From: Pseudomonas putida
Lineage (GTDB): Bacteria; Pseudomonadota; Gammaproteobacteria; Pseudomonadales; Pseudomonadaceae
DNA length: 64,000 bases
NCBI RefSeq assembly: GCF_001941965.1
Contig: NZ_MKZO01000058.1
Span: 62,001 to 126,000 of the forward strand
Direction: 5' to 3'
A program made the position numbers and the translations under genes. Each line of letters opens with the position of its first letter. The stretch's first letter is position 1. Positions 1 to 64,000 of this stretch are shown here, in pieces. The notes under the pieces were generated by a model. That model was not told the DNA's origin. It saw only the letters and a list, made by a program, of their open reading frames with translations, and made no database searches.

Positions 1-528
1 GAGAATCAGTACACGCGAATCTGGGTTGCTGAGAAGCGTCAGCAGCAATTCGACCACAGGCTTTGCAAAACCGTTCGCATCTACAAACCTCATGGTTCCA
101 TTAGTTGGTTGACCACCGATGAAGGGCCGATGGAGGTTCTTAACGATGCCGCAACAGCAGGTCGGGCGATCGTAGTACCCGGCCCGTCAAAGTACCAAGA
201 CGCGCTGGTCAATACCTTGTTCGACGAAATGCGAACCGCGATGAATGCAGCACTCGCCGATGCTCAAGCGTTGTTGTGCATTGGGTTTGGCTTCAATGAC
301 GACCATCTGCAAGGCGTCATCAAACGCCGTCTGGCGGCAGGCATGCCCGCAATCATTGTCACGCGCGACTCCACCCCGAACATTGAACAACTGCTTGGCG
401 AACACCCTCACGTGATCGCTGTGTTCAGGAACGGTGACGGGGCGGTTTGCCGCTGGAATGGGAATGCATTGCAGTCTTCAGAGCCAATCTGGCAACTTGA
501 TGATTTTCTGAAAAAATTTGTGGAGTGA
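1..528 (+). CDS. SIR2-like domain protein, C-terminal part (gene starts before the window)
   Basis: The reading frame is open from base 1, so the first in-window ATG is not the real start. What remains, about 175 residues, looks like the C-terminal half of a SIR2-like NAD-binding domain of the SIR2_2 type. It has a KPHGSISW segment early on, then LLCIGFGFNDDHLQ and a following strand typical of this fold. Known relatives act in antiphage defence by degrading NAD when partnered with a HerA ATPase or an Argonaute. The stop codon lies 7 bp before the HerA ATG, so the two are surely co-transcribed and probably work together. The catalytic N-terminal residues are outside the window and cannot be checked. 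The SIR2-like assignment is good; NADase activity is inference. Confidence 0.75.
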   Translation, partial: ENQYTRIWVAEKRQQQFDHRLCKTVRIYKPHGSISWLTTDEGPMEVLNDAATAGRAIVVPGPSKYQDALVNTLFDEMRTAMNAALADAQALLCIGFGFNDDHLQGVIKRRLAAGMPAIIVTRDSTPNIEQLLGEHPHVIAVFRNGDGAVCRWNGNALQSSEPIWQLDDFLKKFVE

Positions 529-535
529 GGCAAGG

Positions 536-2329
536 ATGAGCATTTTCAACTTCACCGACGAGCAGTCACTGGGCGAAGTCCGCAGTGTGGAAACCTCGCG
601 GATCACCGTGCGGGTGACGGACGGTCAACGTCTGCAAAAAGCGCGCGTCGGTCGACTGGTTGCCATCCAGTCGATAGGGGATGAATGGCTGATCGGCATC
701 ATCGAAAGAGTGTGGCGACATCCGGTGGAGCTGCCGACGCTACCAGAAGCTGACCCACCAGCGGATATTGCCGGTGTTCCCCAGGAGGAAAACGGCGTGT
801 CGATCAGCTTGGTCGGCACCTATCGCGCTCGGGATGGGCAGCGCAAGGACACCTTCACGCGCGCAGTTTTCATGCTGCCGGAGATCAACCGCCCTGTGTT
901 CCCCATCGAAGAAAAGTCTCTCGAAGAATTCATGGGCATCTTGAGTGCATCGTCCAAGGCGGATGCCGCTGCCCCGCTCAAGGTCGGCACCTACACCCTG
1001 GATGGCAAGGCCAGCGCCTATATCGATGGCGACAAGCTTTTTCAGCGCCATGCCGCGTTGCTGGGCAGCACCGGCTCAGGGAAATCCTTCACTGTCGCAT
1101 CCATCCTAGAGCAGTCCGCGCAACTGCCTCACGCCAATATCGTTGTGCTCGATTTGCATGGCAAGTATTCGAGCATGAAATTCGCGTCGCATTACCGCAT
1201 CGCTGGTATTGGCGACATTAAAGCCAAGAAAGACGGGGCGATCTTCCTGCCGTTCTGGCTGCTGACCTATGACGAAATGCAATCGGTATTTGTGGATCGC
1301 TCAGGGGACAACGCACCCAATCAGGCACTTGCGCTCATGGATTCCGTCATGGTGATGAAGCGCGCAGCTATAGCCGCGCTTGGCAAGCCAGACCTTTTGG
1401 AAGGCTTCACCGTTGATACACCAGTACCTTACCGGCTTGCTGATCTTGTCCAATCGCTGGATGACAAAAACGACGAAGCTATTGATACCGGGGAAACCTA
1501 CGCAAGCGGCCCGCGCAAAGGTCTAGCCAAAACCGAAAAAGGTCCATTGAATGGCAAGCTCTCGCGCTTCCTCATTCGCTTGAAAACCAAGATGAACGAT
1601 CGCCGTTATGCGTTCATGTACCAGGCGCCGGAGGAATACGAGACTTACGAGGCGCTGCACGATCTCGCAAAAAAACTGCTCGGCACAGGTAACGTCAACG
1701 ATGGCGTCAATCCTGGCATCAAGATCATCGATTTCTCGGAAGTGCCCTCGGATATCCTGCCGGTAGTGGTGGGCTTGGTCGGGCGGCTGATCTACCAAGT
1801 TCAGTTTTGGAGCAGCCCGGGCGAAGACGGTGATGCGCGCCACCCTATTGTCATCGTCTGCGATGAGGCGCATCTCTATCTGCCAAGCAGTGCCGCTTCC
1901 ACCGGGCCGCTGGAAAAGCGCGCCCTGGAAAATTACGAGCGCATCGCCAAGGAAGGCCGTAAATATGGCGTTGGTCTAATGGTGGTCAGTCAGCGTCCCT
2001 CGGATGTCAGCACGACCATTCTTAGCCAATGCAGCAACATCATCAGCCTGCGCCTGGCGAATAAGACTGACCAGGCAGTGGTCAGGCAGCTCCTGCCTGA
2101 AAGCCTGGAAGGGTTGATGGAGGTACTGCCGACGCTGGATGTGGGCGAGGCTGTTGTGGTGGGCGACGCCACCTTGCTGCCGACCCGCATCAAGATGTCC
2201 AAGCCCAAACACGAACCACGCAGTGCAACGATCCCCTTTTGGTCGCGCTGGGCCACGCCCAAAGCGGAAGTTGATTTGGTTGCCGCGGTAGAAAACATGC
2301 GCAGGCAGTCGCGCGCACAAGAAGATTAA
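536..2329 (+). CDS. HerA/DUF87-type hexameric ATPase of the defence operon
   Basis: A 597-residue P-loop ATPase of the HerA/FtsK superfamily. An N-terminal HAS-barrel-like beta region (about residues 1-80) is followed by Walker A GSTGSGKS near residues 177-184 and Walker B VIVCDEAH with D443-E444. An arginine-rich stretch, GRKYGVGLMVVSQRPSDVS, follows and is typical of HerA sensor/arginine-finger segments. HerA proteins form hexameric rings that move on or sense DNA; in defence loci they pair with SIR2, nuclease or methylase subunits. I chose ATG 536, preceded by TGAGG at 526-530, over an upstream in-frame TTG at 518. The gene sits 7 bp after SIR2 and 10 bp before the methylase, so it is one operon. 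Partnership with SIR2 is inferred from adjacency. Confidence 0.88.
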   Translation: MSIFNFTDEQSLGEVRSVETSRITVRVTDGQRLQKARVGRLVAIQSIGDEWLIGIIERVWRHPVELPTLPEADPPADIAGVPQEENGVSISLVGTYRARDGQRKDTFTRAVFMLPEINRPVFPIEEKSLEEFMGILSASSKADAAAPLKVGTYTLDGKASAYIDGDKLFQRHAALLGSTGSGKSFTVASILEQSAQLPHANIVVLDLHGKYSSMKFASHYRIAGIGDIKAKKDGAIFLPFWLLTYDEMQSVFVDRSGDNAPNQALALMDSVMVMKRAAIAALGKPDLLEGFTVDTPVPYRLADLVQSLDDKNDEAIDTGETYASGPRKGLAKTEKGPLNGKLSRFLIRLKTKMNDRRYAFMYQAPEEYETYEALHDLAKKLLGTGNVNDGVNPGIKIIDFSEVPSDILPVVVGLVGRLIYQVQFWSSPGEDGDARHPIVIVCDEAHLYLPSSAASTGPLEKRALENYERIAKEGRKYGVGLMVVSQRPSDVSTTILSQCSNIISLRLANKTDQAVVRQLLPESLEGLMEVLPTLDVGEAVVVGDATLLPTRIKMSKPKHEPRSATIPFWSRWATPKAEVDLVAAVENMRRQSRAQED

Positions 2330-2339
2330 GGACGCTTGA

Positions 2340-5300
2340 ATGGCCACCAAAAAAGAACTACTTGCACAGCAAGTCGCCAAAGCCGTCGGGGCGGGCAAGC
2401 CCGTCGCGCTGGAAACGGTCGATTTCAACGACCCCAACCGCGCCAAAACCTGCCTGGAGGTGGATTTCCCGATCCTGCCCGTCAATCAAGTGGCGATCAT
2501 CGAAGGCAACGCGGGCAAGCCGATTTACCAGATGTCAAAGTGGTGGGCGCGGCGGCGCTCCAGCGTGTTTCGTTCGATGTTGATCGCTGCGGCGACCAAG
2601 GCCCCCGAAGACAAATCGCACGCGGCCAAACTGGTGTGGGACAACTACTACGCCAACCACCAGAAGAAGGGCGCGTTCAAACACCTGAAGGTGGCGGACA
2701 TCTTCATGGGCGGCGGCACCACATTGGTGGAAGGCTCGCGCCTAGGCATGCAGATGGTCGGCAACGACCTCAACCCGGTCGCGTGGTTCGTGGTCAAACA
2801 AGAACTGGCCAACGTCGATCTGGAGGAAGTGAAGAAGCTTCTCGCCGACATCGAGGCCGAGGTCAAGCCGCAGATCATGCCGTACTACTACTGTGACGGC
2901 CCTGAAGGTGAGAAAGGCACGTGGACGCACCTGCCGTCGAACAAGGCAATGCCTGCCGATTTCGACCCGCTCGCCATCCCGCAGGGCGAGCGCAAGGATT
3001 ACCGTTACGAAGGCCCGGAGGCGATCTATACCTTCTGGGCCAAGCATGGCCCTTGTCAGGTGACGGGTTGCGGCCACCGCACACCGATCATGACCAGCCC
3101 GGTGATGGCGGTGAAAACCATTAGCGTGAAGCACTGGGAACATACGTGCAGCAAATGCAGCGGCGAATTTCACGTTGAAGAGGAAGCCGCACGGATGGCG
3201 CCGGATGCGCCGCTGTATGTCGCGCCGGATGAACACCCGTTCTCCGTGCTCGACCGTAGAAAGGGTGTGATCTGCCCGCATTGCGGCCATGCGGCAATGG
3301 TCAACCTGGGCAAGCCGAAAAAGCCGAACAAAAAGGTCGAGCTAAGCTTGCTGGTACATCCGCAATGGCTGGCAGGCGAAGCCAAGCAGGACGCGAGTGG
3401 GCAGCCCTACGGCGGCTCGGCGCAAGACGACGTGGCCGCGACCACGCGGTGGGACAGTGAGCGGGCATCGAAGATTCGACTGCTGGAGGTGCGTGGTGCG
3501 CTGCCAGATGAGGTGGCGTGCCCGGAAACGAAGATCACCTTTGCGCCGGAAAGCGGCACGGTGCCGAAAAAATCCCACTACACCTGCGCAGCCTGTGGCA
3601 CGGTGCAGGATGTGCTGACCACAATCAAGGCGACGGGCAAGACCGGGCCGATGGCTGCCTACGCGGTGCAGGGCTACGCGCCCAAGCGCGATGCGGCTGG
3701 CAAACCTTACAGCGGCCGCTTCTTCGCAGCCTACGGCACGGCGCACGCACTGCAATACGACGCAGCGTTCGCTGAATGGGAAGCGCGCAAGGATAAGGAC
3801 CTCAAGGACTACTGGCCGCGCTCTGAGCTTCCCTATGGCTTCATGACCCATCACCTGCAAGGCGGCGTGCCGAACCACGGCTTCACGCACTGGTGGACGA
3901 TGTTCAATCCGCGCCAGTTGCTGGTGCATGCTCAACTGCTCAAGGCGATTGTTGAAATCGGAAACTACGACTGGAATGTACGCGAGTTTGTAGTCGGGGC
4001 TTTTCAGCAGTATTTGCGGAATCAGAATCTGTTCTGTTTTTGGGACAGCGGCTATGACAAGCTCGTACCGCACATGAGTAACAACAACTATCACCCCAAG
4101 AATAATATCGTTGAAAACAGCGTATTCCCGGTGCTGGGTCGTGGCAATTGGGCTTCTTGTATCGATGGGATAAATGAAGGCCGCAAATGGGCGGCTCAAC
4201 CATGGGATTCGGTGAGCATCGAAGCGCTGAAGCGTGGCGATCCCGTGTTGGCGGACCAGTTGGTCGGAAAAAGCGAAAAGGTCTACCCCGGCGATCCAGT
4301 GCTAGATGTGGCCGTGCACCAGGGATCATCTACAGATTTGGCACAGCTTGACAACGGCACTCTTGATCTGGTCATCACCGATCCGCCCTTCGGCGGTTTG
4401 CTGCATTACTCGGAATTGTCCGATTTCTTCTACGTATGGCTGCGCCTGGCGCTCAAGGACAAGTACCCGGCGATTTTCGCCGCGGAATACACGCCCAAAT
4501 CGCTGGAAGCTGTGGCCAACCGTGCTCGCGAACCGGAAGATCCGGATGGCTTCTACCAGCGCCTGCTCACCCAGTGCTGGCGCGAGGCGCATCGCCTCTT
4601 GAAGCCCAGCGGCATCCTGGCCTTCACCTTCCACCACAGTGAGGATGAGCCGTGGGTGGCGGTTCTGGAATCGCTGTTCGACGCGGGCTACTACCTCGAA
4701 GCAACCTACCCCATTCGCTCCGACGAAACCAAGGGCGAAGGCGAATTCGGCTCCAAGACCATCGAATACGACATCATCCACGTCTGCCGCAAGCGCACCG
4801 AAGAACCAAAGCCGGTGAGCTGGGGCCGGATGCGCCGCGAAGTGATGGCCGATGTGCGCCAGTTGCAGGCCATGCTGGAAAACCACGCCAAAGAGGGTCT
4901 GCCCGCTGCCGACATCCAGGTCATCCGGCGCGGCAAGGCGCTGGAATATTTTTCTCGCCACTACGGCAAGGTCTATGTAGACGAAGGCCGCACCATCTCC
5001 GTCCGCGACGCGCTGGTCGGTATCAACCAGCTCATCGACGAAGACGCCGACAAGGGCAAGGAGCCGCCGCCGGTCAACGCCGAACCGATGACGCGCCAGT
5101 TTCTGCGCACCTTTGGCGCGGCCACCGAGATGAAGCGCGACCAGTTGCAGAAGTTTCTGCGCGGCACCATCACCACACCGGATGACTTTGAGCAGCGTGG
5201 CTGGTGTAGTGAGGTGAAAAAAGTCTTCACCCGCACTGCGCCGCTGGATTTCGCTCGCGATTGGCAAGGCAAGCACAAGCGCAAGCTCACCTCCGACCTC

Positions 5301-5558
5301 GATCAGGCGCTGGTGCTGATCGGCGCCTGCGTGGACGGCAGCGGCATCAATGCCTCGGACACACTGACAAACGAAAACTTCAAGCCGCATGTGGCACTGA
5401 AGCCGCTGCTGGAATGGCTGCAAAAGAACGGCTCCGATCAGACCACCCGCAACGCGGCGTCGCGCGCGGTGGCGATCTTCTCCACCTGGCAAGCCAGCCA
5501 GGCACCCAAGCCGCAGCAGGTTTCGCTGTTCGATGACGATGAGGAGTACACGCAATGA
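2340..5558 (+). CDS. DUF1156 adenine-specific DNA methylase-like protein
   Basis: A 1072-residue protein with an N-terminal DUF1156 region (FPILPVNQVAIIEGNAGKPI, then the KWWARRRSSVFRSML stretch). SAM-binding motif I, DIFMGGGTT, is at D120-T128, and the catalytic motif IV, DPPF, is at D681-F684 within ITDPPFGGLLHYSELSDFFY. Between them lie several CxxC-type zinc-ribbon pairs (for example CSKC, CPHCGH, CAACG). This is the COG1743 family, used as the PglXI methylase of type 3 BREX and found in other defence arrays. It probably methylates host DNA at adenine as a self mark. Its stop overlaps the next ATG by 4 bp. The methylase fold is secure; the target site and whether it protects or restricts are unknown. 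Confidence 0.88.
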   Translation: MATKKELLAQQVAKAVGAGKPVALETVDFNDPNRAKTCLEVDFPILPVNQVAIIEGNAGKPIYQMSKWWARRRSSVFRSMLIAAATKAPEDKSHAAKLVWDNYYANHQKKGAFKHLKVADIFMGGGTTLVEGSRLGMQMVGNDLNPVAWFVVKQELANVDLEEVKKLLADIEAEVKPQIMPYYYCDGPEGEKGTWTHLPSNKAMPADFDPLAIPQGERKDYRYEGPEAIYTFWAKHGPCQVTGCGHRTPIMTSPVMAVKTISVKHWEHTCSKCSGEFHVEEEAARMAPDAPLYVAPDEHPFSVLDRRKGVICPHCGHAAMVNLGKPKKPNKKVELSLLVHPQWLAGEAKQDASGQPYGGSAQDDVAATTRWDSERASKIRLLEVRGALPDEVACPETKITFAPESGTVPKKSHYTCAACGTVQDVLTTIKATGKTGPMAAYAVQGYAPKRDAAGKPYSGRFFAAYGTAHALQYDAAFAEWEARKDKDLKDYWPRSELPYGFMTHHLQGGVPNHGFTHWWTMFNPRQLLVHAQLLKAIVEIGNYDWNVREFVVGAFQQYLRNQNLFCFWDSGYDKLVPHMSNNNYHPKNNIVENSVFPVLGRGNWASCIDGINEGRKWAAQPWDSVSIEALKRGDPVLADQLVGKSEKVYPGDPVLDVAVHQGSSTDLAQLDNGTLDLVITDPPFGGLLHYSELSDFFYVWLRLALKDKYPAIFAAEYTPKSLEAVANRAREPEDPDGFYQRLLTQCWREAHRLLKPSGILAFTFHHSEDEPWVAVLESLFDAGYYLEATYPIRSDETKGEGEFGSKTIEYDIIHVCRKRTEEPKPVSWGRMRREVMADVRQLQAMLENHAKEGLPAADIQVIRRGKALEYFSRHYGKVYVDEGRTISVRDALVGINQLIDEDADKGKEPPPVNAEPMTRQFLRTFGAATEMKRDQLQKFLRGTITTPDDFEQRGWCSEVKKVFTRTAPLDFARDWQGKHKRKLTSDLDQALVLIGACVDGSGINASDTLTNENFKPHVALKPLLEWLQKNGSDQTTRNAASRAVAIFSTWQASQAPKPQQVSLFDDDEEYTQ

Positions 5559-6067
5559 GGCAGGTGCTCGATACGGTATGGCAACGGCGCGGCACCAGCT
5601 GGCTGTGGGATGAGGAGGCACGCAACACCGTGTGCGCGGCGGGCGAGGTTTGGAGCCTGCGGCAGTTTTTGCAGGCGGCAGCCCCCAGTGCACAGGGCTG
5701 GCCGGATGACCTGCCCAGCAACGGCGGGCAGACGTTGGTGGTGGCCGGGCTGGAGGGCAGCTTAGACTTGCTGGCACCCGATCAAGGCGAAATCTGGCTG
5801 GGCGACACGATTAAACGCGCCATCCTGTCATTTCAGGATGAATACGGAGGAGAAGCAGCCTTGATTTTCTGGCTGCCGCAGGGCCAAGGCCGTTTGCGCG
5901 TGCAGGCTTCCACCGACGCTGTGAACTGGCTGTGCGAAGCGCCGCATCGGGGTCAACAGCTCGATTTTGGCCGCCTTCTGTGGGGTGAGGCCAACGAGTA
6001 CCCGCAGGAAATTTTGCTACGCGAGGGCGCGAAAGCCGCCGGCCTATTTCACCTTCGGATTACTTGA
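5555..6067 (+). CDS. Unrecognised 170-residue protein between methylase and helicase
   Basis: I do not recognise this family. The start ATG overlaps the methylase stop (ATGA) and it ends 9 bp before the helicase start, so it is translated as part of the defence operon. The N-terminal third is rich in tryptophan (VWQRRGTSWLWDEEA), and there is no signal peptide, membrane segment or metal motif. A central DEYGGEAALIFWLPQGQGR segment alternates hydrophobic strands and looks like a compact alpha/beta domain. Small proteins at this place in methylase-helicase arrays may be adaptors or specificity subunits, but that is inference. Both in-operon overlaps and codon use like its neighbours support it as a real gene. 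Confidence 0.8.
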   Translation: MRQVLDTVWQRRGTSWLWDEEARNTVCAAGEVWSLRQFLQAAAPSAQGWPDDLPSNGGQTLVVAGLEGSLDLLAPDQGEIWLGDTIKRAILSFQDEYGGEAALIFWLPQGQGRLRVQASTDAVNWLCEAPHRGQQLDFGRLLWGEANEYPQEILLREGAKAAGLFHLRIT

Positions 6068-6076
6068 GGCCAACGC

Positions 6077-8866
6077 GTGCAAGCAGACGACTTAGAGGAT
6101 TTGTTCCAGCCCGGCGAGCGCATCACCCATACTGAATTCGGCCCAGGTGTGGTGCTCGAACCCACGCACGATGGCTATCTGCGCGCGTTCTTCGGCGTGG
6201 TTGGCGAGCGCCGCGTGCCGGTTAGTTCGTTACGCCGCGAGCGCACCCGTACCGAGCGCATTCTGCAATCGGTGGCAGGCGGCTCAGACCGGGCACGCAA
6301 AGCATGGCTTTCTTACGAGGCGCACGCATTGCCGGTGATGGAAAGCGCCTCGGCGCTGACCTCGGCACGCATTGATCTGCTGCCGCATCAAGTGGTGCTG
6401 ACGCACCGCATTGCGACTGCTTCACCACGGCGTTACCTGATCGCCGACGAGGTGGGCTTGGGAAAAACCATTGAAGCCGCGCTGATTCTGCGTGAACTGG
6501 CCAGCCGGGGCGAGTTGACGCGGGCGCTGATGGTCGTGCCCGCAGGCTTGGTGAACAACTGGCACCGCGAGCTGAACGAGGTGTTCAATCTCGACTTCGA
6601 GGTGTTTGGCTCCGAGGGCGACATTACCGATCGCAAGACCAATGCCTTCGCCAAACACGATCGGCTGATTGCCAGCATCGACACATTGAAGCGCCCGGCG
6701 CGCATCAAGCGTCTGCTGGACGCGCCTCGGTGGGATCTGGTGGTGTTCGACGAGGCGCATCACCTGACCGCCCACCGCACGGGCGGCAAGGTGCGCAAGA
6801 CGGAAAACTACAAGCTGGCCGAGGCATTGAAGGATCACGCGCGTGATCTCTTGCTCCTGTCTGCCACGCCGCACCAAGGCAATCACTTCCAGTTCTGGAT
6901 GCTCGCGCAGCTTTTGAACCCCACGCTGTTTGGCAGTTCCGAGGACATGCTGGAAAACCGTCATCGCCTGAACACGGTGATGTTTCGTCGCACCAAGGCC
7001 GATGCCTGCCAACCGGATGGCTCACCGCTGTTTGCACGGCGCTGGGTGCATACCGAATCTTTCCTGATGAATCAGGAAGAGCGGCTGTTTTACGAGAGGC
7101 TGCGCGAATACTTGGAAGACGGTTTCGATCTGGCCCGCCGCCAGGGCAACCAGGGACGCGCACTGGGCTTCTTGATGGCGATCTTCCAGAAGATCGCGGC
7201 ATCGAGCTTTGCCGCCGTGCGTCGCACGCTCAAGCGCCGCCTGTTGATGCTGACGCTGCACGAGGCGCTGCTGCGTGACAAGGAGCTGGACATTGAAGGC
7301 CGCGAGCGGCTGACGGAAGAAGCCCGCGAACTGATCCATGCAGAATTTAGGCTGGCGAAGGACAGCGTCGGCCGCAGCGAGGTGGATCGCGTGCTGGCTG
7401 ACCTCAAGTACCGGCTGGTGAAGAAACTGGATGAAGACGCGCTGGAAATGGCCTCCGATCCTTATGGCAGCGAGTATTCGGCTACGCACGCCGAGGAGGC
7501 GGCTTCCGCTGTGGTCGATTTGCATCTGCCCGAGGAGCGGCTGCGCATTGGTGACTTGCTGCGCATCTTCCCGCAGCAGCGCGAGACCAAGGCGCAGAAG
7601 CTGCTTGATGGCTTGGGGCATCTATGGCGACAGGACGCTAACGAAAAGATCGTGATCTTCGCCACCTACCTCGGTACGGTCGATCTGATTGCCCGCGAGA
7701 TTGAACAGGCGTATCCCGGCCAGGGCGTGGTGGTGCTACGTGGCGGCGACCACGGTGCCAAGCTGGCAGCAGAGAAGAAGTTCCGCCTGAAAGACGGGCC
7801 GCGTGTGCTGGTGTGTACCGCGGCAGGCCGCGAAGGCTTGAATCTCCAGTTCGCGCGCATTCTGTTCAATTTCGACCTGCCGTGGAACCCGATGGACATG
7901 GAACAGCGCATCGGGCGCATCCATCGCTACGGCCAGCGCGACACTGCACAGGTTTACAACCTGGTGCTGTCGGACACCATCGAGGGTCGCATCTTCCTGC
8001 TGCTGGATGAGAAGTTGACTGAAATTGCACGCACGGTCGGCAAGGTCGATGATCAGGGCAACGTGGCCGAAGACATGAGGGCGCAGATTCTGGGGCAGCT
8101 TTCCGAGCGGTTGAACTACGACCGCCTGTACCAGGAGGCGCTGTCCGATCCCGAACTGAAACGCACCCAGGTGGAGCTGGAAGCGGCGCTGTCCAATTCC
8201 CGCGAGGCACGGCAGGTGGTGTTCGACCTGTTTCAAGACCTCGACGGTTTCAGTCTAGATGATTACCAGCCTTTCTCGGATGTGTCATCCAGCCTGGATC
8301 GGCTAGTGCATTTCCTGTCAGCGGCAGTGGCAGATCGCCAGCAGAAACTGCTGAAGGTCGATGAGGAGACCTACGACCTTGTAACAGTGGATGGCACGCG
8401 CCGTGCGCGTTTCACATTGAGCCGCGACACCGCCACCAGCAGGGACGATCTGGAGCTGATGGGGCTGGATCACCCGGTGGTACAGGAAGAGCTGGGCCGC
8501 TGGCGCAGCGTGACGCCCGAAGACATCGGCATTGCGGTGGTCGGGGATGTTGACGAGCCGGTGGTGCTGTCCTTGTGGATGGTGGAGGCGTCTGCGGGCA
8601 ACGGCGAACGTCGTGTGGTGGTGCAGCCCATCGCAGTCAAGCAGGACGGGGCACGGGTACCGGCGATTGAGCGGCAGTGCGAAAGGTATCTGCAAGCACC
8701 GACGATCTCGCCGAGCTTTACACCGGAGCAGCGGCTGGCGCTGTTCGCCCACACCGTGGAGCCGACTCTGCAACGTGAACTGAAGCACAAGGGCGCTGCA
8801 AATGGGGACGGTAGCTATTCGGCGGAGCTGATTGGATATGTTGAGATCATTGCTCAGGCGACTTGA
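6077..8866 (+). CDS. SNF2-family DEAH helicase of the defence operon
   Basis: A 929-residue superfamily 2 helicase. An N-terminal small beta domain (about residues 10-50, THTEFGPGVV and following) resembles a CarD/Tudor-like fold. Then come Walker A DEVGLGKT (K130), DEAH box D225-H228, LLLSATPHQGN (motif III), and a C-terminal half with EGLNLQ and QRIGRIHRYGQ (motif VI, about residues 610-620). The long C-terminal region is family-specific. SNF2 helicases of this kind (HepA/DrmD-like) translocate on double-stranded DNA and occur in DISARM, BREX type 3 and related arrays. The start is GTG 6077 with GAGG at 6066-6069. It is the last plus-strand gene of the operon; no clear intrinsic terminator was seen in the 102 bp before the convergent DUF1016 gene. 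Confidence 0.9.
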   Translation: MQADDLEDLFQPGERITHTEFGPGVVLEPTHDGYLRAFFGVVGERRVPVSSLRRERTRTERILQSVAGGSDRARKAWLSYEAHALPVMESASALTSARIDLLPHQVVLTHRIATASPRRYLIADEVGLGKTIEAALILRELASRGELTRALMVVPAGLVNNWHRELNEVFNLDFEVFGSEGDITDRKTNAFAKHDRLIASIDTLKRPARIKRLLDAPRWDLVVFDEAHHLTAHRTGGKVRKTENYKLAEALKDHARDLLLLSATPHQGNHFQFWMLAQLLNPTLFGSSEDMLENRHRLNTVMFRRTKADACQPDGSPLFARRWVHTESFLMNQEERLFYERLREYLEDGFDLARRQGNQGRALGFLMAIFQKIAASSFAAVRRTLKRRLLMLTLHEALLRDKELDIEGRERLTEEARELIHAEFRLAKDSVGRSEVDRVLADLKYRLVKKLDEDALEMASDPYGSEYSATHAEEAASAVVDLHLPEERLRIGDLLRIFPQQRETKAQKLLDGLGHLWRQDANEKIVIFATYLGTVDLIAREIEQAYPGQGVVVLRGGDHGAKLAAEKKFRLKDGPRVLVCTAAGREGLNLQFARILFNFDLPWNPMDMEQRIGRIHRYGQRDTAQVYNLVLSDTIEGRIFLLLDEKLTEIARTVGKVDDQGNVAEDMRAQILGQLSERLNYDRLYQEALSDPELKRTQVELEAALSNSREARQVVFDLFQDLDGFSLDDYQPFSDVSSSLDRLVHFLSAAVADRQQKLLKVDEETYDLVTVDGTRRARFTLSRDTATSRDDLELMGLDHPVVQEELGRWRSVTPEDIGIAVVGDVDEPVVLSLWMVEASAGNGERRVVVQPIAVKQDGARVPAIERQCERYLQAPTISPSFTPEQRLALFAHTVEPTLQRELKHKGAANGDGSYSAELIGYVEIIAQAT

Positions 8867-8968
8867 TGCTGGAAACCGAAGGCGTCACGGATCAGCGCCG
8901 AATGGCTGTGATTCGCTACTAAGCAGGAGGGAGCCCGCGAGCCCGACAGCAACAAGCCGGACACACGA

Positions 8969-10135
8969 CTACAGCTTGCCTTCCTTGAGGAAAAGCGTTC
9001 CGCGAGATTCAAGCAGACGCCGCGTGTGCTCCAGTTCCTTTTGCAGCAGTTCGGCATCCGGCAATACCGTCCGGTAGTTCGCCGCCATCACCTTGGTCGG
9101 CAAGCCATCCAGCGCATACCGCGCCAGGGCATGACCCTTGTCTGCGCACAGGATCAGGCCCACCGGTGGGTTCTCGTCCGGGTAAGCCCAATGCTCCTTG
9201 GCATAGTTGCAGTACATGTGCATCTGCCCCACATCGGCATGGGTCAGGCTGCCCAGCTTCAGATCAATGATGACCAGGCAGCGCAGCTTGCGATGGAAGA
9301 ACAGCAGATCGACCCGATACCAGGTCTGGTCGATGCGCAGCCGACGTTGCCGCCCGACGAAGGTGAAGCCTTCGCCTAGTTCCAGCAGGAAGTCTTCCAG
9401 GCGCTGGATCAAGGCCGCTTCCAGGTCGGATTCCGAATACTCGTCCTTGAGGTCGAGGAACTCCAGCACATACGGGTCTTTGATCGCATCATTGGGTGTG
9501 ACCGCATCCTCGGGTTTGGCCACGGAGCCCTTGACCAGCATCGCCGCCTTGTCCTTGGACAAGGCCGTGCGTTCGTAGAACTGGCTTCCAATCTGTCGAT
9601 CGAGCTGGCGCACACTCCAGCCACCGCGCAGCGCCTCGGCCTCGTAGAACTGGCGGGCATGGTCATCCTTGACCGACAGCAGCCGGACATAGGCCGACCA
9701 CGGCAGGGTGAAGACCTGGGCCAGTTCGGAGAGGTCGAATTTCCGAGACACCGTCTCGGAATTTTCGATAGGCAGTCCGTCTCCAGATTTCCGAGACAGT
9801 GTCTCGGAAATTGCCTCAAGGGGGTAAGCGGCGAAGAAGCGCCGCATGTTCTCCAGGTTGTCCGGGCTGAAACCACGCCCGAATCGCGCTGTCAGGTCGG
9901 CGGACAACCGCGCCATCAACTGCTCGCCGTAACCGGCCCGTCGTCTGCCTTTCTGCTCGGCTTCGACGATCCTGCGGCCAATCTCCCAATAGCTGGCCGT
10001 CATCAGCGCATTGACACTGCGCGCCGCTGCCTGGCGCGCCGCATCCAGAAGTTCCACGATGCCGCCGTGGATACCGGCATAGCCGGCAGGTAAGGCAGAA
10101 GGTTTCCGCGTCGCCACGGGCATCTTCCTTGTCAT
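8969..10135 (-). CDS. DUF1016/YhcG-type PDDEXK nuclease family protein
   Basis: A 388-residue protein with the two-part architecture of the DUF1016 family. The N-terminal helical region has SYWEIGRRIVEAEQ and GRGFSPDNLENMRRFF, then the family hallmark LPWSAYVRLL. The C-terminal PDDEXK-like core has D276 in RVDLLFFHR and D291-L-K293 in VIIDLKLG. Members are predicted nucleases, often carried on islands and next to restriction systems. Its ATG overlaps the integrase stop (ATGA, 10132-10135), so the two are co-translated. The inter-domain linker contains two copies of an S-E-T-[LV]-S-R-K-like peptide encoded by palindromic DNA (listed separately). Nuclease activity is inferred from the motif. 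Confidence 0.88.
   Translation of the reverse strand: MTRKMPVATRKPSALPAGYAGIHGGIVELLDAARQAAARSVNALMTASYWEIGRRIVEAEQKGRRRAGYGEQLMARLSADLTARFGRGFSPDNLENMRRFFAAYPLEAISETLSRKSGDGLPIENSETVSRKFDLSELAQVFTLPWSAYVRLLSVKDDHARQFYEAEALRGGWSVRQLDRQIGSQFYERTALSKDKAAMLVKGSVAKPEDAVTPNDAIKDPYVLEFLDLKDEYSESDLEAALIQRLEDFLLELGEGFTFVGRQRRLRIDQTWYRVDLLFFHRKLRCLVIIDLKLGSLTHADVGQMHMYCNYAKEHWAYPDENPPVGLILCADKGHALARYALDGLPTKVMAANYRTVLPDAELLQKELEHTRRLLESRGTLFLKEGKL
9741..9811. repeat. Two in-frame copies of a near-perfect palindrome inside the DUF1016 gene
   Basis: Copy 1 has arms TTCCGAGAC (9741-9749) and GTCTCGGAA (9753-9761) around a 3-base loop. Copy 2 has an 11-bp perfect stem, ATTTCCGAGAC (9787-9797) and its complement (9801-9811), around AGT. 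The units are 48 bp apart, exactly 16 codons, and each encodes the E-T-[LV]-S-R-K motif in the linker before LPWSAYVRLL. The DNA is conserved as a hairpin beyond what the peptide needs, which suggests an expanded or inserted short palindrome. Confidence 0.8.
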
Positions 10136-11331
10136 TCTGCCACCTCCATAGAGCGGGATGCCCCGGTGATCGCCAGCCGCCGATTCGCCACCAGTTCGGC
10201 CGCATCCCGCACCGGCTTGTCCTCGGTATGAACATAGTGCATAAACATCGCCACGGTCTTGTGGCCTGTGAGCTTCATGCCCACCTTGGTCGGCACGCCC
10301 GAGTTCGCAATATCGGTCGTCGCCCGGTGGCGGATGCCATGTGTGCCAACGTGCGGCACACCAGCGGCCTTGAGCACGCGCTTCCAGCCGCCGTAGTGTT
10401 CGCCGTGTGTCATGTGCCGGGTCGGGTCGTTGGGCGACGGCAGGACGTAGGGGCAGCCGTCCCGGCGCGGTGCGGTAGACAGCAGCCGATAGGCTTCCTC
10501 GCTCATGGGCTTGGAGATACCGCCGGTCTTGCTGTCGGGCCAGACGACGCGGCGGTTTTCCAGATCAACCCAGCCCCATTCCAGTGGGCAGATTTCGGAG
10601 CGGCGGGCGGCGAATTCGAATTGCAGGCGGATCGCCAGCGGGATGACGTAGTTTTCCAGTCCTTTCGCCTCCAGGTGTTCCAGGTGACGGAAGATCCGCA
10701 CCAGCTCATCGTCCACGATGAGCCGGGTTTCCCTGCCGGGCGGGTACATCGGGACGTGGCGGCACGGATTCGTGCCGTCAGGGCGTAGCCCCCACACTTC
10801 GGCCAGGTTGAACATCTTGCGCAGCACGCCGAAGGTGCGGTTTGCCTCTGCTTGCTTGTAGGCCAGCTTCTTCATCAGCGCGGCCACGTCCGGGCGCTTC
10901 ACGTCCTGCACCTTCATCCGGCCCATGATCGGGATGATGCAACGGTCGATGACGCCCTGATAGCCGCGCTGCGTGCTGGGCTTGTTGCGCTGCTTGGAGT
11001 AGTCCTCCATGAAGGTGTCGCAGAACTCCTTCATGGTCGGCGCCTTGCGGGCGGCGTTCTTGGCAGCGCTGGGATCGCCACCTTTGCGCACCTCGGCCAG
11101 CCATTCCTGCGCCATCGTGCGCGCCTGATCGACGGTCAGTTCCCCGTACTGGCCCAAGGCGGGCTTGCGGCGCTCGCCGGCGTTCGTGCGGTACTGGAGC
11201 ATGAACACTTTGCGGCCTGCTGGGGTGATCTTGCACAGGAAACCCGGCACCACGGTATCCCGCAGTTCGACGGCCTTGTCTTGGGATTGTGCCGCATCGA
11301 CTGCGGACTTGGTGAGCTTGATTTTCGCCAT
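10132..11331 (-). CDS. P4-type tyrosine recombinase (island integrase)
   Basis: A 399-residue site-specific recombinase. The N-terminal DUF4102 arm-binding domain is at about residues 1-90, with RKPALGQYGELTVDQARTMA typical of P4 integrases. It is followed by a SAM-like core-binding domain (about 100-200) and the catalytic domain. The active site is visible: the first Arg in FAARRSEICPLEWGWVD, H-G-I-R-H-R with R334, the GHKT box, and the nucleophile Y366 in MFMHYVH. It integrates and excises the island through a covalent 3'-phosphotyrosine intermediate. It is the outermost gene of the island and is followed directly by the DUF1016 nuclease with a 4-bp overlap. No tRNA gene lies beside it, so the attachment site is not identified. 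Confidence 0.93.
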   Translation of the reverse strand: MAKIKLTKSAVDAAQSQDKAVELRDTVVPGFLCKITPAGRKVFMLQYRTNAGERRKPALGQYGELTVDQARTMAQEWLAEVRKGGDPSAAKNAARKAPTMKEFCDTFMEDYSKQRNKPSTQRGYQGVIDRCIIPIMGRMKVQDVKRPDVAALMKKLAYKQAEANRTFGVLRKMFNLAEVWGLRPDGTNPCRHVPMYPPGRETRLIVDDELVRIFRHLEHLEAKGLENYVIPLAIRLQFEFAARRSEICPLEWGWVDLENRRVVWPDSKTGGISKPMSEEAYRLLSTAPRRDGCPYVLPSPNDPTRHMTHGEHYGGWKRVLKAAGVPHVGTHGIRHRATTDIANSGVPTKVGMKLTGHKTVAMFMHYVHTEDKPVRDAAELVANRRLAITGASRSMEVAE

Positions 11332-11507
11332 GATGACTCCTCGGAAAGCCCGGTTTCCAAGAGCCGCATGGGAGCCACGCGAGGGGAAGCCGGGTCAAGT
11401 TTCAGAAAGCATCGGCATATGTTGAACTCGCCTAAGTAATTGATAAACCTGCTGTATCGAGCCTCGGCGTAGTCCAGCGAATTGCGATGCTGGAGTCATC
11501 GTGAAAC
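11332..11507. other. Island-chromosome junction region (attachment site not resolved)
   Basis: This gene-free stretch lies upstream of the integrase and should hold its promoter and the right attachment site. The terminator of the first core gene sits at 11508-11538, so the junction is likely between about 11400 and 11507, where the sequence becomes more A+T-rich around 11430-11460. I see no tRNA 3' end and no obvious direct repeat within the window. The left end of the island is outside. Confidence 0.4.
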
Positions 11508-11538
11508 AAAAAAGGGCCTCTCAGGTGAGTAGCCCTTT
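11508..11538 (-). terminator. Intrinsic terminator of the 11564-12142 gene
   Basis: On the minus strand an AAAGGGC/GCCCTTT stem (11532-11538 pairing with 11511-11517) is followed by a run of six T. It lies 25 bp after the stop of the periplasmic protein gene. It marks core sequence and so bounds the island on this side. Confidence 0.75.
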
Positions 11539-11563
11539 GGAACGCTGTTGTTCCATTTATCTC

Positions 11564-12142
11564 CTACCGCGAAGTCGACACCTTCAACACCTCGGTATAA
11601 ATCGCATTCACCGTCTGCCCCACCTTCAGGTTCTTCATCCGCGCCTGAAGACCCGGGTTTTCCACCTTCACCACCGTGCTTTTGCCTTCTGGCGGCAGCA
11701 GCGTCACTTCGTGCTTGTCCAGGTCGATCTTGACGATCTTCGAGGTCACCTTCACCTGCCGCACCGCCTCGCCACCCGGGTTGGGATTGTCCTTGGTCGC
11801 GCGGATGCTCATGGCTTCGTCGGTGACCTTGGGAGCCCCACCGACCTCGGTATCGAGGACGTAGGCGACCGAACGCGCGACCTCGATATCCACGGTGTCG
11901 CCAATCTTCAGGTTGGGCAGGGCCTTGGCCTTGTCCGTCAGTTGCAGGGTAACGGGCTGGTTGTCCGCGTCAGCGATGGTCACCTGGTAGTTGGCAGCAT
12001 CGACCGCCAGGACCTTGGTCGTGATGTGGCCTTCAATGGCCTTGGCCCCCAGAGGAATATCGGCCGCCTGAACGCTGACCGCCGCAGTGCAAAGAATCGA
12101 GCCCAACGCTACCGCACTTGCAAGAGACCGAATGGTTTTCAT
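11564..12142 (-). CDS. Periplasmic protein of unknown function
   Basis: A 192-residue protein with a clear Sec signal peptide (MKTIRSLASAVALGSILC, then cleavage after VQA near residue 26). The mature part is beta-rich with two similar halves. Each carries a V-x-A/K-V-D-x-A/K-x-x-x-V-T strand pair (AVDAANYQVTIAD and KIDLDKHEVTLLP) followed by a K-x-G-x-T-V-D/N motif (LKIGDTVDIE, LKVGQTVNAI), suggesting a duplicated OB- or SH3-like barrel. I do not recognise a named family. ATG 12142 is chosen because GGAAGG precedes it and because it gives the signal peptide; an upstream extension has no such support. It stands alone with its own terminator. Confidence 0.8.
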   Translation of the reverse strand: MKTIRSLASAVALGSILCTAAVSVQAADIPLGAKAIEGHITTKVLAVDAANYQVTIADADNQPVTLQLTDKAKALPNLKIGDTVDIEVARSVAYVLDTEVGGAPKVTDEAMSIRATKDNPNPGGEAVRQVKVTSKIVKIDLDKHEVTLLPPEGKSTVVKVENPGLQARMKNLKVGQTVNAIYTEVLKVSTSR

Positions 12143-12472
12143 CGCCTGCCTTCCTTGTGATGGCTGATGGAAATATTTTGTGCGATTTGCACACCGGGCA
12201 TGAGCATAGTCATTGCGTGGCGAACTGCCTGCCAGGGACGCGATCTGCCGCACAAATGGCGTCGAAACAGACAAGAATGTGTCCTGTCCATACGATCAAC
12301 TTCCCGCGAAACCCAGTAAATTCGGGGCCCGGACGCCTTTCCGGTGTCTTGCACCGGCAACCCCAAGTTGCCATTCTGCGACTTGCTGAAACGCTCAGCA
12401 GAGCGGTTGCAAGCAGATCCCAAAGCCCCGTGAGCCGGTGAGCTCATGGCACGTCGTATCGGAAGCCATCGA
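12143..12472. other. Divergent intergenic region, no gene seen
   Basis: This 330-bp gap separates the divergent periplasmic-protein and chemoreceptor genes and must contain both promoters. I see no convincing small gene or RNA. A GC-rich imperfect inverted repeat (CCGGTG...CACCGG, 12351-12360 area) is the only local structure, and no regulator-binding motif is recognised. Confidence 0.4.
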
Positions 12473-14413
12473 ATGAATATAAAAAAGAAGCTGACGTGTG
12501 CATTCGGCGTCATCGCCGTGATTCCCGTGGCGTTGATTGCCTGTCTGGTCGTGTACAACCTCAATGAACAGGCCCGTGAAGGCTTTGTGGATACTTCGAG
12601 CCGGGAAATCCGGCAGATCGACAACACGGTCAATGTGTTCCTCGACGCCATTGCCCAGAACGTGACGCAATGGGCCGACGATCCGCTGATCATCAATGCC
12701 AGGGACCTGAAGGTCTACAGCAGCGAGAACGCCCCGAACACGCCGTTGCCCGAGGGTAGCCGCCTGGTACTGGAACACTTTACCCGCTACGCCAAGGCGC
12801 ATCCGAATACCGCGTTCGTGTCATTTGCACGCAATGACGACGGCAGCTATGTGGCCTGGCCCGATGAGCCAGGGCTGAAGAACTACGAACCGCGCAAGCG
12901 TCCCTGGTACCAGTTGGGGATGGCCAACCCTGGCAAGACCATGCGCACCAGCGCCTACCTCTGGGGCAATGAACCGCTGATCTGTACCGTACGCACGGTG
13001 CACGGCGCCAACGGCGAAGTGATCGGGGTGATGGGCACCGACGTGTCCCTGGAACAACTGGCCGGCTTCATCGGCAAGACCAAGCTGGGCGACAGCGGCT
13101 ACCTGATGCTGGTCGAGGACACCGGCGCGGTGCTGGTCGACCCGAGCAATCCAGCCAATGCCTTCAAGCAGCTCAAGGACCTGGGCGGGGATTACGCTCA
13201 ACTGGCCAGCACCAGCAAGGGCCTGATCGAGGTGGAACTGGGCGGCAAGCGCTACATGGCCAACGTCTGGACCTCGCCGACCCTGGGCTGGCGCTTTATC
13301 GGCCTGATCGAGAAGAGCGAAGTGATGGCCGGTGTCACCAGCCTGACCTGGACCATCGTCGCCATCGCCCTGGTCCTGGCGCTGCTGTTCGCGGTGGCCG
13401 GTGCGGCCTTTTCCAATCTGATCGTCAACCCGATCAAGGGCGTTGCCGGCAGCCTGGAAGATATCGCCCAGGGCGAAGGTGACCTGACCCGCTCGCTGCA
13501 AGTGAAGGGCAACGACGAAACCGCCGCGCTGGCCGGCTGGTTCAACCAGTTCGTCGAGCGCATTCGCTCGCTGGTGCAGCGTATCGGCAATGCGTCCGCC
13601 GATTTGCAGAGTGCGTCGGAAACCAACAGCCAGGTCGCCTCGAACATGGGCGATGCCACCGGGCGCCAGCGCCAGGCGGTCGAGCTGGTGTCCACGGCAT
13701 TCAACGAGATGGTCGCTACCGCCAACGAAGTGGCCAAGTCCTGCAGCCATGCGGCGACGTCCGCGGATGCCGGGCAGCGTCATGTCAGCGCCGGCCAGCA
13801 GCAGATCGAGCAAGCCACCACCAGCGTCGCGCGCCTGAGCGAGAACCTGCTGCAAGCCACCGAGGCGATGCAGGAACTGGAGAAGGAAAGCCAGGACATC
13901 AACACCATCCTCGGCACCATTCGCTCCATCGCCGAACAGACCAATCTGCTGGCGCTGAACGCTGCCATCGAAGCGGCTCGCGCCGGGGAGCAGGGGCGTG
14001 GGTTCGCGGTGGTGGCGGACGAAGTACGGGCGCTGGCCAAGCGCACGGCTGACTCCACCGGTGAGATCGACGGCTTGCTCGGCGGGCTGGCGCGACGCGC
14101 GCAGGATGTCACCCAGCAGATGCACAGCAGCCTGGAAATGTCGCAGCAGAGTGTCAGCTCGATCCGCGAGGCGCGGGACAGCTTTGACGATATCCGCAGC
14201 TCGGTGGATGCGATCCGTGATCAGAGCAATCAGATCGCCACGGCCGCGGAAGAGCAGCACCAGGTGGCCGAGGACATCAACCAGCACATCATCCAGATCC
14301 AGGCGGATGCGCAGTTGATCGAGGAACTGGCCGGGTCGGCGCAGGCGGATTCGCGGCAGTTGAAGGCGTTGTCGCAGGAGTTCAAGAGCCTGGTGTCCCG
14401 GTTCAGGACCTGA
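12473..14413 (+). CDS. Methyl-accepting chemotaxis protein with dCache sensor domain
   Basis: A 646-residue transmembrane chemoreceptor. TM1 is near residues 10-30 ([17 protein letters not shown]). A periplasmic double-Cache domain (about 35-270) includes the [11 protein letters not shown] and [12 protein letters not shown] segments seen in amino-acid and amine sensors such as the PctA family. TM2 is at about 285-310, then a HAMP domain, and a long MCP signalling domain whose hairpin tip carries the conserved [32 protein letters not shown] region. ATG 12473 has GGAAG upstream and begins with a short basic stretch before TM1; a start 27 bp upstream is less likely. It stands alone between regions ending in REP repeats. 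The ligand cannot be told from sequence. Confidence 0.93.
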
Positions 14414-14430
14414 CTTTTCGGTTGTCAGTA

Positions 14431-14517
14431 CCGGCCTCATCGCTGGCAAGCCAGCTCCCACAGGTTCAGCGTCGCCGCGGACACTGTGGGAGCTGGCTTG
14501 CCAGCGATGAGACCGGT
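14431..14517. repeat. REP palindrome pair between convergent genes
   Basis: Two inverted copies of the P. putida-type REP, each containing GCTGGCAAGCCAGCTCCCACAG or its complement, flank a short spacer. The pair fills the gap between the ends of the chemoreceptor and lpd genes and may also act as a bidirectional terminator or mRNA 3'-end stabiliser. Confidence 0.9.
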
Positions 14518-14533
14518 ACAGGCAATACAACTA

Positions 14534-15934
14534 TCAGATCTGCATCGCCATCCCATCCACATTCATCGCCGCCTGGCGCAACGCCTCGGAGCGGGTCGGG
14601 TGCGGGTGACAGATCAGCGCGATATCTTCCGCCGACGCAGCGAACTCCATCGCCACGCAGTATTCACCGATCATCTCGCTGACGCTCGGCCCGACAAGAT
14701 GCACGCCCAGCACTTCATCGGTGTTGGCATCGGCGATGACCTTGGCGAAGCCTTCGGTCTCGTGGTTGATCTTCGCCCGGCTGTTGGCCAGGAACGGGAA
14801 CTTGCCGACCTTGTAGGCGCGGCCTTCGGCCTTCAACTGCTCTTCGGTCTTGCCCACGGTGGCCAGCTCCGGCTTGGTGTAGATCACCCCGGGAATCAGG
14901 CCGTAGTTCACTTCGTGCGGCTTGCCGTGAATCAGCTCGATGCAGGCGATGCCTTCGTCCTCGGCCTTGTGCGCCAGCATTGGCCCGGAGGTCACGTCGC
15001 CGATCACCCAGATACCCGGCACGCTGGTGCGATGCCCCTTGTTTTCCAGCATGCCGCGCTTGTCGGTGGCCAGGCCGACGCTTTCCAGGCCCAGGCCCTG
15101 GGTATAAGGACGACGACCGATGGCGACCAGCACGTAGTCCGCTTGCAGGGTCTGCGCTTCACCGCCGGCGGCAGGTTCGAGGGTCAGGCTGACACCGTCG
15201 GCCGATGGCGTGGCCTGGGTCACCTTGCTGCCCAGCTTGAACGCCATGCCCTGCTTGGCCAGGGAGCGCTGCAGGGTCTTGGCGGTTTCTTCGTCGATAC
15301 CCGGGCAGATACGGTCGAGGTACTCGATCACCGTCACTTCGGCGCCCAGGCGACGCCACACCGAACCCAGTTCCAGGCCGATCACGCCGGCACCGATCAC
15401 CACCAGGTGCTTGGGCACTGCCGGCAGCGACAGGGCGCCAGTGGAGTCGATGATGCGCTGGTTGTCGATGGTCACGCCGGGCAGGGGAGTGGGCTCGGAG
15501 CCGGTGGCGATGACGATGTCCTTGGCCTGGTACTCGCTGACATTGCCCTGCTCGTCGCTGACCTTGACCTTGCCGACGCCGTCCAGCTTGCCCCAGCCCT
15601 TGATCCAGTCGACCTTGTTCTTGCGGAAGAGGAACTCGATGCCCTTGGTCAGGCCGCTGACGCTCTCGTCCTTCTGCTTCATCATCTGCTGCAGGTTCAG
15701 GCTTGGCTTGACCTCGATGCCGAGGTGGCCCAGCTCGCCGCTGGCGGCGGCCTCGTACAGCTCCGACGCATGCAGCAGCGCCTTGGAGGGCATGCAGCCG
15801 ACGTTCAGGCAGGTGCCGCCGAGGGTCGAACGGCCTTCGATGCAGGCCACGCTCAGGCCCAGCTGGCCGGCGCGAATGGCAGCGTTATAGCCGCCTGGGC
15901 CGCCGCCGATGATGATGACGTCGTAGCTTTTCAT
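14534..15934 (-). CDS. lpd3: Dihydrolipoyl dehydrogenase (LPD-3 type)
   Basis: A 466-residue flavoprotein disulfide reductase that reoxidises protein-bound dihydrolipoamide using NAD. The N-terminal FAD-binding [17 protein letters not shown] is followed by the redox-active pair in [13 protein letters not shown], the NAD-binding [18 protein letters not shown], the GDV FAD motif, and the C-terminal catalytic HPHPTRSE with the active-site His. Length and sequence style match the third P. putida lipoamide dehydrogenase, which resembles the mitochondrial enzyme and is not linked to 2-oxoacid dehydrogenase genes; the same isolation is seen here. ATG 15934 begins directly with the Rossmann strand ([11 protein letters not shown]). 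The symbol rests on length and context, so the exact paralogue is less certain than the enzyme class. Confidence 0.92.
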
Positions 15935-16130
15935 TGTTGTGCTCCCGGATGGTGAATCGAGTGGCGCCAAGATTAATGGCTCGGGTCTTAAGTTGTATAC
16001 AATTCAAAAGCCTTTCTGTTTCAAGTTCTCCTTGATAGCCCCCGACTATGGTCGCCATAGCCGGAAAGATCCTACGTATGAACTACCCTCATCCGATGAC
16101 GTCCATCTTATAAATGGGGAGGCTTACTTC

Positions 16131-17312
16131 ATGCTTGCGCAACTCTCGGTTCTGCAAAGCCTGCATCTTCCACTCCGTCTACGCCTGTGGGACGGTCATG
16201 AGTTCGATCTGGGCCCGCAACCCCAGGTGACCATCATGCTCAAGGATCCGAGTCTCATTTCCCAGCTGACACACCCGGGGCTGGATGAGTTGGGCGCGGC
16301 CTTTGTCGAAGGCAAGCTGGAACTGGAAGGCACCATGCTTGAGGTCATCCGCCTGTGCGATGAGCTCAGCGAGGCGCTGCTCAAGGATGAAGAGGAAGTG
16401 CTGCCGGTACGCAGCAAGCATGACAAGGCCACCGACGCGGCGGCGATTTCCTACCACTACGACCTGTCCAACGCGTTCTACCAGCTGTGGCTGGACCGCG
16501 ACATGGCGTACTCCTGCGCCTACTTCAAGACCCCCGACGACAGCCTCGATCAGGCCCAGCAGAACAAGTTCGACCACCTGTGCCGCAAGCTGCGCCTGCA
16601 GCCGGGTGACTACCTGCTGGATGTCGGCTGTGGCTGGGGAGGGCTGGCGCGCTTTGCCGCGCGCGAGTATGGCGCCCGTGTATTCGGCATCACCCTGAGC
16701 AAGGAACAGTTGGCGCTGGGGCGTGAACGGGTGGCGGCGGAAGGCTTGGAGAAACAGGTCGACCTGCAGATTCTCGACTACCGCGACCTGCCTCAGGACG
16801 GCCGCTTCGACAAGGTGGTCAGCGTCGGCATGTTCGAGCATGTCGGCCACGCCAACCTCGAACTCTACAGCCAGCGCCTGTTCGGCGCGGTGCGCGAGGG
16901 TGGCCTGGTGATGAACCATGGGATCACCGCCAAGCATACCGATGGTCGCCCTGTTGGCCGTGGTGCCGGCAACTTCATCGAGCAATATGTCTTCCCCCAC
17001 GGCGAGCTGCCGCACCTGTCGATGATCAGCGGCTTCCTCAGCGAGGCGGGGCTGGAAGTGGTGGATGTGGAAAGCCTGCGCCTGCACTACGCCAGGACCC
17101 TGAAATTCTGGAGCGACAACCTCGAGGGCAATCTCGACAAGGCCGCCACCATGGTCCCGGAAAAGGCCCTGCGCATCTGGCGCCTGTACCTTGCCGGTTG
17201 TTCCTATGCCTTCTCCCGTGGCTGGATCAACCTGCACCAGGTCCTCGCCGTCAAACCCAAGGCCGATGGCAGCCATGACCTGCCGCTGACCCGCGAAGAC
17301 CTTTATCGCTGA
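16131..17312 (+). CDS. cfaA: Cyclopropane-fatty-acyl-phospholipid synthase
   Basis: A 393-residue SAM-dependent enzyme that adds a methylene bridge to unsaturated acyl chains of membrane phospholipids. It shows the family N-terminal lipid-binding region (residues 1-100), then YHYDLSNAFYQLWLDRDMAYSCAYF, SAM motif I LLDVGCGWGGLARFAA, the FGITLSKEQ motif, and FIEQYVFPHGELP, all diagnostic. ATG 16131 is preceded by GGGGAGG at 16117-16123. The gene is divergent from lpd3 and convergent with the cardiolipin synthase gene, the stops abutting at 17312/17313, so two lipid-modifying genes share a 3' junction. The cfaA symbol is an inference from gene order in P. putida; function is secure. Confidence 0.92.
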   Translation: MLAQLSVLQSLHLPLRLRLWDGHEFDLGPQPQVTIMLKDPSLISQLTHPGLDELGAAFVEGKLELEGTMLEVIRLCDELSEALLKDEEEVLPVRSKHDKATDAAAISYHYDLSNAFYQLWLDRDMAYSCAYFKTPDDSLDQAQQNKFDHLCRKLRLQPGDYLLDVGCGWGGLARFAAREYGARVFGITLSKEQLALGRERVAAEGLEKQVDLQILDYRDLPQDGRFDKVVSVGMFEHVGHANLELYSQRLFGAVREGGLVMNHGITAKHTDGRPVGRGAGNFIEQYVFPHGELPHLSMISGFLSEAGLEVVDVESLRLHYARTLKFWSDNLEGNLDKAATMVPEKALRIWRLYLAGCSYAFSRGWINLHQVLAVKPKADGSHDLPLTREDLYR

Positions 17313-18752
17313 TCAGAGGATCGGCGAAATCAGGCGCGCGATACGCATCCCCAGCTGTTGCAGGCGATGCGTATCGCGGCTGTCTTCCGCGGTAATCTCC
17401 CGGGACTGCTCGAAGTCGCTGAGCAGCATGCTTTCCACCGTGCTGGCGAAGCCCGGGTCGATGGTCACCAGGGTGATCTCGAAGTTGAGGCGGAATGAGC
17501 GGTTGTCCAGGTTGGCGCTGCCGATGGCGGCGACATCCTCGTCCACCAGCATGACCTTCTGGTGCAGGAACCCGGGCTGGTAGCGGAACATGCGCACCCC
17601 GGCGCGTACGGCCTCGAAGGCAAACAAGCTGGAGGCGGCATAGACGATGCGGTGGTCCGGGCGCGAAGGGATCAGGATCCGCACGTCCACCCCGCGCATC
17701 ACCGCCAGGCGCAGCGAGGCGAACACCGCCTCGTCGGGGATGAAGTAGGGGCTGGTGATCCACACCCGGCGTTGTGCCGCCTGGATGGCATCGACGAAAA
17801 ACAGCGAACAGGTTTCCTGCGGGTCGGCCGGACCGCTGGCCAGCACCTGGCAGAGCACTCCGTTATCCGGGTAGGTTTCCGGGAGGATCAGTGGCGGCAG
17901 TTTGCGTGCGGCCCAGTACCAGTCTTCGGCGAAGGACTCCTGCAGGCAGGCTAGCACCGGGCCGGTCACCTGCACATGGGTATCCCGCCAGGGCGACAGC
18001 AGTGGCTTGGCGCCCAGGTATTCGTCGCCGACGTTATGCCCACCGAGAAAGCCCTGCACCCCATCCACCACGACGATCTTGCGATGGTTGCGGAAGTTGA
18101 CCTGGAAGCGGTTGAACCAGCCGCGCTTGGTGGCGAAGGCACGGATCTCCACGCCGCCGTCGCGCAGGCTTTGGCTGTAGCGGGCGGGCAGGGCGTGGCT
18201 GCCGACGCTATCGTAAAGCACATAGACCTTCACGCCTTCGGCGGCCTTCTTCAGCAGCAGCGCATGCAGCCGGCGACCGAGGTCGTCGTCATGGATGATG
18301 AAGAACTGCACCAGCACCGTATCGCGGGCCTGCTCGATGGCCTGGAAGATCGCGTCGAAGGTGGCCTTGCCATTGATGAGCAGGCTGACCCTGTTGTTCG
18401 CCAGGCAAGGCATGCGCCCGAGCTTGGGCAGGGCGCGCAGGCCGGCATAGGCGGGCGAGTTGCTGGCGGCCAAGGCCTCCTCGACCCAGGGCCGCCAGTT
18501 GAGGTCGGCCATGGCTACGTGCATTTCCTGGTTGGCCTGGCGCCGGGCCTGGATGTAGGCGTCGAAGGTGCGGCTGCCGAAGACCAGGTAGGGGATCAGG
18601 GTCAGGTAGGGGATGAACAGCAGCGACAGCGCCCAGGCGATCGAGCCCTGGGCGGTGCGCACGGTGAACACCGCATGCAGCGCGGCGATGGCGCCGATGA
18701 AGTGGGTCGCGCCAATCAGGTAGGCGAAGAACTGGGGGCTGTGGTAATCCAT
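17313..18752 (-). CDS. cls: Cardiolipin synthase (phospholipase D family)
   Basis: A 479-residue membrane enzyme that condenses two phosphatidylglycerols to cardiolipin and glycerol. Two N-terminal membrane helices lie at about residues 8-27 and 38-57. Two HKD catalytic motifs are present, HRKIVVVDG in the first half and HQKVMLVD followed by [11 protein letters not shown] in the second. Length matches the ClsA class. ATG 18752 begins just before the first helix; an upstream in-frame extension would add a hydrophilic leader and is rejected. Its stop abuts the stop of cfaA with no spacer, so no room remains for a separate terminator. Confidence 0.93.
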
Positions 18753-18882
18753 ACACGTCCTGTGACGTCCGCCAATCAGTCGTCTAACAGAGCATGTTCC
18801 GGCCTGGTCTTGCAACCCAACCGGCTTTTCGACGTCTAACCCACAGTCCGGCATCGGGCCGGAGATTTTCAGGAGTTATTGG

Positions 18883-19410
18883 ATGAACATTCGTGTGTCG
18901 GCGCTGGCGCTGCTGATTGGCCTGTCGAGTCCCCTGGTTCAGGCGCAGATGCTGCAACCGGGCCTGTGGGAACTGACCACCAGCAATATGCAGGTCGATG
19001 GCAAACCGCTGCCGGACATGGAGTTCATGCTCGGCCAGTTGAAGAACCTGCCACCGGAACAGCGGGCGATGATGGAAGGCGTGCTGGCCAAGCAGGGGAT
19101 CACCGTGGCCGGCAAGGGCGTGCGCTCGTGCCTGACCCCGGAACAGGTGAAGACCGATGACATCCCGCTGCAGGACCCCCAGTCCGGCTGCACCCAGCGC
19201 ATCACCGACCGCAACGGCAAGACCTGGAACTTCGAGTTCAGTTGTCCCAAGGCCCAGGGCACAGGCCAGGCGCAGTTCCTCAGTGACCGTGAGTTCGTCA
19301 CCAAGGTGCAGGGCACCTTCAACGCCTCGGGAGTTCAGCAGCAGGGCAGCATGAACACCCGGGCGGTGTGGTTGGGCGCGAACTGCGGCACGGTCAAGCC
19401 GCGCACCTAA
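18883..19410 (+). CDS. Secreted DUF3617 family protein
   Basis: A 175-residue protein with a signal peptide (MNIRVSALALLIGLSSPLVQA). The mature N-terminus LQPGLWELTTSN is the hallmark of DUF3617 proteins. Three or four conserved cysteines (SCLTPEQV, SGCTQRI, FSCPKA, ANCGT) fit periplasmic disulfides. Function of the family is not established. A GGAG motif precedes the ATG at 18883. The last 4 bp overlap the stop of the convergent carbonic-anhydrase-like gene (19407-19410). Confidence 0.88.
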   Translation: MNIRVSALALLIGLSSPLVQAQMLQPGLWELTTSNMQVDGKPLPDMEFMLGQLKNLPPEQRAMMEGVLAKQGITVAGKGVRSCLTPEQVKTDDIPLQDPQSGCTQRITDRNGKTWNFEFSCPKAQGTGQAQFLSDREFVTKVQGTFNASGVQQQGSMNTRAVWLGANCGTVKPRT

Positions 19411-19967
19411 AACTCGTTCTGCAGCGCCTTGTAGCCCTTCACCAGATCGATGTTGGTATGGGCTACGTCCTCGGAGAACTCCGAGGCGCTGATGCTCACC
19501 GGAGGGAACTGGCTCAGGTCGGTGAGCGGGCCGATACGGGTGGTGGAGGGCACGTAGAAGTTTTCCGGCAGGTCGCGGCCATCCACCACCGAGTTGTGCC
19601 GGACCACGCTGCCATTGCCGACTACGCAGTTGAACAGCACGCTGTTGAAGCCGATGAACACCCGGTCACCCACCACGCACGGACCATGCACGATGGAGCG
19701 GTGGGCGATGGAGCTGAATTCGCCGATGGTCACCGCGGCACCGGACTTGGAATGGATCACCACGCCGTCCTGGATATTCGAGTTGCAGCCGATGGTGATC
19801 GGCTGCATCGAGCCGGTGTCATCCACCTCGTCGGCGCGGATCACCGCATAGGGGCCGACGAACACATTCTCGCCAATCACCACCTTGCCACAGATGATCG
19901 CGGTGTGATCGATGTAGGCGGACTCGGCAATTACCGGCAGATCGCCGGTCGGGTTCTTGCGGATCAT
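19407..19967 (-). CDS. Gamma-class carbonic anhydrase-like protein
   Basis: A 186-residue left-handed beta-helix protein with hexapeptide repeats (VIGENVFVGPYAVIRADE and later turns). The three metal-ligand histidines of gamma carbonic anhydrases can be placed in VVIHSK and in SIAHRSIVHG. The class can use iron or other metals in place of zinc, which explains its presence downstream of folE2 (20 bp gap) in a Zur-type operon: it would back up zinc carbonic anhydrases during zinc shortage. ATG 19967 is preceded by GGAGAG. Carbonic anhydrase activity is inferred; many homologues are untested. Confidence 0.85.
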   Translation of the reverse strand: MIRKNPTGDLPVIAESAYIDHTAIICGKVVIGENVFVGPYAVIRADEVDDTGSMQPITIGCNSNIQDGVVIHSKSGAAVTIGEFSSIAHRSIVHGPCVVGDRVFIGFNSVLFNCVVGNGSVVRHNSVVDGRDLPENFYVPSTTRIGPLTDLSQFPPVSISASEFSEDVAHTNIDLVKGYKALQNEF

Positions 19968-19986
19968 CGAAGGTCTCTCCGTTCGG

Positions 19987-20874
19987 TTACCAGTTCCACT
20001 GGCTTTGGGCGACAGCGTCGTGGGCATGCAGGCTCTCGGCGTGTTCCACACGCAGGCGGAAGCCAGCCACCGCAGGCAGTTGTCGCAATGCCAGGTTCAG
20101 GCGCCGCGCGGCGTCCTCGCAGAACATCAGGTTCTGCCCGTTAGCCAGGGCGAACGCCTGTTCATCGGCGCGCTTCACTGCCGTTTGCACGGCGGTGCCC
20201 AAGGCGGCTTCGGCCTGATCGATCAATTCCCGAACGGGTAGCTCGTTGCAGTCCTTCTTCAAGCGTATCCGCAGTTTTGCCGTGCTGCGCTGGCTGTGCG
20301 GGGTGGCGACGATTCCTTGCGGGCTGCCAAGCCAGCTCAGCACATCTTCATGGCTCAGGCTGCGGTTGCCGAAGTCAGTGAGGAACTGCTGCTGAATCAA
20401 TTGCCTGGCGAGTGCGGCGGAGCAGGGACAGGTCGAGGAATAGACCACGTCGGCGGATAGTTCCACGTGGAACATTTCGTCGGAGAGCTTCGCTTCGATG
20501 ACCAGCGGATAGCGTTTGTGGCCGGATTCGGAACTGACCAGGGCTGGCCGCTCAAGCTGCACATCGAAGCGCAGGGTCAGGTAGGCGCAGGTGGACAGCC
20601 CTTCATGGCTGTCGAGGAACTGCCGCAACACCCGGCGGATCAATGGCACCGACAGCCCTTCGTCCTTGAAGGCTGCCAGCGCCAGGTACAGTCGCGACAT
20701 ATGGATGCCACGTGAACTGCCGTCGGCCAGATCGACACCGGCATCCGCCATGGCCTGGAGATTGAGTTGATCGAGACGGATCGGCAGGGCGATCCCGCAC
20801 ATGCCGACCCAGTCCAGCGGCAAGGATTGCCCGCTGGCCTGGGCGGCGATATCGGGGAGGGTCAGGGCGGTCAT
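19987..20874 (-). CDS. folE2: GTP cyclohydrolase FolE2 (type IB)
   Basis: A protein of about 295 residues that makes 7,8-dihydroneopterin triphosphate from GTP, the first step of folate synthesis. It has the type IB active-site cysteine in SSTCPCSAALARQ and the family segments SSRGIHMSRLYLA and NLMFCEDAARRLN. Unlike zinc-dependent FolE it works with Mn or other metals, so bacteria use it when zinc is scarce. A Zur-box palindrome lies 33 bp upstream. Two starts are possible, ATG 20874 (MTALTLPD, the usual family N-terminus) and ATG 20886; neither has a strong ribosome site. It heads an operon with the gamma carbonic anhydrase gene. Confidence 0.93.
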   Translation of the reverse strand: MTALTLPDIAAQASGQSLPLDWVGMCGIALPIRLDQLNLQAMADAGVDLADGSSRGIHMSRLYLALAAFKDEGLSVPLIRRVLRQFLDSHEGLSTCAYLTLRFDVQLERPALVSSESGHKRYPLVIEAKLSDEMFHVELSADVVYSSTCPCSAALARQLIQQQFLTDFGNRSLSHEDVLSWLGSPQGIVATPHSQRSTAKLRIRLKKDCNELPVRELIDQAEAALGTAVQTAVKRADEQAFALANGQNLMFCEDAARRLNLALRQLPAVAGFRLRVEHAESLHAHDAVAQSQWNW

Positions 20875-20906
20875 GTTGCGAACCATCGGTAAGAAAGTCG
20901 CAATAC

Positions 20907-20919
20907 GTTACATTATAAC
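20907..20919. promoter_or_regulatory. Zur box upstream of folE2
   Basis: GTTACATTATAAC fits the Pseudomonas Zur palindrome (GTTATA-N-TATAAC type) with one weak position. It lies between folE2 and the small secreted-protein gene's 3' end. Zinc-loaded Zur bound here would repress folE2 and the carbonic anhydrase gene. Confidence 0.8.
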
Positions 20920-20950
20920 AATTCGAATGCCAGCACTTTTTCCCATCACC

Positions 20951-21331
20951 TCACTGGCAGCCGTTCAAGCGGTTGCAGCGCAGGCTGAAGCGCTGACCGC
21001 TGGAACTGGAGACGCGGTTGAGGGTGGTCCAGCCCACCTTGCGGCTGTAACCCACCCAGATTTCGCCGTCGCTGGCGATGCCGGTATAGAAATTCAGCAG
21101 GCCGTAGCGGCTGTTGGTCTGGGCCCAGCGTCGGTCGCTCGGTGCGTCGTAGCCGCGCAGGTAAATGGTGCTGCCCTGGGTCTGTACGCTGTAGTGGCTG
21201 CCCTGGCGATCGGCGCAGGCCAGCAGGTTGGCGCTGCGCGTGCAGTTGGCCAGTTCGACGCGGGGCATGGCCTGGACGCTGCCAGCGGCGCACAGCAGGG
21301 TTATCCACAGCCCGCGTTTGAATGACTTCAT
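20951..21331 (-). CDS. Small secreted protein in the zinc-starvation cluster
   Basis: A 126-residue protein with a signal peptide (MKSFKRGLWITLLCAAGSVQA). The mature part has four cysteines (NCTRS, LACAD, LRCNRLNGC) and many aromatic residues in beta-like strands (YLRGYDAPSDRRWAQTNSRYG). I do not recognise the family. ATG 21331 is chosen because GAAGAG lies 8 bp before it; the ATG six bases upstream sits on that site. It faces the ZigA gene across a perfect Zur box, so it is probably induced by zinc limitation. A periplasmic zinc-related role is only a guess from location. Confidence 0.75.
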   Translation of the reverse strand: MKSFKRGLWITLLCAAGSVQAMPRVELANCTRSANLLACADRQGSHYSVQTQGSTIYLRGYDAPSDRRWAQTNSRYGLLNFYTGIASDGEIWVGYSRKVGWTTLNRVSSSSGQRFSLRCNRLNGCQ

Positions 21332-21390
21332 GAACATCTCTTCACCCTTGAACCCATGGATGGCGGACAGGCGGTTGGCTAAAGCGCATT

Positions 21391-21403
21391 GTTATAATAT
21401 AAC
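21391..21403. promoter_or_regulatory. Perfect Zur box between divergent genes
   Basis: GTTATAATATAAC is a perfect match to the Zur half-site arrangement. It sits 60 bp before the small secreted-protein ATG on one side and 56 bp before the zigA ATG on the other, so it can control both directions. Confidence 0.9.
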
Positions 21404-21458
21404 ATTCAATCAAAGCATCGTTCGAATGCACTTTGCCGCCCTGATGAGGAACCGCGCC

Positions 21459-22670
21459 ATGTCCGATCGTCTTCCCGTAACCGTGCTGTCCGGCTTCCTT
21501 GGTGCCGGCAAGAGCACGGTGCTCAATCATGTGCTGCGCAACCGCGACAACCTGCGGGTGGCGGTCATCGTCAACGATATGAGCGTGATCAATATCGACG
21601 CCACCGAGGTGCAGCGCAATGTCAGCCTCAACCGCACCGAAGAAAAACTGGTGGAGATGAGCAACGGCTGCATTTGCTGCACCCTGCGCGAAGACCTGCT
21701 GGAAGAGGTCGGGCGCCTGGCCGCCGAAGGTCGCTTCGATTACCTGCTGATCGAATCCACCGGTATCGCCGAACCGTTGCCGGTGGCCGAGACCTTCACC
21801 TTCCAGGATGACCAGGGCCGTAGCCTCGCCGAGATGGCCCGCCTCGACACCATGGTCACGGTGGTCGATGGCCTGAACTTCCTGCGCGACTATCAAGCCG
21901 CGGAAAGTCTCGCCTCCCGTGGTGAAACCCTCGGCGAAGATGACGAGCGCTCGATCAGCGACCTGCTGATCGACCAGGTGGAGTTCGCCGACGTCATTCT
22001 CCTGAGCAAGATCGACCTGATCAGCAGCCATGAGCGCGAAGAGCTCTCGGCTATCCTCCGCCGCCTCAATGCCCACGCGCGCATCGTGCCGATGGTGATG
22101 GGCCAGGTGGACCTCAAGGAGATCCTCGATACTGGCCTGTTCGATTTCGACCGCGCCGCCAGTGCGCCTGGCTGGCTGCAGGAGCTGCGTGGCGAGCATG
22201 TACCCGAGACCGAGGAATACGGCATCGCCGCCAGCACCTGGCAGGCCCGCCGGCCGCTGCACCCGCAGCGCTTCTTCGACTTTATCCACAGGCCCTGGGA
22301 AAACGGGCGGCTGCTGCGCTCCAAAGGCTTCTTCTGGCTGGCCAGCAAATACCAGGAAGCCGGCAGTTGGTCCCAGGCCGGCGGCATGATGCGCCATGGC
22401 TTCGCCGGACGCTGGTGGCGCTTCGTGCCCAAGGCGCACTGGCCGCAGGACCCCGAGAGCACCGCGGCGATCCTCAAGCAGTGGGACCCGGAATGCGGTG
22501 ACTGCCGCCAGGAGCTGGTGTTTATCGGCCAGCATATCGATGTACCCCGCCTGCACGCGGCGTTGGATGCCTGCCTGCTGAACGATGACGAAATGGCCCT
22601 GGGCGCCGCCAACTGGCGGCGCCTGCCGGATCCGTTCGGTGCCTGGCATGACGAAGAGGAGGTGGCCTGA
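21459..22670 (+). CDS. zigA: Zinc metallochaperone GTPase, ZigA/COG0523 family
   Basis: A 403-residue CobW-type P-loop GTPase. The N-terminal G domain has Walker A GFLGAGKST, the metal-binding GCICC motif within EMSNGCICCTLRED, the ESTGIAEPLPVAE switch region and the specificity motif LSKIDL. The C-terminal CobW domain contains WQARRPLHPQRFFDF and ends with acidic, His-poor residues. Members of this subgroup are Zur-regulated and are thought to deliver zinc to key enzymes when the metal is scarce. ATG 21459 has TGAGGA nine bases upstream and a perfect Zur box 56 bp upstream. It is the first gene of an operon with DUF1826 and a second GTPase. Confidence 0.9.
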   Translation: MSDRLPVTVLSGFLGAGKSTVLNHVLRNRDNLRVAVIVNDMSVINIDATEVQRNVSLNRTEEKLVEMSNGCICCTLREDLLEEVGRLAAEGRFDYLLIESTGIAEPLPVAETFTFQDDQGRSLAEMARLDTMVTVVDGLNFLRDYQAAESLASRGETLGEDDERSISDLLIDQVEFADVILLSKIDLISSHEREELSAILRRLNAHARIVPMVMGQVDLKEILDTGLFDFDRAASAPGWLQELRGEHVPETEEYGIAASTWQARRPLHPQRFFDFIHRPWENGRLLRSKGFFWLASKYQEAGSWSQAGGMMRHGFAGRWWRFVPKAHWPQDPESTAAILKQWDPECGDCRQELVFIGQHIDVPRLHAALDACLLNDDEMALGAANWRRLPDPFGAWHDEEEVA

Positions 22671-23305
22671 TGCAACTGGCCGAGTTGCTGGTACCGGTAC
22701 GCCAGGCTTTTGGCGAAACACCGGAGGTGCTGACCGAAGCCTTGCAGGATGGGGTCAACCTGGCGGTCTGGCAGCGCCGGTTGCCGGCGCACATCGAGGA
22801 TTTTGCCCGTTTGCTGCTGTCGCTCAACGAACCGCTGGCCGATGCCCGCACCCTGGAGATCGGCAAGGATGGCGAAGTACCCGCACTGGACGGGATCGCC
22901 AGTGCCTATGCCGACCTGCTCGGCTACGAAGGCTTTATCGCCGACCTGAGCTGGCTGATAGGCGCCTACGCCTGCCTGCTCGATGCGCGTCGCGTGGGCT
23001 TGCGCCTGCGGGTGCTGGAAGGCGCCATGTGCCCGCGTTTTCATGTGGACCATGTGCCGCTGCGCTTGATCACCACCTACGCCGGCCCGGCCAGCGAATG
23101 GCTGGAGGAAGGCGTAATCAATCGCCGCCGGCTGGCGCAGGAGGAGGTCGATCCTGTGCATGTCCAGCGTCTGGCCTGCGGTGATGTGGCCTTGCTCAAG
23201 GGCGAGAAATGGCTGGGCAACGAGGGCTCGGGCCTGGTGCATCGCTCGCCCTCGCCGGTCAATGGCGAGCGTCGCCTGATCCTGACCCTTGACTGGCTGG
23301 CCTGA
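22670..23305 (+). CDS. DUF1826 family protein
   Basis: A 211-residue cytoplasmic protein whose ATG overlaps the zigA stop (ATGA at 22669-22671), so translation is coupled. The sequence matches DUF1826: the CPRFHVDHVPLRLITTYAGPA segment with Cys, His, Asp and His could bind metal, as in cupin- or dioxygenase-like folds. DUF1826 genes are regular companions of COG0523 GTPases in Pseudomonas zinc-starvation operons. No enzymatic role is known; a metal-linked role is inferred from the HxDH motif and the Zur-controlled neighbourhood. Confidence 0.88.
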   Translation: MQLAELLVPVRQAFGETPEVLTEALQDGVNLAVWQRRLPAHIEDFARLLLSLNEPLADARTLEIGKDGEVPALDGIASAYADLLGYEGFIADLSWLIGAYACLLDARRVGLRLRVLEGAMCPRFHVDHVPLRLITTYAGPASEWLEEGVINRRRLAQEEVDPVHVQRLACGDVALLKGEKWLGNEGSGLVHRSPSPVNGERRLILTLDWLA

Positions 23306-23349
23306 GTCCGGAGCATAGTGGCAACGATTCCCCGGCCAGACGATGCCCT

Positions 23350-24327
23350 ATGCTGCAGAACATTCCGACCCATCTGATTGCCGGCCCGCTCGGGGCCGGC
23401 AAGACCAGCCTGATCCGCCATCTGCTTACCCAGCGTCCAGCCAACGAGCGCTGGGCCGTGCTGATCAATGAATTCGGCCAGATCGGCCTCGACGCGGCCT
23501 TGCTCAGTACCGATGACGACGGGGTGAGCATGGGCGAGGTGGCGGGCGGCTGCCTGTGCTGTGTGAATGGCGCGCCGTTTCAGGTTGGCCTGGGCCGCTT
23601 GCTGCGCAAGGCGCGGCCGGATCGGCTGTTTATCGAACCTTCCGGTCTCGGGCATCCGGCCCGGTTGCTGGCGCAATTGCAGTCGGCACCGTGGATTGGC
23701 GTGTTGGCGGTGCAGCCGGCGGTGCTGGTGCTGGATGCTCAAGCCATGGCGGCGGGCGTCGAGCTACCGGAGGCCCAGCGCCAGGCACTACCCGACGCGG
23801 GTTTGCTGGTTATGAACAAGGCTTCCACTGTGGATGATGAGAAGCGCCTGTGGATAACCTCGCAACTGCCGAACGTGCCGCTGTGCTGGGTCGATCAGGG
23901 CCGGATTTCCCTGTCTGAATTGCCAACGGGCGACCCCATGGTCATCGGAAAACCACCTGTGGATAACCTGATTCCCGACGGAAAAGCCCCCCTTTCGGCC
24001 CTGTGGACAGATCCGCAACTGCCCTTGTGCAGTTATCAACAGGCGGTGGAAGGCTGGAGCATTGGCTGGCGCTTTCATCCACAGCAACGCCTCGACGGCG
24101 CGCTGTTGCAGGCATTCCTTGAAGGATTGGACTGGCGCCGGGCCAAGATGGTTATCCACAGCGCACAAGGCTGGCGCTCGGCCAATGCCGTGACGGGGCA
24201 GGCGCTGGCCTGGGAGGACAGTGCCTGGCGGCGGGATTCGCGCATCGAGCTGATTTTCGACAACGCCCAGGATCATGCGGCCCTGGAGCAGGGGATTCTG
24301 GCCTGCCGCATGCCTGTGGATCACTGA
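23350..24327 (+). CDS. Second COG0523 (CobW-like) GTPase
   Basis: A 325-residue GTPase with Walker A GPLGAGKTS, Walker B/switch NEFGQIGLDAALL, the metal motif GCLCC in GGCLCCVNGAPF, FIEPSGLGHPARLL and the specificity motif MNKAS in place of NKxD. The CobW C-terminal domain is shorter than that of ZigA. It follows DUF1826 by 44 bp without its own Zur box and is probably in the same operon. The GCLCC form and small size set it in a different COG0523 subgroup from ZigA. Its last 7 bp overlap the convergent DUF3301 gene. The gene is notable for three perfect DnaA-box 9-mers within it. Confidence 0.85.
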   Translation: MLQNIPTHLIAGPLGAGKTSLIRHLLTQRPANERWAVLINEFGQIGLDAALLSTDDDGVSMGEVAGGCLCCVNGAPFQVGLGRLLRKARPDRLFIEPSGLGHPARLLAQLQSAPWIGVLAVQPAVLVLDAQAMAAGVELPEAQRQALPDAGLLVMNKASTVDDEKRLWITSQLPNVPLCWVDQGRISLSELPTGDPMVIGKPPVDNLIPDGKAPLSALWTDPQLPLCSYQQAVEGWSIGWRFHPQQRLDGALLQAFLEGLDWRRAKMVIHSAQGWRSANAVTGQALAWEDSAWRRDSRIELIFDNAQDHAALEQGILACRMPVDH

Positions 24328-24713
24328 CGCCAGCGGTTGTGCTCCTGGCGCCATTGCTTCATCTCGATCACGTTGTCGCCGTGCACCGGCGTCTTGATCT
24401 CGAACGGGTAGGGCGCCAGCTCGATCTGCACGCTGTGGGCGCCGAACTGGGTGACCGTGCCCGGGTGGCGTTGCTCGCCGGTCACGGTGAATTCGAAGTT
24501 GTAGATCCGCGCCAGGCGCTTGCGGCCGTTGGCGTCGCGCACGAAGGCGATCTTCTTCAGCGCCACGGCCCCGTCGAGCAATTCGAGGTCGAGCTTGGCG
24601 CAATGCTGCTTGACCCGGTCCAGGGCCTTTTCCCGCAATCCGTGGTTGTGCCACAGCCAGGCGCCCGCCGTGGCCAGGACCATCAACACCAGGATGTTTT
24701 CGAGGGTAACCAT
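24321..24713 (-). CDS. DUF3301 family membrane-anchored protein
   Basis: A 130-residue protein with one N-terminal membrane helix (residues 5-20, [15 protein letters not shown]) followed by a hydrophilic domain with [22 protein letters not shown] and [17 protein letters not shown], matching DUF3301. Function is unknown. It is transcribed against the second COG0523 GTPase gene, overlapping its 3' end, and is divergent from pdxY. Confidence 0.85.
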
Positions 24714-24829
24714 CTACACGTGCTCCAACGAGGTGTGCCAGCTTAACTGCCACCCCGGTCTGTCGTACAGGTGGCATTTGGCGCCATACTGCGCGCCTTG
24801 TTTGTCATTCATTGGTTTGGACGTCCCGC

Positions 24830-25696
24830 ATGAAACGCACACCGCACCTGCTTGCGATCCAGTCTCACGTCGTGTTTGGCCACGCCGGCAACAGCGCCGC
24901 AGTGTTCCCGATGCAGCGGGTCGGGGTGAATGTCTGGCCACTCAATACCGTGCAGTTCTCCAACCACACTCAGTATGGCCAGTGGAGTGGCGAAGTGCTT
25001 GCTCCGGCGCAAATTCCCGCGTTGGTGGAAGGGATTAGCAATATCGGTGAGTTGGGCAATTGCGACGCAGTTCTGTCTGGCTACCTCGGCAGTGCCGAGC
25101 AGGGTCGGGCGATCCTCAGCGTGGTGCAGCGGATCAAGCAGGCCAACCCACGGGCGCTGTACCTGTGTGACCCGGTGATGGGGCATCCGGAGAAGGGCTG
25201 CATCGTGCCGGCGGAGGTCAGCGAGTTCCTGCTGGAAGAGGCGGTGGCGGCGGCGGATTTGCTGTGTCCGAACCAGCTGGAGCTGGACAGCTTTGCCGGG
25301 CGGCGCGCGCAGTCACTGGAAGAGTGCGTGGGCATGGCCCGGGAGTTGCTGGTACGCGGGCCGAAGATGGTGCTGGTGAAGCACCTGGCCTATGCCGGGA
25401 AGAATCCCGAGGACTTCGAGATGCTGCTGGTGACTGCCGAAGGGAGTTGGCACCTGCAGCGGCCACTGCTGGCGTTTCCGCGTCAGCCGGTTGGCGTAGG
25501 TGACCTGACTGCCGGGCTGTTCCTGGCGCGCTTGCTGCTCGGGGATGAGCCGGTGGCGGCCTTTGAATTCACCGCGGCGGCGGTGCATGAAGTGCTGCTG
25601 GAAACCCAGGCCTGCGGTAGCTATGAGCTGGAAGTGGTGCGGTCGCAGGACCGCATCGTGCATCCGCGGTTGCGCTTCGAAGCACACAAACTCTAA
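24830..25696 (+). CDS. pdxY: Pyridoxal kinase PdxY
   Basis: A 288-residue ribokinase-fold enzyme that phosphorylates pyridoxal in the vitamin B6 salvage pathway. It begins [29 protein letters not shown], the characteristic pyridoxal kinase N-terminus, has YLCDPVMGH and the C-terminal anion-hole motif [12 protein letters not shown]. The canonical GTGD motif is GVGD here, as is usual in PdxY. ATG 24830 is placed at the family N-terminus. It is a single gene followed at once by an inverted repeat shared with the convergent thioesterase gene. Confidence 0.93.
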
Positions 25697-25797
25697 GACG
25701 ACGCGGCCCTCTGTGGGAGCGGGTTCACCCGCGATTACGTCGGTGAATTCACTACCGTAATCGCGGGTGAACCCGCTCCCACAGGGGGCCGCGTCGT
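25697..25797. repeat. Long inverted repeat (second REP family) between convergent genes
   Basis: Arms of about 40 bp, containing TGTGGGAGCGGGTTCACCCGCG and its complement and bordered by GACGCGGCC/GGCCGCGTC, pair across a short AT-richer centre. The element fills the whole gap between pdxY and the thioesterase gene and would form a strong hairpin ending both transcripts. Its core differs from the GCTGGCAAGCCAGC REP found elsewhere in the window. Confidence 0.9.
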
Positions 25798-25801
25798 GCC
25801 G

Positions 25802-26293
25802 TTAGATCGTGTCGGTCTCGGTCTTCAGTTCCTGGTAGCGCTTCTCCAGCTCCTGGCGGATCAACCGGCGCTGCTTGCCCTGCAGGAAGCGGCGCTTCTC
25901 TTCGCTGGTCAGCGGCTGGCGCGGCGGTACCGGCACCGGTTTGCGATCGTCATCCACCGCCACCATGGTGAAGAAGCAGCTGTTGCTGTGGCGCACCGAG
26001 CGCTCGCGGATGTTTTCGGTCACCACCTTGATGCCCACCTCCATCGAGGTATTGCCGGTGTAGTTGACCGACGCCAGGAAGGTCACCAGCTCGCCGACAT
26101 GCACCGGCTCGCGGAACACCACCTGGTCCACCGACAGGGTCACCACATAGCGACCGGCATAGCGGCTGGCGCAGGCATAAGCCACTTCATCGAGGTACTT
26201 GAGCAAGGTGCCGCCGTGGACATTGCCGGAGAAGTTGGCCATGTCCGGGGTCATCAGGACGGTCATCGACAGCTGGGCGTTTCCGGGTTCCAT
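25802..26293 (-). CDS. Acyl-CoA thioesterase (hotdog fold)
   Basis: A 163-residue hotdog thioesterase with the diagnostic FSGNVHGGTLLKYLDEVAYACASRY active-site helix, where the conserved Asp/Glu sits in LDE, and VVFREPVHVGELVTFLASV. It hydrolyses acyl-CoA to free acid and CoA. A basic C-terminal tail (KRRFLQGKQRRLIRQELEKRYQ, about residues 130-155) follows the domain. The gene is transcribed towards pdxY. Substrate chain length is not predictable. Confidence 0.9.
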   Translation of the reverse strand: MEPGNAQLSMTVLMTPDMANFSGNVHGGTLLKYLDEVAYACASRYAGRYVVTLSVDQVVFREPVHVGELVTFLASVNYTGNTSMEVGIKVVTENIRERSVRHSNSCFFTMVAVDDDRKPVPVPPRQPLTSEEKRRFLQGKQRRLIRQELEKRYQELKTETDTI

Positions 26294-26611
26294 AGTGTGC
26301 TCACGGTGAGATTGCGCTGAGGCGGGGCGGCGCGGTGCTCGCGCTTCTTCCCCATGGGAATTGCCATCTTGAAACGGGACGCTGACAGCGTGTCGGTGGT
26401 CACGTCATTCATGCCATTCGCGGCAAGGAAAGTGCCGATCTGTTTCTGCATATTGCACGGCCATTTTGCGCCGGGTGTCGATGTTAACCTGCGGAAGCGG
26501 CCCTGCAATGAGGCCGTTTCCTACATTTAACTCAGAAATTTCCGCAGCCTCATCAGACCTGACGGTCGGGCTGCGCCTTGGTCTTCGTCGTGGAGTAAGG
26601 AGCGTCCCGCC
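26294..26611. other. Intergenic region upstream of the antiporter gene
   Basis: This 318-bp region separates the divergent thioesterase and antiporter genes. An apparent 81-codon reading frame on the minus strand overlaps the thioesterase start and looks spurious. A GC-rich imperfect hairpin (CGCAGCC...GGGCTGCG, about 26542-26575) lies 35-70 bp before the antiporter start. It could be a leader structure, but I cannot assign it to a known riboswitch. Confidence 0.35.
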
Positions 26612-28372
26612 GTGCATGCCATCAGCTTTATCCAGGATCTGGCGGTGATCATGCTGGTTGCCGGTGTGGTCACCATTCTTTTCCACCGCCTCAAGCAGCC
26701 CGTGGTGCTCGGCTATATCGTCGCCGGCTTCATCATCGGCCCGCACACCCCGCCGTTCGGCCTCATCCACGACGAAGACACGATCAAGACCCTCGCCGAA
26801 CTCGGGGTGATCTTCCTGATGTTCTGCCTGGGCCTGGAATTCAGCCTTGGCAAATTGTTCAAGGTGGGGGCGACGGCGTTTATCGCGGCGTTCCTGGAAA
26901 TCGTCCTGATGATCTGGATCGGTTTCGAGATCGGCCGCTGGTTCGGCTGGAGCACCATGGACTCGCTGTTCCTCGGGGCGATCCTGGCGATTTCCTCGAC
27001 CACCATCATCGTCAAGGCGCTCAATGACCTGAAGATGAAGAACGAGCGCTTCGCCCAACTGATCTTCGGCGTGCTGATCGTCGAGGACATCCTCGGCATC
27101 GGCATCATCGCCTTGCTCTCGGGTATCGCCGTCAGCGGCACGGTCAGCTCCGGCGAGGTGTTCTCAACGGTCGGCAAGCTGTCGCTATTCATGATCGTTG
27201 CGCTGGTGGTGGGCATCCTCCTGGTACCGCGCTTGCTGGCCTATGTCGCCAAATTCGAAAGCAACGAGATGCTGCTGATCACCGTGCTGGGCCTGTGCTT
27301 CGGCTTCTGCCTGCTGGTGGTCAAGCTGGAATACAGCATGGTGCTGGGCGCCTTCCTGATCGGCGCGATCATGGCCGAGTCGCGCCAGTTGATGAAGATC
27401 GAGCGGTTGATCGAGCCGGTGCGGGACATGTTCAGCGCGATCTTCTTCGTCGCCATCGGCCTGATGATCGACCCGAACGTGCTGGTGGAGTACATCTGGC
27501 CGATCGTGGTGATCACCATCGCCGTGGTGCTGGGCAAGATGCTCTCCTGCGGCATGGGTGCCTTTATCGCCGGCAACGACGGACGCACCTCGCTGCGGGT
27601 CGGGATGGGCCTTTCGCAGATCGGCGAATTCTCCTTCATCATCGCCGCCCTGGGCATGACCCTGCAGGTCACCAGCGACTTCCTCTATCCGGTGGCCGTG
27701 GCCGTTTCCGCCATTACCACCTTGCTCACCCCGTACCTGATCCGCGCCGCCGATCCGCTGTCGCTGAAGCTGGCGAAGGTGGTGCCGAGCCGTCTGTCGC
27801 GGGTGTTGTCGCTGTACGGTGAGTGGCTGCGCAGCATCCAGCCGCAAGGCGAGGGGGCGATGCTGGCGTCGATGATCCGGCGGATCCTTTTGCAGGTCGG
27901 GGTCAACCTGGCGCTGGTGGTGGCGATCTTCTTCAGCGGCGGTTACTTCGCCACGCAGATCGGTGCCTACCTGAGTGACTGGATCGCCGATGTCGGCCAG
28001 CAGAAGGCGCTGATCTGGGGCCTGGCGCTGTTGCTCTCGCTGCCTTTCCTGATCGCCGCGTACCGCAAGCTCAAGGCGCTGTCGATGCTGCTGGCGGAGA
28101 TGGGGGTCAAGCCGGAGATGGCCGGACGGCATACCCAGCGGGTCCGCCGGGTGATCGCCGAGGTGATTCCGCTGATCTCGTTGCTGGTGATCTTCCTGCT
28201 GCTCTCGGCGCTGTCGGCGAGCATCCTGCCTACCAGCGAGCTGCTGTTGCTGATCGCGGTGGTGGCGGCGGGCGTGGTGGCGCTGCTATGGCGCTGGTTT
28301 ATCCGGGTACATACCAAGATGCAGATCGCCTTGCTGGAAACCCTGGAGAACCAGAAGGAACATCACCACTGA
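26612..28372 (+). CDS. Monovalent cation:proton antiporter-2 family protein (KefB-like)
   Basis: A 586-residue integral membrane protein with 12 or more transmembrane segments. It shows the CPA2 features GYIVAGFIIGPHTPPFG, LGVIFLMFCLGLEFSLGKL, the SSTTIIVKAL motif, FGVLIVEDILGIG and GMGLSQIGEFSFIIA. Known relatives (KefB, KefC, YbaL) exchange K+ or Na+ for protons. The usual C-terminal TrkA-N/RCK regulatory domain is absent; instead three to four extra hydrophobic segments fill residues 430-570. GTG 26612 is the start, with AAGGAG nine bases upstream. Which ion is moved is not known. Confidence 0.9.
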   Translation: MHAISFIQDLAVIMLVAGVVTILFHRLKQPVVLGYIVAGFIIGPHTPPFGLIHDEDTIKTLAELGVIFLMFCLGLEFSLGKLFKVGATAFIAAFLEIVLMIWIGFEIGRWFGWSTMDSLFLGAILAISSTTIIVKALNDLKMKNERFAQLIFGVLIVEDILGIGIIALLSGIAVSGTVSSGEVFSTVGKLSLFMIVALVVGILLVPRLLAYVAKFESNEMLLITVLGLCFGFCLLVVKLEYSMVLGAFLIGAIMAESRQLMKIERLIEPVRDMFSAIFFVAIGLMIDPNVLVEYIWPIVVITIAVVLGKMLSCGMGAFIAGNDGRTSLRVGMGLSQIGEFSFIIAALGMTLQVTSDFLYPVAVAVSAITTLLTPYLIRAADPLSLKLAKVVPSRLSRVLSLYGEWLRSIQPQGEGAMLASMIRRILLQVGVNLALVVAIFFSGGYFATQIGAYLSDWIADVGQQKALIWGLALLLSLPFLIAAYRKLKALSMLLAEMGVKPEMAGRHTQRVRRVIAEVIPLISLLVIFLLLSALSASILPTSELLLLIAVVAAGVVALLWRWFIRVHTKMQIALLETLENQKEHHH

Positions 28373-29214
28373 GGCGTGCAGTTCAGGGGCTTGTGGCGCC
28401 ACTGCGCCCAGGCCTCGATCCAGCCATCGGCGTGGTCGACGCCCGGTAGCCGGACCACCTCCACGCAATCCGCCGGGCCGAGGCTGCGGCGGTAGTGCTG
28501 GTAGAGGATGGGCGGCACGGTGCGGTCTTCGTAACCGATGAAATGCCGCTGGGCCACATGGCGCAGGCGCTCGGCGCGGTCCAGGGGTTCCAGCGAGCCG
28601 TTCAGTGGCGTGAGTTTCAGCGACTGCGTCCATTGCCGGGGGCTGAGGTTGCCGGCCAGGGTCTGGACCACGGCGACATCGTTGCGCTGCGCGGCCAACA
28701 GCAGGGCCAGGGCGGCGCCACCGGAATAGCCGATCAATTCGAAATCCCGATTGCCGTATTGCTTGCGGATCTGGTTCAGCGCCTGGTCGAGGCTATCGAG
28801 TGCGGCCTGGCCGAAGCGCTGGTCGGTCCATACCTGCGGGTTGCAGGCCGGGGCACTGACGAACTGGCAGGGGCGGGCCAGATAGACGCTGGGCTGCGGA
28901 TCGGTCACGGCCAGGCGGGCCATCAGCAGGGTACGCGGGCTGGGGTCCAGGCTCGGTTGCGACGCGGTGGCCCAGGCGTGGCCGTCGCCTTCCAGGTAGA
29001 CGCGCAGGCGGGCGCTGGTGGGTTTGACCGACGGAGCGCTTATCGCCAGGGGGAAAGGTCGGGTGGGCTGGATGCTGACCTGATGGGCGTTCTGGCTGCT
29101 GAGTTGCTCGAGCTGGGTCATGGGGGACTGGCAGCCGGAAATCAACAACAGGATGATGAGAGCGGAATAGCGCCGCAAACCCTGTGGGAGCTGGCTTGCC
29201 AGCGATGAGGCCAT
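28363..29214 (-). CDS. Lipoprotein alpha/beta hydrolase with REP-derived 5' end
   Basis: A protein of about 283 residues with a lipoprotein signal (SALIILLLISGC, lipobox cysteine then QSP) and an alpha/beta hydrolase fold. The nucleophile elbow GYSGGAALAL holds the catalytic Ser, and GVDHADGWIEAW near the C-terminus supplies a His. The bases coding residues 2-11 are a REP element, so the true start is doubtful: ATG 29214, ATG 29235 or 29265 upstream, or TTG 29178 just after the REP all give a frame into the signal peptide. The 3' end overlaps the antiporter gene by 10 bp (convergent). Substrate unknown. Confidence 0.8.
   Translation of the reverse strand: MASSLASQLPQGLRRYSALIILLLISGCQSPMTQLEQLSSQNAHQVSIQPTRPFPLAISAPSVKPTSARLRVYLEGDGHAWATASQPSLDPSPRTLLMARLAVTDPQPSVYLARPCQFVSAPACNPQVWTDQRFGQAALDSLDQALNQIRKQYGNRDFELIGYSGGAALALLLAAQRNDVAVVQTLAGNLSPRQWTQSLKLTPLNGSLEPLDRAERLRHVAQRHFIGYEDRTVPPILYQHYRRSLGPADCVEVVRLPGVDHADGWIEAWAQWRHKPLNCTPQW
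29180..29212. repeat. Single REP element overlapping a coding start
   Basis: One unpaired copy of the P. putida-type REP (CTGTGGGAGCTGGCTTGCCAGC and flanks). Read on the minus strand in frame it codes S-L-A-S-Q-L-P-Q-G at the N-terminus of the lipoprotein hydrolase. All other copies in this window are in pairs between genes. Confidence 0.9.
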
Positions 29215-29383
29215 CAGTAGCTGCATCAATGTCATTGCCTGGCACACAGGGTGGATAGGCTTCATGTGCGTGCAGGACGAATGTCCGAGGGGATGGAGCG
29301 GTTACGACCCGCCACGCACAGGAAGGCGTGGCGATTCTACGAACATTGATGGCTCTAGGCCATTATTTTCAAACAGAAATGAT

Positions 29384-29791
29384 TCAGCTTTCCAGCCAGA
29401 CATCCCGCGCCCAGTGCCAGACCGACTCCCAGCTTTCCTCGGTGACGATCTCTTCTTCGCCGGACCACAGCACCACGGTGCCATCTTCCTCGACGCAGTA
29501 ATAGTCATCGCCGTCCTGGCACAGCGGGATCAGGTCGCGCGGTACACCGGCGTCCCAGGCATTGGCCGCCACTTCCGGCAGGTAGGTGTGGGATTGCGGG
29601 TCGGTGACGGTGACCGGCTCGAGGCTGCCGTAGACCACGTCGCTGACGGTGAGGAGGAATTCCTTGAAGACGAACGGGATGTTGATGAACAACTGCTCTT
29701 CGATCTCTACCAGGGTGTCCTCGTCCGGCAGTTCGAGCGGTACCGGTACCGGCTCGTTGGCTTCACGCAGCTGTTCAATGACTTCTTCCAC
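29384..29791 (-). CDS. SMI1/KNR4 family protein
   Basis: A 135-residue acidic protein of the SUKH superfamily. It has LPDEDTLVEIEEQLFINIPFVFKEFLLTVSD, the conserved tryptophan pattern near the C-terminus (ESWESVWHWARDVW), and acidic strands typical of this fold. In many bacteria SUKH proteins are immunity partners of toxins; no toxin gene is adjacent here, so a housekeeping role is equally likely. GTG 29791 with GAGAGG upstream is chosen over a TTG 33 bases earlier. Confidence 0.85.
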   Translation of the reverse strand: MEEVIEQLREANEPVPVPLELPDEDTLVEIEEQLFINIPFVFKEFLLTVSDVVYGSLEPVTVTDPQSHTYLPEVAANAWDAGVPRDLIPLCQDGDDYYCVEEDGTVVLWSGEEEIVTEESWESVWHWARDVWLES

Positions 29792-29865
29792 GGTACGCGT
29801 CCTCTCTGTCCTGGCCTTGTGCAAACGTTGCGCGTTATACCCTAGTTGGACGCTGCGCTAAAAGC

Positions 29866-29893
29866 AAAACCCCGGGCAAGCCCGGGGTTTTTT
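29866..29893. terminator. Strong hairpin terminator of the Tim44-domain gene
   Basis: AAAACCCCGGGC and GCCCGGGGTTTT form an 11-12 bp stem around a 4-base loop, followed by T runs on both strands. It lies 18 bp after the minus-strand Tim44-like gene stop and can act bidirectionally. Confidence 0.9.
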
Positions 29894-29910
29894 CTGCAAA
29901 CGCCTCAAGA

Positions 29911-30768
29911 TCAGCCGTTCTGGCGGATCCCCGCGACCAGCCAAGGCTGGTTCTCGCCCTGGGCGCGTTCCATGTTCCAGCTTTCGCTGAACACTTCGCC
30001 CTGGTCGAAACGGGAGGTCTTCGACACACCGCTGAAGGTCAGGGTGGCGATGGTCTTGTCGTGGCGATCGTCGACACCTTCCAGTTGCACATCGAGGTTG
30101 TCGATGTAGGTGGACTGGAAGCCATCACCCAGATCGGCGCGCTCACGCTTGAGGAACTCGAGCAGTTGCGGGGTCACGAACTCGGCGATCTTGTCCATTT
30201 CGTTGGCATCCCAGTGCTGCTGCAGCGTCTGGAAGTGGTTGCGTGCGGCAGACAGGAAGCTCTGCTCGTTGAACCAGGCCGGCGCATTGATCACCGGGCG
30301 GGCAGCAGCGGCAGGCGCGGCGGAACCACCGAAGATCGACGGCTGGGCAGGCTGCTCGTGCGTTTCACGCTGGTAGGCCGGATGGCCAGCGGCGGCCATT
30401 TGCGGCTGCTGCTGCTTGCGACGGCGGGCGGCGATGAAGCGGAAGGCCAGGAAGGCGATCAGCGCCATGATCAGGATGTCGAAGATCTGCATGCCTTCGA
30501 AGCCATCACCCATCAGCATCGAGGCCAGCAGGCCACCGGCAGCGATGCCGGCCAGTGGGCCGAGCCACTTCGAGGCGCCGCTGGCTGCAGCTGGGGCACG
30601 GCCCGGCGCAGTCGGGGTGGCGGCAGGGTTGGCAGGCGTAGCCTGACGGGTCTGGTGCGTCGGAGCGGCGCCCGAACTCTTGCCGCCGCCGAAGCGCTTG
30701 GCGTTGGCGTCGAGGCTCATGGTGAGACCGATGCACAGCGCCAGGGCGATGCTGAGAAAACGTTGCAT
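29911..30768 (-). CDS. Tim44-domain membrane protein
   Basis: A 285-residue protein. A signal or anchor helix is at residues 2-22, then a Gly/Pro/Ala-rich low-complexity segment (about 25-70), a hydrophobic segment (about 70-115, WLGPLAGIAAGGLLASMLMG and ILIMALIAFLAFRFIA) followed by basic RRRKQQQ. A C-terminal Tim44-like domain spans about 165-283 (FLSAARNHFQTLQQHWDANEMDKI and onward). Bacterial members have unknown roles, perhaps in membrane assembly. ATG 30768 is the family start; the upstream frame is not supported. It lies downstream of uvrD on the same strand but 180 bp away. Confidence 0.88.
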   Translation of the reverse strand: MQRFLSIALALCIGLTMSLDANAKRFGGGKSSGAAPTHQTRQATPANPAATPTAPGRAPAAASGASKWLGPLAGIAAGGLLASMLMGDGFEGMQIFDILIMALIAFLAFRFIAARRRKQQQPQMAAAGHPAYQRETHEQPAQPSIFGGSAAPAAAARPVINAPAWFNEQSFLSAARNHFQTLQQHWDANEMDKIAEFVTPQLLEFLKRERADLGDGFQSTYIDNLDVQLEGVDDRHDKTIATLTFSGVSKTSRFDQGEVFSESWNMERAQGENQPWLVAGIRQNG

Positions 30769-30891
30769 AGAAGGGTATTCCCATTTGTGGATTACACGCG
30801 CGCCATGTTGCACAAGTTCTGGAACCCATGACAGCGACAAGATGTTTCTAGCTTTTGCCTGAAGTTTCTGACGGCCTATGTATCGGGCTGT

Positions 30892-30924
30892 AGGCCTTTC
30901 CTTCAGGGGATGAAGGAAAGGCCT
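30892..30924. repeat. 13-bp perfect inverted repeat after uvrD
   Basis: AGGCCTTTCCTTC (30892-30904) and its complement (30912-30924) around a 7-base loop, 25 bp beyond the uvrD stop. It is probably the uvrD transcript's end hairpin, though no T run follows on the minus strand. Confidence 0.75.
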
Positions 30925-30948
30925 GCACCGATGGTCGGAATCGACCTT

Positions 30949-33129
30949 TTAGAGGGCTTCGAGCTTGGCGTACCCGAGCATCAGCCACTTGCTGCCCTCG
31001 GAGAAATTCACCTGGACCCGGGCCTGGGCGCCGGAGCCTTCGAAGTTGAGGATCACGCCCTCGCCGAACACCGCATGCTGGACCCGCTGCCCCAGGTTGA
31101 AGGCGGTCTGCGGGATGTTGGCATCGGCGAACAGGCTGTTGACGCTCTGCTTGGCCCCGGCGAAGGGCCGGCTGACGCTGTTGGACAGGCGCACTTCATG
31201 CACCAGCCCGGCCGGAATTTCGCGAACGAAGCGCGACACCTTGTTGTAGGTCTCGCTGCCGTACAGGCGGCGGGTTTCCGCGTAGGTCATGACCAACTGC
31301 TGCATGGCCCGGGTCACGCCGACGTAGGCCAGGCGGCGTTCCTCTTCGAGACGGCCGGGTTCTTCCAGGCTCATCTTGTGCGGGAACAGGCCCTCTTCCA
31401 TGCCTACGAGGAACACGTAGGGGAATTCCAGGCCCTTGGCGCTGTGCAGGGTCATCAGCTGGATGCTGTCCTCATGCTCGTCAGCCTGGGCATCGCCGGC
31501 TTCCAGCGAGGCATGGCCGAGGAAGGCCGACAGCGCGGACAGCTCGCCGTCTTCCTCGCTCGGCTCGAAGTTGCGTGCGGCGCTGACCAGTTCCTCAAGG
31601 TTTTCTACCCGTGCCTGGCCCTTTTCGCCTTTCTCTTCCTGGTGATAGGCGATCAGCCCGGACTGCTCGATGACGGTCTGGGTCATCAGGTGCAGCGGCA
31701 TGTCGAGGACCTTGGCCGACAGGTTGTCGAGCAGCTCGATGAACGCACCCAGCGCGCTGGCGGCGCGGCCCTTGAGGGCCTTGTTGGCCAGCAACTGGAG
31801 CAGGGCTTCCCACATCGACAGCTGGGAATGCCGCGCATGCTCGCGGATGGTCTCGACGGTCTTCTCGCCGATGCCACGCGGCGGTACGTTGATCACCCGC
31901 TCCAGCGCCGCGTCGTTGCCGCGGCCTTCGAGCAGGCGCAGGTAGGCCATGGCGTTCTTGATCTCGGCGCGTTCGAAGAAGCGCTGGCCGCCATAGATGC
32001 GGTACGGAATGCGCTCGCGCAGCAGGGCTTCTTCAAGCACCCGCGACTGGGCGTTGGAGCGATACAGGATGGCGATATCGCTGCGCGCCAGGCCGGTCTT
32101 CAGCGCGCTTTCGATGGTTTCCACCACGTAGCGGGCTTCGTCGTGTTCGTTGAAGGCGGCGTAGAGGTTCAGCGGCTCGCCGTCGCCGCCTTCGGTCCAC
32201 AGTTCCTTGCCCAGGCGCCCGCTGTTGTTGGCGATCAGGGCGTTGGCGGCCTTGAGGATGCCGGCGGTGGAGCGGTAGTTCTGTTCCAGGCGGATCACTT
32301 CGGCGTCGGGGAAGTCGCTGGAGAACTGCTGGATGTTCTCGATTCGCGCACCGCGCCAGCCGTAGATCGACTGGTCGTCGTCGCCCACCACCATCAGGCT
32401 GTCGCCACCCTGCGCCAGCAGGCGCAGCCAGGCGTACTGCACGGCGTTGGTGTCCTGGAACTCGTCCACCAGCAGGTGGCGGAAACGCCGCGAATAATGC
32501 TGCAGCAGGCCCGGATGGTCGCGCCACAGGTCCAGGGCGCGCAGCAGCAGTTCGGAGAAGTCGATGACGCCGGCACGCTGGCAGGCGGCTTCATAGGCTT
32601 CATAAATGCTGCGCATGGTGCCGAGGAACAGGTCGCCGTTGACCTGGATGTGCTGCGGGCGCAGGCCCTCGTCCTTCTGCCCGTTGATGAACCACTGCGC
32701 CTGGCGCACCGGCCAGCGCTGCTCGTCGAGCCCGAGGTCGCGGATCACCCGCTTGACCAGGCGGGCCTGGTCGTCGCCGTCGAGGATCTGGAAGTTCTGG
32801 TTCAGCCCGGCTTCCTGCCAATGCGCACGCAGCAGGCGGTGCGCCAGGCCGTGGAAGGTGCCCACCCACATGCCCGCCGGGCTGATGCCCAGCAGTTGCT
32901 CGATGCGGTGGCGCATCTCGGCGGCGGCCTTGTTGGTGAAGGTCACCGACAGGATCGAGTGCGGCGACGCCTGCTCGACCTGGATCAACCAGGCGATGCG
33001 GTGCACCAGCACGCGGGTCTTGCCGGAGCCGGCACCGGCCAGGACCAACTGACGCCCGACCGGCGCGGCTACCGCCTGGCGCTGGGCATCGTTGAGGGAA
33101 TTCAAAAGGAGAGAGAGGTCATCATGCAT
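30949..33129 (-). CDS. uvrD: DNA helicase II (UvrD)
   Basis: A 726-residue superfamily 1A helicase that unwinds DNA 3' to 5' in nucleotide-excision and mismatch repair. Motif I is GAGSGKTRVLVHRIAWL near residue 30, motif II DEFQDTN, motif III GDDDQSIYGWRGA, then QNYRST, TLHSAKGLEFPYVF and the C-terminal VGVTRAM (motif VI). The end shows the flexible UvrD tail with a small Tudor-like domain (GQRVQHAVFGEGVILNFEGSG, near 670-695). Length is normal for Pseudomonas. It stands on its own promoter, divergent from the GGDEF/EAL gene. Confidence 0.96.
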   Translation of the reverse strand: MHDDLSLLLNSLNDAQRQAVAAPVGRQLVLAGAGSGKTRVLVHRIAWLIQVEQASPHSILSVTFTNKAAAEMRHRIEQLLGISPAGMWVGTFHGLAHRLLRAHWQEAGLNQNFQILDGDDQARLVKRVIRDLGLDEQRWPVRQAQWFINGQKDEGLRPQHIQVNGDLFLGTMRSIYEAYEAACQRAGVIDFSELLLRALDLWRDHPGLLQHYSRRFRHLLVDEFQDTNAVQYAWLRLLAQGGDSLMVVGDDDQSIYGWRGARIENIQQFSSDFPDAEVIRLEQNYRSTAGILKAANALIANNSGRLGKELWTEGGDGEPLNLYAAFNEHDEARYVVETIESALKTGLARSDIAILYRSNAQSRVLEEALLRERIPYRIYGGQRFFERAEIKNAMAYLRLLEGRGNDAALERVINVPPRGIGEKTVETIREHARHSQLSMWEALLQLLANKALKGRAASALGAFIELLDNLSAKVLDMPLHLMTQTVIEQSGLIAYHQEEKGEKGQARVENLEELVSAARNFEPSEEDGELSALSAFLGHASLEAGDAQADEHEDSIQLMTLHSAKGLEFPYVFLVGMEEGLFPHKMSLEEPGRLEEERRLAYVGVTRAMQQLVMTYAETRRLYGSETYNKVSRFVREIPAGLVHEVRLSNSVSRPFAGAKQSVNSLFADANIPQTAFNLGQRVQHAVFGEGVILNFEGSGAQARVQVNFSEGSKWLMLGYAKLEAL

Positions 33130-33365
33130 CCGCCCATTCTATGGGGGCAACGGATGCCTGGGCAAACCCGCTCGGAAAAAAGACCGGCCGGCGCGACCGC
33201 CCGGTCATCGGCTGCAGCCCTTGGCCCGCGTGCTTGAGCGGTCGCCTTGTACCAAGGGAGGAGAATTCGGGGGTGCGAATTTATGACACAGAGCAGTTTG
33301 GCACCGGGCGTTGCTTGTGTATGCTCCGTGCACGTTTGTGGCTAACCATTACAAGAACACTGCCC

Positions 33366-36236
33366 ATGACACTCGCATCCGGCCCCGTCGGAGTGCCAAT
33401 CGAGGCACGCCGCGGCATTCGCAAGCAATTTGCCACACAGCTGGCGGTTGAGCGTACCCGCCTGTTGTACCAAGGCTCGCTGCTGCCTACCTTGTTCATG
33501 CTGTTGAACGGCCTGGTCTGTGCCTGGCTGCTGTGGAGCCCGCAGCGCTATCTGCTGGTCAGCGTCTGGGTGGTGTGGCTGATGGCGTTGGTCTCGCTGC
33601 GGGTGATCCAGGTCGCGGCCTTCGACGCGGCGATGCCCGATCGACAGGCCAGGCCGCACTGGCGGCGCATGTTCCTGCTGGGCTCGGCGTTCAGCGGGCT
33701 GACTCTGGCCAGTGCGGCGATTGCCCTGGTCCCTGTGGATAACTTCGTGCAGCAGGCCTGGGTCTTTGGCCTGCTCGGTGCCGCCGCGCTCTCTGCCAGC
33801 GTGGCCTATGCCGTGAGTCTTCCGGCCTTCCTCAGCTTTGTCCTGCCGTGCCTGCTGCCGCCGATCGGCTTTCTGTTCTGGAGCGGTGATGAACAGCAAC
33901 AGGGCTGGGGCCTGCTTGGCCTCCTATTGCTGGGCGCCTTGCTGGTGGTGGCCTGGCAGGTCAACCGGCTGATCGAGAACAGCCTGCTGCGGCGCTTCCA
34001 GAACCAGGCGCTGATCGAGCACCTGCAGGCTGCCCATGCCCGCAGCGAACAGTTGAACAAGGCGCTGGGCGCAGAGGTCGAGCAGCGTCGTGGCGCCGAG
34101 GAACAGCTGCGCGAAGCCCAGGCCGGGCTGGAAACCCGGGTTGCCCAGCGCAGCGTCGAGCTGGATGTCGCCAACCAGGCCCTGAGCAAGAGCGAGCAGC
34201 GCCTGGCCCTGGCCCTGGAGGCCAGCGAGCTGGGCCTGTGGGACTGGAACCTGCAAACCGACGAAGTCCACCATACCCAGTTGCGCGAGCTGTTCGGCCT
34301 CAACCCGGATGCGGTCAAGGCCATGCTCGTGCACCTCAAGCCGCGCCTGCACCCGGACGATGTCCCGGCGCTCAAGCGCACCCTGGTCGAGCACCTCAAG
34401 GGCCGGACCGAGGACTACCGCATCGAATACCGTTTCCGCCACAACAACGGCCACTGGTGCTGGATCGAGGACCGCGGCCGCGCCGTGGAACGCGACGAGC
34501 AGGGCCGGGTGGTGCGGATGATCGGGACCCGCCGCGATATCAGCGCGCGCCGTGCCCAGGAGGAACAGCAGCGCCTGGCGGCGACGGTGTTCGAGGCGGC
34601 CAGCGAAGGCATCGCCATTCTCGGTCCCGGCTATGAACTGCTCGCCTTGAACCAGGCCTTCTGCCGCATGACCGGCTACGGCCGCGACGAGTTGCTTGGC
34701 CGTAATGCCCTTGAATTGCCGTGCAGCCTGGATGCGCGGCGGCATTACGGGGCCATCGACCAGGCGTTGGAGCAGAACGGTCGCTGGCAGGGTGAGCTGG
34801 TCGAGGCGCGCAAGGACGGGACACTTTATCCACAGTGGTTGCAGCTCAACGGCGTGTTCGACGCCCGCGGCAAGATCAGCAATGTGGTGGGTTTCTTCAG
34901 CGATCTGTCGGAGCGTCGCGAATCCGAGGAGCGCCTGCGCTACCTTGCCCATTACGACGAACTGACCGGCCTGGCCAACCGCGCCCTGTTCCGCCTGCGC
35001 CTGCTCGAGGCCGGCCAGCGCCTGCGCACCAGCGGGCGCAGCCTGGCGCTGATGCACATCGACCTCGACCGCTTCAAGCTGCTCAACGACAGCCTCGGCC
35101 ATGAAGTCGCCGACCAGTTGCTCAGGCAGATCGCCATGCGCGTCGGCAATGCCATGCCCGAGGCGGACACCGTGGCGCGGCTGTCCGGCGACGAGTTCGT
35201 GGTGCTCTTCGATGGCTACAGCAACCTGTCCAGCCTGGTCCGGGTGGCGACGCGCCTGCTGGAGAAGCTGCGGGTGCCGGTGCGCTTCGACAACCACGAA
35301 CTGGTGATCAGCGCTTCGGTGGGCATCGCCTTGCTCTCGGACCTGAGTGTCGACCTCAATGTGCTGGTCAACCAGGCCAACATGGCCATGCAGCACGCCA
35401 AGCACCTGGGCGGCGACAACTTCCAGTTCTATACCGAGAGCCTGCAGGCCAGCACCCTTGATCGCCTGCAACTGGAAAACCAGCTACGCAAGGCCATCGA
35501 CGAGGGGCAACTGGAGGTCTACTACCAACCCAAGGTGTGCCTGGCCACAGGGCGCATGGATGCTGCCGAGGCGCTGGTGCGCTGGAACCATCCGACCATG
35601 GGCATGGTGCCGCCGGGGGACTTTATCGGGCTGGCGGAAGAGACCGGGCTGATCGCACCCATGGGCGAATTCGTCCTGCGCCAGGCCTGCTGGCAAGCGT
35701 GCGAATGGCAGCGCCAGGGGCTGGAGCCGATCCGCGTGTCGGTGAACCTGTCGGTCTACCAGCTACGCCAGGGCAAGCTGGTCAGCCTGGTGCGCCAGGT
35801 CCTGGAGGAAAGCGGGCTGGCGCCGCACCTGCTGGAGCTGGAACTGACCGAAAGCCAGTTGCTGGACAGCGTCGAGCGCATCATCGCGACCTTCAAGCAA
35901 CTGCATGAGCTGGGGGTGAAGCTGGCGATCGACGACTTCGGCACCGGTTATTCCTCGCTCAGTTATCTGAAACGCCTGCCAGTGGACTACGTGAAGATCG
36001 ACCAGGCCTTTATCCGCGGTCTGAAGGAAGGCAGCGAGGATGCCGCGATTACCCGCGCGATCATCATCATGGCCCACAGCCTGGATTTGATGGTGGTCGC
36101 CGAAGGGGTGGAGACCGAGGATCAGTTGCGCTTCCTGCGCGAGCAGGACTGCGATGAGGTCCAGGGCTACCTGATCAGCCGGCCGGTGCAGGCGGATGCA
36201 CTGGCGCGGCTGTTGAGCGAGCAGACGGTCTGGTAA
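33366..36236 (+). CDS. Membrane PAS-GGDEF-EAL protein (c-di-GMP turnover)
   Basis: A 956-residue inner-membrane protein. About six transmembrane helices span residues 35-205, followed by a coiled coil (about 220-280), two PAS domains (about 285-400 and 405-530), GGDEF (about 535-695) and EAL (about 705-950). The EAL domain keeps EALVRW, VNLS, ELTES, DDFGTGYSSLSYLKRLP, VKID and EGVET, so phosphodiesterase activity is likely. In the GGDEF domain the signature is SGDEF, and the RxxD inhibitory site is PEAD, with Arg lost. Cyclase activity is uncertain; it may instead bind GTP to activate EAL. ATG 33366 has only a weak ribosome site. Confidence 0.92.
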   Translation: MTLASGPVGVPIEARRGIRKQFATQLAVERTRLLYQGSLLPTLFMLLNGLVCAWLLWSPQRYLLVSVWVVWLMALVSLRVIQVAAFDAAMPDRQARPHWRRMFLLGSAFSGLTLASAAIALVPVDNFVQQAWVFGLLGAAALSASVAYAVSLPAFLSFVLPCLLPPIGFLFWSGDEQQQGWGLLGLLLLGALLVVAWQVNRLIENSLLRRFQNQALIEHLQAAHARSEQLNKALGAEVEQRRGAEEQLREAQAGLETRVAQRSVELDVANQALSKSEQRLALALEASELGLWDWNLQTDEVHHTQLRELFGLNPDAVKAMLVHLKPRLHPDDVPALKRTLVEHLKGRTEDYRIEYRFRHNNGHWCWIEDRGRAVERDEQGRVVRMIGTRRDISARRAQEEQQRLAATVFEAASEGIAILGPGYELLALNQAFCRMTGYGRDELLGRNALELPCSLDARRHYGAIDQALEQNGRWQGELVEARKDGTLYPQWLQLNGVFDARGKISNVVGFFSDLSERRESEERLRYLAHYDELTGLANRALFRLRLLEAGQRLRTSGRSLALMHIDLDRFKLLNDSLGHEVADQLLRQIAMRVGNAMPEADTVARLSGDEFVVLFDGYSNLSSLVRVATRLLEKLRVPVRFDNHELVISASVGIALLSDLSVDLNVLVNQANMAMQHAKHLGGDNFQFYTESLQASTLDRLQLENQLRKAIDEGQLEVYYQPKVCLATGRMDAAEALVRWNHPTMGMVPPGDFIGLAEETGLIAPMGEFVLRQACWQACEWQRQGLEPIRVSVNLSVYQLRQGKLVSLVRQVLEESGLAPHLLELELTESQLLDSVERIIATFKQLHELGVKLAIDDFGTGYSSLSYLKRLPVDYVKIDQAFIRGLKEGSEDAAITRAIIIMAHSLDLMVVAEGVETEDQLRFLREQDCDEVQGYLISRPVQADALARLLSEQTVW

Positions 36237-36239
36237 GGC

Positions 36240-37682
36240 TCAGCCGTGCCACTCGCGCCCATGCCGGGCCAGCAGGCTATGGGCCTGGTCCGGCCCGTTG
36301 GTGCCGGCATGGTAGGGCCGCGGGGTCTGGAAGTGTTCCAGCCAGCCCGTGAGGATCGGGTCGATCCAGGCCCAGGCCGCTTCCACCTCGTCGCGGCGCA
36401 TGAACAGCGTCGAGTCGCCATCCAGTACATCCAGCAGCAGGCGCTCGTAGGCGTCCCAGCGGCGGGTCTGGCCGAAGACCTGGGCGAGGTTCAGGTTGAG
36501 CTCCACCGGCTCCAGGCGCATGCCCTTGCCCGGGGTCTTGGTCATCATCTGCAGGCTGATGCGTTCGTCGGGCTGTAGCTGGATCAGCAACTGGTTGGCC
36601 CGGTCGCCCTCGAACAGGCGGTGCGGCACCGGCTTGAACTGGATGACGATCTGCGACGAACGCTTGGCCAGGCGCTTGCCGGTGCGCAGGTAGAACGGCA
36701 CGCCGGCCCAGCGCCAGTTGTTGATATGGGCTTCGACGGCGACGAAGGTCTCGGTGTCGCTGTCGTTGTCCACATCCTTCTCGAAGTAGTAGGCCGGCAC
36801 TTCCTGGCCGCCGATCTTGCCGGCGCTGTACTGGCCGCGCACGGTCTTGTCCTGCACGTCCTGGTCGGTGATCGGCTTGAGGGCGCGGAGGATCTTCACC
36901 TTCTCGTCGCGCACCGCCTCGGCGTCGAACTGCGCCGGCGGCTCCATGGCCACCAGGCAGAGCAGTTGCAGCAGGTGGTTCTGCAGCATGTCGCGGGTGG
37001 CGCCGGCGCGGTCGTAGTAGGCACCGCGGTTCTCGACACCGAGGGTCTCGCACACGCTGATCTGCACATGATCGATCTGGCTGGCGCGCCACACCGGTTC
37101 CAGCAGGGCATTGGCGAAGCGCAGGGCCATGAGGTTCTGCACGGTTTCCTTGCCCAGGTAGTGGTCGATGCGGAACACCTGGGATTCCTCGAACACCGCG
37201 CCAATGGCGCTGTTGATCGCAGTCGCCGATTCCAGGGAGTGGCCGATGGGCTTTTCCAGGACAATGCGCGATTCGCCGTCCACCAGCCCGGCGATGTTCA
37301 GGTGGGTGACGATGGGCACGAACAGGTTGGGCGCCGTCGCCAGGTAGTAGATCCGCGCCAGCCCTCCAGGCTCGCCGAGAAAGTGCGACAGGCGGCCGAA
37401 ATCGGCGCTCTGCGAGGCGTCCATGGAGAAGTAGTCGAGGCGGGTGGAGAAGCGGTCCCAGGTGTCGTCGTCGAAATCGTTGCGGGCGATCTGGGCGCGG
37501 CAGCGGCGCTCTGCAAGCTTTTGAAAACTATTGCGCGGCATCGGGCTGCGGGCCAGGGCGACAATGCGCACCGCCGGGTGCAGGCGACCCTCGCGAAACA
37601 GGTGGTAGAGCGCCGGAAGCAGTTTATGCAGGGCCAGATCACCGGTGCCGCCGAAGACCAGAATGTCACAAGGAATAGTCAA
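36240..37682 (-). CDS. zwf: Glucose-6-phosphate 1-dehydrogenase
   Basis: About 480 residues. It oxidises glucose-6-phosphate to 6-phosphogluconolactone with NADP/NAD, feeding the Entner-Doudoroff and pentose-phosphate routes. It has the coenzyme motif FGGTGDLALHKLLPALY and the substrate site RIDHYLGKETVQNL with the catalytic His downstream. I place the start at TTG 37682 (MTIPCDILVF, the family N-terminus), which has AGGAG at 37693-37697 ten bases away; two GTG codons just upstream are too close to that site. It is divergent from an RpiR/HexR-like regulator across a HexR-type palindrome. Pseudomonads have several zwf paralogues and this one is not linked to pgl-eda here. Confidence 0.94.
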   Translation of the reverse strand: MTIPCDILVFGGTGDLALHKLLPALYHLFREGRLHPAVRIVALARSPMPRNSFQKLAERRCRAQIARNDFDDDTWDRFSTRLDYFSMDASQSADFGRLSHFLGEPGGLARIYYLATAPNLFVPIVTHLNIAGLVDGESRIVLEKPIGHSLESATAINSAIGAVFEESQVFRIDHYLGKETVQNLMALRFANALLEPVWRASQIDHVQISVCETLGVENRGAYYDRAGATRDMLQNHLLQLLCLVAMEPPAQFDAEAVRDEKVKILRALKPITDQDVQDKTVRGQYSAGKIGGQEVPAYYFEKDVDNDSDTETFVAVEAHINNWRWAGVPFYLRTGKRLAKRSSQIVIQFKPVPHRLFEGDRANQLLIQLQPDERISLQMMTKTPGKGMRLEPVELNLNLAQVFGQTRRWDAYERLLLDVLDGDSTLFMRRDEVEAAWAWIDPILTGWLEHFQTPRPYHAGTNGPDQAHSLLARHGREWHG

Positions 37683-37727
37683 ACCCACCACACTCCTGTC
37701 TCGTTTAGCTGGGCGGTTCGCCGGTCA

Positions 37728-37742
37728 TGTAGTATAACTACA
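37728..37742. promoter_or_regulatory. HexR-type palindromic operator
   Basis: TGTAGTATAACTACA is a perfect 15-bp palindrome with a 3-base centre, and its complement resembles the HexR site (TTGT-N7-8-ACAA type). It lies between zwf (46 bp from the chosen start) and the RpiR-family gene (44 bp), so one site may control both. Confidence 0.75.
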
Positions 37743-37785
37743 AGATTGCTACAACCGGCCAGCCGATCATAACCGAGTCCAGCCA

Positions 37786-38652
37786 TTGAATCTGTTGCAA
37801 CACATCGCCCAGTCGCGCCACCTGCTGCGCAAGTCGGAACTCAAGGTTGCCGATCACGTCCTGCTTGACCCTGCGGCGGTCATGCATAGCTCCATGGCTG
37901 ACCTGGCTCACAGCGTCGGCATCAGCGAACCGACCATCGTGCGTTTCTGCCGGGCCATTGGCTGCTCGGGCTTCCAGGACCTGAAACTCAAGCTGGCGCA
38001 AAGCCTGGCCGCTGGTGCCAGTTTTGGCCAGTTCGCGATCCATGAAGACGACTCGGTCGCCGACTACAGCCTGAAGATCTTCGACACCACCCTGCATACC
38101 CTGATGGAAGTGCGCGAGCACCTCGATCCGGAGGCCCTGCAGCGCGCCGTGACCGCCATGGCCCAGGCCCAGCGGGTCGAGTTCTATGGGTTCGGTGCGT
38201 CGGGTGCGGTGGCGGCGGATGCCCAGCACAAGTTCTTCCGCCTGCTGCTCAGCGCGGCGGCCTATTCCGACCCGCACATGCAGGCGATGTCGGCGGTGAC
38301 GTTGAAGCCGGGTGATGTGGCGGTGTGCATCTCGCAGTCCGGTCGCTCCAAGGACCTGCTGATCACCGCGAACATCGTGCGTGAAAGCGGCGCCAACCTG
38401 ATCACCCTGTGCCCGAGCCAGACCCCGCTGGCCGAGCTGTCGACGGTCAACCTGGCCATCGACGTGCATGAAGACACCGAGATCTACACCCCGCTGACCT
38501 CGCGGATCGCCCACCTGGTGGTGATCGACGTGCTGGCGATGGGCGTGGCCATGGCCCGTGGGCCGAGCTTGGTCAATCACTTGAAGAGTGTGAAGCGCAG
38601 TTTGCGTAGCCTGCGGCTTTCGCCGAAGTCCTTGAAGAACATGGAAGACTGA
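37786..38652 (+). CDS. RpiR/HexR-family sugar-phosphate regulator
   Basis: A 288-residue regulator with an N-terminal RpiR winged-helix domain (residues 1-77, ADLAHSVGISEPTIVRFCRAIGC) and a C-terminal SIS domain (about 120-255, FYGFGASGAVAADAQHKFFR and CISQSGRSKDLLI) that binds a sugar phosphate. It resembles HexR but is a distinct paralogue. The start is TTG 37786; the first ATG (residue 33) would cut the DNA-binding domain. Divergence from zwf suggests local control of glucose catabolism through the palindrome between them; autoregulation is inference. Confidence 0.9.
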   Translation: MNLLQHIAQSRHLLRKSELKVADHVLLDPAAVMHSSMADLAHSVGISEPTIVRFCRAIGCSGFQDLKLKLAQSLAAGASFGQFAIHEDDSVADYSLKIFDTTLHTLMEVREHLDPEALQRAVTAMAQAQRVEFYGFGASGAVAADAQHKFFRLLLSAAAYSDPHMQAMSAVTLKPGDVAVCISQSGRSKDLLITANIVRESGANLITLCPSQTPLAELSTVNLAIDVHEDTEIYTPLTSRIAHLVVIDVLAMGVAMARGPSLVNHLKSVKRSLRSLRLSPKSLKNMED

Positions 38653-38673
38653 TCGTCATTCTGTGTCGTTCTT

Positions 38674-38753
38674 GAGGGCCTCATCGCTGGCAAGCCAGCT
38701 CCCACAGGTTACGCGATCCCTGTGGGAGCTGGCTTGCCAGCGATGAGGCCCTC
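38674..38753. repeat. REP palindrome pair
   Basis: Two inverted P. putida-type REP copies, with GAGGGCCTCATCGCTGGC and its complement at the outer ends, separated by 12 bp. They lie 20 bp after the regulator stop. Confidence 0.92.
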
Positions 38754-38865
38754 GAACATTTCATCACCCTTAACACCCCTGTCACCCTCCCGCCGTCAAA
38801 CCGTCAACTTCGCGATTCAGTCTGAAACTCCCGTAAGCGTAAGCACTCGATCAGGGAGATATGAA

Positions 38866-39084
38866 ATGGCTCGTGACTTCGATGGCTCGTATCAACCCAG
38901 CGCCAAATCCCGCAAGCAGCAGGAAAAAGACCAGCGTCGCATGGAATACCGCCGCGCGATCGAAAGCTATTCCGAACAGCGCCGGCTGCTTCAGGACATC
39001 ACCGATTTCGGCGATCTGCAAAGCTTCAACGTATGGCAGGTGTCGGCGGCAGAACCCCGGAGAAGCGCTCAACAAGCCCGCTGA
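38866..39084 (+). CDS. Small highly charged protein (PA3496-like)
   Basis: A 72-residue hydrophilic protein rich in Arg, Lys, Glu and Gln (SRKQQEKDQRRMEYRRAIESYSEQRRLLQDI), probably one long helix. It resembles a small Pseudomonas family annotated around PA3496, whose role is not established. ATG 38866 has AGGGAGA at 38853-38859, a good ribosome site. The last 59 bp overlap the 3' end of the convergent pycR gene, an unusually long tail-to-tail overlap. Confidence 0.7.
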   Translation: MARDFDGSYQPSAKSRKQQEKDQRRMEYRRAIESYSEQRRLLQDITDFGDLQSFNVWQVSAAEPRRSAQQAR

Positions 39085-39967
39085 TCTGTGCACGTTCGCT
39101 ACGAATGAACGCAAGAAAGGCCAAGGCCACCGGCGATTGCCGCTTGGCCTTGGATTGCACCACGCACCAGCTGCGATACAGCGGCAGTTCCTCCACCGGT
39201 AGCTCGCGCAACACCCCGGTGGCCAGTTCCAGGTTCAGCGCATGACGGGTCAGCAGGGCAATGCCCAAACCCGCAATGACGCATTCGCGCTGGGCATCGG
39301 CCGAGGCCACTTCCAGCGTCTGGGTGAAGTGCACGCGCTTCTCCTTGAAGTACTCCTCGCAGGCCTTGCGCGTGCCCGAGCCCTGCTCGCGGACCAGCAG
39401 GGTATGCGGCTCCAGGTCCTGCAGGCGCAGGCTGTCCAGCCTGCACAGCGGATGATCCGGCGGGGCGACGGCGACAATGGGGTTGTTGAGGAACGGCAGG
39501 AACTCCAGGCCCATGTCCTGCGGGACCATGGACATGATGATCAGGTCGTCGCGGTTGTCGGAAAGACGGCGGATCGCCTGGGCCCGGTTGACCACGGTCA
39601 GGGTCAGGTTGACCTCCGGATGCAGCTTCTTGAACGCCGCGAACAGGTGCGGCACGAAGTACTTGGCGCTGGACTCCACCGCCAGCTTCAACTGGCCCTG
39701 CAGCGAGCCCTGCATGTCGGACAGCTGCATGTCGAGGCTTTCCAGGCGGCCAAAGATGTCGCGGCTGGCGCGCTGCAGGGCTTCGGCGGCCTCGGTCAGG
39801 TAAAGCTTTTTGCCGACATATTCGAAAAGCGGCTGGCCGACCAGTTCTTCCAACTGGCGGATCTGTAGACTTACGGCGGGTTGCGTCAGCGCCATCTCCT
39901 CTGCCGCCCGGCTGTACGAACGCAAATCACACACTTCATTGAAGATCTGCAATTGACGCAATGTCAT
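39026..39967 (-). CDS. pycR: LysR-family regulator of pyruvate carboxylase (PycR-like)
   Basis: A 313-residue LysR-type regulator. The N-terminal winged helix (residues 2-60, LRQLQIFNEVCDLRSYSRAAEEMALTQPAVSLQIRQLE) is followed by a helical linker and a two-lobed effector domain. It is divergent from pycA across a 210-bp, AT-rich region, the arrangement known for PycR in P. aeruginosa, so it likely controls pycAB. ATG 39967 gives the typical MTLRQLQ start; ATG 39973 is possible. Its 3' end overlaps the small charged-protein gene on the other strand. The ligand is unknown. Confidence 0.87.
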   Translation of the reverse strand: MTLRQLQIFNEVCDLRSYSRAAEEMALTQPAVSLQIRQLEELVGQPLFEYVGKKLYLTEAAEALQRASRDIFGRLESLDMQLSDMQGSLQGQLKLAVESSAKYFVPHLFAAFKKLHPEVNLTLTVVNRAQAIRRLSDNRDDLIIMSMVPQDMGLEFLPFLNNPIVAVAPPDHPLCRLDSLRLQDLEPHTLLVREQGSGTRKACEEYFKEKRVHFTQTLEVASADAQRECVIAGLGIALLTRHALNLELATGVLRELPVEELPLYRSWCVVQSKAKRQSPVALAFLAFIRSERAQISGLVERFSGVLPPTPAIR

Positions 39968-40177
39968 ACGCATCAATGACTTACGCACGTTATCCCCAGC
40001 CCTGTGAAAAACCTTGTTACCGCACTATAAGCAATTGCTAATGGAGCCCCTAATAATTATTGATTTTTGTTTATTCACACACGGCGCTAGGGTGATTGCA
40101 CGACTGGCCAGGTGATTCTGGTCACGCGCCGACCCGCCAATTCGGGTCGATTGTCCAGCGGCTTTGGGAAGACTCCA
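39968..40177. promoter_or_regulatory. pycR-pycA divergent control region
   Basis: AT-rich relative to its flanks, with two short perfect palindromes, AGCAATTGCT (40029-40038) and AATAATTATT (40052-40061). It likely holds both promoters and the PycR site; I cannot assign exact boxes. No small gene was seen. Confidence 0.5.
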
Positions 40178-41593
<1,416 letters not shown>

Positions 41594-41598
41594 ATACA

Positions 41599-41663
41599 GC
41601 TGCAAGCTGCAAGCCACAAGCGATAAGACGAAGCAGATCGGCTTTGTCTTGCAACTTGCAGCT
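41599..41663. repeat. Imperfect inverted repeat between pycA and pycB
   Basis: AGCTGCAAGCTGCAAG near the left end pairs with CTTGCAACTTGCAGCT near the right end with one mismatch, making a stem of about 15 bp around roughly 34 bases. It is of the dispersed TGCAAGCTGCAAG type seen in pseudomonads and may set the ratio of the two subunits' mRNAs. Confidence 0.75.
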
Positions 41664-41691
41664 TAAAGCTTGTCGCTAAGAGGAGATAAAA

Positions 41692-43500
41692 ATGTCCAAG
41701 AAGATCTTTGTTACTGACACTATCCTGCGCGACGCTCACCAGTCCCTGCTGGCCACCCGCATGCGCACCGAAGACATGCTTCCGATCTGCGACAAGCTCG
41801 ACAAGGTCGGCTACTGGTCGCTGGAAGTCTGGGGCGGCGCGACCTTTGACGCCTGCGTGCGCTTCCTCAAGGAAGACCCGTGGGAGCGCCTGCGCAAGCT
41901 GCGCGCTGCGCTGCCCAACACCCGCCTGCAGATGCTCCTGCGCGGCCAGAACCTGCTGGGCTACCGCCACTACAGCGACGACGTGGTCAAGGCCTTCGTC
42001 GCCAAGGCGGCGGTCAACGGCATCGACGTGTTCCGCATTTTCGACGCCATGAACGACGTGCGTAACCTGCGCGTCGCCATCGAAGCGGTCAAGGCCGCCG
42101 GCAAGCACGCCCAGGGCACCATCGCCTACACCACCAGCCCGGTGCATACCATCGACGCCTTCGTTGCCCAGGCCAAGCAGATGGAAGCCATGGGTTGCGA
42201 CTCGGTGGCGATCAAGGACATGGCCGGCCTGCTGACCCCGTTCGCCACCGGCGAGCTGGTCAAGGCGCTGAAGGCCGAGCAATCGCTGCCGGTGTTCATC
42301 CACTCCCACGACACCGCCGGCCTGGCCGCGATGTGCCAGCTGAAAGCGGTCGAGAACGGCGCCGACCATATCGACACCGCCATCTCCAGCTTCGCCTGGG
42401 GCACCAGCCACCCGGGTACCGAATCGATGGTCGCCGCGCTCAAGGGCAGCGAGTTCGACACCGGCCTGGACCTGGAACTGCTGCAGGAAATCGGCCTGTA
42501 CTTTTACGCCGTGCGCAAGAAGTACCACCAGTTCGAAAGCGAATTCACCTCGGTGGACACCCGCGTCCAGGTCAACCAGGTGCCAGGCGGCATGATTTCC
42601 AACCTGGCCAACCAGCTCAAGGAGCAGGGTGCCCTCAACCGCATGAACGAAGTGCTGGCGGAAATCCCGCGGGTGCGTGAAGACCTCGGCTTCCCGCCGC
42701 TGGTCACCCCGACCTCGCAGATCGTCGGCACCCAGGCTTTCTTCAACGTGCTGGCCGGCGAGCGCTACAAGACCATCACCAACGAAGTGAAGCTGTACCT
42801 GCAAGGCGGTTACGGCAAGGCCCCGGGCGTGGTCAACGAACAACTGCGGCGCCAGGCCATCGGCAGCGAAGAGGTCATCGACGTGCGTCCGGCCGACCTG
42901 CTCAAGCCGGAAATGACCAAGCTGCGTGCCGACATCGGCAGCCTGGCCAAGTCGGAAGAAGACGTGCTGACCTTCGCCATGTTCCCGGACATCGGGCGCA
43001 AGTTCCTCGAAGAACGCGAAGCCGGCACCCTGACCCCTGAAGTGCTGCTGCCGATTCCGGAAGCCGGCGCAGTGGCCTCGGCCGGTGGCGAAGGCGTACC
43101 GACCGAGTTCGTCATCGACGTCCACGGCGAGACCTACCGCGTCGACATCACCGGTGTTGGCGTCAAGGCCGAAGGCAAGCGTCACTTCTACCTGTCCATC
43201 GACGGCATGCCGGAAGAAGTGGTGTTCGAACCGCTCAACGAATTCGTCGGCGGTGGCGGCAGCAAGCGCAAGCAGGCCAGCGAGCCGGGCCATATCAGCA
43301 CTTCCATGCCGGGCAACATCGTCGATGTGCTGGTCAAGGAAGGTGATGTGGTCAAGGCCGGTCAGGCTGTGCTGATCACCGAAGCGATGAAGATGGAAAC
43401 CGAAGTGCAATCGCCGATCGCCGGCAAGGTTGCCGCCATCCACATCGCCAAGGGCGACCGCGTGAATCCGGGCGAAATCCTCATCGAGATCGAAGGCTGA
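41692..43500 (+). CDS. pycB: Pyruvate carboxylase subunit B (carboxyltransferase plus biotin carrier)
   Basis: A 602-residue protein related to oxaloacetate decarboxylase alpha (oadA). The TIM-barrel carboxyltransferase domain (about 1-300) has DTILRDAHQSLLATRMRT and the metal site HSHDTAGLAAM. A central PYC_OADA domain (about 310-490) is followed by a linker GGGGSKRKQ and a biotinyl carrier domain (about 530-602) with the biotin-lysine motif EAMKMETEV. It transfers CO2 from biotin to pyruvate. AGGAG lies upstream of ATG 41692. No oadB/G genes follow, which supports carboxylase rather than sodium-pump decarboxylase function. Confidence 0.95.
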   Translation: MSKKIFVTDTILRDAHQSLLATRMRTEDMLPICDKLDKVGYWSLEVWGGATFDACVRFLKEDPWERLRKLRAALPNTRLQMLLRGQNLLGYRHYSDDVVKAFVAKAAVNGIDVFRIFDAMNDVRNLRVAIEAVKAAGKHAQGTIAYTTSPVHTIDAFVAQAKQMEAMGCDSVAIKDMAGLLTPFATGELVKALKAEQSLPVFIHSHDTAGLAAMCQLKAVENGADHIDTAISSFAWGTSHPGTESMVAALKGSEFDTGLDLELLQEIGLYFYAVRKKYHQFESEFTSVDTRVQVNQVPGGMISNLANQLKEQGALNRMNEVLAEIPRVREDLGFPPLVTPTSQIVGTQAFFNVLAGERYKTITNEVKLYLQGGYGKAPGVVNEQLRRQAIGSEEVIDVRPADLLKPEMTKLRADIGSLAKSEEDVLTFAMFPDIGRKFLEEREAGTLTPEVLLPIPEAGAVASAGGEGVPTEFVIDVHGETYRVDITGVGVKAEGKRHFYLSIDGMPEEVVFEPLNEFVGGGGSKRKQASEPGHISTSMPGNIVDVLVKEGDVVKAGQAVLITEAMKMETEVQSPIAGKVAAIHIAKGDRVNPGEILIEIEG

Positions 43501-43533
43501 GACAGCCTTCGGCGGTAAACGGTTAACCTCATT

Positions 43534-43559
43534 GGGGAGCGAATTGCTCCCCTTTTTTT
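43534..43559 (+). terminator. Intrinsic terminator of pycAB
   Basis: GGGGAGC (43534-43540) and GCTCCCC (43546-43552) form a 7-bp stem with a 5-base loop, followed by seven T. It lies 34 bp after the pycB stop. Confidence 0.95.
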
Positions 43560-43570
43560 ATTATCATGAT

Positions 43571-43669
43571 CTGCATTTAAATGCAGTTATGTAGTCTGAT
43601 TTTTCATTTTTCTGCATTTTAATACAGATATTGGCCGTCTTCGCCTCGCTGAATTGCACTATATTGCAG
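43571..43669. promoter_or_regulatory. Three tandem palindromic operators upstream of hipA-hipB
   Basis: Three 16-bp sites of one pattern: CTGCATTTAAATGCAG (43571-43586, perfect palindrome), CTGCATTTTAATACAG (43612-43627) and TTGCACTATATTGCAG (43654-43669). Centres are 41 and 42 bp apart, about four helical turns, so bound dimers would lie on one face. They end 30 bp before the hipA ATG, as expected of HipB autoregulatory operators. Confidence 0.85.
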
Positions 43670-43699
43670 ATCAGCCAGTTCAAGCTGATAGAGGCCGCC

Positions 43700-45019
43700 A
43701 TGTACACCTTGACCCTCCAGCTCCACGCCCAAGGCAAATGGCAGGACGCCATGACCTTGAACTTCGCCGAGCCCGGGAAAGGCTTTCTCAGTCCCTGCCA
43801 GTACGGTTACATCTCGGCTTATGTGGGTGCCAATCTGGATGCCTACGAAAGCACGTTCGGCAAGGCGGTCAGCGTCAGGTTGCCTGTGGACTTCGAGCTA
43901 CAGAACGGGAAAAAGGCCCCGGCCTTCCTGCATGACATCGCGCCGTCCGGCGCCGCCAAGCGCTTTCTCCTCAAGCATATGGGCCGGGAAAAGCCGGAGG
44001 GCCTGGCTGACGACCTCTTGCTGCTGGCGCGCAGCACCCCGGCACCGATCGGCAACCTGCGCATCAAGGAGTCGATGGAAGGGCTGGATACCACGGCGCC
44101 CATGGGTTTCAGCTTCGATGATGTGGTCAGCCGCGATCAGCGCTTTCTTGAGTACGCCTACGAGCAAGGCGCGGCCATTGGCGGCGCGGCGGGCGCGGGT
44201 GGCGAGGCGCCAAAGCTGTTGCTGACCGAGGCGGGGGACGGGCAGCTCTATCCGGACGCGGTGCTGAAGGATGACCGGGCTGCCTGCCACTGGTTCGTGA
44301 AGTTCGCCCGCAACCAGGCGCTGGACAATGACCAGACCATCCTGCGTGCCGAGTACCTGTACTACAAGGCGCTGCAAACCTTGGGTATCGACACGGTGGC
44401 GACGCCCGAGCTGGCGCTGAAGGAGGGCCATAGGCCCAGCCTGTGGATGAAGCGCTTCGACCGCCGGATCGGTGCCGAAGGCGTCGAGCGACTGGCGGTG
44501 GAGTCGGTGTATTCGCTGGCTGGAGTCACCGAGCCGGGTAGCCGGATGGACCATCTGGAGGTTATCCAGGCCCTCGCCGGCCTGTGGATAAAAGCCGGGC
44601 AGAAGGACCAGGTGCCTGACCTGGTGGCGGAGTACCTGCGCCGCGACCTGATCAACAAGATCCTCGGCAATTCCGACAACCATGGCCGCAACACCGCGAT
44701 CATCCGCAGCGATGCCCAACTGCGGCTGGCGCCGATCTACGACCTGGCGCCCATGGTGATGGATGCGGAAGGCATCACCCGCACGACCAAATGGGCTTCG
44801 CCCGTGGAGCGAGGCGGCGAGGTCGATTGGCGCGCGGCCTGCCAGTTGCTGGCGCCGCTTGTGGACCCGCAACAGGCATTCGAACGTCTGCGCCAGGATG
44901 CCCGGGGGTTGATGGCCTTGCCGGATTTGCTGGTGGGCTTGCCGGAGGTGGTCATGAACCACCCGGCCATCGCTTTGAAGAACCTTGAACAACGTATGAA
45001 AGGCTGGGGATTGCTATGA
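43700..45019 (+). CDS. hipA: HipA-family serine/threonine kinase (toxin-like)
   Basis: A 439-residue HipA-fold kinase. The N-terminal HipA_N region (about 1-110) has an LPPDVE-like segment, and the kinase core has WFVKFARN, the catalytic loop NKILGNSDNHGRN with the Asp-Asn pair, and PIYDLAPMVMDAEG in place of DFG. In E. coli HipA phosphorylates glutamyl-tRNA synthetase to slow growth; other HipA proteins have other targets. ATG 43700 follows GAGG. Gene order is hipA then hipB, coupled by ATGA, the reverse of the classical hipBA operon. The target is unknown. Confidence 0.9.
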   Translation: MYTLTLQLHAQGKWQDAMTLNFAEPGKGFLSPCQYGYISAYVGANLDAYESTFGKAVSVRLPVDFELQNGKKAPAFLHDIAPSGAAKRFLLKHMGREKPEGLADDLLLLARSTPAPIGNLRIKESMEGLDTTAPMGFSFDDVVSRDQRFLEYAYEQGAAIGGAAGAGGEAPKLLLTEAGDGQLYPDAVLKDDRAACHWFVKFARNQALDNDQTILRAEYLYYKALQTLGIDTVATPELALKEGHRPSLWMKRFDRRIGAEGVERLAVESVYSLAGVTEPGSRMDHLEVIQALAGLWIKAGQKDQVPDLVAEYLRRDLINKILGNSDNHGRNTAIIRSDAQLRLAPIYDLAPMVMDAEGITRTTKWASPVERGGEVDWRAACQLLAPLVDPQQAFERLRQDARGLMALPDLLVGLPEVVMNHPAIALKNLEQRMKGWGLL

Positions 45020-45294
45020 CGGTTTCGATCGAGATTCGCGCTTTGCTGATCGAAGGCGTATTGCAGGGCATTGCCGATGGCTCGCTGGAACTGGGCCCGG
45101 CGGTGCGCAAGTTGCGGGTGGAAGTAGCGAAGCTGCAGCAGACCCAGTTTGCAAGGATGTGCAGGATTTCCGTGCGGACCCTGATCCAGATCGAGCAGGG
45201 GGAGGGAAATCCGACGCTCAATTCTTTGAATTCAGTGTTCCGGCCGTTCGGGTTGCAGATGGGGGTTCTGCGGCGGCCTGACAGATTGAGGTGA
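45016..45294 (+). CDS. hipB: HipB-like XRE-family antitoxin/repressor
   Basis: A 92-residue DNA-binding protein with an XRE-type helix-turn-helix (TQFARMCRISVRTLIQIEQGEGNPTLNSLNSVFRPFG, about residues 42-79) preceded by a helical extension. Its ATG overlaps the hipA stop by 4 bp, so the two are co-translated. By family precedent it dimerises, neutralises HipA and represses the operon at the upstream palindromes. A REP pair follows directly after the stop. Confidence 0.87.
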   Translation: MTVSIEIRALLIEGVLQGIADGSLELGPAVRKLRVEVAKLQQTQFARMCRISVRTLIQIEQGEGNPTLNSLNSVFRPFGLQMGVLRRPDRLR

Positions 45295-45300
45295 TCTTTA

Positions 45301-45374
45301 GATCATCGCTGGCAAGCCAGCTCCCACAGGTACGGTGCATGCAGGACCTTGTGGGAGCTGGCTTGCCAGCGATG
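45301..45374. repeat. REP palindrome pair
   Basis: Two inverted REP copies (ATCGCTGGCAAGCCAGCTCC and its complement) in the gap between the convergent hipB and ABC-permease genes. Confidence 0.92.
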
Positions 45375-45386
45375 CAGACGCCGCGG

Positions 45387-46208
45387 TTATCGCTCGAAGC
45401 CTTTGCCGAAATGCCCCTCCAGCCGCGCCTGCACCAACTCCAGCGCCACCGACAGCAACCAGTAGATCAACGCCGCCGTGGTCAGCATCTCCAGGTACCG
45501 ATAGCTCGAGCGCCCATACGACTGGGCCAGGAACATCACTTCCCACACCCCCATCACCGAGATCAGCGACGAGTCCTTGAGCATCGAGATGAACTGGTTG
45601 GCCCCCGGCGGGATGATGGTGCGCATGGCCTGGGGCAGGGTGATGTGCCAGAAGATGGTCGCTGGCTTCATCCCCAGTGCCAGCGCCGCCTGGCGCTGCC
45701 CGGGAGCGACGCCGAGGATGCCGGCGCGGAAGATTTCACTGAGGTAGGCGCCATAGTTCAGCGACAGGGCGATGATCCCGGCACTGATCGCCCCAGGTAC
45801 CAGGCCGATCTGCGGCAGGCCGAGGTAGATCAGCAGGATCTGGATCAGCAGCGGCGTACCGCGGAAGAACGAGGTGTAGAAGCTCGCCACCCCCAGCAGC
45901 ACCGCGCTGCTGGACAACCGCGCCAGCGCTGCGGCGAAGCCCAGCGCCACCGAGCAGACCATCGAGCACAGGCAGAGGAACAGGGTCAGCGCCGCACCCT
46001 GGAGGAAGCCGTTCGGGCCGAGCTTAAAGCCGGCCAGATTAGGAAACTTCTCGAGGATGATCGAAAACTTCAGATCGAAACTCAGGAAGAAACCGACGAA
46101 AACCAGCAGCAGGACCAGCCAGGTCAGGTATAGCCGCGTCCGGAAGCCCGGTAGCGGCAGGCCCGCGCGCGAGGCGACGGGCTTGGGCGAGGGTTCGTGG
46201 GCACTCAT
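45387..46208 (-). CDS. Polar amino-acid ABC transporter permease
   Basis: A 273-residue inner-membrane protein of the His/Glu/Gln/Arg permease type. A cytoplasmic leader is followed by five or so transmembrane segments and the permease EAA-type loop, SEIFRAGILGVAPGQRQAALALGM, then GVWEVMFLAQ near the end. Its ATG overlaps the stop of the binding-protein gene by 4 bp, so it is translated after it. No ATPase gene is adjacent; one must be borrowed from elsewhere or encoded outside the window. Confidence 0.9.
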   Translation of the reverse strand: MSAHEPSPKPVASRAGLPLPGFRTRLYLTWLVLLLVFVGFFLSFDLKFSIILEKFPNLAGFKLGPNGFLQGAALTLFLCLCSMVCSVALGFAAALARLSSSAVLLGVASFYTSFFRGTPLLIQILLIYLGLPQIGLVPGAISAGIIALSLNYGAYLSEIFRAGILGVAPGQRQAALALGMKPATIFWHITLPQAMRTIIPPGANQFISMLKDSSLISVMGVWEVMFLAQSYGRSSYRYLEMLTTAALIYWLLSVALELVQARLEGHFGKGFER

Positions 46209-47026
46209 TTGCTGATATCGGCGCCGATCCACTTGTTCGACAGCTTCGTCAGGGTGCCGTCAGCCTTGAGCTGGGCGAAGACCTCGCGGACCTTGGCGTC
46301 CCACTCGGCGTCGCCTTTCTCGATGGCCACCGAGTTCGGCTCTTCATACAGCGGCGCACCGGCCAGCTTGAAGCGCTTGTCTTCATTCAGGCGCGGCTGG
46401 GCGGTGACCAGGTTGGTGAGGATGGCATCCAGGCGCACGCCGGCACCGAGGCCCAGGTCCTGGAAGGCGACGTTGTCGGTGTCGTACGGGGCGATCTGCA
46501 CGGCCTCGAACGGGTAGTCGATCTTCTGGTCCTCGGCACCTTCGATCACCAGGTTCTTGTTCAGGTAGCTCTCGTAGCTGGAGGCGCTGGTCAGGCCGAC
46601 CTTGAGGCCGTTCAGGTCCTTGGCCGCGTGGATGCGCTCGTCCTTGGCGTTGACCACGATCACCGCCGGCGAGGCGTAGTACTCCACCGGGAAGTCGAAG
46701 ACCTCGGCGCGCGCCTTGCTCGGGGTCATGGAGCAGATGCAGATGTCGTAGCGCCCGCTCCAGCGGCCGGCGGCGATCACGTCCCAGGACGGGGTTTCCA
46801 GGCGCAGCTTGACGCCCAGCTTCTCGGCCACGGCCTTGGCCACATCCACATCGAAGCCATCCAGCTGGTTCTGCTCATTGAGGAAGGAGAACGGTGGATA
46901 ACTTTCCATCAGCACGTTGACCAGTTCCTTGCGGGATTCCACACGGTCCAGGGTGGCGCCGGCGAAGGCTTGGGTGGCAGCGGTCAAGGCCAGCAGGCCC
47001 GCGCCCAACAGGGAGGAAAGTTGCAT
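46205..47026 (-). CDS. Periplasmic amino-acid ABC binding protein
   Basis: A 273-residue SBP_bac_3 family protein with a signal peptide (MQLSSLLGAGLLALTAATQAFA). The mature protein shows YPPFSFLNEQNQLDGFDVDVAKAVAEKLG, the family's first lobe, then YDICICSMTPSKARAEVFDFP and the lobe-crossing strands. It is divergent from a homocysteine S-methyltransferase gene with 106 bp between, which hints at a sulfur amino acid such as S-methylmethionine or methionine, but the ligand is not readable. ATG 47026 starts the signal peptide; GTG 47035 is an alternative. Confidence 0.9.
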   Translation of the reverse strand: MQLSSLLGAGLLALTAATQAFAGATLDRVESRKELVNVLMESYPPFSFLNEQNQLDGFDVDVAKAVAEKLGVKLRLETPSWDVIAAGRWSGRYDICICSMTPSKARAEVFDFPVEYYASPAVIVVNAKDERIHAAKDLNGLKVGLTSASSYESYLNKNLVIEGAEDQKIDYPFEAVQIAPYDTDNVAFQDLGLGAGVRLDAILTNLVTAQPRLNEDKRFKLAGAPLYEEPNSVAIEKGDAEWDAKVREVFAQLKADGTLTKLSNKWIGADISK

Positions 47027-47132
47027 GGGAATCACCGGAAAAAGTTGTAAGACAAAACGTGACAGGTATTAAATAGTTATAAGTAAACGAGAACTAATAA
47101 GTTTTATTTCTATTCTTAGAAGCAGGTGTTAT

Positions 47133-48032
47133 ATGGGCGAAAAGTCGTTGGTCATTCTCGATGGCGGCATGGGCCGGGAACTGGCGCGCCGTGGGGCGCC
47201 GTTCCGCCAGCCGGAGTGGTCGGCGCTCGCATTGAGCGAGGCGCCGGAGGCGGTGGTGGCGGTGCATCGGGCGTATATCGATGCCGGTGCGCAGGTGATC
47301 ACCAGCAACAGCTACGCCGTGGTGCCATTCCATATTGGTGAGGAGCGCTTCAAGAGCGAAGGTCGCGCCCTGGCCAGTACCGCCGGGCAATTGGCGCGGG
47401 CGGCGGCGGATGCCGGGCCGCAGAAAGTTCGGGTCGCAGGTTCGCTGCCGCCGCTGTTCGGTTCCTACCGCCCGGACCTGTACCAGCCCGAGCGGGTTGC
47501 CGAAGTGCTGACCCCGTTGGTCGAGGGCCTGTCCGAGCATGTCGACCTGTGGTTGGCGGAAACCCAGAGCGCCATCGCCGAGGTCCGGGCGATCCGCGCT
47601 GGTCTGCCGCAGGACGGCAAGCCGTTCTGGGTCTCCTTCACTTTGCAGGACGAGGATGTGGATAACGTGCCGCGCCTGCGTTCCGGCGAGCCGGTCAGCG
47701 AAGCGGCCGAAGCCGTGGCGGCGCTGGGCGTGCAGACCCTGCTGTTCAACTGCAGCCAGCCGGAAGTGATCGGCGATGCCATCGATGCGGCCCTGGCGAC
47801 CTTCCAGCGCCTGGCTGTGGATATCTCCGTCGGCGCCTACGCCAACGCCTTCCCGCCACAGCCGAAGGACGCCACTGCCAACGACGGTCTCGATGAACTG
47901 CGCGAAGACCTCGACCCGCCGGGCTACCTGCACTGGACGCAGAACTGGCGCCAACGCGGCGCCAGTCTGCTGGGTGGTTGCTGCGGTATCGGCCCGGAGC
48001 ATATCGAGCTCCTGGCCAGGCAGCTGAAGTAA
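47133..48032 (+). CDS. Homocysteine S-methyltransferase (MmuM-like)
   Basis: A 299-residue TIM-barrel methyltransferase with the zinc-binding cysteines in LLFNCSQPE and in LLGGCCGIGP near the C-terminus, and ILDGGMGRELARRG at the start. It makes methionine from homocysteine using a methyl donor such as S-methylmethionine, without folate. Length fits MmuM rather than the much larger MetH. It is divergent from an amino-acid ABC importer, which suggests uptake of the methyl donor, but this is inference. An AGG lies before ATG 47133. Confidence 0.9.
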   Translation: MGEKSLVILDGGMGRELARRGAPFRQPEWSALALSEAPEAVVAVHRAYIDAGAQVITSNSYAVVPFHIGEERFKSEGRALASTAGQLARAAADAGPQKVRVAGSLPPLFGSYRPDLYQPERVAEVLTPLVEGLSEHVDLWLAETQSAIAEVRAIRAGLPQDGKPFWVSFTLQDEDVDNVPRLRSGEPVSEAAEAVAALGVQTLLFNCSQPEVIGDAIDAALATFQRLAVDISVGAYANAFPPQPKDATANDGLDELREDLDPPGYLHWTQNWRQRGASLLGGCCGIGPEHIELLARQLK

Positions 48033-48036
48033 GCCC

Positions 48037-48711
48037 TTACGCTTCGGCGCGGCAGGCTTCCAGCGTCCTAAGCTGACCCTCGGGGCGCTGGTTGTCGGCA
48101 CTCAACCAGCGCTCGTACGCAGCGGCGATCGCCGGCCATTCATCGTCGGTGATCGAATACCAGGCCGTGTCGCGGTTCTGGTCCTTGACCACCATATGCT
48201 TGCGGAACACCCCTTCGTAGGTGAAGCCGAAACGCTCCGCCGCGCGCTTGGAGCGGGCGTTGGCGTTGTTGCACTTCCACTCCAGCCGGCGATTGCCCAG
48301 CTCGAACGACAGCTTGCTCAGCAGGTACACCGCCTCGGTGCCCTTGGGCGTGCGCTGCATGGCCGCGCCGAAAGCGATATGCCCGACCTCGATACGGCCC
48401 TGGGCCGGCACGATGGACATCAGGCTGAGGATGCCCTGGACCTGCCCGCTGGCCAGGTCGACCACGCTGTAGAACAGCGGATCACGCCCGGCGGCATTGC
48501 CTTCCAGCCATTGATCGAACGGCGCGCGCTCGGTGAACGGCCCGTAAGGCAGGTAGTCCCACAGCTTGCCGTCGGATTCGCGGCCCTGCAGCACTTCCCA
48601 GAGATCGTCGCCATGCCGGCGCGGATCGAGCTTTTCCAGGCGGATAAAGCGGCCGGTCAACGGCTCGGCGTGCGGCTCCCTGGCCGGATGCCAGTTCAGA
48701 TTGTTGCTCAT
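48037..48711 (-). CDS. GNAT-family acetyltransferase (RimJ/RimL-like)
   Basis: A 224-residue protein with an N-terminal GRFIRLEKLDPRRHGDDLWEVLQ strand-helix and the acetyl-CoA-binding core IEVGHIAFGAAMQRTPKGTEAVYLLSKLSFELGNRRLEWKCNNANARSKRAAERFGF, typical of the RimJ/RimL branch that acetylates protein N-termini or small amines. A longer frame exists upstream but has no GNAT feature; ATG 48711 (MSNNLNW) is right. It is followed on the same strand by nothing and preceded by another GNAT gene 14 bp away, so both are in one operon with the PaiB-like gene. Confidence 0.88.
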   Translation of the reverse strand: MSNNLNWHPAREPHAEPLTGRFIRLEKLDPRRHGDDLWEVLQGRESDGKLWDYLPYGPFTERAPFDQWLEGNAAGRDPLFYSVVDLASGQVQGILSLMSIVPAQGRIEVGHIAFGAAMQRTPKGTEAVYLLSKLSFELGNRRLEWKCNNANARSKRAAERFGFTYEGVFRKHMVVKDQNRDTAWYSITDDEWPAIAAAYERWLSADNQRPEGQLRTLEACRAEA

Positions 48712-48725
48712 CGGTGCACCTCGGC

Positions 48726-49175
48726 TTACGGAATCTGTTTGCGGAACTGGATGAAACCAGGGCGCTCGGCGACCTGTTCGTACAGGGAAATTGCCGTGGC
48801 GTTGGTCTCGTGGGTCAGCCAGTGGACCTTGACGCAACCGGCTTCGGCGGCCTTGGCATAGACATGCTCGATCAGCTGGCGGCCGATGCCCAGGCCGCGC
48901 TGGTTGCCGTCGACGTAGAGATCCTGAAGGTAGCAGGAGTTTTCCACAGACCAATTGGAACGATGGTAGATCCAGTGGACCATGCCCACCGCCTCGCCAT
49001 CGACCCAGGCCAGGGCGGCGTTGGTCGGTTCGGCCGGATCGAGGAAGCGCTGCCAGGTCACGGCGCTGACCGTGTCGGCCAGGGACGTCTGGTAGAAGCG
49101 CAGGTACGCCTGCCATAGCGGGTACCAGGCGTCGTGGCTGGCGGCGGTAACCGGGAGAATCTGGACGTTGGGCAT
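48726..49175 (-). CDS. GNAT-family N-acetyltransferase
   Basis: A 149-residue acetyltransferase with the motif A core YLQDLYVDGNQRGLGIGRQLIEHVYAKA (Q-x-x-G-x-G/A loop) and motif B NATAISLYEQV. It transfers acetyl from CoA to an amine substrate not known here. ATG 49175 is chosen because AAGGA lies ten bases upstream; the ATG nine bases earlier overlaps it. It lies 13 bp after the PaiB-like stop and 14 bp before the next GNAT gene, as part of one operon. Confidence 0.88.
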   Translation of the reverse strand: MPNVQILPVTAASHDAWYPLWQAYLRFYQTSLADTVSAVTWQRFLDPAEPTNAALAWVDGEAVGMVHWIYHRSNWSVENSCYLQDLYVDGNQRGLGIGRQLIEHVYAKAAEAGCVKVHWLTHETNATAISLYEQVAERPGFIQFRKQIP

Positions 49176-49188
49176 GTGACGCATTCCT

Positions 49189-49818
49189 TCAGGGTTGCTG
49201 CATCAGGGCAGCGAGGTTGTTGTCCAGCGGGTCGGCGCTGGCGGCCAGGCCGCTGCGTACGCCCTCGTGATCGATGGCCGAGCGGTTCTGGCTCAGCTTG
49301 CGGTTGCATTGCAGGCGCTCGATGGGGATGGCGAAGCCGACGATGGCCTTGAGCATGCCGTCGAGGTAATCGGCGGGCGCGTCGTCCACCGACCAGGGAC
49401 GCTCGCGGCCCTGCTCGTGGCGGTCGCTGAGGCGACGGACGATCTCCAGCAGCGGCTCGGCTTCGTGGAACACCTCCGGGATGCCCCAGGCATGCACGGC
49501 GACGTAGTTCCAGGTCGGCACGGTGCGTGGGTCCTCGGCCTTGCTCGGGTAGAAGCCGGGGCTGACATAGGCATCGGCGCCGGGGAACACCACCAGCACC
49601 TCGGCACCGCTTTCCAGCTCGCGCCATTGCGGGTTGCCCCGGGCCAGATGGCCGTAAAGCGTGCCCTTGGCGCCTACCTGCGGATCCAGCAGCAGCGGCA
49701 CGTGGGTGGCTTGCAGGCTCTGTTCCCCCTGGGTGACCAGTACGGCCAGACGGGTGTTGCCGATGTGTTCGTGCAGGCTGTGCAGGTCGTCGTCTCTGAA
49801 GGCGCGGGGTGTATACAT
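49189..49818 (-). CDS. FMN-binding negative regulator-like protein (PaiB family)
   Basis: A 209-residue split-barrel flavin-binding protein of the PaiB type, starting MYTPRAFRDDDLHSLHEHIGNTRLAVLVT and with PTWNYVAVHAWG and RLQCNRKLSQNRS, all diagnostic. In Bacillus PaiB is a repressor paired with the GNAT PaiA; here two GNAT genes follow at once, which matches that pairing. It is divergent from the MocR regulator gene with 92 bp between, containing ATTGG (49860-49864) and two CCAAT copies (49888-49892, 49902-49906) that could be the MocR operator. DNA binding by this copy is untested. Confidence 0.88.
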   Translation of the reverse strand: MYTPRAFRDDDLHSLHEHIGNTRLAVLVTQGEQSLQATHVPLLLDPQVGAKGTLYGHLARGNPQWRELESGAEVLVVFPGADAYVSPGFYPSKAEDPRTVPTWNYVAVHAWGIPEVFHEAEPLLEIVRRLSDRHEQGRERPWSVDDAPADYLDGMLKAIVGFAIPIERLQCNRKLSQNRSAIDHEGVRSGLAASADPLDNNLAALMQQP

Positions 49819-49910
49819 GGAGAATTTTCCTTGGCGAATGGCCTCATCCTAGGCAGGCTATTGGTTCAGTGTAAGAGCCATTACAGGCCAATTTTCTGGG
49901 TCCAATCGCC

Positions 49911-51431
49911 ATGATCGAGCCGTCCGTTTCCTTGCCTTTCGATCCCACCGGCATCGTCCTCGACCGCCGCCAGGGCCTGACCCGCCAGCTTTACCAGGCC
50001 CTGCGCGCCCGGGTCCTGGACGGGCGCCTCGGCAGTGGTACGCGCCTGCCGGCGAGCCGCGACATGGCGGCGATCCTCGGCCTGTCGCGCAACAGCGTGG
50101 TGCGTGCCTACGACCAGTTGTACGCCGAAGGCTTTATCGAAAGCCGGGTCGGCGACGGGACTTACGTCAGCCAGCTGCCGAAACTATCCACAAAAGTATC
50201 CACAGGGTTATCCCGGGGTTTATCAACAGGGTTATCCACATTTTCGGCGGAAAATACTGGCAATTCATCCAGTAAAGTTATCCACACTGCTCCGATTTTT
50301 CGTCTTGAAAACCATCATTTGCCTACACCGCGCAGTGGTCCGCCCCGGGCATTTCGCGTCGGTGTACCGGCGTTCGACCTGTTCCCGTTCGAGGTCTGGG
50401 CCAAGCTGCAGGCGGGTTTCTGGCGAAATCCGCCTGCGCAGGTGCTGGGCTATGGCGATCCGGCGGGGGAACCGCTGCTGCGGGAACTCATCGCCGCCTA
50501 TCTGCGTCGTTCGCGGGGGCTGTCCTGTACGCCTGAGCAAATTGTGATCACCACCGGAGCGCAGCAGGCGATTAGCCTTTGTGCACAGTTGCTGTTGGAG
50601 CCGGGGGTGGGGGTGGCTGTGGAAAACCCGGGGTACCGCGCGGCGGGTTGTGCCTTCGGGGTGACGGGGGCCAAGGTGCATGGGGTGGCGGTGGACAGCG
50701 AGGGCCTGGACTGCACAGCGCTGGATGCGTTGAAGGGCTGCCGGATGGCCTATGTCACACCGTCGCACCAGTATCCAACCGGGGTGGTGATGAGCTTGGC
50801 GCGGCGCCTGGAACTGCTGGCCTGGGCCGAGCGCAATGATGGCTGGATCGTCGAGGACGACTACGACGGCGAGTACCGCTACAGCGGCGCGCCCCTGGCG
50901 CCTTTGGCGGCGCTGGACCGCAGCGGGCGGGTGTTGTACGTCGGGACCTTCAGCAAGGTGGCGTTCCCGGCCTTGCGTTTGGGGTACCTGGTGTTGCCCA
51001 GGCAGCTGGTGCAGCCGTTTTCCCGGGCGAGGGCGGTGATGGTGCGGCATTCGGAGGCGGGCACGCAGACGGTGATGGCGCAGTTCATGGCCCAGGGGCA
51101 TTTCCAGCGGCATATCCGGCGCATGCGGCGGGCGGCGTTGAGTCGCAGGAATGCGCTGATGGCGGGCTGGCCTGTGGATATTCCCGGGGTCGGTGGCTTG
51201 CCGGAGATGGTGGCGGGGCTGCATGTGAAGGTGGATGTGGATAACCCGGAGCGAGAGCGCTGGTTGGTGGAGAAGGCGCTGGACGTGGGGGTGGAGCTGA
51301 ATGGGTTGGGGGATTACTGGTTGCCGGAGACTGTGGATAAGACTGCGGGGCTGGTGCTGGGGTTTGCGGCGGTGGGGGAGGCCGGGATTGCCGAGGCTTT
51401 GGGCAAGTTGAGGAAGGTGTGGAAGGGGTAA
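49911..51431 (+). CDS. MocR-type PLP-dependent transcriptional regulator
   Basis: A 506-residue fusion of a GntR winged helix (about 15-85, LYQALRARVLDGRLGSGTRLPASRDMAAILGLSRNSVVRAYDQLYAEGF) and a type I aminotransferase-like domain (about 145-500) with the PLP lysine in GTFSKVAFPALRLGYLV. The two are joined by a long linker (about 88-130) of repeating L-S-T-[KG]-[VL]-S-T peptides. MocR proteins use PLP to sense amines and usually control a divergent neighbour, here the PaiB-GNAT operon. The linker DNA is a cluster of DnaA boxes (listed separately). Confidence 0.9.
   Translation: MIEPSVSLPFDPTGIVLDRRQGLTRQLYQALRARVLDGRLGSGTRLPASRDMAAILGLSRNSVVRAYDQLYAEGFIESRVGDGTYVSQLPKLSTKVSTGLSRGLSTGLSTFSAENTGNSSSKVIHTAPIFRLENHHLPTPRSGPPRAFRVGVPAFDLFPFEVWAKLQAGFWRNPPAQVLGYGDPAGEPLLRELIAAYLRRSRGLSCTPEQIVITTGAQQAISLCAQLLLEPGVGVAVENPGYRAAGCAFGVTGAKVHGVAVDSEGLDCTALDALKGCRMAYVTPSHQYPTGVVMSLARRLELLAWAERNDGWIVEDDYDGEYRYSGAPLAPLAALDRSGRVLYVGTFSKVAFPALRLGYLVLPRQLVQPFSRARAVMVRHSEAGTQTVMAQFMAQGHFQRHIRRMRRAALSRRNALMAGWPVDIPGVGGLPEMVAGLHVKVDVDNPERERWLVEKALDVGVELNGLGDYWLPETVDKTAGLVLGFAAVGEAGIAEALGKLRKVWKG
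50184..50286. repeat. Cluster of five DnaA-box-like 9-mers within the MocR linker
   Basis: Against TTATCCACA the sites are CTATCCACA (50184), GTATCCACA (50196), TTATCAACA (50220), TTATCCACA (50232) and TTATCCACA (50278): two perfect and three with one mismatch, all in the same orientation in 103 bp. A sixth partial, TTATCCCGG, lies at 50208. The segment codes a disordered linker. Confidence 0.8.
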
Positions 51432-51450
51432 GAATGTGTGGTGTTCTTCA

Positions 51451-51519
51451 GGGCCCCATCGCTGGCAAGCCAGCTCCCACAGAGTCCGTGTGGGAGCTGG
51501 CTTGCCAGCGATGGGGCCA
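51451..51519. repeat. REP palindrome pair
   Basis: Two inverted REP copies, outer ends GGGCCCCATCGCTGGC and its complement, with 5-6 bp between. It lies between the convergent MocR and polyamine-binding-protein genes. Confidence 0.93.
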
Positions 51520-51536
51520 TCAGCCGCAATGATGAT

Positions 51537-52636
51537 CTAGGTCCCGGCCTTGATCTTGGTCCAGGCCCGGGTCCGTGCCCTTTCCGCATCCCGACCCAAA
51601 GGCTGCAAGGTATACAGCTTGGTCATCGCCTCCGCCGTCGGATACAGGTTCGGGTTGTTGCGGATCGCCGGTGCCACCAATTCCGTCGCATCCTTGTTCG
51701 GGTTCGGATACCCGACGAAATCACTGATCGGCGCAATCACCTTGGGCTGCAGCAGGTAGTTGATGAACGCATGGGCATCCTCGGGGTTCGCCGCGCCCTT
51801 CGGAATCGCCAGCATGTCGAACCAGATCGGCGCGCCTTCCTTCGGCAAACGCATATCCACCACCACGCCGTTCTTCGCTTCGATCGCCCGGTTGGCCGCC
51901 TGCGAGAAGCTGCCCGAATAGCCCACCGCCACGCAGATATCGCCATTGGCGATGTCGGCCATGTACTTCGAGGAGTGGAAGTAGGTGATGTACGGACGGA
52001 TCTTCAGCATCAGCGCTTCGGCTTTCTTGTAGTCCTCGGGCTTGCTGCTGTTCGGCGACAGGCCCAGGTACTGCAAGGCCAGCGGCATGATTTCCGACGG
52101 TGAATCGAGCAGCGCCACGCCGCATTGCTTGAGCTTGGCGATGTTCTCTTCCTTGAAGATCAGGTCCCAGCTGTCCACCGGGGCGTTGTCGCCCAGGGCG
52201 GCCTTGATCTTGGCCGGGTTGAAGCCGATCAGCACGGTGCCATACATGTACGGCACGGCGAACTTGTTGCCCGGGTCGTTGGCCTCGATCAGCTTCATCA
52301 GGGCCGGGTCCAGGTGCTGCCAGTTCGGCAGCTTGCTGCGGTCCAGCGGCTGGAACACCCCGGCCTCGATCTGCTTGGCCAGGAACACGTTGGACGGCAC
52401 CACCACGTCATAGCCGGAGTTGCCGGTCAGCAGCTTGGCTTCCAGGGCCTCGTTGGTGTCGAAGATGTCGTAGACCAGCTTGACCTGGCCATCCTTCTGG
52501 AAGTCCACCAGGGTCTGCGGGGTGATGTAGTCGAACCAGTTGTAGACCCGCAGGGTACGCTGCTCGGCGACGGCCTGGAGGCTGCCGGCGAGCAGGGTGG
52601 TACACAGCAGGGGGGCGAGCAGGCGCTTGAGTCGGG

Positions 52637-52640
<4 letters not shown>
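51537..52640 (-). CDS. Polyamine ABC transporter binding protein (PotF/SpuD family)
   Basis: A 367-residue periplasmic protein with a signal peptide ([25 protein letters not shown]) and the PotF-type mature start [41 protein letters not shown] and [11 protein letters not shown] follow; the Trp and Asp ligand positions typical of the family are present. It captures putrescine, spermidine or acetylated relatives. Its start overlaps the stop of the acetylpolyamine-hydrolase gene by 4 bp, so uptake and deacetylation are coupled. No permease or ATPase genes accompany it here. Confidence 0.92.
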
Positions 52641-53683
<1,043 letters not shown>

Positions 53684-53819
53684 TTGTTGTTCTCCGGAGC
53701 ACTGGCGTTTTTTTCCCGGATGGTGCGGTGCAAAGCGGTGCGGCTGAACGGTGGAAGTGGCCAAAAGGGGATCGATATGGCCAAGGCTGGTGGCCAGGCT
53801 TGATTCGGTGGTGCTCCCA

Positions 53820-53908
53820 ATCGCTGGCAAGCCAGCTCCCACAAGGACCGCGCTGCCCTCAAGAACACCACTGAACCTGTGGGAGCTGGCTTGCCAGCGA
53901 TGAGGCCA
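53820..53908. repeat. REP palindrome pair
   Basis: Two inverted REP copies about 40 bp apart, lying between two same-strand genes, the AraC-family regulator and the acetylpolyamine hydrolase. This is the most widely spaced pair in the window. Confidence 0.92.
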
Positions 53909-53910
53909 GT

Positions 53911-54888
53911 TCAGGCCCTGAAGTGACTGGGGGCTACCCCACTCCAACGCATGAACGCATGCCTGAAACTCGCCGTCTCACTGAACCCCAGCACTTCCGC
54001 AATCCGGTAGATCGGCATCTGCCCTTCACCGAGCAACTGCTTGGCCCGCTCGAAGCGTAGCTCGTCCAGCAATTGCTGGTAGCTGCTGCCCATTTCGCCC
54101 AGGTGCCGGCGCAAGGTCCGCGACGAGCAGTTCATCTGCCGCGCCAGCCCTTCCAGCCCCGGCGGCGCGACCAGCTGATCGGCGAGCAACTGGCGAATCC
54201 GCCCCAGCCAGGCCTGGCGCCCGGTGAACTCCAGGTTCAACTGCCGGCAACGCTCGCTCATGGTCCCGTGGGTCACCCGGTCCGCCAGTGGCAACGGCTG
54301 CTCCAGCCAGGCGCGGTCGAAGGCGAAGGCGTTGTCCTCGGCCTCGAAATGCAAGGGGCAGGTGAAGGTTTCCCCGTACTGCTCGCGGTAATCCGGCTCG
54401 CTGTGGATAAAACGCGCCGCGAGCAGCGGCAGCGGCCGGCCCAGCAGGTCGTCGCAGATCACCTTCAACGACACCAGGCAGAACTCCGCATTGAACGCCG
54501 CCAGCTCCGGCTCTTCCCGGTAATCGCTGGCGCTGAACCAGATCCGCTCGCCGTCCTCGATCAGGCGCAGGCGGAAAAGTGTTCCCAGCAGCGCGGGGTA
54601 GTGCAACGCCAGGCGCAAAGCGTCACCCAAAGTGGCACTGGAGAGCAGGGCATAGCCGAGCATCCCGTAGGACGACACATGCATGCGCCGCCCCAGCTCC
54701 AGGCCGATATCCCGGCGCCGGGCCACGGCGTTGGCACACACCAGCATTTCCTGGCGGGTGGTGATGCGCGAGTCGGCGCGGCCCAGGTCGGCGGCGCTGA
54801 TGCCGCTGCCCTGGAGCAGGGCTTCGTCGCGGAAGGTCTGCAAGACCAGGGAGACCGCGTGCAGGGTCGTCAGGTGGGAGTGCAGCAT
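53911..54888 (-). CDS. AraC-family regulator (OruR/arabinose-binding-type sensor domain)
   Basis: A 325-residue regulator. The N-terminal region (about 1-190) is of the long AraC-like sensor type (RRMHVSSYGMLGYALLSSATLGDALRLALHYPALLG), seen in OruR/ArgR-type proteins. The C-terminal AraC DNA-binding domain (about 225-322) has MNCSSRTLRRHLGEMGSSYQQLLDELRFERAKQLL and the second helix-turn-helix IAEVLGFSETASFRHAFMRWSGVAPSHFR. It lies on the same strand just upstream of the acetylpolyamine operon and may control it; no operator is identified. Confidence 0.9.
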   Translation of the reverse strand: MLHSHLTTLHAVSLVLQTFRDEALLQGSGISAADLGRADSRITTRQEMLVCANAVARRRDIGLELGRRMHVSSYGMLGYALLSSATLGDALRLALHYPALLGTLFRLRLIEDGERIWFSASDYREEPELAAFNAEFCLVSLKVICDDLLGRPLPLLAARFIHSEPDYREQYGETFTCPLHFEAEDNAFAFDRAWLEQPLPLADRVTHGTMSERCRQLNLEFTGRQAWLGRIRQLLADQLVAPPGLEGLARQMNCSSRTLRRHLGEMGSSYQQLLDELRFERAKQLLGEGQMPIYRIAEVLGFSETASFRHAFMRWSGVAPSHFRA

Positions 54889-54940
54889 GCTCGGTTACCG
54901 GGCTGATGGACTGTGCGGGAAACGAGCAATTTGCATGCCT

Positions 54941-55924
54941 TCACGCCAGCTCCAGTTCCACCAGGCGGCGCACGTCCTCGACCGGCAGGCCGCTGCCCAG
55001 CAGCCACTGCAATTTGCCGAACGCCGCTTCACGGGTCATGCCGCCACCGGACAGCACGCCCGCTTGGCGCAAGCGGCTCCCCGCCTCGTAGATATCGAAC
55101 TCGACGCCGCCTTCATGGCACTGGGTGATCGCCACTACCACCAGGTCGCGGGAGTGGGCCTGTTCGAGGGCGTGGATAAAGTCCGGATCGTCGCTCGGCC
55201 CGGTGCCGCTGCCGAAGCATTCGAGGATCAGGCCCTGGGCGCCGCTGTGGATAACTGCCCGCAGCAGATCTGCGGAAATCCCCGGTACCAGGGGCAGTAC
55301 GGCGATATCCGCAGGCTGACGCGGTTGGCGATAGTCCAACGCGGCGGGCAAGGAAGCGGTTCTACTCAACAGGGCATTGCGCTTGAGCGCCACGAAGGGA
55401 TTGCGCCCGTAGCTGCGCACCTTGGCAGTGCGCAACGGTGGCAACAACTCACCATGGAAGAACAGCTGTACGCCGGCCGGCTGGCCATTGGTCAGTGCTT
55501 GCAGGGACCCCGTGAGGTTTTCCCAGGCATCGCTGTCGTCCACCCCGGCGGGCAGCATCGAGCCGGTGAACAGCACGGGCGCGTCCAGCCCGAGCAACTG
55601 GAAGCTCATGGCCGCCGCGCTGTAGGCCAGGGTGTCGGTGCCATGCAGCACCAATACCGCATCACAGCCGGCATCCATCGCCTCGATGATCGCCGTGCGC
55701 AGGCGCAGCCAATACTGCGGCGTCATGTTGGCGCTGTCGATCAGCGGCGCCATTTCCCGGAAACGCCAGGGCGCCAGGTCCGTCCTTGTGGATAACTCCG
55801 CGCGCATGCGCTGCTCGAAGCCGGAAGCGGGGGTCAGGCCGTTGGCACCGGCCTGCATGCCGATGGTGCCGCCGGTGTACAGCACCATGATGCTGCGGGC
55901 GGGGCGGGGGGACGCCGGGTTCAT
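54941..55924 (-). CDS. L-asparaginase (type I-like)
   Basis: A 327-residue asparaginase/glutaminase-fold enzyme without signal peptide. The first active-site Thr lies in MVLYTGGTIGM and the second site is LVLHGTDTLAYSAAAM, both intact; a SANMTPQYW segment follows the first. It hydrolyses asparagine to aspartate and ammonia. With aspA 160 bp upstream on the same strand, the pair would convert asparagine to fumarate plus two ammonia, but the aspA terminator lies between, so they are separately transcribed. ATG 55924 is used; the frame extends upstream without support. Confidence 0.92.
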   Translation of the reverse strand: MNPASPRPARSIMVLYTGGTIGMQAGANGLTPASGFEQRMRAELSTRTDLAPWRFREMAPLIDSANMTPQYWLRLRTAIIEAMDAGCDAVLVLHGTDTLAYSAAAMSFQLLGLDAPVLFTGSMLPAGVDDSDAWENLTGSLQALTNGQPAGVQLFFHGELLPPLRTAKVRSYGRNPFVALKRNALLSRTASLPAALDYRQPRQPADIAVLPLVPGISADLLRAVIHSGAQGLILECFGSGTGPSDDPDFIHALEQAHSRDLVVVAITQCHEGGVEFDIYEAGSRLRQAGVLSGGGMTREAAFGKLQWLLGSGLPVEDVRRLVELELA

Positions 55925-55994
55925 GCGCCATTCTCCATGGTCGGTCTTGTTCGTAGCCGGCCACGTTACGCCATCCGGGACAGATCTGTCAGGC

Positions 55995-56036
55995 ATAAAA
56001 AAAGGGCCCGGGGTGTAAGCCCTGGGCCCTCAAAGG
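55995..56036 (-). terminator. Intrinsic terminator of aspA
   Basis: On the minus strand GAGGGCCCAGGGCTTAC and CCCGGGCCC form a GC-rich imperfect stem followed by seven T (55995-56003). It lies about 50 bp after the aspA stop. Confidence 0.9.
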
Positions 56037-56084
56037 TGAGAGGTGTCTAGTCCCTCGACCTGGTGAGACGGTTGTTGCGTGGGG

Positions 56085-57509
56085 TTACGCCTTCAGCGGA
56101 ACCAGACGCGGAGCGATCATGTTTTCCGGACGCAGGATGTCGTTGAGCATCGCTTCGTCCAGCAGCTGTTCTTCACGCACCAGTTCCAGCACGCCGCGGC
56201 CGGTTTCCAGGGCGACGCGGGCGATACGGGTGGCGTTTTCGTAGCCGATGTACGGGTTCAGGGCGGTGACCAGGCCGATCGAGTGCTCGACCAGTTCACG
56301 GCAGCGCTGTTCGTTGGCGGTGATGCCGACGATGCAGTGCTCGCGCAGCATGTCCATGGCGCGTTGCAGCAGACGGATGGAGTCGAAGATCTTGTAGGCG
56401 ATCAGCGGTTCCATGACGTTCAGTTGCAGCTGGCCGCCTTCGGCAGCGATGGTCAGGGCCAGGTCGTTGCCCATGATGGCGAAGGCCACCTGGTTCACGG
56501 CTTCCGGGATAACCGGGTTGACCTTGCCTGGCATGATCGAGCTGCCTGGCTGACGCGCTGGCAGGTTGATCTCGTTGATGCCGGTACGCGGGCCGCTGGA
56601 CAGCAGGCGCAGGTCGTTGCAGATCTTCGACAGCTTGACCGCGGTACGCTTGAGCATGCCGGAGAACAGGACGAAGGCGCCCATGTCCGAGGTGGCTTCG
56701 ATCAGGTCGGCAGCCGGCACCAGCGGCTGGCCGCTGATGGTGGCCAGGCGCTGTACCGCCAGGGCCTGGTAGCCCGGGTCGGCGTTGATGCCGGTACCGA
56801 TGGCGGTACCGCCCAGGTTCACTTCGGTCAGCACTTCCGGTGCCAGGGTGCGCAGGCGGTTCAGGTCTTCGGTCAGGGTGGTGGCGAAGGCGCGGAATTC
56901 CTGGCCCAGGGTCATCGGGACCGCGTCCTGCAGCTGGGTACGGCCCATCTTCAATACGTGGCTGAATTCTTCACCCTTGGCCGCGAAGGCCTGGATCAGG
57001 CTGTCGAGGCTGGCCAGCAGGGCGTCGTGACCGAGCAGCAGACCCAGGCGGATCGCGGTCGGGTAGGCGTCGTTGGTCGACTGCGCCATGTTCACGTCGT
57101 TGTTCGGGTGCAGGTACTTGTACTCGCCTTTCTCATGGCCCATGGCTTCCAGGGCGATGTTGGCGATGACTTCGTTGGCGTTCATGTTGGTAGAAGTACC
57201 AGCACCGCCTTGAATCATGTCCACGACGAACTGCTCGTGGTAGTCGCCACGGATCAGGCGGGCACAGGCCTCGCTGATGGCGGCATGCTTGGCATCGCTC
57301 AGGTGACCCAGCTCACGGTTGGCGTCGGCAGCGGCCTGCTTGACCATGGCCAGGGCCACGACCAGCTTCGGGTAGTGCGACAGCGGAACACCGGACAGAT
57401 GGAAGTTGTTGGCAGCACGCAGGGTCTGGATGCCGTAGTAGGCGTCAGCAGGGACTTCCAGGGTGCCAAGCAGGTCTTTTTCAATGCGGAACGATGCAGC
57501 AGCGGACAT
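56085..57509 (-). CDS. aspA: Aspartate ammonia-lyase
   Basis: A 474-residue fumarase/aspartase superfamily enzyme that splits aspartate to fumarate and ammonia. Visible marks are QGGAGTSTNMNANEVIAN, the substrate-binding GRTQLQDAVPMTLGQE region, and the catalytic-loop signature GSSIMPGKVNPVIPE. It begins MSAAASFRIEKDLLGTLEVPADAYYGIQT, the usual aspartase start; an upstream in-frame ATG exists. It is divergent from a LysR-type gene, as in P. aeruginosa, and ends with its own terminator before the asparaginase gene. Confidence 0.95.
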   Translation of the reverse strand: MSAAASFRIEKDLLGTLEVPADAYYGIQTLRAANNFHLSGVPLSHYPKLVVALAMVKQAAADANRELGHLSDAKHAAISEACARLIRGDYHEQFVVDMIQGGAGTSTNMNANEVIANIALEAMGHEKGEYKYLHPNNDVNMAQSTNDAYPTAIRLGLLLGHDALLASLDSLIQAFAAKGEEFSHVLKMGRTQLQDAVPMTLGQEFRAFATTLTEDLNRLRTLAPEVLTEVNLGGTAIGTGINADPGYQALAVQRLATISGQPLVPAADLIEATSDMGAFVLFSGMLKRTAVKLSKICNDLRLLSSGPRTGINEINLPARQPGSSIMPGKVNPVIPEAVNQVAFAIMGNDLALTIAAEGGQLQLNVMEPLIAYKIFDSIRLLQRAMDMLREHCIVGITANEQRCRELVEHSIGLVTALNPYIGYENATRIARVALETGRGVLELVREEQLLDEAMLNDILRPENMIAPRLVPLKA

Positions 57510-57691
57510 GATGAGTATCATCTCGAATTAACCCGGCACATGCCGGAATGGCGCCAATCCTAGGGGCGGAACCCATTTGGCGGCCAATGCTGTTGCACGC
57601 TAACCTATGCACAAACGGCATAACGTCTCATGTGACGTTTTGTCGACAGCGAGCGTGTTCCATTTTGGTGCATGCTTTTGGAGAGTTTCCG

Positions 57692-58621
57692 ATGAACCTT
57701 GAGAGCAAATGGCTGGAAGACTTCAGTGCGCTGGCCGCCACTCGCAGCTTTTCCCAGGCTGCCGAGCGTCGTTTTGTGACCCAGCCGGCTTTCAGCCGGC
57801 GCATTCGCAGCCTGGAGGCGGCACTCGGCCTGACCCTGGTCAACCGCTCGCGCACACCCATCGAGCTGACGGCTGCGGGGCAACTGTTCCTGGTCACTGC
57901 CCGCACGGTTGTCGACCAGTTGAGCGAAGTTCTCCGCCATTTGCATCATCTTGAAGGCGGGCAAGGCGAGGTTATCCAGGTTGCGGCGGCGCACTCCCTG
58001 GCGCTTGGTTTCTTCCCGCGCTGGATCGCTCAGTTGCGTAACGACGGCCTGAATATCGCCACGCGCCTGGTGGCGACCAACGTCGGCGATGCCGTGCATG
58101 CCCTGCGCGAAGGTGGCTGCGACCTGATGCTGGCGTTCTATGACCCGGATGCTGCCTTGCAGATGGATGCGGAGATCTTCCCGTCCCTGCACATGGGGCA
58201 TACCGAGATGCTGCCAGTATGTGCCGCCGGACCCGACGGCCAGCCCCTGTTCGATCTGGAAGGCGAGGGCAGCGTGCCGTTGCTGGCCTACAGTGCCGGT
58301 GCGTTCCTCGGGCGTTCGGTGAACCTGTTGCTGCGCCAGCGCAACCTGCGCTTCACCACGGTCTACGAGACCGCCATGGCCGACAGCCTGAAAAGCATGG
58401 CCCTGGAAGGCCTGGGGATCGCCTGGGTGCCGCGGCTGTCGGCGCGGGCCGAGCTGGAGCGGGGCGAACTGGTGATTTGCGGCGGTCCCCAATGGCATGT
58501 GCCACTGGAGATCCGCCTTTATCGATGCGCCTTGGTACGCAAGGCCAATGTGCGCTTGCTCTGGCGCAAGCTGGAGTCGGGGCTGCAGGAGTCGGCACCG
58601 GTCAGTTCCCCGAGCGCCTGA
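57692..58621 (+). CDS. LysR-family regulator divergent from aspA
   Basis: A 309-residue LysR-type regulator with the N-terminal helix-turn-helix (residues 1-62, WLEDFSALAATRSFSQAAERRFVTQPAFSRRIRSLE) and a two-lobed substrate-binding C-terminal half. The divergent arrangement suggests it regulates aspA, perhaps with aspartate or fumarate as signal; this is inference. GGAG stands 12 bases before ATG 57692. Its 3' end overlaps the convergent metzincin-like gene by 20 bp. Confidence 0.9.
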   Translation: MNLESKWLEDFSALAATRSFSQAAERRFVTQPAFSRRIRSLEAALGLTLVNRSRTPIELTAAGQLFLVTARTVVDQLSEVLRHLHHLEGGQGEVIQVAAAHSLALGFFPRWIAQLRNDGLNIATRLVATNVGDAVHALREGGCDLMLAFYDPDAALQMDAEIFPSLHMGHTEMLPVCAAGPDGQPLFDLEGEGSVPLLAYSAGAFLGRSVNLLLRQRNLRFTTVYETAMADSLKSMALEGLGIAWVPRLSARAELERGELVICGGPQWHVPLEIRLYRCALVRKANVRLLWRKLESGLQESAPVSSPSA

Positions 58622-59234
58622 GGTAGCGGGCGATATTGGCGCGGTTTTCCTCGGAATAGCGGTAGCAGTGCGAACGCAGGTCGAAACGGTCGGGGAACAT
58701 GTAGGTTTCGCAGAACCAGCCATTGAAGCCGACGCGCGCCGCCTCGTGGGTGGCGCTCAGGGTGTGGCCCAGCTCGTGGCCGGCGGTGGCGTAGGACTGG
58801 ATCGAGGCGATCGCTGCGTGTCCGGTCTGGTGGGCCATGCCCAGGGTGTCCTCGCTGTGATCCAGGTGCCGGCTGGTCAGCAGCAGGTACTTGTTGTCGA
58901 TGATGCCGCCGGGTGCGTTCTGTTGCCGACGCCAGGCCCAGACCGCATCGGACCAGGTGGCGAGGGTGGCGGAAGGCAGGGCGCTGCGGTAATCGAGGTC
59001 GGTCAGGCCAGGGATATTGCGCTGGAAGCGCAGGTGCACGGGCATGTCGATCACCTCGCGCATTTCCTGCAACCAGGGGTCTAGATAATCCGCCTGCAGT
59101 TGCCGGTCGGGCACGTCGGCCAGGTCGTCGTGGGGAAAGACCCACACGGTCAGGCTGCTCTCGGCCGTGACGAAGGCGGCGTGGTACAGCGCGGCGAAAG
59201 CCAGGGGCAGGGTGGTGCGAAGTCGTTTGCGCAT
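58602..59234 (-). CDS. Secreted metzincin-like zinc protease
   Basis: A 210-residue protein with a signal peptide (MRKRLRTTLPLAFAALYHAAFV, cleavage near 25). The zinc site HELGHTLSATHE fits HExxHxxSxxHE, the metzincin pattern with Ser in place of the usual Gly, and a Met in ETYMFPDR could be the Met-turn. Paired cysteines (FCETY, HCYRY) bracket the C-terminal part. Family function is not known to me. GGAC precedes ATG 59234. It overlaps the end of the LysR-family gene on the other strand. Protease activity is inferred from motif only. Confidence 0.8.
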   Translation of the reverse strand: MRKRLRTTLPLAFAALYHAAFVTAESSLTVWVFPHDDLADVPDRQLQADYLDPWLQEMREVIDMPVHLRFQRNIPGLTDLDYRSALPSATLATWSDAVWAWRRQQNAPGGIIDNKYLLLTSRHLDHSEDTLGMAHQTGHAAIASIQSYATAGHELGHTLSATHEAARVGFNGWFCETYMFPDRFDLRSHCYRYSEENRANIARYLRRSGN

Positions 59235-59370
59235 AAGGTCGTCCTTGATGTTGGGCTGGAATGCGCCTCGACAGTAGTCCCCAAGCCCCGGGCCAAAGCA
59301 TCTGGAAGCCTCTCAGTGGGCCATCTTCCGACCTTACCAACGGGGCTGGGCGCCTTTGCCCCGACTGCGC

Positions 59371-59376
59371 TATAAT
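59371..59376 (+). promoter_or_regulatory. Likely -10 box of the purEK promoter
   Basis: TATAAT at 59371-59376, about 117 bp before the purE ATG, is a perfect -10 hexamer. The -35 position is GC-rich and weak, so the promoter may need an activator or be read weakly by itself. Confidence 0.6.
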
Positions 59377-59417
59377 CCCGCGCCTTCGGCCGACCCGGTC
59401 GATTCAGAATCCGTATG

Positions 59418-59456
59418 ACGAGCCACGCCGGTCTTCCCGCGTGGCTCGTTGCTTTT
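59418..59456 (+). terminator. Terminator-like hairpin in the purE leader
   Basis: ACGAGCCACGC (59418-59428) and its complement (59439-59449) form an 11-bp perfect stem with a 10-base loop, followed by TGCTTTT. It lies between the -10 box and purE (36 bp before the ATG), so it may attenuate transcription or stabilise the leader. Confidence 0.75.
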
Positions 59457-59492
59457 GGCGCGTCACAAGACGCTTGCAGGAGAGGCTCGACG

Positions 59493-59984
59493 ATGAGTGC
59501 ACTGGTTGGCGTGATCATGGGCTCCAAGTCCGATTGGTCCACCCTTAGCCACACCGCCGATATGCTGGAAAAACTCGGCATTCCCTATGAAGTGAAGGTG
59601 GTATCCGCCCACCGCACCCCGGACTTGCTGTTCCAGTACGCCGAAGAGGCGGAAGGCCGCGGTATCGAGGTGATCATCGCCGGAGCCGGTGGCGCTGCCC
59701 ACCTGCCGGGCATGTGCGCCGCCAAGACCCACCTGCCGGTGCTGGGCGTGCCGGTGCAGTCGTCGATGCTCTCGGGTGTCGACTCGCTGCTGTCCATCGT
59801 GCAGATGCCGGCGGGTATTCCCGTCGCCACCCTGGCGATCGGCAAGGCCGGTGCGATCAACGCCGCGCTGCTCTCGGCGAGCATCCTCGGCGCCAAGCAC
59901 CCGCAGTTCCACACTGTGCTGAAGCAGTTCCGCGCAGAGCAGACAGACAGCGTTCTGGACAATCCAGACCCGCGCCAGGCCTGA
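59493..59984 (+). CDS. purE: N5-carboxyaminoimidazole ribonucleotide mutase
   Basis: A 163-residue class I PurE that moves the carboxyl group of N5-CAIR to give CAIR in purine synthesis. It shows the diagnostic [13 protein letters not shown] at the N-terminus, [10 protein letters not shown] and [11 protein letters not shown], and [39 protein letters not shown] lies before ATG 59493. purK follows 10 bp after the stop, forming the usual purEK operon. Confidence 0.96.
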
Positions 59985-59994
59985 GGTCGCTGCC

Positions 59995-61077
59995 ATGAAG
60001 ATCGGTGTAATCGGTGGCGGCCAGCTCGGCCGCATGCTGGCCCTGGCGGGCACTCCGCTGGGCATGAACTTCGCCTTCCTCGACCCGGCGCCGGATGCGT
60101 GCGCCGCGCCGCTGGGCGAACACCTGCGTGCCGACTACGGCGACCAGGACCACCTGCGCCAACTGGCCGACGAAGTCGACCTGGTGACCTTCGAGTTCGA
60201 AAGCGTGCCGGCCGAGACCGTCGCCTTCCTGTCGCAGTTCGTCCCGGTCTACCCGAGTGCCGAAGCCCTGCGCATTGCTCGCGACCGCTGGTTCGAGAAG
60301 AGCATGTTCAAGGACCTGGGCATCCCGACCCCGGCCTTCGCCGATATCCAGTCGCAAGCCGACCTGGACGCCGCCGTGGCCAGCATCGGCCTGCCGGCCG
60401 TGCTGAAAACCCGCACCCTGGGTTACGACGGCAAGGGCCAGAAGGTCCTGCGCAGCGCTGCCGACGTGGTCGACACCTTCGCCGAGCTGGGCAGCGTGCC
60501 TTGCCTGCTGGAAGGCTTCGTGCCGTTCACCGGTGAAGTGTCGCTGGTCGCCGTGCGTGCCCGTGATGGCGAAACCCGCTTCTACCCGCTGGTGCACAAC
60601 ACCCACGAGAGCGGCATCCTGCGCCTGTCCATCGCCAGCAGCGAGCATCCGCTGCAGGCCCTGGCCGAGGACTATGCCGGTCGCGTGCTGGAGAAGCTGG
60701 ACTACGTCGGCGTGCTGGCCTTCGAGTTCTTCGAAGTCGATGGCGGCCTGAAGGCCAACGAGATCGCCCCGCGGGTGCACAACTCCGGGCACTGGACCAT
60801 CGAAGGTGCCGAGTGCAGCCAGTTCGAGAACCACCTGCGCGCCGTGGCCGGCCTGCCGCTGGGTTCGACCGCCAAGGTCGGCGAAAGCGCCATGCTCAAC
60901 TTCATCGGCGAAGTGCCGGCTGTGGATAAGGTCGTTGCCATCGACGACTGCCATCTGCACCACTACGGCAAGGCCTTCAAGGTCGGGCGCAAGGTTGGCC
61001 ACGCCACCCTGCGCTGCGCCGACATGGCCACGCTGGAGCGCAAGATCCAGCAGGTCGAAGCCCTGATCGCGGGTTGA
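59995..61077 (+). CDS. purK: 5-(carboxyamino)imidazole ribonucleotide synthase
   Basis: A 360-residue ATP-grasp enzyme that makes N5-CAIR from AIR, bicarbonate and ATP, just before PurE. N-terminal GVIGGGQLGRMLALAG, the ATP-grasp segment LKTRTLGYDGKGQKVL, and the C-terminal NEIAPRVHNSGHWTIEGAECSQFENHLRA are all diagnostic. It is translationally close to purE (10 bp) and ends the operon. One perfect DnaA-box 9-mer lies at 60921. Confidence 0.96.
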   Translation: MKIGVIGGGQLGRMLALAGTPLGMNFAFLDPAPDACAAPLGEHLRADYGDQDHLRQLADEVDLVTFEFESVPAETVAFLSQFVPVYPSAEALRIARDRWFEKSMFKDLGIPTPAFADIQSQADLDAAVASIGLPAVLKTRTLGYDGKGQKVLRSAADVVDTFAELGSVPCLLEGFVPFTGEVSLVAVRARDGETRFYPLVHNTHESGILRLSIASSEHPLQALAEDYAGRVLEKLDYVGVLAFEFFEVDGGLKANEIAPRVHNSGHWTIEGAECSQFENHLRAVAGLPLGSTAKVGESAMLNFIGEVPAVDKVVAIDDCHLHHYGKAFKVGRKVGHATLRCADMATLERKIQQVEALIAG

Positions 61078-61162
61078 ACCTCTGCTGATGGCAACCCTCT
61101 GATGGCAGGACACCGAAGCGCTGGCTAGGCTTTTGGTGGTGCACTCACTCAGAGGGATTGCC

Positions 61163-61408
61163 ATGGGAATCATCGGAACCATCTTCATCGGCCTGATCGT
61201 CGGACTCGTCGCGCGCTTCCTCAAGCCCGGCGACGACAGCATGGGCTGGATCATGACCATTCTGCTCGGCATCGGCGGCTCGCTCGCGGCGACCTACGGT
61301 GGCCAGGCCCTGGGCATCTACCAGGCGGGTCAGGCAGCCGGCTTCATCGGCGCGGTGGTGGGCGCGATCGTCCTGCTGGTGATCTACGGCTTGATCAAAA
61401 AAAGCTGA
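61163..61408 (+). CDS. GlsB/YeaQ/YmgE-family small membrane protein
   Basis: An 81-residue protein with three transmembrane helices rich in glycine (GIIGTIFIGLIVGLVARFLKPG, ILLGIGGSLAATYGG, FIGAVVGAIVLLVIYGLI), the family also called transglycosylase-associated protein. It is often stress-induced; its molecular role is unclear. GGGATTG precedes ATG 61163. A terminator hairpin follows the stop at once. Confidence 0.92.
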   Translation: MGIIGTIFIGLIVGLVARFLKPGDDSMGWIMTILLGIGGSLAATYGGQALGIYQAGQAAGFIGAVVGAIVLLVIYGLIKKS

Positions 61409-61420
61409 CGGCACTATAGA

Positions 61421-61456
61421 ATGCTCGGCAACTTCCTACGGTTGCCGAGCATTTTT
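61421..61456 (+). terminator. Hairpin terminator abutting the next ATG
   Basis: ATGCTCGGCAAC (61421-61432) and its complement (61441-61452) form a 12-bp stem with TTTTT following from 61452. It ends the GlsB gene but leaves only one base before the ATG of the next gene. Confidence 0.9.
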
Positions 61457-61457
61457 C

Positions 61458-61991
61458 ATGCGTGCGTTATTCCTTATTCCCCTGCTGCTGTGCAGCACCC
61501 TCGCCCGGGCCGAGCTGCCTGAAACCGACTGGCTGGAACTGATGCCCAAGTCGGACCAGAAGGCCCTGGAAGAAATGCCCGAGATCGACCACAACTCCCC
61601 GGAAGCCCAGGGCACCTTCACTGCCAAGGGCGGCCTGAAGCAGAGCAAGGGCTTGCCGGCGGTGATGTATTCGACCAAGACCGTGGCGGCGATGAACGGC
61701 AAGTCGATCCGCCTGGGTGGCTATCCGGTGCCGCTGGAGGCCGACGCCAAGGGCAACAGCACCTTGTTCTTCCTCGTCCCGTACCCGGGCGCCTGCATCC
61801 ACGTGCCGCCACCGCCGCCGAACCAGCTGGTGCTGGTGCGCTATCCGAAAGGCGTGAAGCTGGCGGACATCTACACGCCGCTGTGGGTCAGCGGCAAGCT
61901 GGAGGTGGAGAAGGTCAGCAATGACCTGGCGGATGCGGCCTATGCCATGGATGCGGCGAAGGTGCGGGTCGTGGAGGATGCAGACCTGTAG
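61458..61991 (+). CDS. Secreted DUF3299 family protein
   Basis: A 177-residue protein with a signal peptide (MRALFLIPLLLCSTLARA) and the DUF3299 core: ELPETDWLELMPKSDQKAL near the start, IRLGGYPVPLE, and FFLVPYPGACIHVPPPPPNQ. Its role is unknown. ATG 61458 has no ribosome-binding site because a terminator hairpin lies directly upstream; a promoter-like pair, TTGATC (61391) and TATAGA (61415), overlaps the end of the previous gene. The signal peptide makes this start firm. Confidence 0.88.
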   Translation: MRALFLIPLLLCSTLARAELPETDWLELMPKSDQKALEEMPEIDHNSPEAQGTFTAKGGLKQSKGLPAVMYSTKTVAAMNGKSIRLGGYPVPLEADAKGNSTLFFLVPYPGACIHVPPPPPNQLVLVRYPKGVKLADIYTPLWVSGKLEVEKVSNDLADAAYAMDAAKVRVVEDADL

Positions 61992-62010
61992 TGTTTTCGG
62001 GAGCACATTG

Positions 62011-62090
62011 GCCCCTGTGGGAGCTGGCTTGCCAGCGATTGCTGCAGTGAATTCACCATAGCTATCGCTGGCAAGCCAGCTCCCACAGGT
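62011..62090. repeat. REP palindrome pair
   Basis: Two inverted REP copies with a spacer of about 30 bp, ending at the base before the mutarotase stop codon. It fills the gap between two convergent genes. Confidence 0.93.
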
Positions 62091-62987
62091 TCAGAGGTGT
62101 TCGCTCGATAGGGTCAGGCTCAAAGTGTGACTCGCCCCCGGCGCCAGCTCGATGATGTCATCCCACACATTCGCCGTCTCGATGCACAGCATGCGCTGCC
62201 AGCCATCGTCGGCCATGTCCGGCAACTGCGCGGCGCGTTCGATCCAGGGATTCCAGATCACCGCCGAGCGCGAGCCGCTGCTGCTGATGCGGATACGCCG
62301 CTCCCACGCTGGATCGACGATGCTCAATTCGGCAGGCGTATCCAGGTAAATCCGGTCGGTCTCGCCGCTGAACGCCAGGTCCGCCTGCTGGGTACGCTGC
62401 TCCCAGTCCGCCAGGGTCTCGATATAGTCCCGGCCCTTCACCCCTTCAACCTGCACCGAACGCACATCGCTGACCGCGAAGTAGCTGTGCAGCGCCTGGC
62501 TCAGGGTAACCGAAGCGTCGCCCAGGTTGCGGCTGGTGAGGTTCAGGCTCAGGTGTTCACCCATGCGGATCTCGAGGAGCAGCTCGACCTTGTGCGGCCA
62601 GCCCGGCAGTTCGCCCTGGGTTTCAGGCAACCCGAACGACAACTGCAGCTCATCGCCACTGCTGTCGATACCCAGCAATTGCCAGTCACGCCCGCGCACC
62701 AGCCCGTGGGCCGGAGCTTCACTGCCCTGGAACTGCTGCTGAACGGAAGGGGGATTGCGCTGCAGGTTGCCGAACCACGGCCAGCACACCGGAACACCGG
62801 CGCGCACCGACTTGCCGTGCCTGAACAGCGCCTGGTCACTCAGCCAGAGAAGCGGCGGTTCGCCCAGGCGCTGGTAACTCAGCACCTGCGCACCCTGCTG
62901 GGCCACCAGCAGCTCGGCGCGGTCGCTGGTGATGCGCCAGCAGTTGAGTTCGCCGTGTTGTTCCGATTCGACCTTGGGTGTGGACAT
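62091..62987 (-). CDS. D-hexose-6-phosphate mutarotase (YeaD-like)
   Basis: A 298-residue aldose-1-epimerase-fold protein that interconverts alpha and beta forms of hexose 6-phosphates. It shows the family segments VCWPWFG, HGLVRGRDWQLL with the conserved His, LHSYFAVSDVRSVQVEGVKG, and VIWNPWIERAAQLPDMADDGWQRMLCIETANV. The catalytic Glu lies in the last. ATG 62987 opens MSTPKVESE. It is a stand-alone gene with a REP pair after it. Confidence 0.92.
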   Translation of the reverse strand: MSTPKVESEQHGELNCWRITSDRAELLVAQQGAQVLSYQRLGEPPLLWLSDQALFRHGKSVRAGVPVCWPWFGNLQRNPPSVQQQFQGSEAPAHGLVRGRDWQLLGIDSSGDELQLSFGLPETQGELPGWPHKVELLLEIRMGEHLSLNLTSRNLGDASVTLSQALHSYFAVSDVRSVQVEGVKGRDYIETLADWEQRTQQADLAFSGETDRIYLDTPAELSIVDPAWERRIRISSSGSRSAVIWNPWIERAAQLPDMADDGWQRMLCIETANVWDDIIELAPGASHTLSLTLSSEHL

Positions 62988-63059
62988 GCGCTGCTCTCGT
63001 TGGATGTGCCGTAAGGTCTTCGACCTTGCCAGAACCCGCGAGTTTAGCGCGAGCCCTGG

Positions 63060-63461
63060 TCAGCGACGAGGCGGGACGGAGCGGGTGCGGCCACTGCCGT
63101 CGATGGCGACGAAGACGAACACCGCTTCGGTGACCTTGCGCCATTCGCTGGACAGCGGATCGTCGCTCCACACCTCGACCATCATCTGGATCGAGCTGCG
63201 GCCGATTTCCAGGGTCTGGGTATAGAAGGACAGTTGCGCACCGACTGCGACCGGGACCAGGAAGGCCATGCGGTCGATCGCCACGGTGGCGACACGGCCT
63301 CCGGCAACGCGGCTGGCCATGGCGGTGCCCGCGAGGTCCATCTGGGCGACCAGCCAGCCGCCGAAGATATCGCCGAAACCGTTGGTTTCGCGGGGAAGTG
63401 CGGTGATCTGCAAGGCCAGGTCGCCTTGCGGAATCGGATCTTCTTGTTCGAGTTCAATCAT
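63060..63461 (-). CDS. Acyl-CoA thioesterase (YciA-like)
   Basis: A 133-residue hotdog-fold thioesterase with the hallmark ETNGFGDIFGGWLVAQMDLAGTAMA, the catalytic Asp/helix region, and VATVAIDRMAFLVPVAVGAQL. It hydrolyses acyl-CoA esters. ATG 63461 (MIELEQEDPIPQGDLAL) is the family start; the frame extends upstream without support. It is a different branch from the thioesterase near 26 kb, lacking that one's basic tail. Confidence 0.92.
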   Translation of the reverse strand: MIELEQEDPIPQGDLALQITALPRETNGFGDIFGGWLVAQMDLAGTAMASRVAGGRVATVAIDRMAFLVPVAVGAQLSFYTQTLEIGRSSIQMMVEVWSDDPLSSEWRKVTEAVFVFVAIDGSGRTRSVPPRR

Positions 63462-63817
63462 GCCGGGGGTGCCTCTGACCCGTAACGCTTCATTGGTTGA
63501 CGCAATAACGCCGCAAAAAACGATCCAGCCCACTCACTGCACTGTTTTCGCTTCGAAGGCGGCGGAGGGAAACTCTGCGAAACCGACCAAGTGTACTTGG
63601 CAGCGTTTTCGCACAATATCCCACCTTGGACGCAACCGGTTTCGACGAGGGGCCAGTATATAGAGCCTCGCAGACAGCGACGACCATGCAGTCACGATTA
63701 TCTGCTGGGATTATGTAGATCTGTGTCGCTTTCGGACAATTTGTTATCGTTCGAGGGTCTATCCGGCCTTCGACCAGCCTTGCTGCCCGCTTCTACCTTC
63801 CAATAAGAGAAGTCTCA
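63462..63817. other. Intergenic region before the MFS transporter
   Basis: A 356-bp gap between divergent genes. It is more A+T-rich than its neighbours, with a short palindrome AAGTGTACTT (63590-63599). I see no gene, RNA or recognisable operator in it. Confidence 0.4.
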
Positions 63818-64000
63818 ATGACATCGGTTCCCTCCAGCCTCGATCAGCCGGCCCGGCCGCTGACCCGCAACGACTACAAAACCCTGTCGCTGTCCGCCCT
63901 CGGCGGTGCGCTGGAGTTCTATGACTTCATCATCTTCGTGTTCTTCGCCACGGTGGTCGGCAAGCTGTTCTTCCCGGCCGACATGCCGGAATGGCTGCGC
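63818..64000 (+). CDS. MFS transporter, N-terminal part (truncated by window end)
   Basis: The first 61 residues of a major facilitator protein: a polar leader, then ALGGALEFYDFIIFVFFATVVGKLFFP as TM1, the start typical of the metabolite:H+ symporter (ProP/KgtP-like) branch. AAGAGAAG precedes ATG 63818. The rest lies outside the window, so the substrate cannot be judged. Confidence 0.85.
   Translation, partial: MTSVPSSLDQPARPLTRNDYKTLSLSALGGALEFYDFIIFVFFATVVGKLFFPADMPEWLR

Follow-up and report, generated by a model that had tools for sequence, protein, structure and literature searches.

Does a set of defence-like genes at the very edge of the analysed DNA form a system of its own, or is it part of a larger one? 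The window, which is the whole stretch analysed (64,000 nucleotides of a Pseudomonas putida contig), opens with genes for SIR2, HerA, a DNA methylase, a 170-aa protein and an SNF2 helicase. A sequence-only reading of this stretch took the five genes for a stand-alone hybrid system, in which the methylase is accompanied by none of its usual partners, PglZ and BrxC. The layout was described correctly: the five plus-strand genes are separated by 7, 10 and 9 bp, except for one pair that overlaps by 4 bp, and they are faced by a minus-strand pair coding for an integrase and a DUF1016 nuclease (Table 1). The left edge of the window, however, cuts the operon inside the SIR2 gene, which starts at L001 17452, 548 bases outside it. 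On the host contig, genes for an HTH protein, a DUF499 ATPase and PglZ lie directly upstream. The HTH_17 and DUF499 genes overlap by 1 bp, as do those for DUF499 and PglZ, and a gap of 10 bp leads from PglZ to SIR2. Thus, PglZ and a BrxC-like ATPase are immediate neighbours after all. The same reading had named upstream sequence revealing a known system, with these genes as its tail, as the finding that would speak against it, and for the core genes such a system was found.

Table 1. Features of the operon and its neighbours. Positions refer to the window unless L001 is named; L001 covers contig positions 44001-64000, and its position 18001 is window base 1.
Feature	Position	Strand	Remark
HTH_17 protein, 76 aa	L001 13379-13609		upstream, outside the window
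DUF499 AAA+ ATPase, 937 aa	L001 13609-16422		upstream, outside the window
PglZ-like protein, 339 aa	L001 16422-17441		upstream, outside the window
SIR2 NADase-like protein	1-528	+	last 175 of 358 aa; slot-B cargo
HerA helicase/translocase	536-2329 (ATG 536; open frame from TTG 518)	+	slot-B cargo
DNA methylase, DUF1156/HmaB/PglXI kind, 1072 aa	2340-5558	+	core
Methylase residues 541-660, most variable part	3960-4319	+	putative target recognition region
170-aa core protein	5555-6067	+	possibly inactive P-loop (iSTAND/BrxB-like) subunit
SNF2 helicase, RapA/BrxH kind, 929 aa	6077-8866	+	core; GTG start; without recognised nuclease domain
DUF1016/YhcG PD-(D/E)XK protein (PADLOC PDC-S02)	8969-10135	-	neighbour
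Tyrosine integrase	10132-11331	-	probably belongs to the carrying mobile element

Proteins of the operon

The core of the operon is DUF499-PglZ-methylase-170-aa protein-SNF2, with SIR2-HerA as cargo between pglZ and the methylase gene. Chance association of these genes is excluded because the core order recurs in related loci.

First, the cargo. The SIR2 protein matches PADLOC model PDLC04087 (8e-92) and Pfam SIR2_2 (3.4e-13), and its motifs TTNYD and PHGS, which we take to be the site of the catalytic Asn and His, align with solved SIR2 chains. HerA matches PDLC04105 (1.5e-222) as well as solved HerA chains, and carries the motifs GSTGSGKS and DEAH. By analogy, the two are probably a cell-suicide defence pair.

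Second, the core. The DUF499 ATPase reaches a low score of 29.2 bits against the Pfam DUF499 cut-off of 23, and has the motifs GERGLGKS and DEFQ. PglZ resembles PorX and BREX PglZ both by profile and by fold (the fold run was made on the homologue from L027, a Pseudomonas delhiensis locus with SIR2-HerA), and the D/T/DH/H residues of its predicted active site are invariant in 57 homologues. In front of them, the 76-aa protein matches HTH_17 at 3.3e-18; frames of this kind occur in 25 of 88 listed loci, including the window's own, and two of these matches are weak. The methylase matches Pfam N6_N4_Mtase (3.9e-7), HmaB (1.3e-36, 124 bits) and PglXI (1.6e-23), and contains FMGGGTT, DPPF and three CxxC pairs. 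The DUF1156 label it had been given needs a reservation: the Pfam match stays below threshold (16.8 versus 24 bits) and a DUF1156 family search of its own genome returned no match at E 0.001, but plasmid relatives are annotated as 'DUF1156 domain-containing'. Among 31 near relatives, its own sequence included, residues 541-660 show 57-67% identity per 30-residue block, against 94-99% in the catalytic blocks; in the comparison with L011, a Hydrogenophaga locus, nucleotide identity falls to 58-66% in this region. The 170-aa protein is found in 85 of 87 listed loci. Its AlphaFold2 model (pLDDT 93) has RecA/RAD51-type ATPases as closest structural matches, all weak (Z at most 4.8), and is possibly an inactive P-loop subunit of the iSTAND/BrxB-like kind, a weak assignment. 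The helicase matches Pfam SNF2 (6.9e-22), BrxH (3.3e-103) and HmaA (5.3e-93, 311 bits), and RapA among solved structures (1.5e-40); RapA_C remains sub-threshold, and no nuclease domain was recognised in it by Pfam.

The PADLOC models thus recognise SIR2, HerA, the helicase (as BrxH/HmaA) and the methylase (as HmaB). They return nothing for PglZ and only 13 bits (E 0.004, HmaC) for the ATPase, so a scan with them can readily overlook what kind of locus this is.

Relation to known systems

By its predicted gene content, the core has the layout of the Type-3 BREX-related (BR) system, as set out in the main text of Rakesh and Krishnan (2026; PMC12839542). A DUF499 ATPase, a standalone PglZ, a methylase and a BrxHII-like, RapA-like SNF2 helicase free of a nuclease are common to both, and the small extra core protein stands here in the position of iSTAND. 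The N6 methylase of Type-3 BR has a zinc-finger recognition insert; in the present methylase, the three CxxC pairs and the variable block are candidates for such an insert. The difference lies between pglZ and the methylase gene, where SIR2-HerA is placed, or IetAS or others in other loci. The back-ups catalogued in that paper are nucleases, and its main text makes no mention of sir2, sirtuin, NADase, TIR, subtilisin or IetAS.

The cargo has both gene-level features of the SIR2-HerA two-gene system, that is, a SIR2 with catalytic motifs and an adjacent HerA with Walker motifs; the PADLOC matches are strong and both proteins resemble chains of solved complexes. In contrast to that system, it is embedded in the operon of another one, and its HerA belongs to a distinct clade. 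Operons of helicase, methylase and ATPase with nested defence genes are known as Hma/HEC ('guilt by embedding', Payne et al., as relayed in PMC12988326, PMC12111858 and PMC12255303), so that the embedding itself is already known. As far as those accounts describe Hma/HEC, the present core differs in having PglZ and in its poor HmaC match, and the cargo is a complete two-gene SIR2-HerA. With BREX type 3 the operon shares a PglXI-like methylase, a BrxH-like helicase and a PglZ domain. However, DUF499 replaces BrxC and PglZ is a single domain of 339 aa; the BrxC and BrxA models matched none of the scanned operon proteins. Membership in BREX type 3 was rejected, since no BrxC, multidomain PglZ or BrxA was recognised in the operon.

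Slots and cargo in related loci

The loci compared are the best 80 of at least 419 confirmed relatives, a non-random sample, and all counts refer to the listed loci; one plasmid appears as both L004 and L009 and is counted twice among 87. Cargo is defined as a gap of more than 250 bp. Its ORFs were called mechanically, and some of those that are small or antisense may not be real genes. The pglZ-methylase slot (slot B), measurable in 84 listed loci besides the window's own, is empty in 58 and filled in 26. The five-gene order is therefore not itself the conserved unit. The fillings are SIR2-HerA in six loci, IetAS in four and others in 16. Genes of OLD-type/HEC-01A, Schlafen, TIR, lipase, MazF and GmrSD kinds sit in slot B or other slots; the slot-D cargo of L060, for example, matches HEC-01A. 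Thirteen of the 14 cargo families with several members are confined to a single slot. Distant SIR2 (26%) and HerA (35%) matches lie behind the helicase in L062, outside slot B, suggesting that SIR2-HerA can accompany the core elsewhere too.

History of the cassette

In the HerA tree, the embedded proteins form one clade (support 100/99) apart from 14 free-standing pairs, to which identity is about 40-48%; among the free-standing rows, L130 is very long, and branching within the embedded clade is partly open. A single cassette lineage occurs scattered over the core trees: the presence of SIR2-HerA needs 6, 7 and 6 changes on the methylase, SNF2 and DUF499 trees, respectively, with the 16 other slot-B cargoes pooled as one state. 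All trees except that of HerA are 'quick' runs, and those of SNF2 and DUF499 drew long-branch warnings. The trees exclude L010 (archaeal), L005 (a fragment) and SNF2 or DUF499 pieces below half length. On the methylase tree the SIR2-HerA label is somewhat clustered (8 of 500 shuffles were as low), and part of its spread is therefore inheritance. The divergence of HerA and methylase is mismatched: in L066, for which sequence upstream of HerA is missing, HerA is 93% identical and the methylase 64%. This mismatch, together with the trees, argues for separate movement of the cassette. Recent transfer was rejected as the cause of the high HerA identity because some pairs are close to saturated at synonymous sites (dS 1.7 for L066), and HerA is therefore mainly slow-evolving. 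Carriage by viruses was likewise rejected, as one scan of viral contigs with HerA as the query found no relative. A megablast of the HerA DNA against E. coli genomes gave no match.

Interpretation of the operon

The operon is best explained, with a probability of about 70%, as a Type-3 BR defence operon with SIR2-HerA plugged into the pglZ-methylase slot, that is, a methylation-guided restriction core with a swappable NAD-depleting second line. To this extent the idea of a hybrid survives: SIR2-HerA does share an operon with a BREX-3-like methylase and helicase, and defence in two modes is the best reading, but the five genes are not the unit. Gene content, intact motifs and slot position are direct observations, and so are the scatter of the cassette lineage over the core trees and the survival of either half beside a damaged other half. 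From relatives we infer each biochemical step, the trigger and co-transcription, as follows. The methylase would mark the cell's own DNA at a motif that its variable recognition region determines, and a complex of DUF499, PglZ and helicase would recognise unmarked invading DNA and stop or cut it, as in BREX and BR relatives. SIR2-HerA, presumably on the same transcript, would form its own complex. When the first line fails, it would drain NAD+, as in published SIR2-HerA systems, and cell shutdown would end the infection.

The dedicated SIR2-HerA lineage might instead indicate physical integration with the core. In a bolder form, which we consider rather unlikely, the operon would be a chassis with cartridge slots: a dedicated SIR2-HerA lineage, with IetAS as alternative, would have evolved for firing by the Type-3 BR core, would be exchanged by recombination in the end of pglZ and the start of the methylase gene, and would turn restriction into cell suicide while leaving the sensor unchanged.

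A closely related and still less probable proposal makes SIR2-HerA an integral effector of the core: HerA would take over DNA or a signal from the complex of DUF499, PglZ and helicase, so that detection of unmarked DNA by the core triggers SIR2. It agrees with the separate clade of embedded HerA, with the constancy of its slot in the listed loci, and with enterobacteria, where HerA at more than 90% identity and the methylase come from one and the same set of 34 plasmid records. However, either half survives in places where the other is damaged: 26 of these 34 records retain HerA beside a DUF499 without its front, and L046 keeps a full-length core with the cargo deleted to a remnant. Moreover, the unrelated IetAS replaces SIR2-HerA in L011 and L020, close relatives of this core, and slot fidelity may reflect recombination via conserved flanks. 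The helicase frames of L020 and L056 are broken or split.

It is quite improbable that SIR2-HerA is a passenger, hitch-hiking in a recombination hotspot and linked to the core by shared transcription only. The variety of unrelated cargo found in slots A-D, the frequency of empty slots and the natural loss of either half would suit this. On the other hand, the junctions are operon-tight, the SIR2 and HerA motifs are intact across loci with full-length cargo, and none of the searched sets showed the embedded HerA lineage beyond this operon. Finally, the stand-alone five-gene system without PglZ or a BrxC-type ATPase, whose sole support is the window edge, was rejected as an artefact of that edge, as the operon contains both genes just upstream and related listed loci have them almost throughout (DUF499 in 82 of 87, PglZ in 84 of 87).

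The preferred reading, a restriction core with a swappable second line, suggests that defence operons of this kind swap back-up weapons like cartridges. Its significance lies in fixed positions of a restriction-like operon at which whole two-gene defence systems are exchanged; the papers searched yielded no such SIR2-HerA lineage faithful to one slot. Natural controls are available among related cores, which variously carry SIR2-HerA, IetAS, an empty slot or a deleted cargo. With them it can be tested whether a nested defence shares no more than a promoter with the host system or acts as its second-stage effector.

Neighbouring genes and the carrying element

The DUF1016 protein (YhcG_C 2.1e-57; PDC-S02 2.4e-140) and the integrase (Phage_integrase 8.3e-20), whose genes overlap by 4 bp, had been counted as part of the defence set. 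As a system component the pair was rejected, not being conserved beside the core: a DUF1016 relative occurs in two of 88 listed loci, the window's own and L088, where it is cargo, and integrase relatives in seven other listed loci have at most 36% identity. The integrase probably belongs to the carrying mobile element and lies outside the defence system. An 8-bp site that we take to be that of Tn4371 elements was absent near it, and no exact same-strand repeats of at least 14 bases were found between window positions 11250-11700 and contig positions 1-126000. Beyond the opposite end of the operon, L001 carries genes for a DUF3363 relaxase-type protein, RPA, ParA, ParB and DUF932.

Operon Layout and Core Proteins

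The five plus-strand genes of the window (SIR2, HerA, methylase, 170-aa protein and SNF2 helicase) and the facing minus-strand pair of integrase and DUF1016 nuclease are present as the sequence-only reading described them. The five genes are not a complete unit, since the window starts inside the operon and further genes lie upstream on L001, the adjoining part of contig C58 (source genome, 7.06 Mb; see the table). The window itself spans C58 bases 62001-126000. Neighboring genes overlap by 1 bp at the HTH/DUF499 and DUF499/PglZ junctions and by 4 bp at the methylase/170-aa junction, and the remaining gaps are 10 bp (PglZ to SIR2), 7 bp (SIR2 to the HerA ATG), 10 bp (HerA to methylase) and 9 bp (170-aa gene to helicase). 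The sought motifs were found in SIR2, HerA, methylase, DUF499, helicase and PglZ of this locus.

The third gene of the operon is pglZ. Its 339-aa product alone has no match in Pfam or PADLOC. A profile from 57 homologues matches the solved PglZ 9nv3 (E 8e-4) and PorX (E 0.01), and the predicted structure of the Pseudomonas delhiensis homologue (L027; pLDDT 92) has PorX (E 2.8e-10) and the BREX PglZ of Acinetobacter (E 4.7e-7) among its structural matches. Invariant residues include D105, T140, D248, H249 and H322. The best PADLOC matches of the methylase are HmaB and PglXI. The helicase is RapA-like, with no nuclease domain recognized in the Pfam scan. The 170-aa protein is kept in 85 of 87 compared loci (the best 80 of 419 relatives plus seven). 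Its predicted fold is confident, and its weak structural matches are of the RecA/RAD51 type (best Z 4.8); such P-loop-type matches would suit, without proving, an inactive P-loop subunit.

Rakesh and Krishnan (PMC12839542) give the components of Type-3 BREX-related (BR) systems as a DUF499 ATPase, a standalone PglZ, a methylase, a small subunit and a nuclease-free RapA-like helicase, and the core of the window's operon has this composition, with the 170-aa protein as the putative small subunit. Thus, the proposal of a stand-alone hybrid without PglZ or a BrxC-type ATPase does not hold for the core, because DUF499 and PglZ on L001 complete a known system upstream.

Positions of features on contig C58 and in compared loci
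Feature	Location	Direction
HTH_17 protein, 76 aa	L001, directly upstream of the window's operon part	same as operon
DUF499 ATPase, 937 aa	L001, between HTH_17 gene and 339-aa gene	same as operon
339-aa protein (PglZ)	L001, between DUF499 and SIR2	same as operon
SIR2 front half, missing from the window	L001	same as operon
Hypervariable block (residues 541-660) of the otherwise conserved methylase	window 3960-4319	
Conjugation-type genes: Pfam-identified DUF3363, RPA, ParA, ParB and DUF932 (L001); further left, Trb/TraG-like and metal-efflux-like frames judged by eye only	L001 and contig C58, about 12000-56800	
Plasmid-borne operon L006	NZ_CP022275.1, 5931-18533	
Distant SIR2 (26%) and HerA (35%) matches directly behind the helicase, outside slot B	L062 (Planctomycetia core locus), 16618-19898	
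DUF1016/YhcG nuclease between methylase and 170-aa gene	L088, 11266-12384	

Cargo Slots

Genomes were scanned with a methylase alignment, and the best 80 of 419 confirmed relatives were compared together with seven loci from plasmid records and genomes (L004-L010), giving the 87 loci to which the following counts refer. Cargo, defined as an intergenic gap >250 bp, occupies slot A (DUF499-PglZ) in 1/82 measurable loci, slot B (PglZ-methylase) in 26/84, slot C (methylase-170-aa gene) in 11/85 and slot D (170-aa gene-helicase) in 7/84; 31 of the 58 empty slot-B gaps measure 12-14 bp. SIR2-HerA accounts for six of the 26 slot-B cargoes (L006, L027, L046 as a remnant, L047, L056, L060), and the window's locus and L066, whose contig starts inside HerA, are additional carriers. 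IetA-IetS accounts for four (L020, called by PADLOC at 2.3e-143 and 0; L011, L018 and L024, called by similarity). The other 16 are diverse or without assignment; MazF-like and metallo-beta-lactamase-like genes are among the slot-B cargo. Slot C holds Schlafen/AlbA_2, CAP12-type TIR, lipase, YhcG nuclease and a sub-threshold HEPN match; slot D an OLD-type/HEC-01A ATPase, accompanied by DUF4276 in L081; and slot A, in L089, GmrSD_N with an OLD-like ATPase. When partners such as SIR2 and HerA are counted separately, 13 of 14 cargo protein families with at least two members are confined to one slot. The SIR2 and HerA matches of L062 speak against strict slot exclusivity.

The slot-C nuclease of L088 is akin to the one beside the window's integrase. 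In L015, L038, L073, L083, L086, L034, L051 and L081, slot B encodes cargo proteins of 249-540 aa that match no Pfam family (E 0.1; E 0.01 for L034) and are candidate new defense effectors.

Origin of SIR2-HerA in Slot B

The HerA tree places all seven embedded loci whose sequence could be used in a single clade (support 100/99) against 14 free-standing SIR2-HerA relatives, whose HerA identity is about 40-48%; no core-gene matches were found beside these 14 pairs in the compared DNA, some of it on short contigs. On the core trees the SIR2-HerA label is scattered, changing six times for eight rows (methylase), seven times for eight rows (helicase) and six times for seven rows (DUF499), and strongly supported branches carry at least five of these changes on each tree. 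The IetAS label changes four times for four rows. Shuffled labels gave as few changes in 8/500 (methylase), 116/500 (helicase) and 86/500 (DUF499) trials; therefore, inheritance accounts for some of the distribution seen with the methylase and for little of that seen with the helicase and DUF499.

Relative to the window's locus, HerA and methylase are 93 and 64% identical in L066 (a Bacteroidales bin) and 87 and 76% in L047, and since HerA synonymous sites are near saturation in some pairs, high identity alone is no proof of recent transfer. Among the compared loci, the nearest by methylase are L011 (Hydrogenophaga) and L020, both IetAS carriers, and by helicase the remnant-bearing L046 is equally near. 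Nucleotide identity to L060 is 62-75% in pglZ and climbs to 86% at the SIR2 start. The PglZ C-terminal tail varies with slot-B cargo: in all four loci with IetAS (AAA plus subtilase), the last stretch before the cargo is LSPW.EIS in place of an LSPFVELTK-like one. Together, these observations point to an exchange of cassettes through recombination in the conserved flanks, at the end of pglZ and the beginning of the methylase gene.

Natural Knock-outs and Plasmid Carriers

In L046 (Comamonas JUb58), SIR2 residues 1-195 are followed by the last 109 HerA residues in a different frame, and all five core genes are full-length. Among 72,556 plasmid records, 34 from Klebsiella, Citrobacter, Raoultella and Enterobacter hold the HerA (92-95%), methylase and DUF499 of the operon, the HerA and methylase accessions being identical. 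The DUF499 alignment is full-length in 8/34 and lacks the front in 26/34, beginning at residue 214 (24 records), 79 (one) or 244 (one); most front-less copies probably derive from one inherited event. L006, the record inspected gene by gene, lacks both DUF499 ATPase motifs, and its annotation shows no interruption in the genes for SIR2, HerA, the methylase, the small protein and the helicase. Because either half persists without the other, the comparison favors separable modules over one obligate complex.

The L006 plasmid also bears blaKPC-2. The majority of the 34 records are conjugative, the count being 32 of the 37 plasmid records of the DUF499 comparison.

Possible Mechanism and Relation to Known Systems

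The comparison establishes which genes the operon contains, their order and motifs, and that the cargo is faithful to its slot, scattered in occurrence and separable from the core. In the proposed mechanism, the methylase would mark self DNA, with recognition varying through residues 541-660. This block has 58-66% nucleotide identity to L011 against 80-94% in the remaining 200-base windows, a pattern like that of a swapped recognition domain. DUF499, PglZ and the helicase would block or cut unmarked DNA, as argued for BREX and BR systems in PMC12839542. SIR2-HerA would assemble and deplete NAD+ as a second line. A review (PMC12198126) reports that a SIR2 dodecamer assembles with a HerA hexamer, that HerA activates the NADase in one SIR2-HerA system and that phage genes are degraded in another.

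It is established that Hma/BR operons, among others, can carry embedded defense genes (Payne et al., as cited in PMC12988326, PMC12111858 and PMC12255303), and nuclease back-ups are catalogued in PMC12839542. Among the papers searched, none combines HerA, PglZ and SIR2, or SIR2-HerA, methyltransferase and SNF2; the Payne et al. preprint may well contain a SIR2-HerA case.

Genomic Setting

A tyrosine integrase flanks the operon on one side, and DUF3363 relaxase-type, RPA replication initiator, ParA, ParB and DUF932 genes (Pfam) lie on its far side on L001. Element ends were not found with a Tn4371-type 8-bp site near the integrase or with exact same-strand repeats of at least 14 bases between window 11250-11700 and contig 1-126000. 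Conjugation-type genes on L001 and contig C58 suggest that an integrative element carries the operon, and by gene order the setting resembles a Tn4371-type integrative conjugative element.
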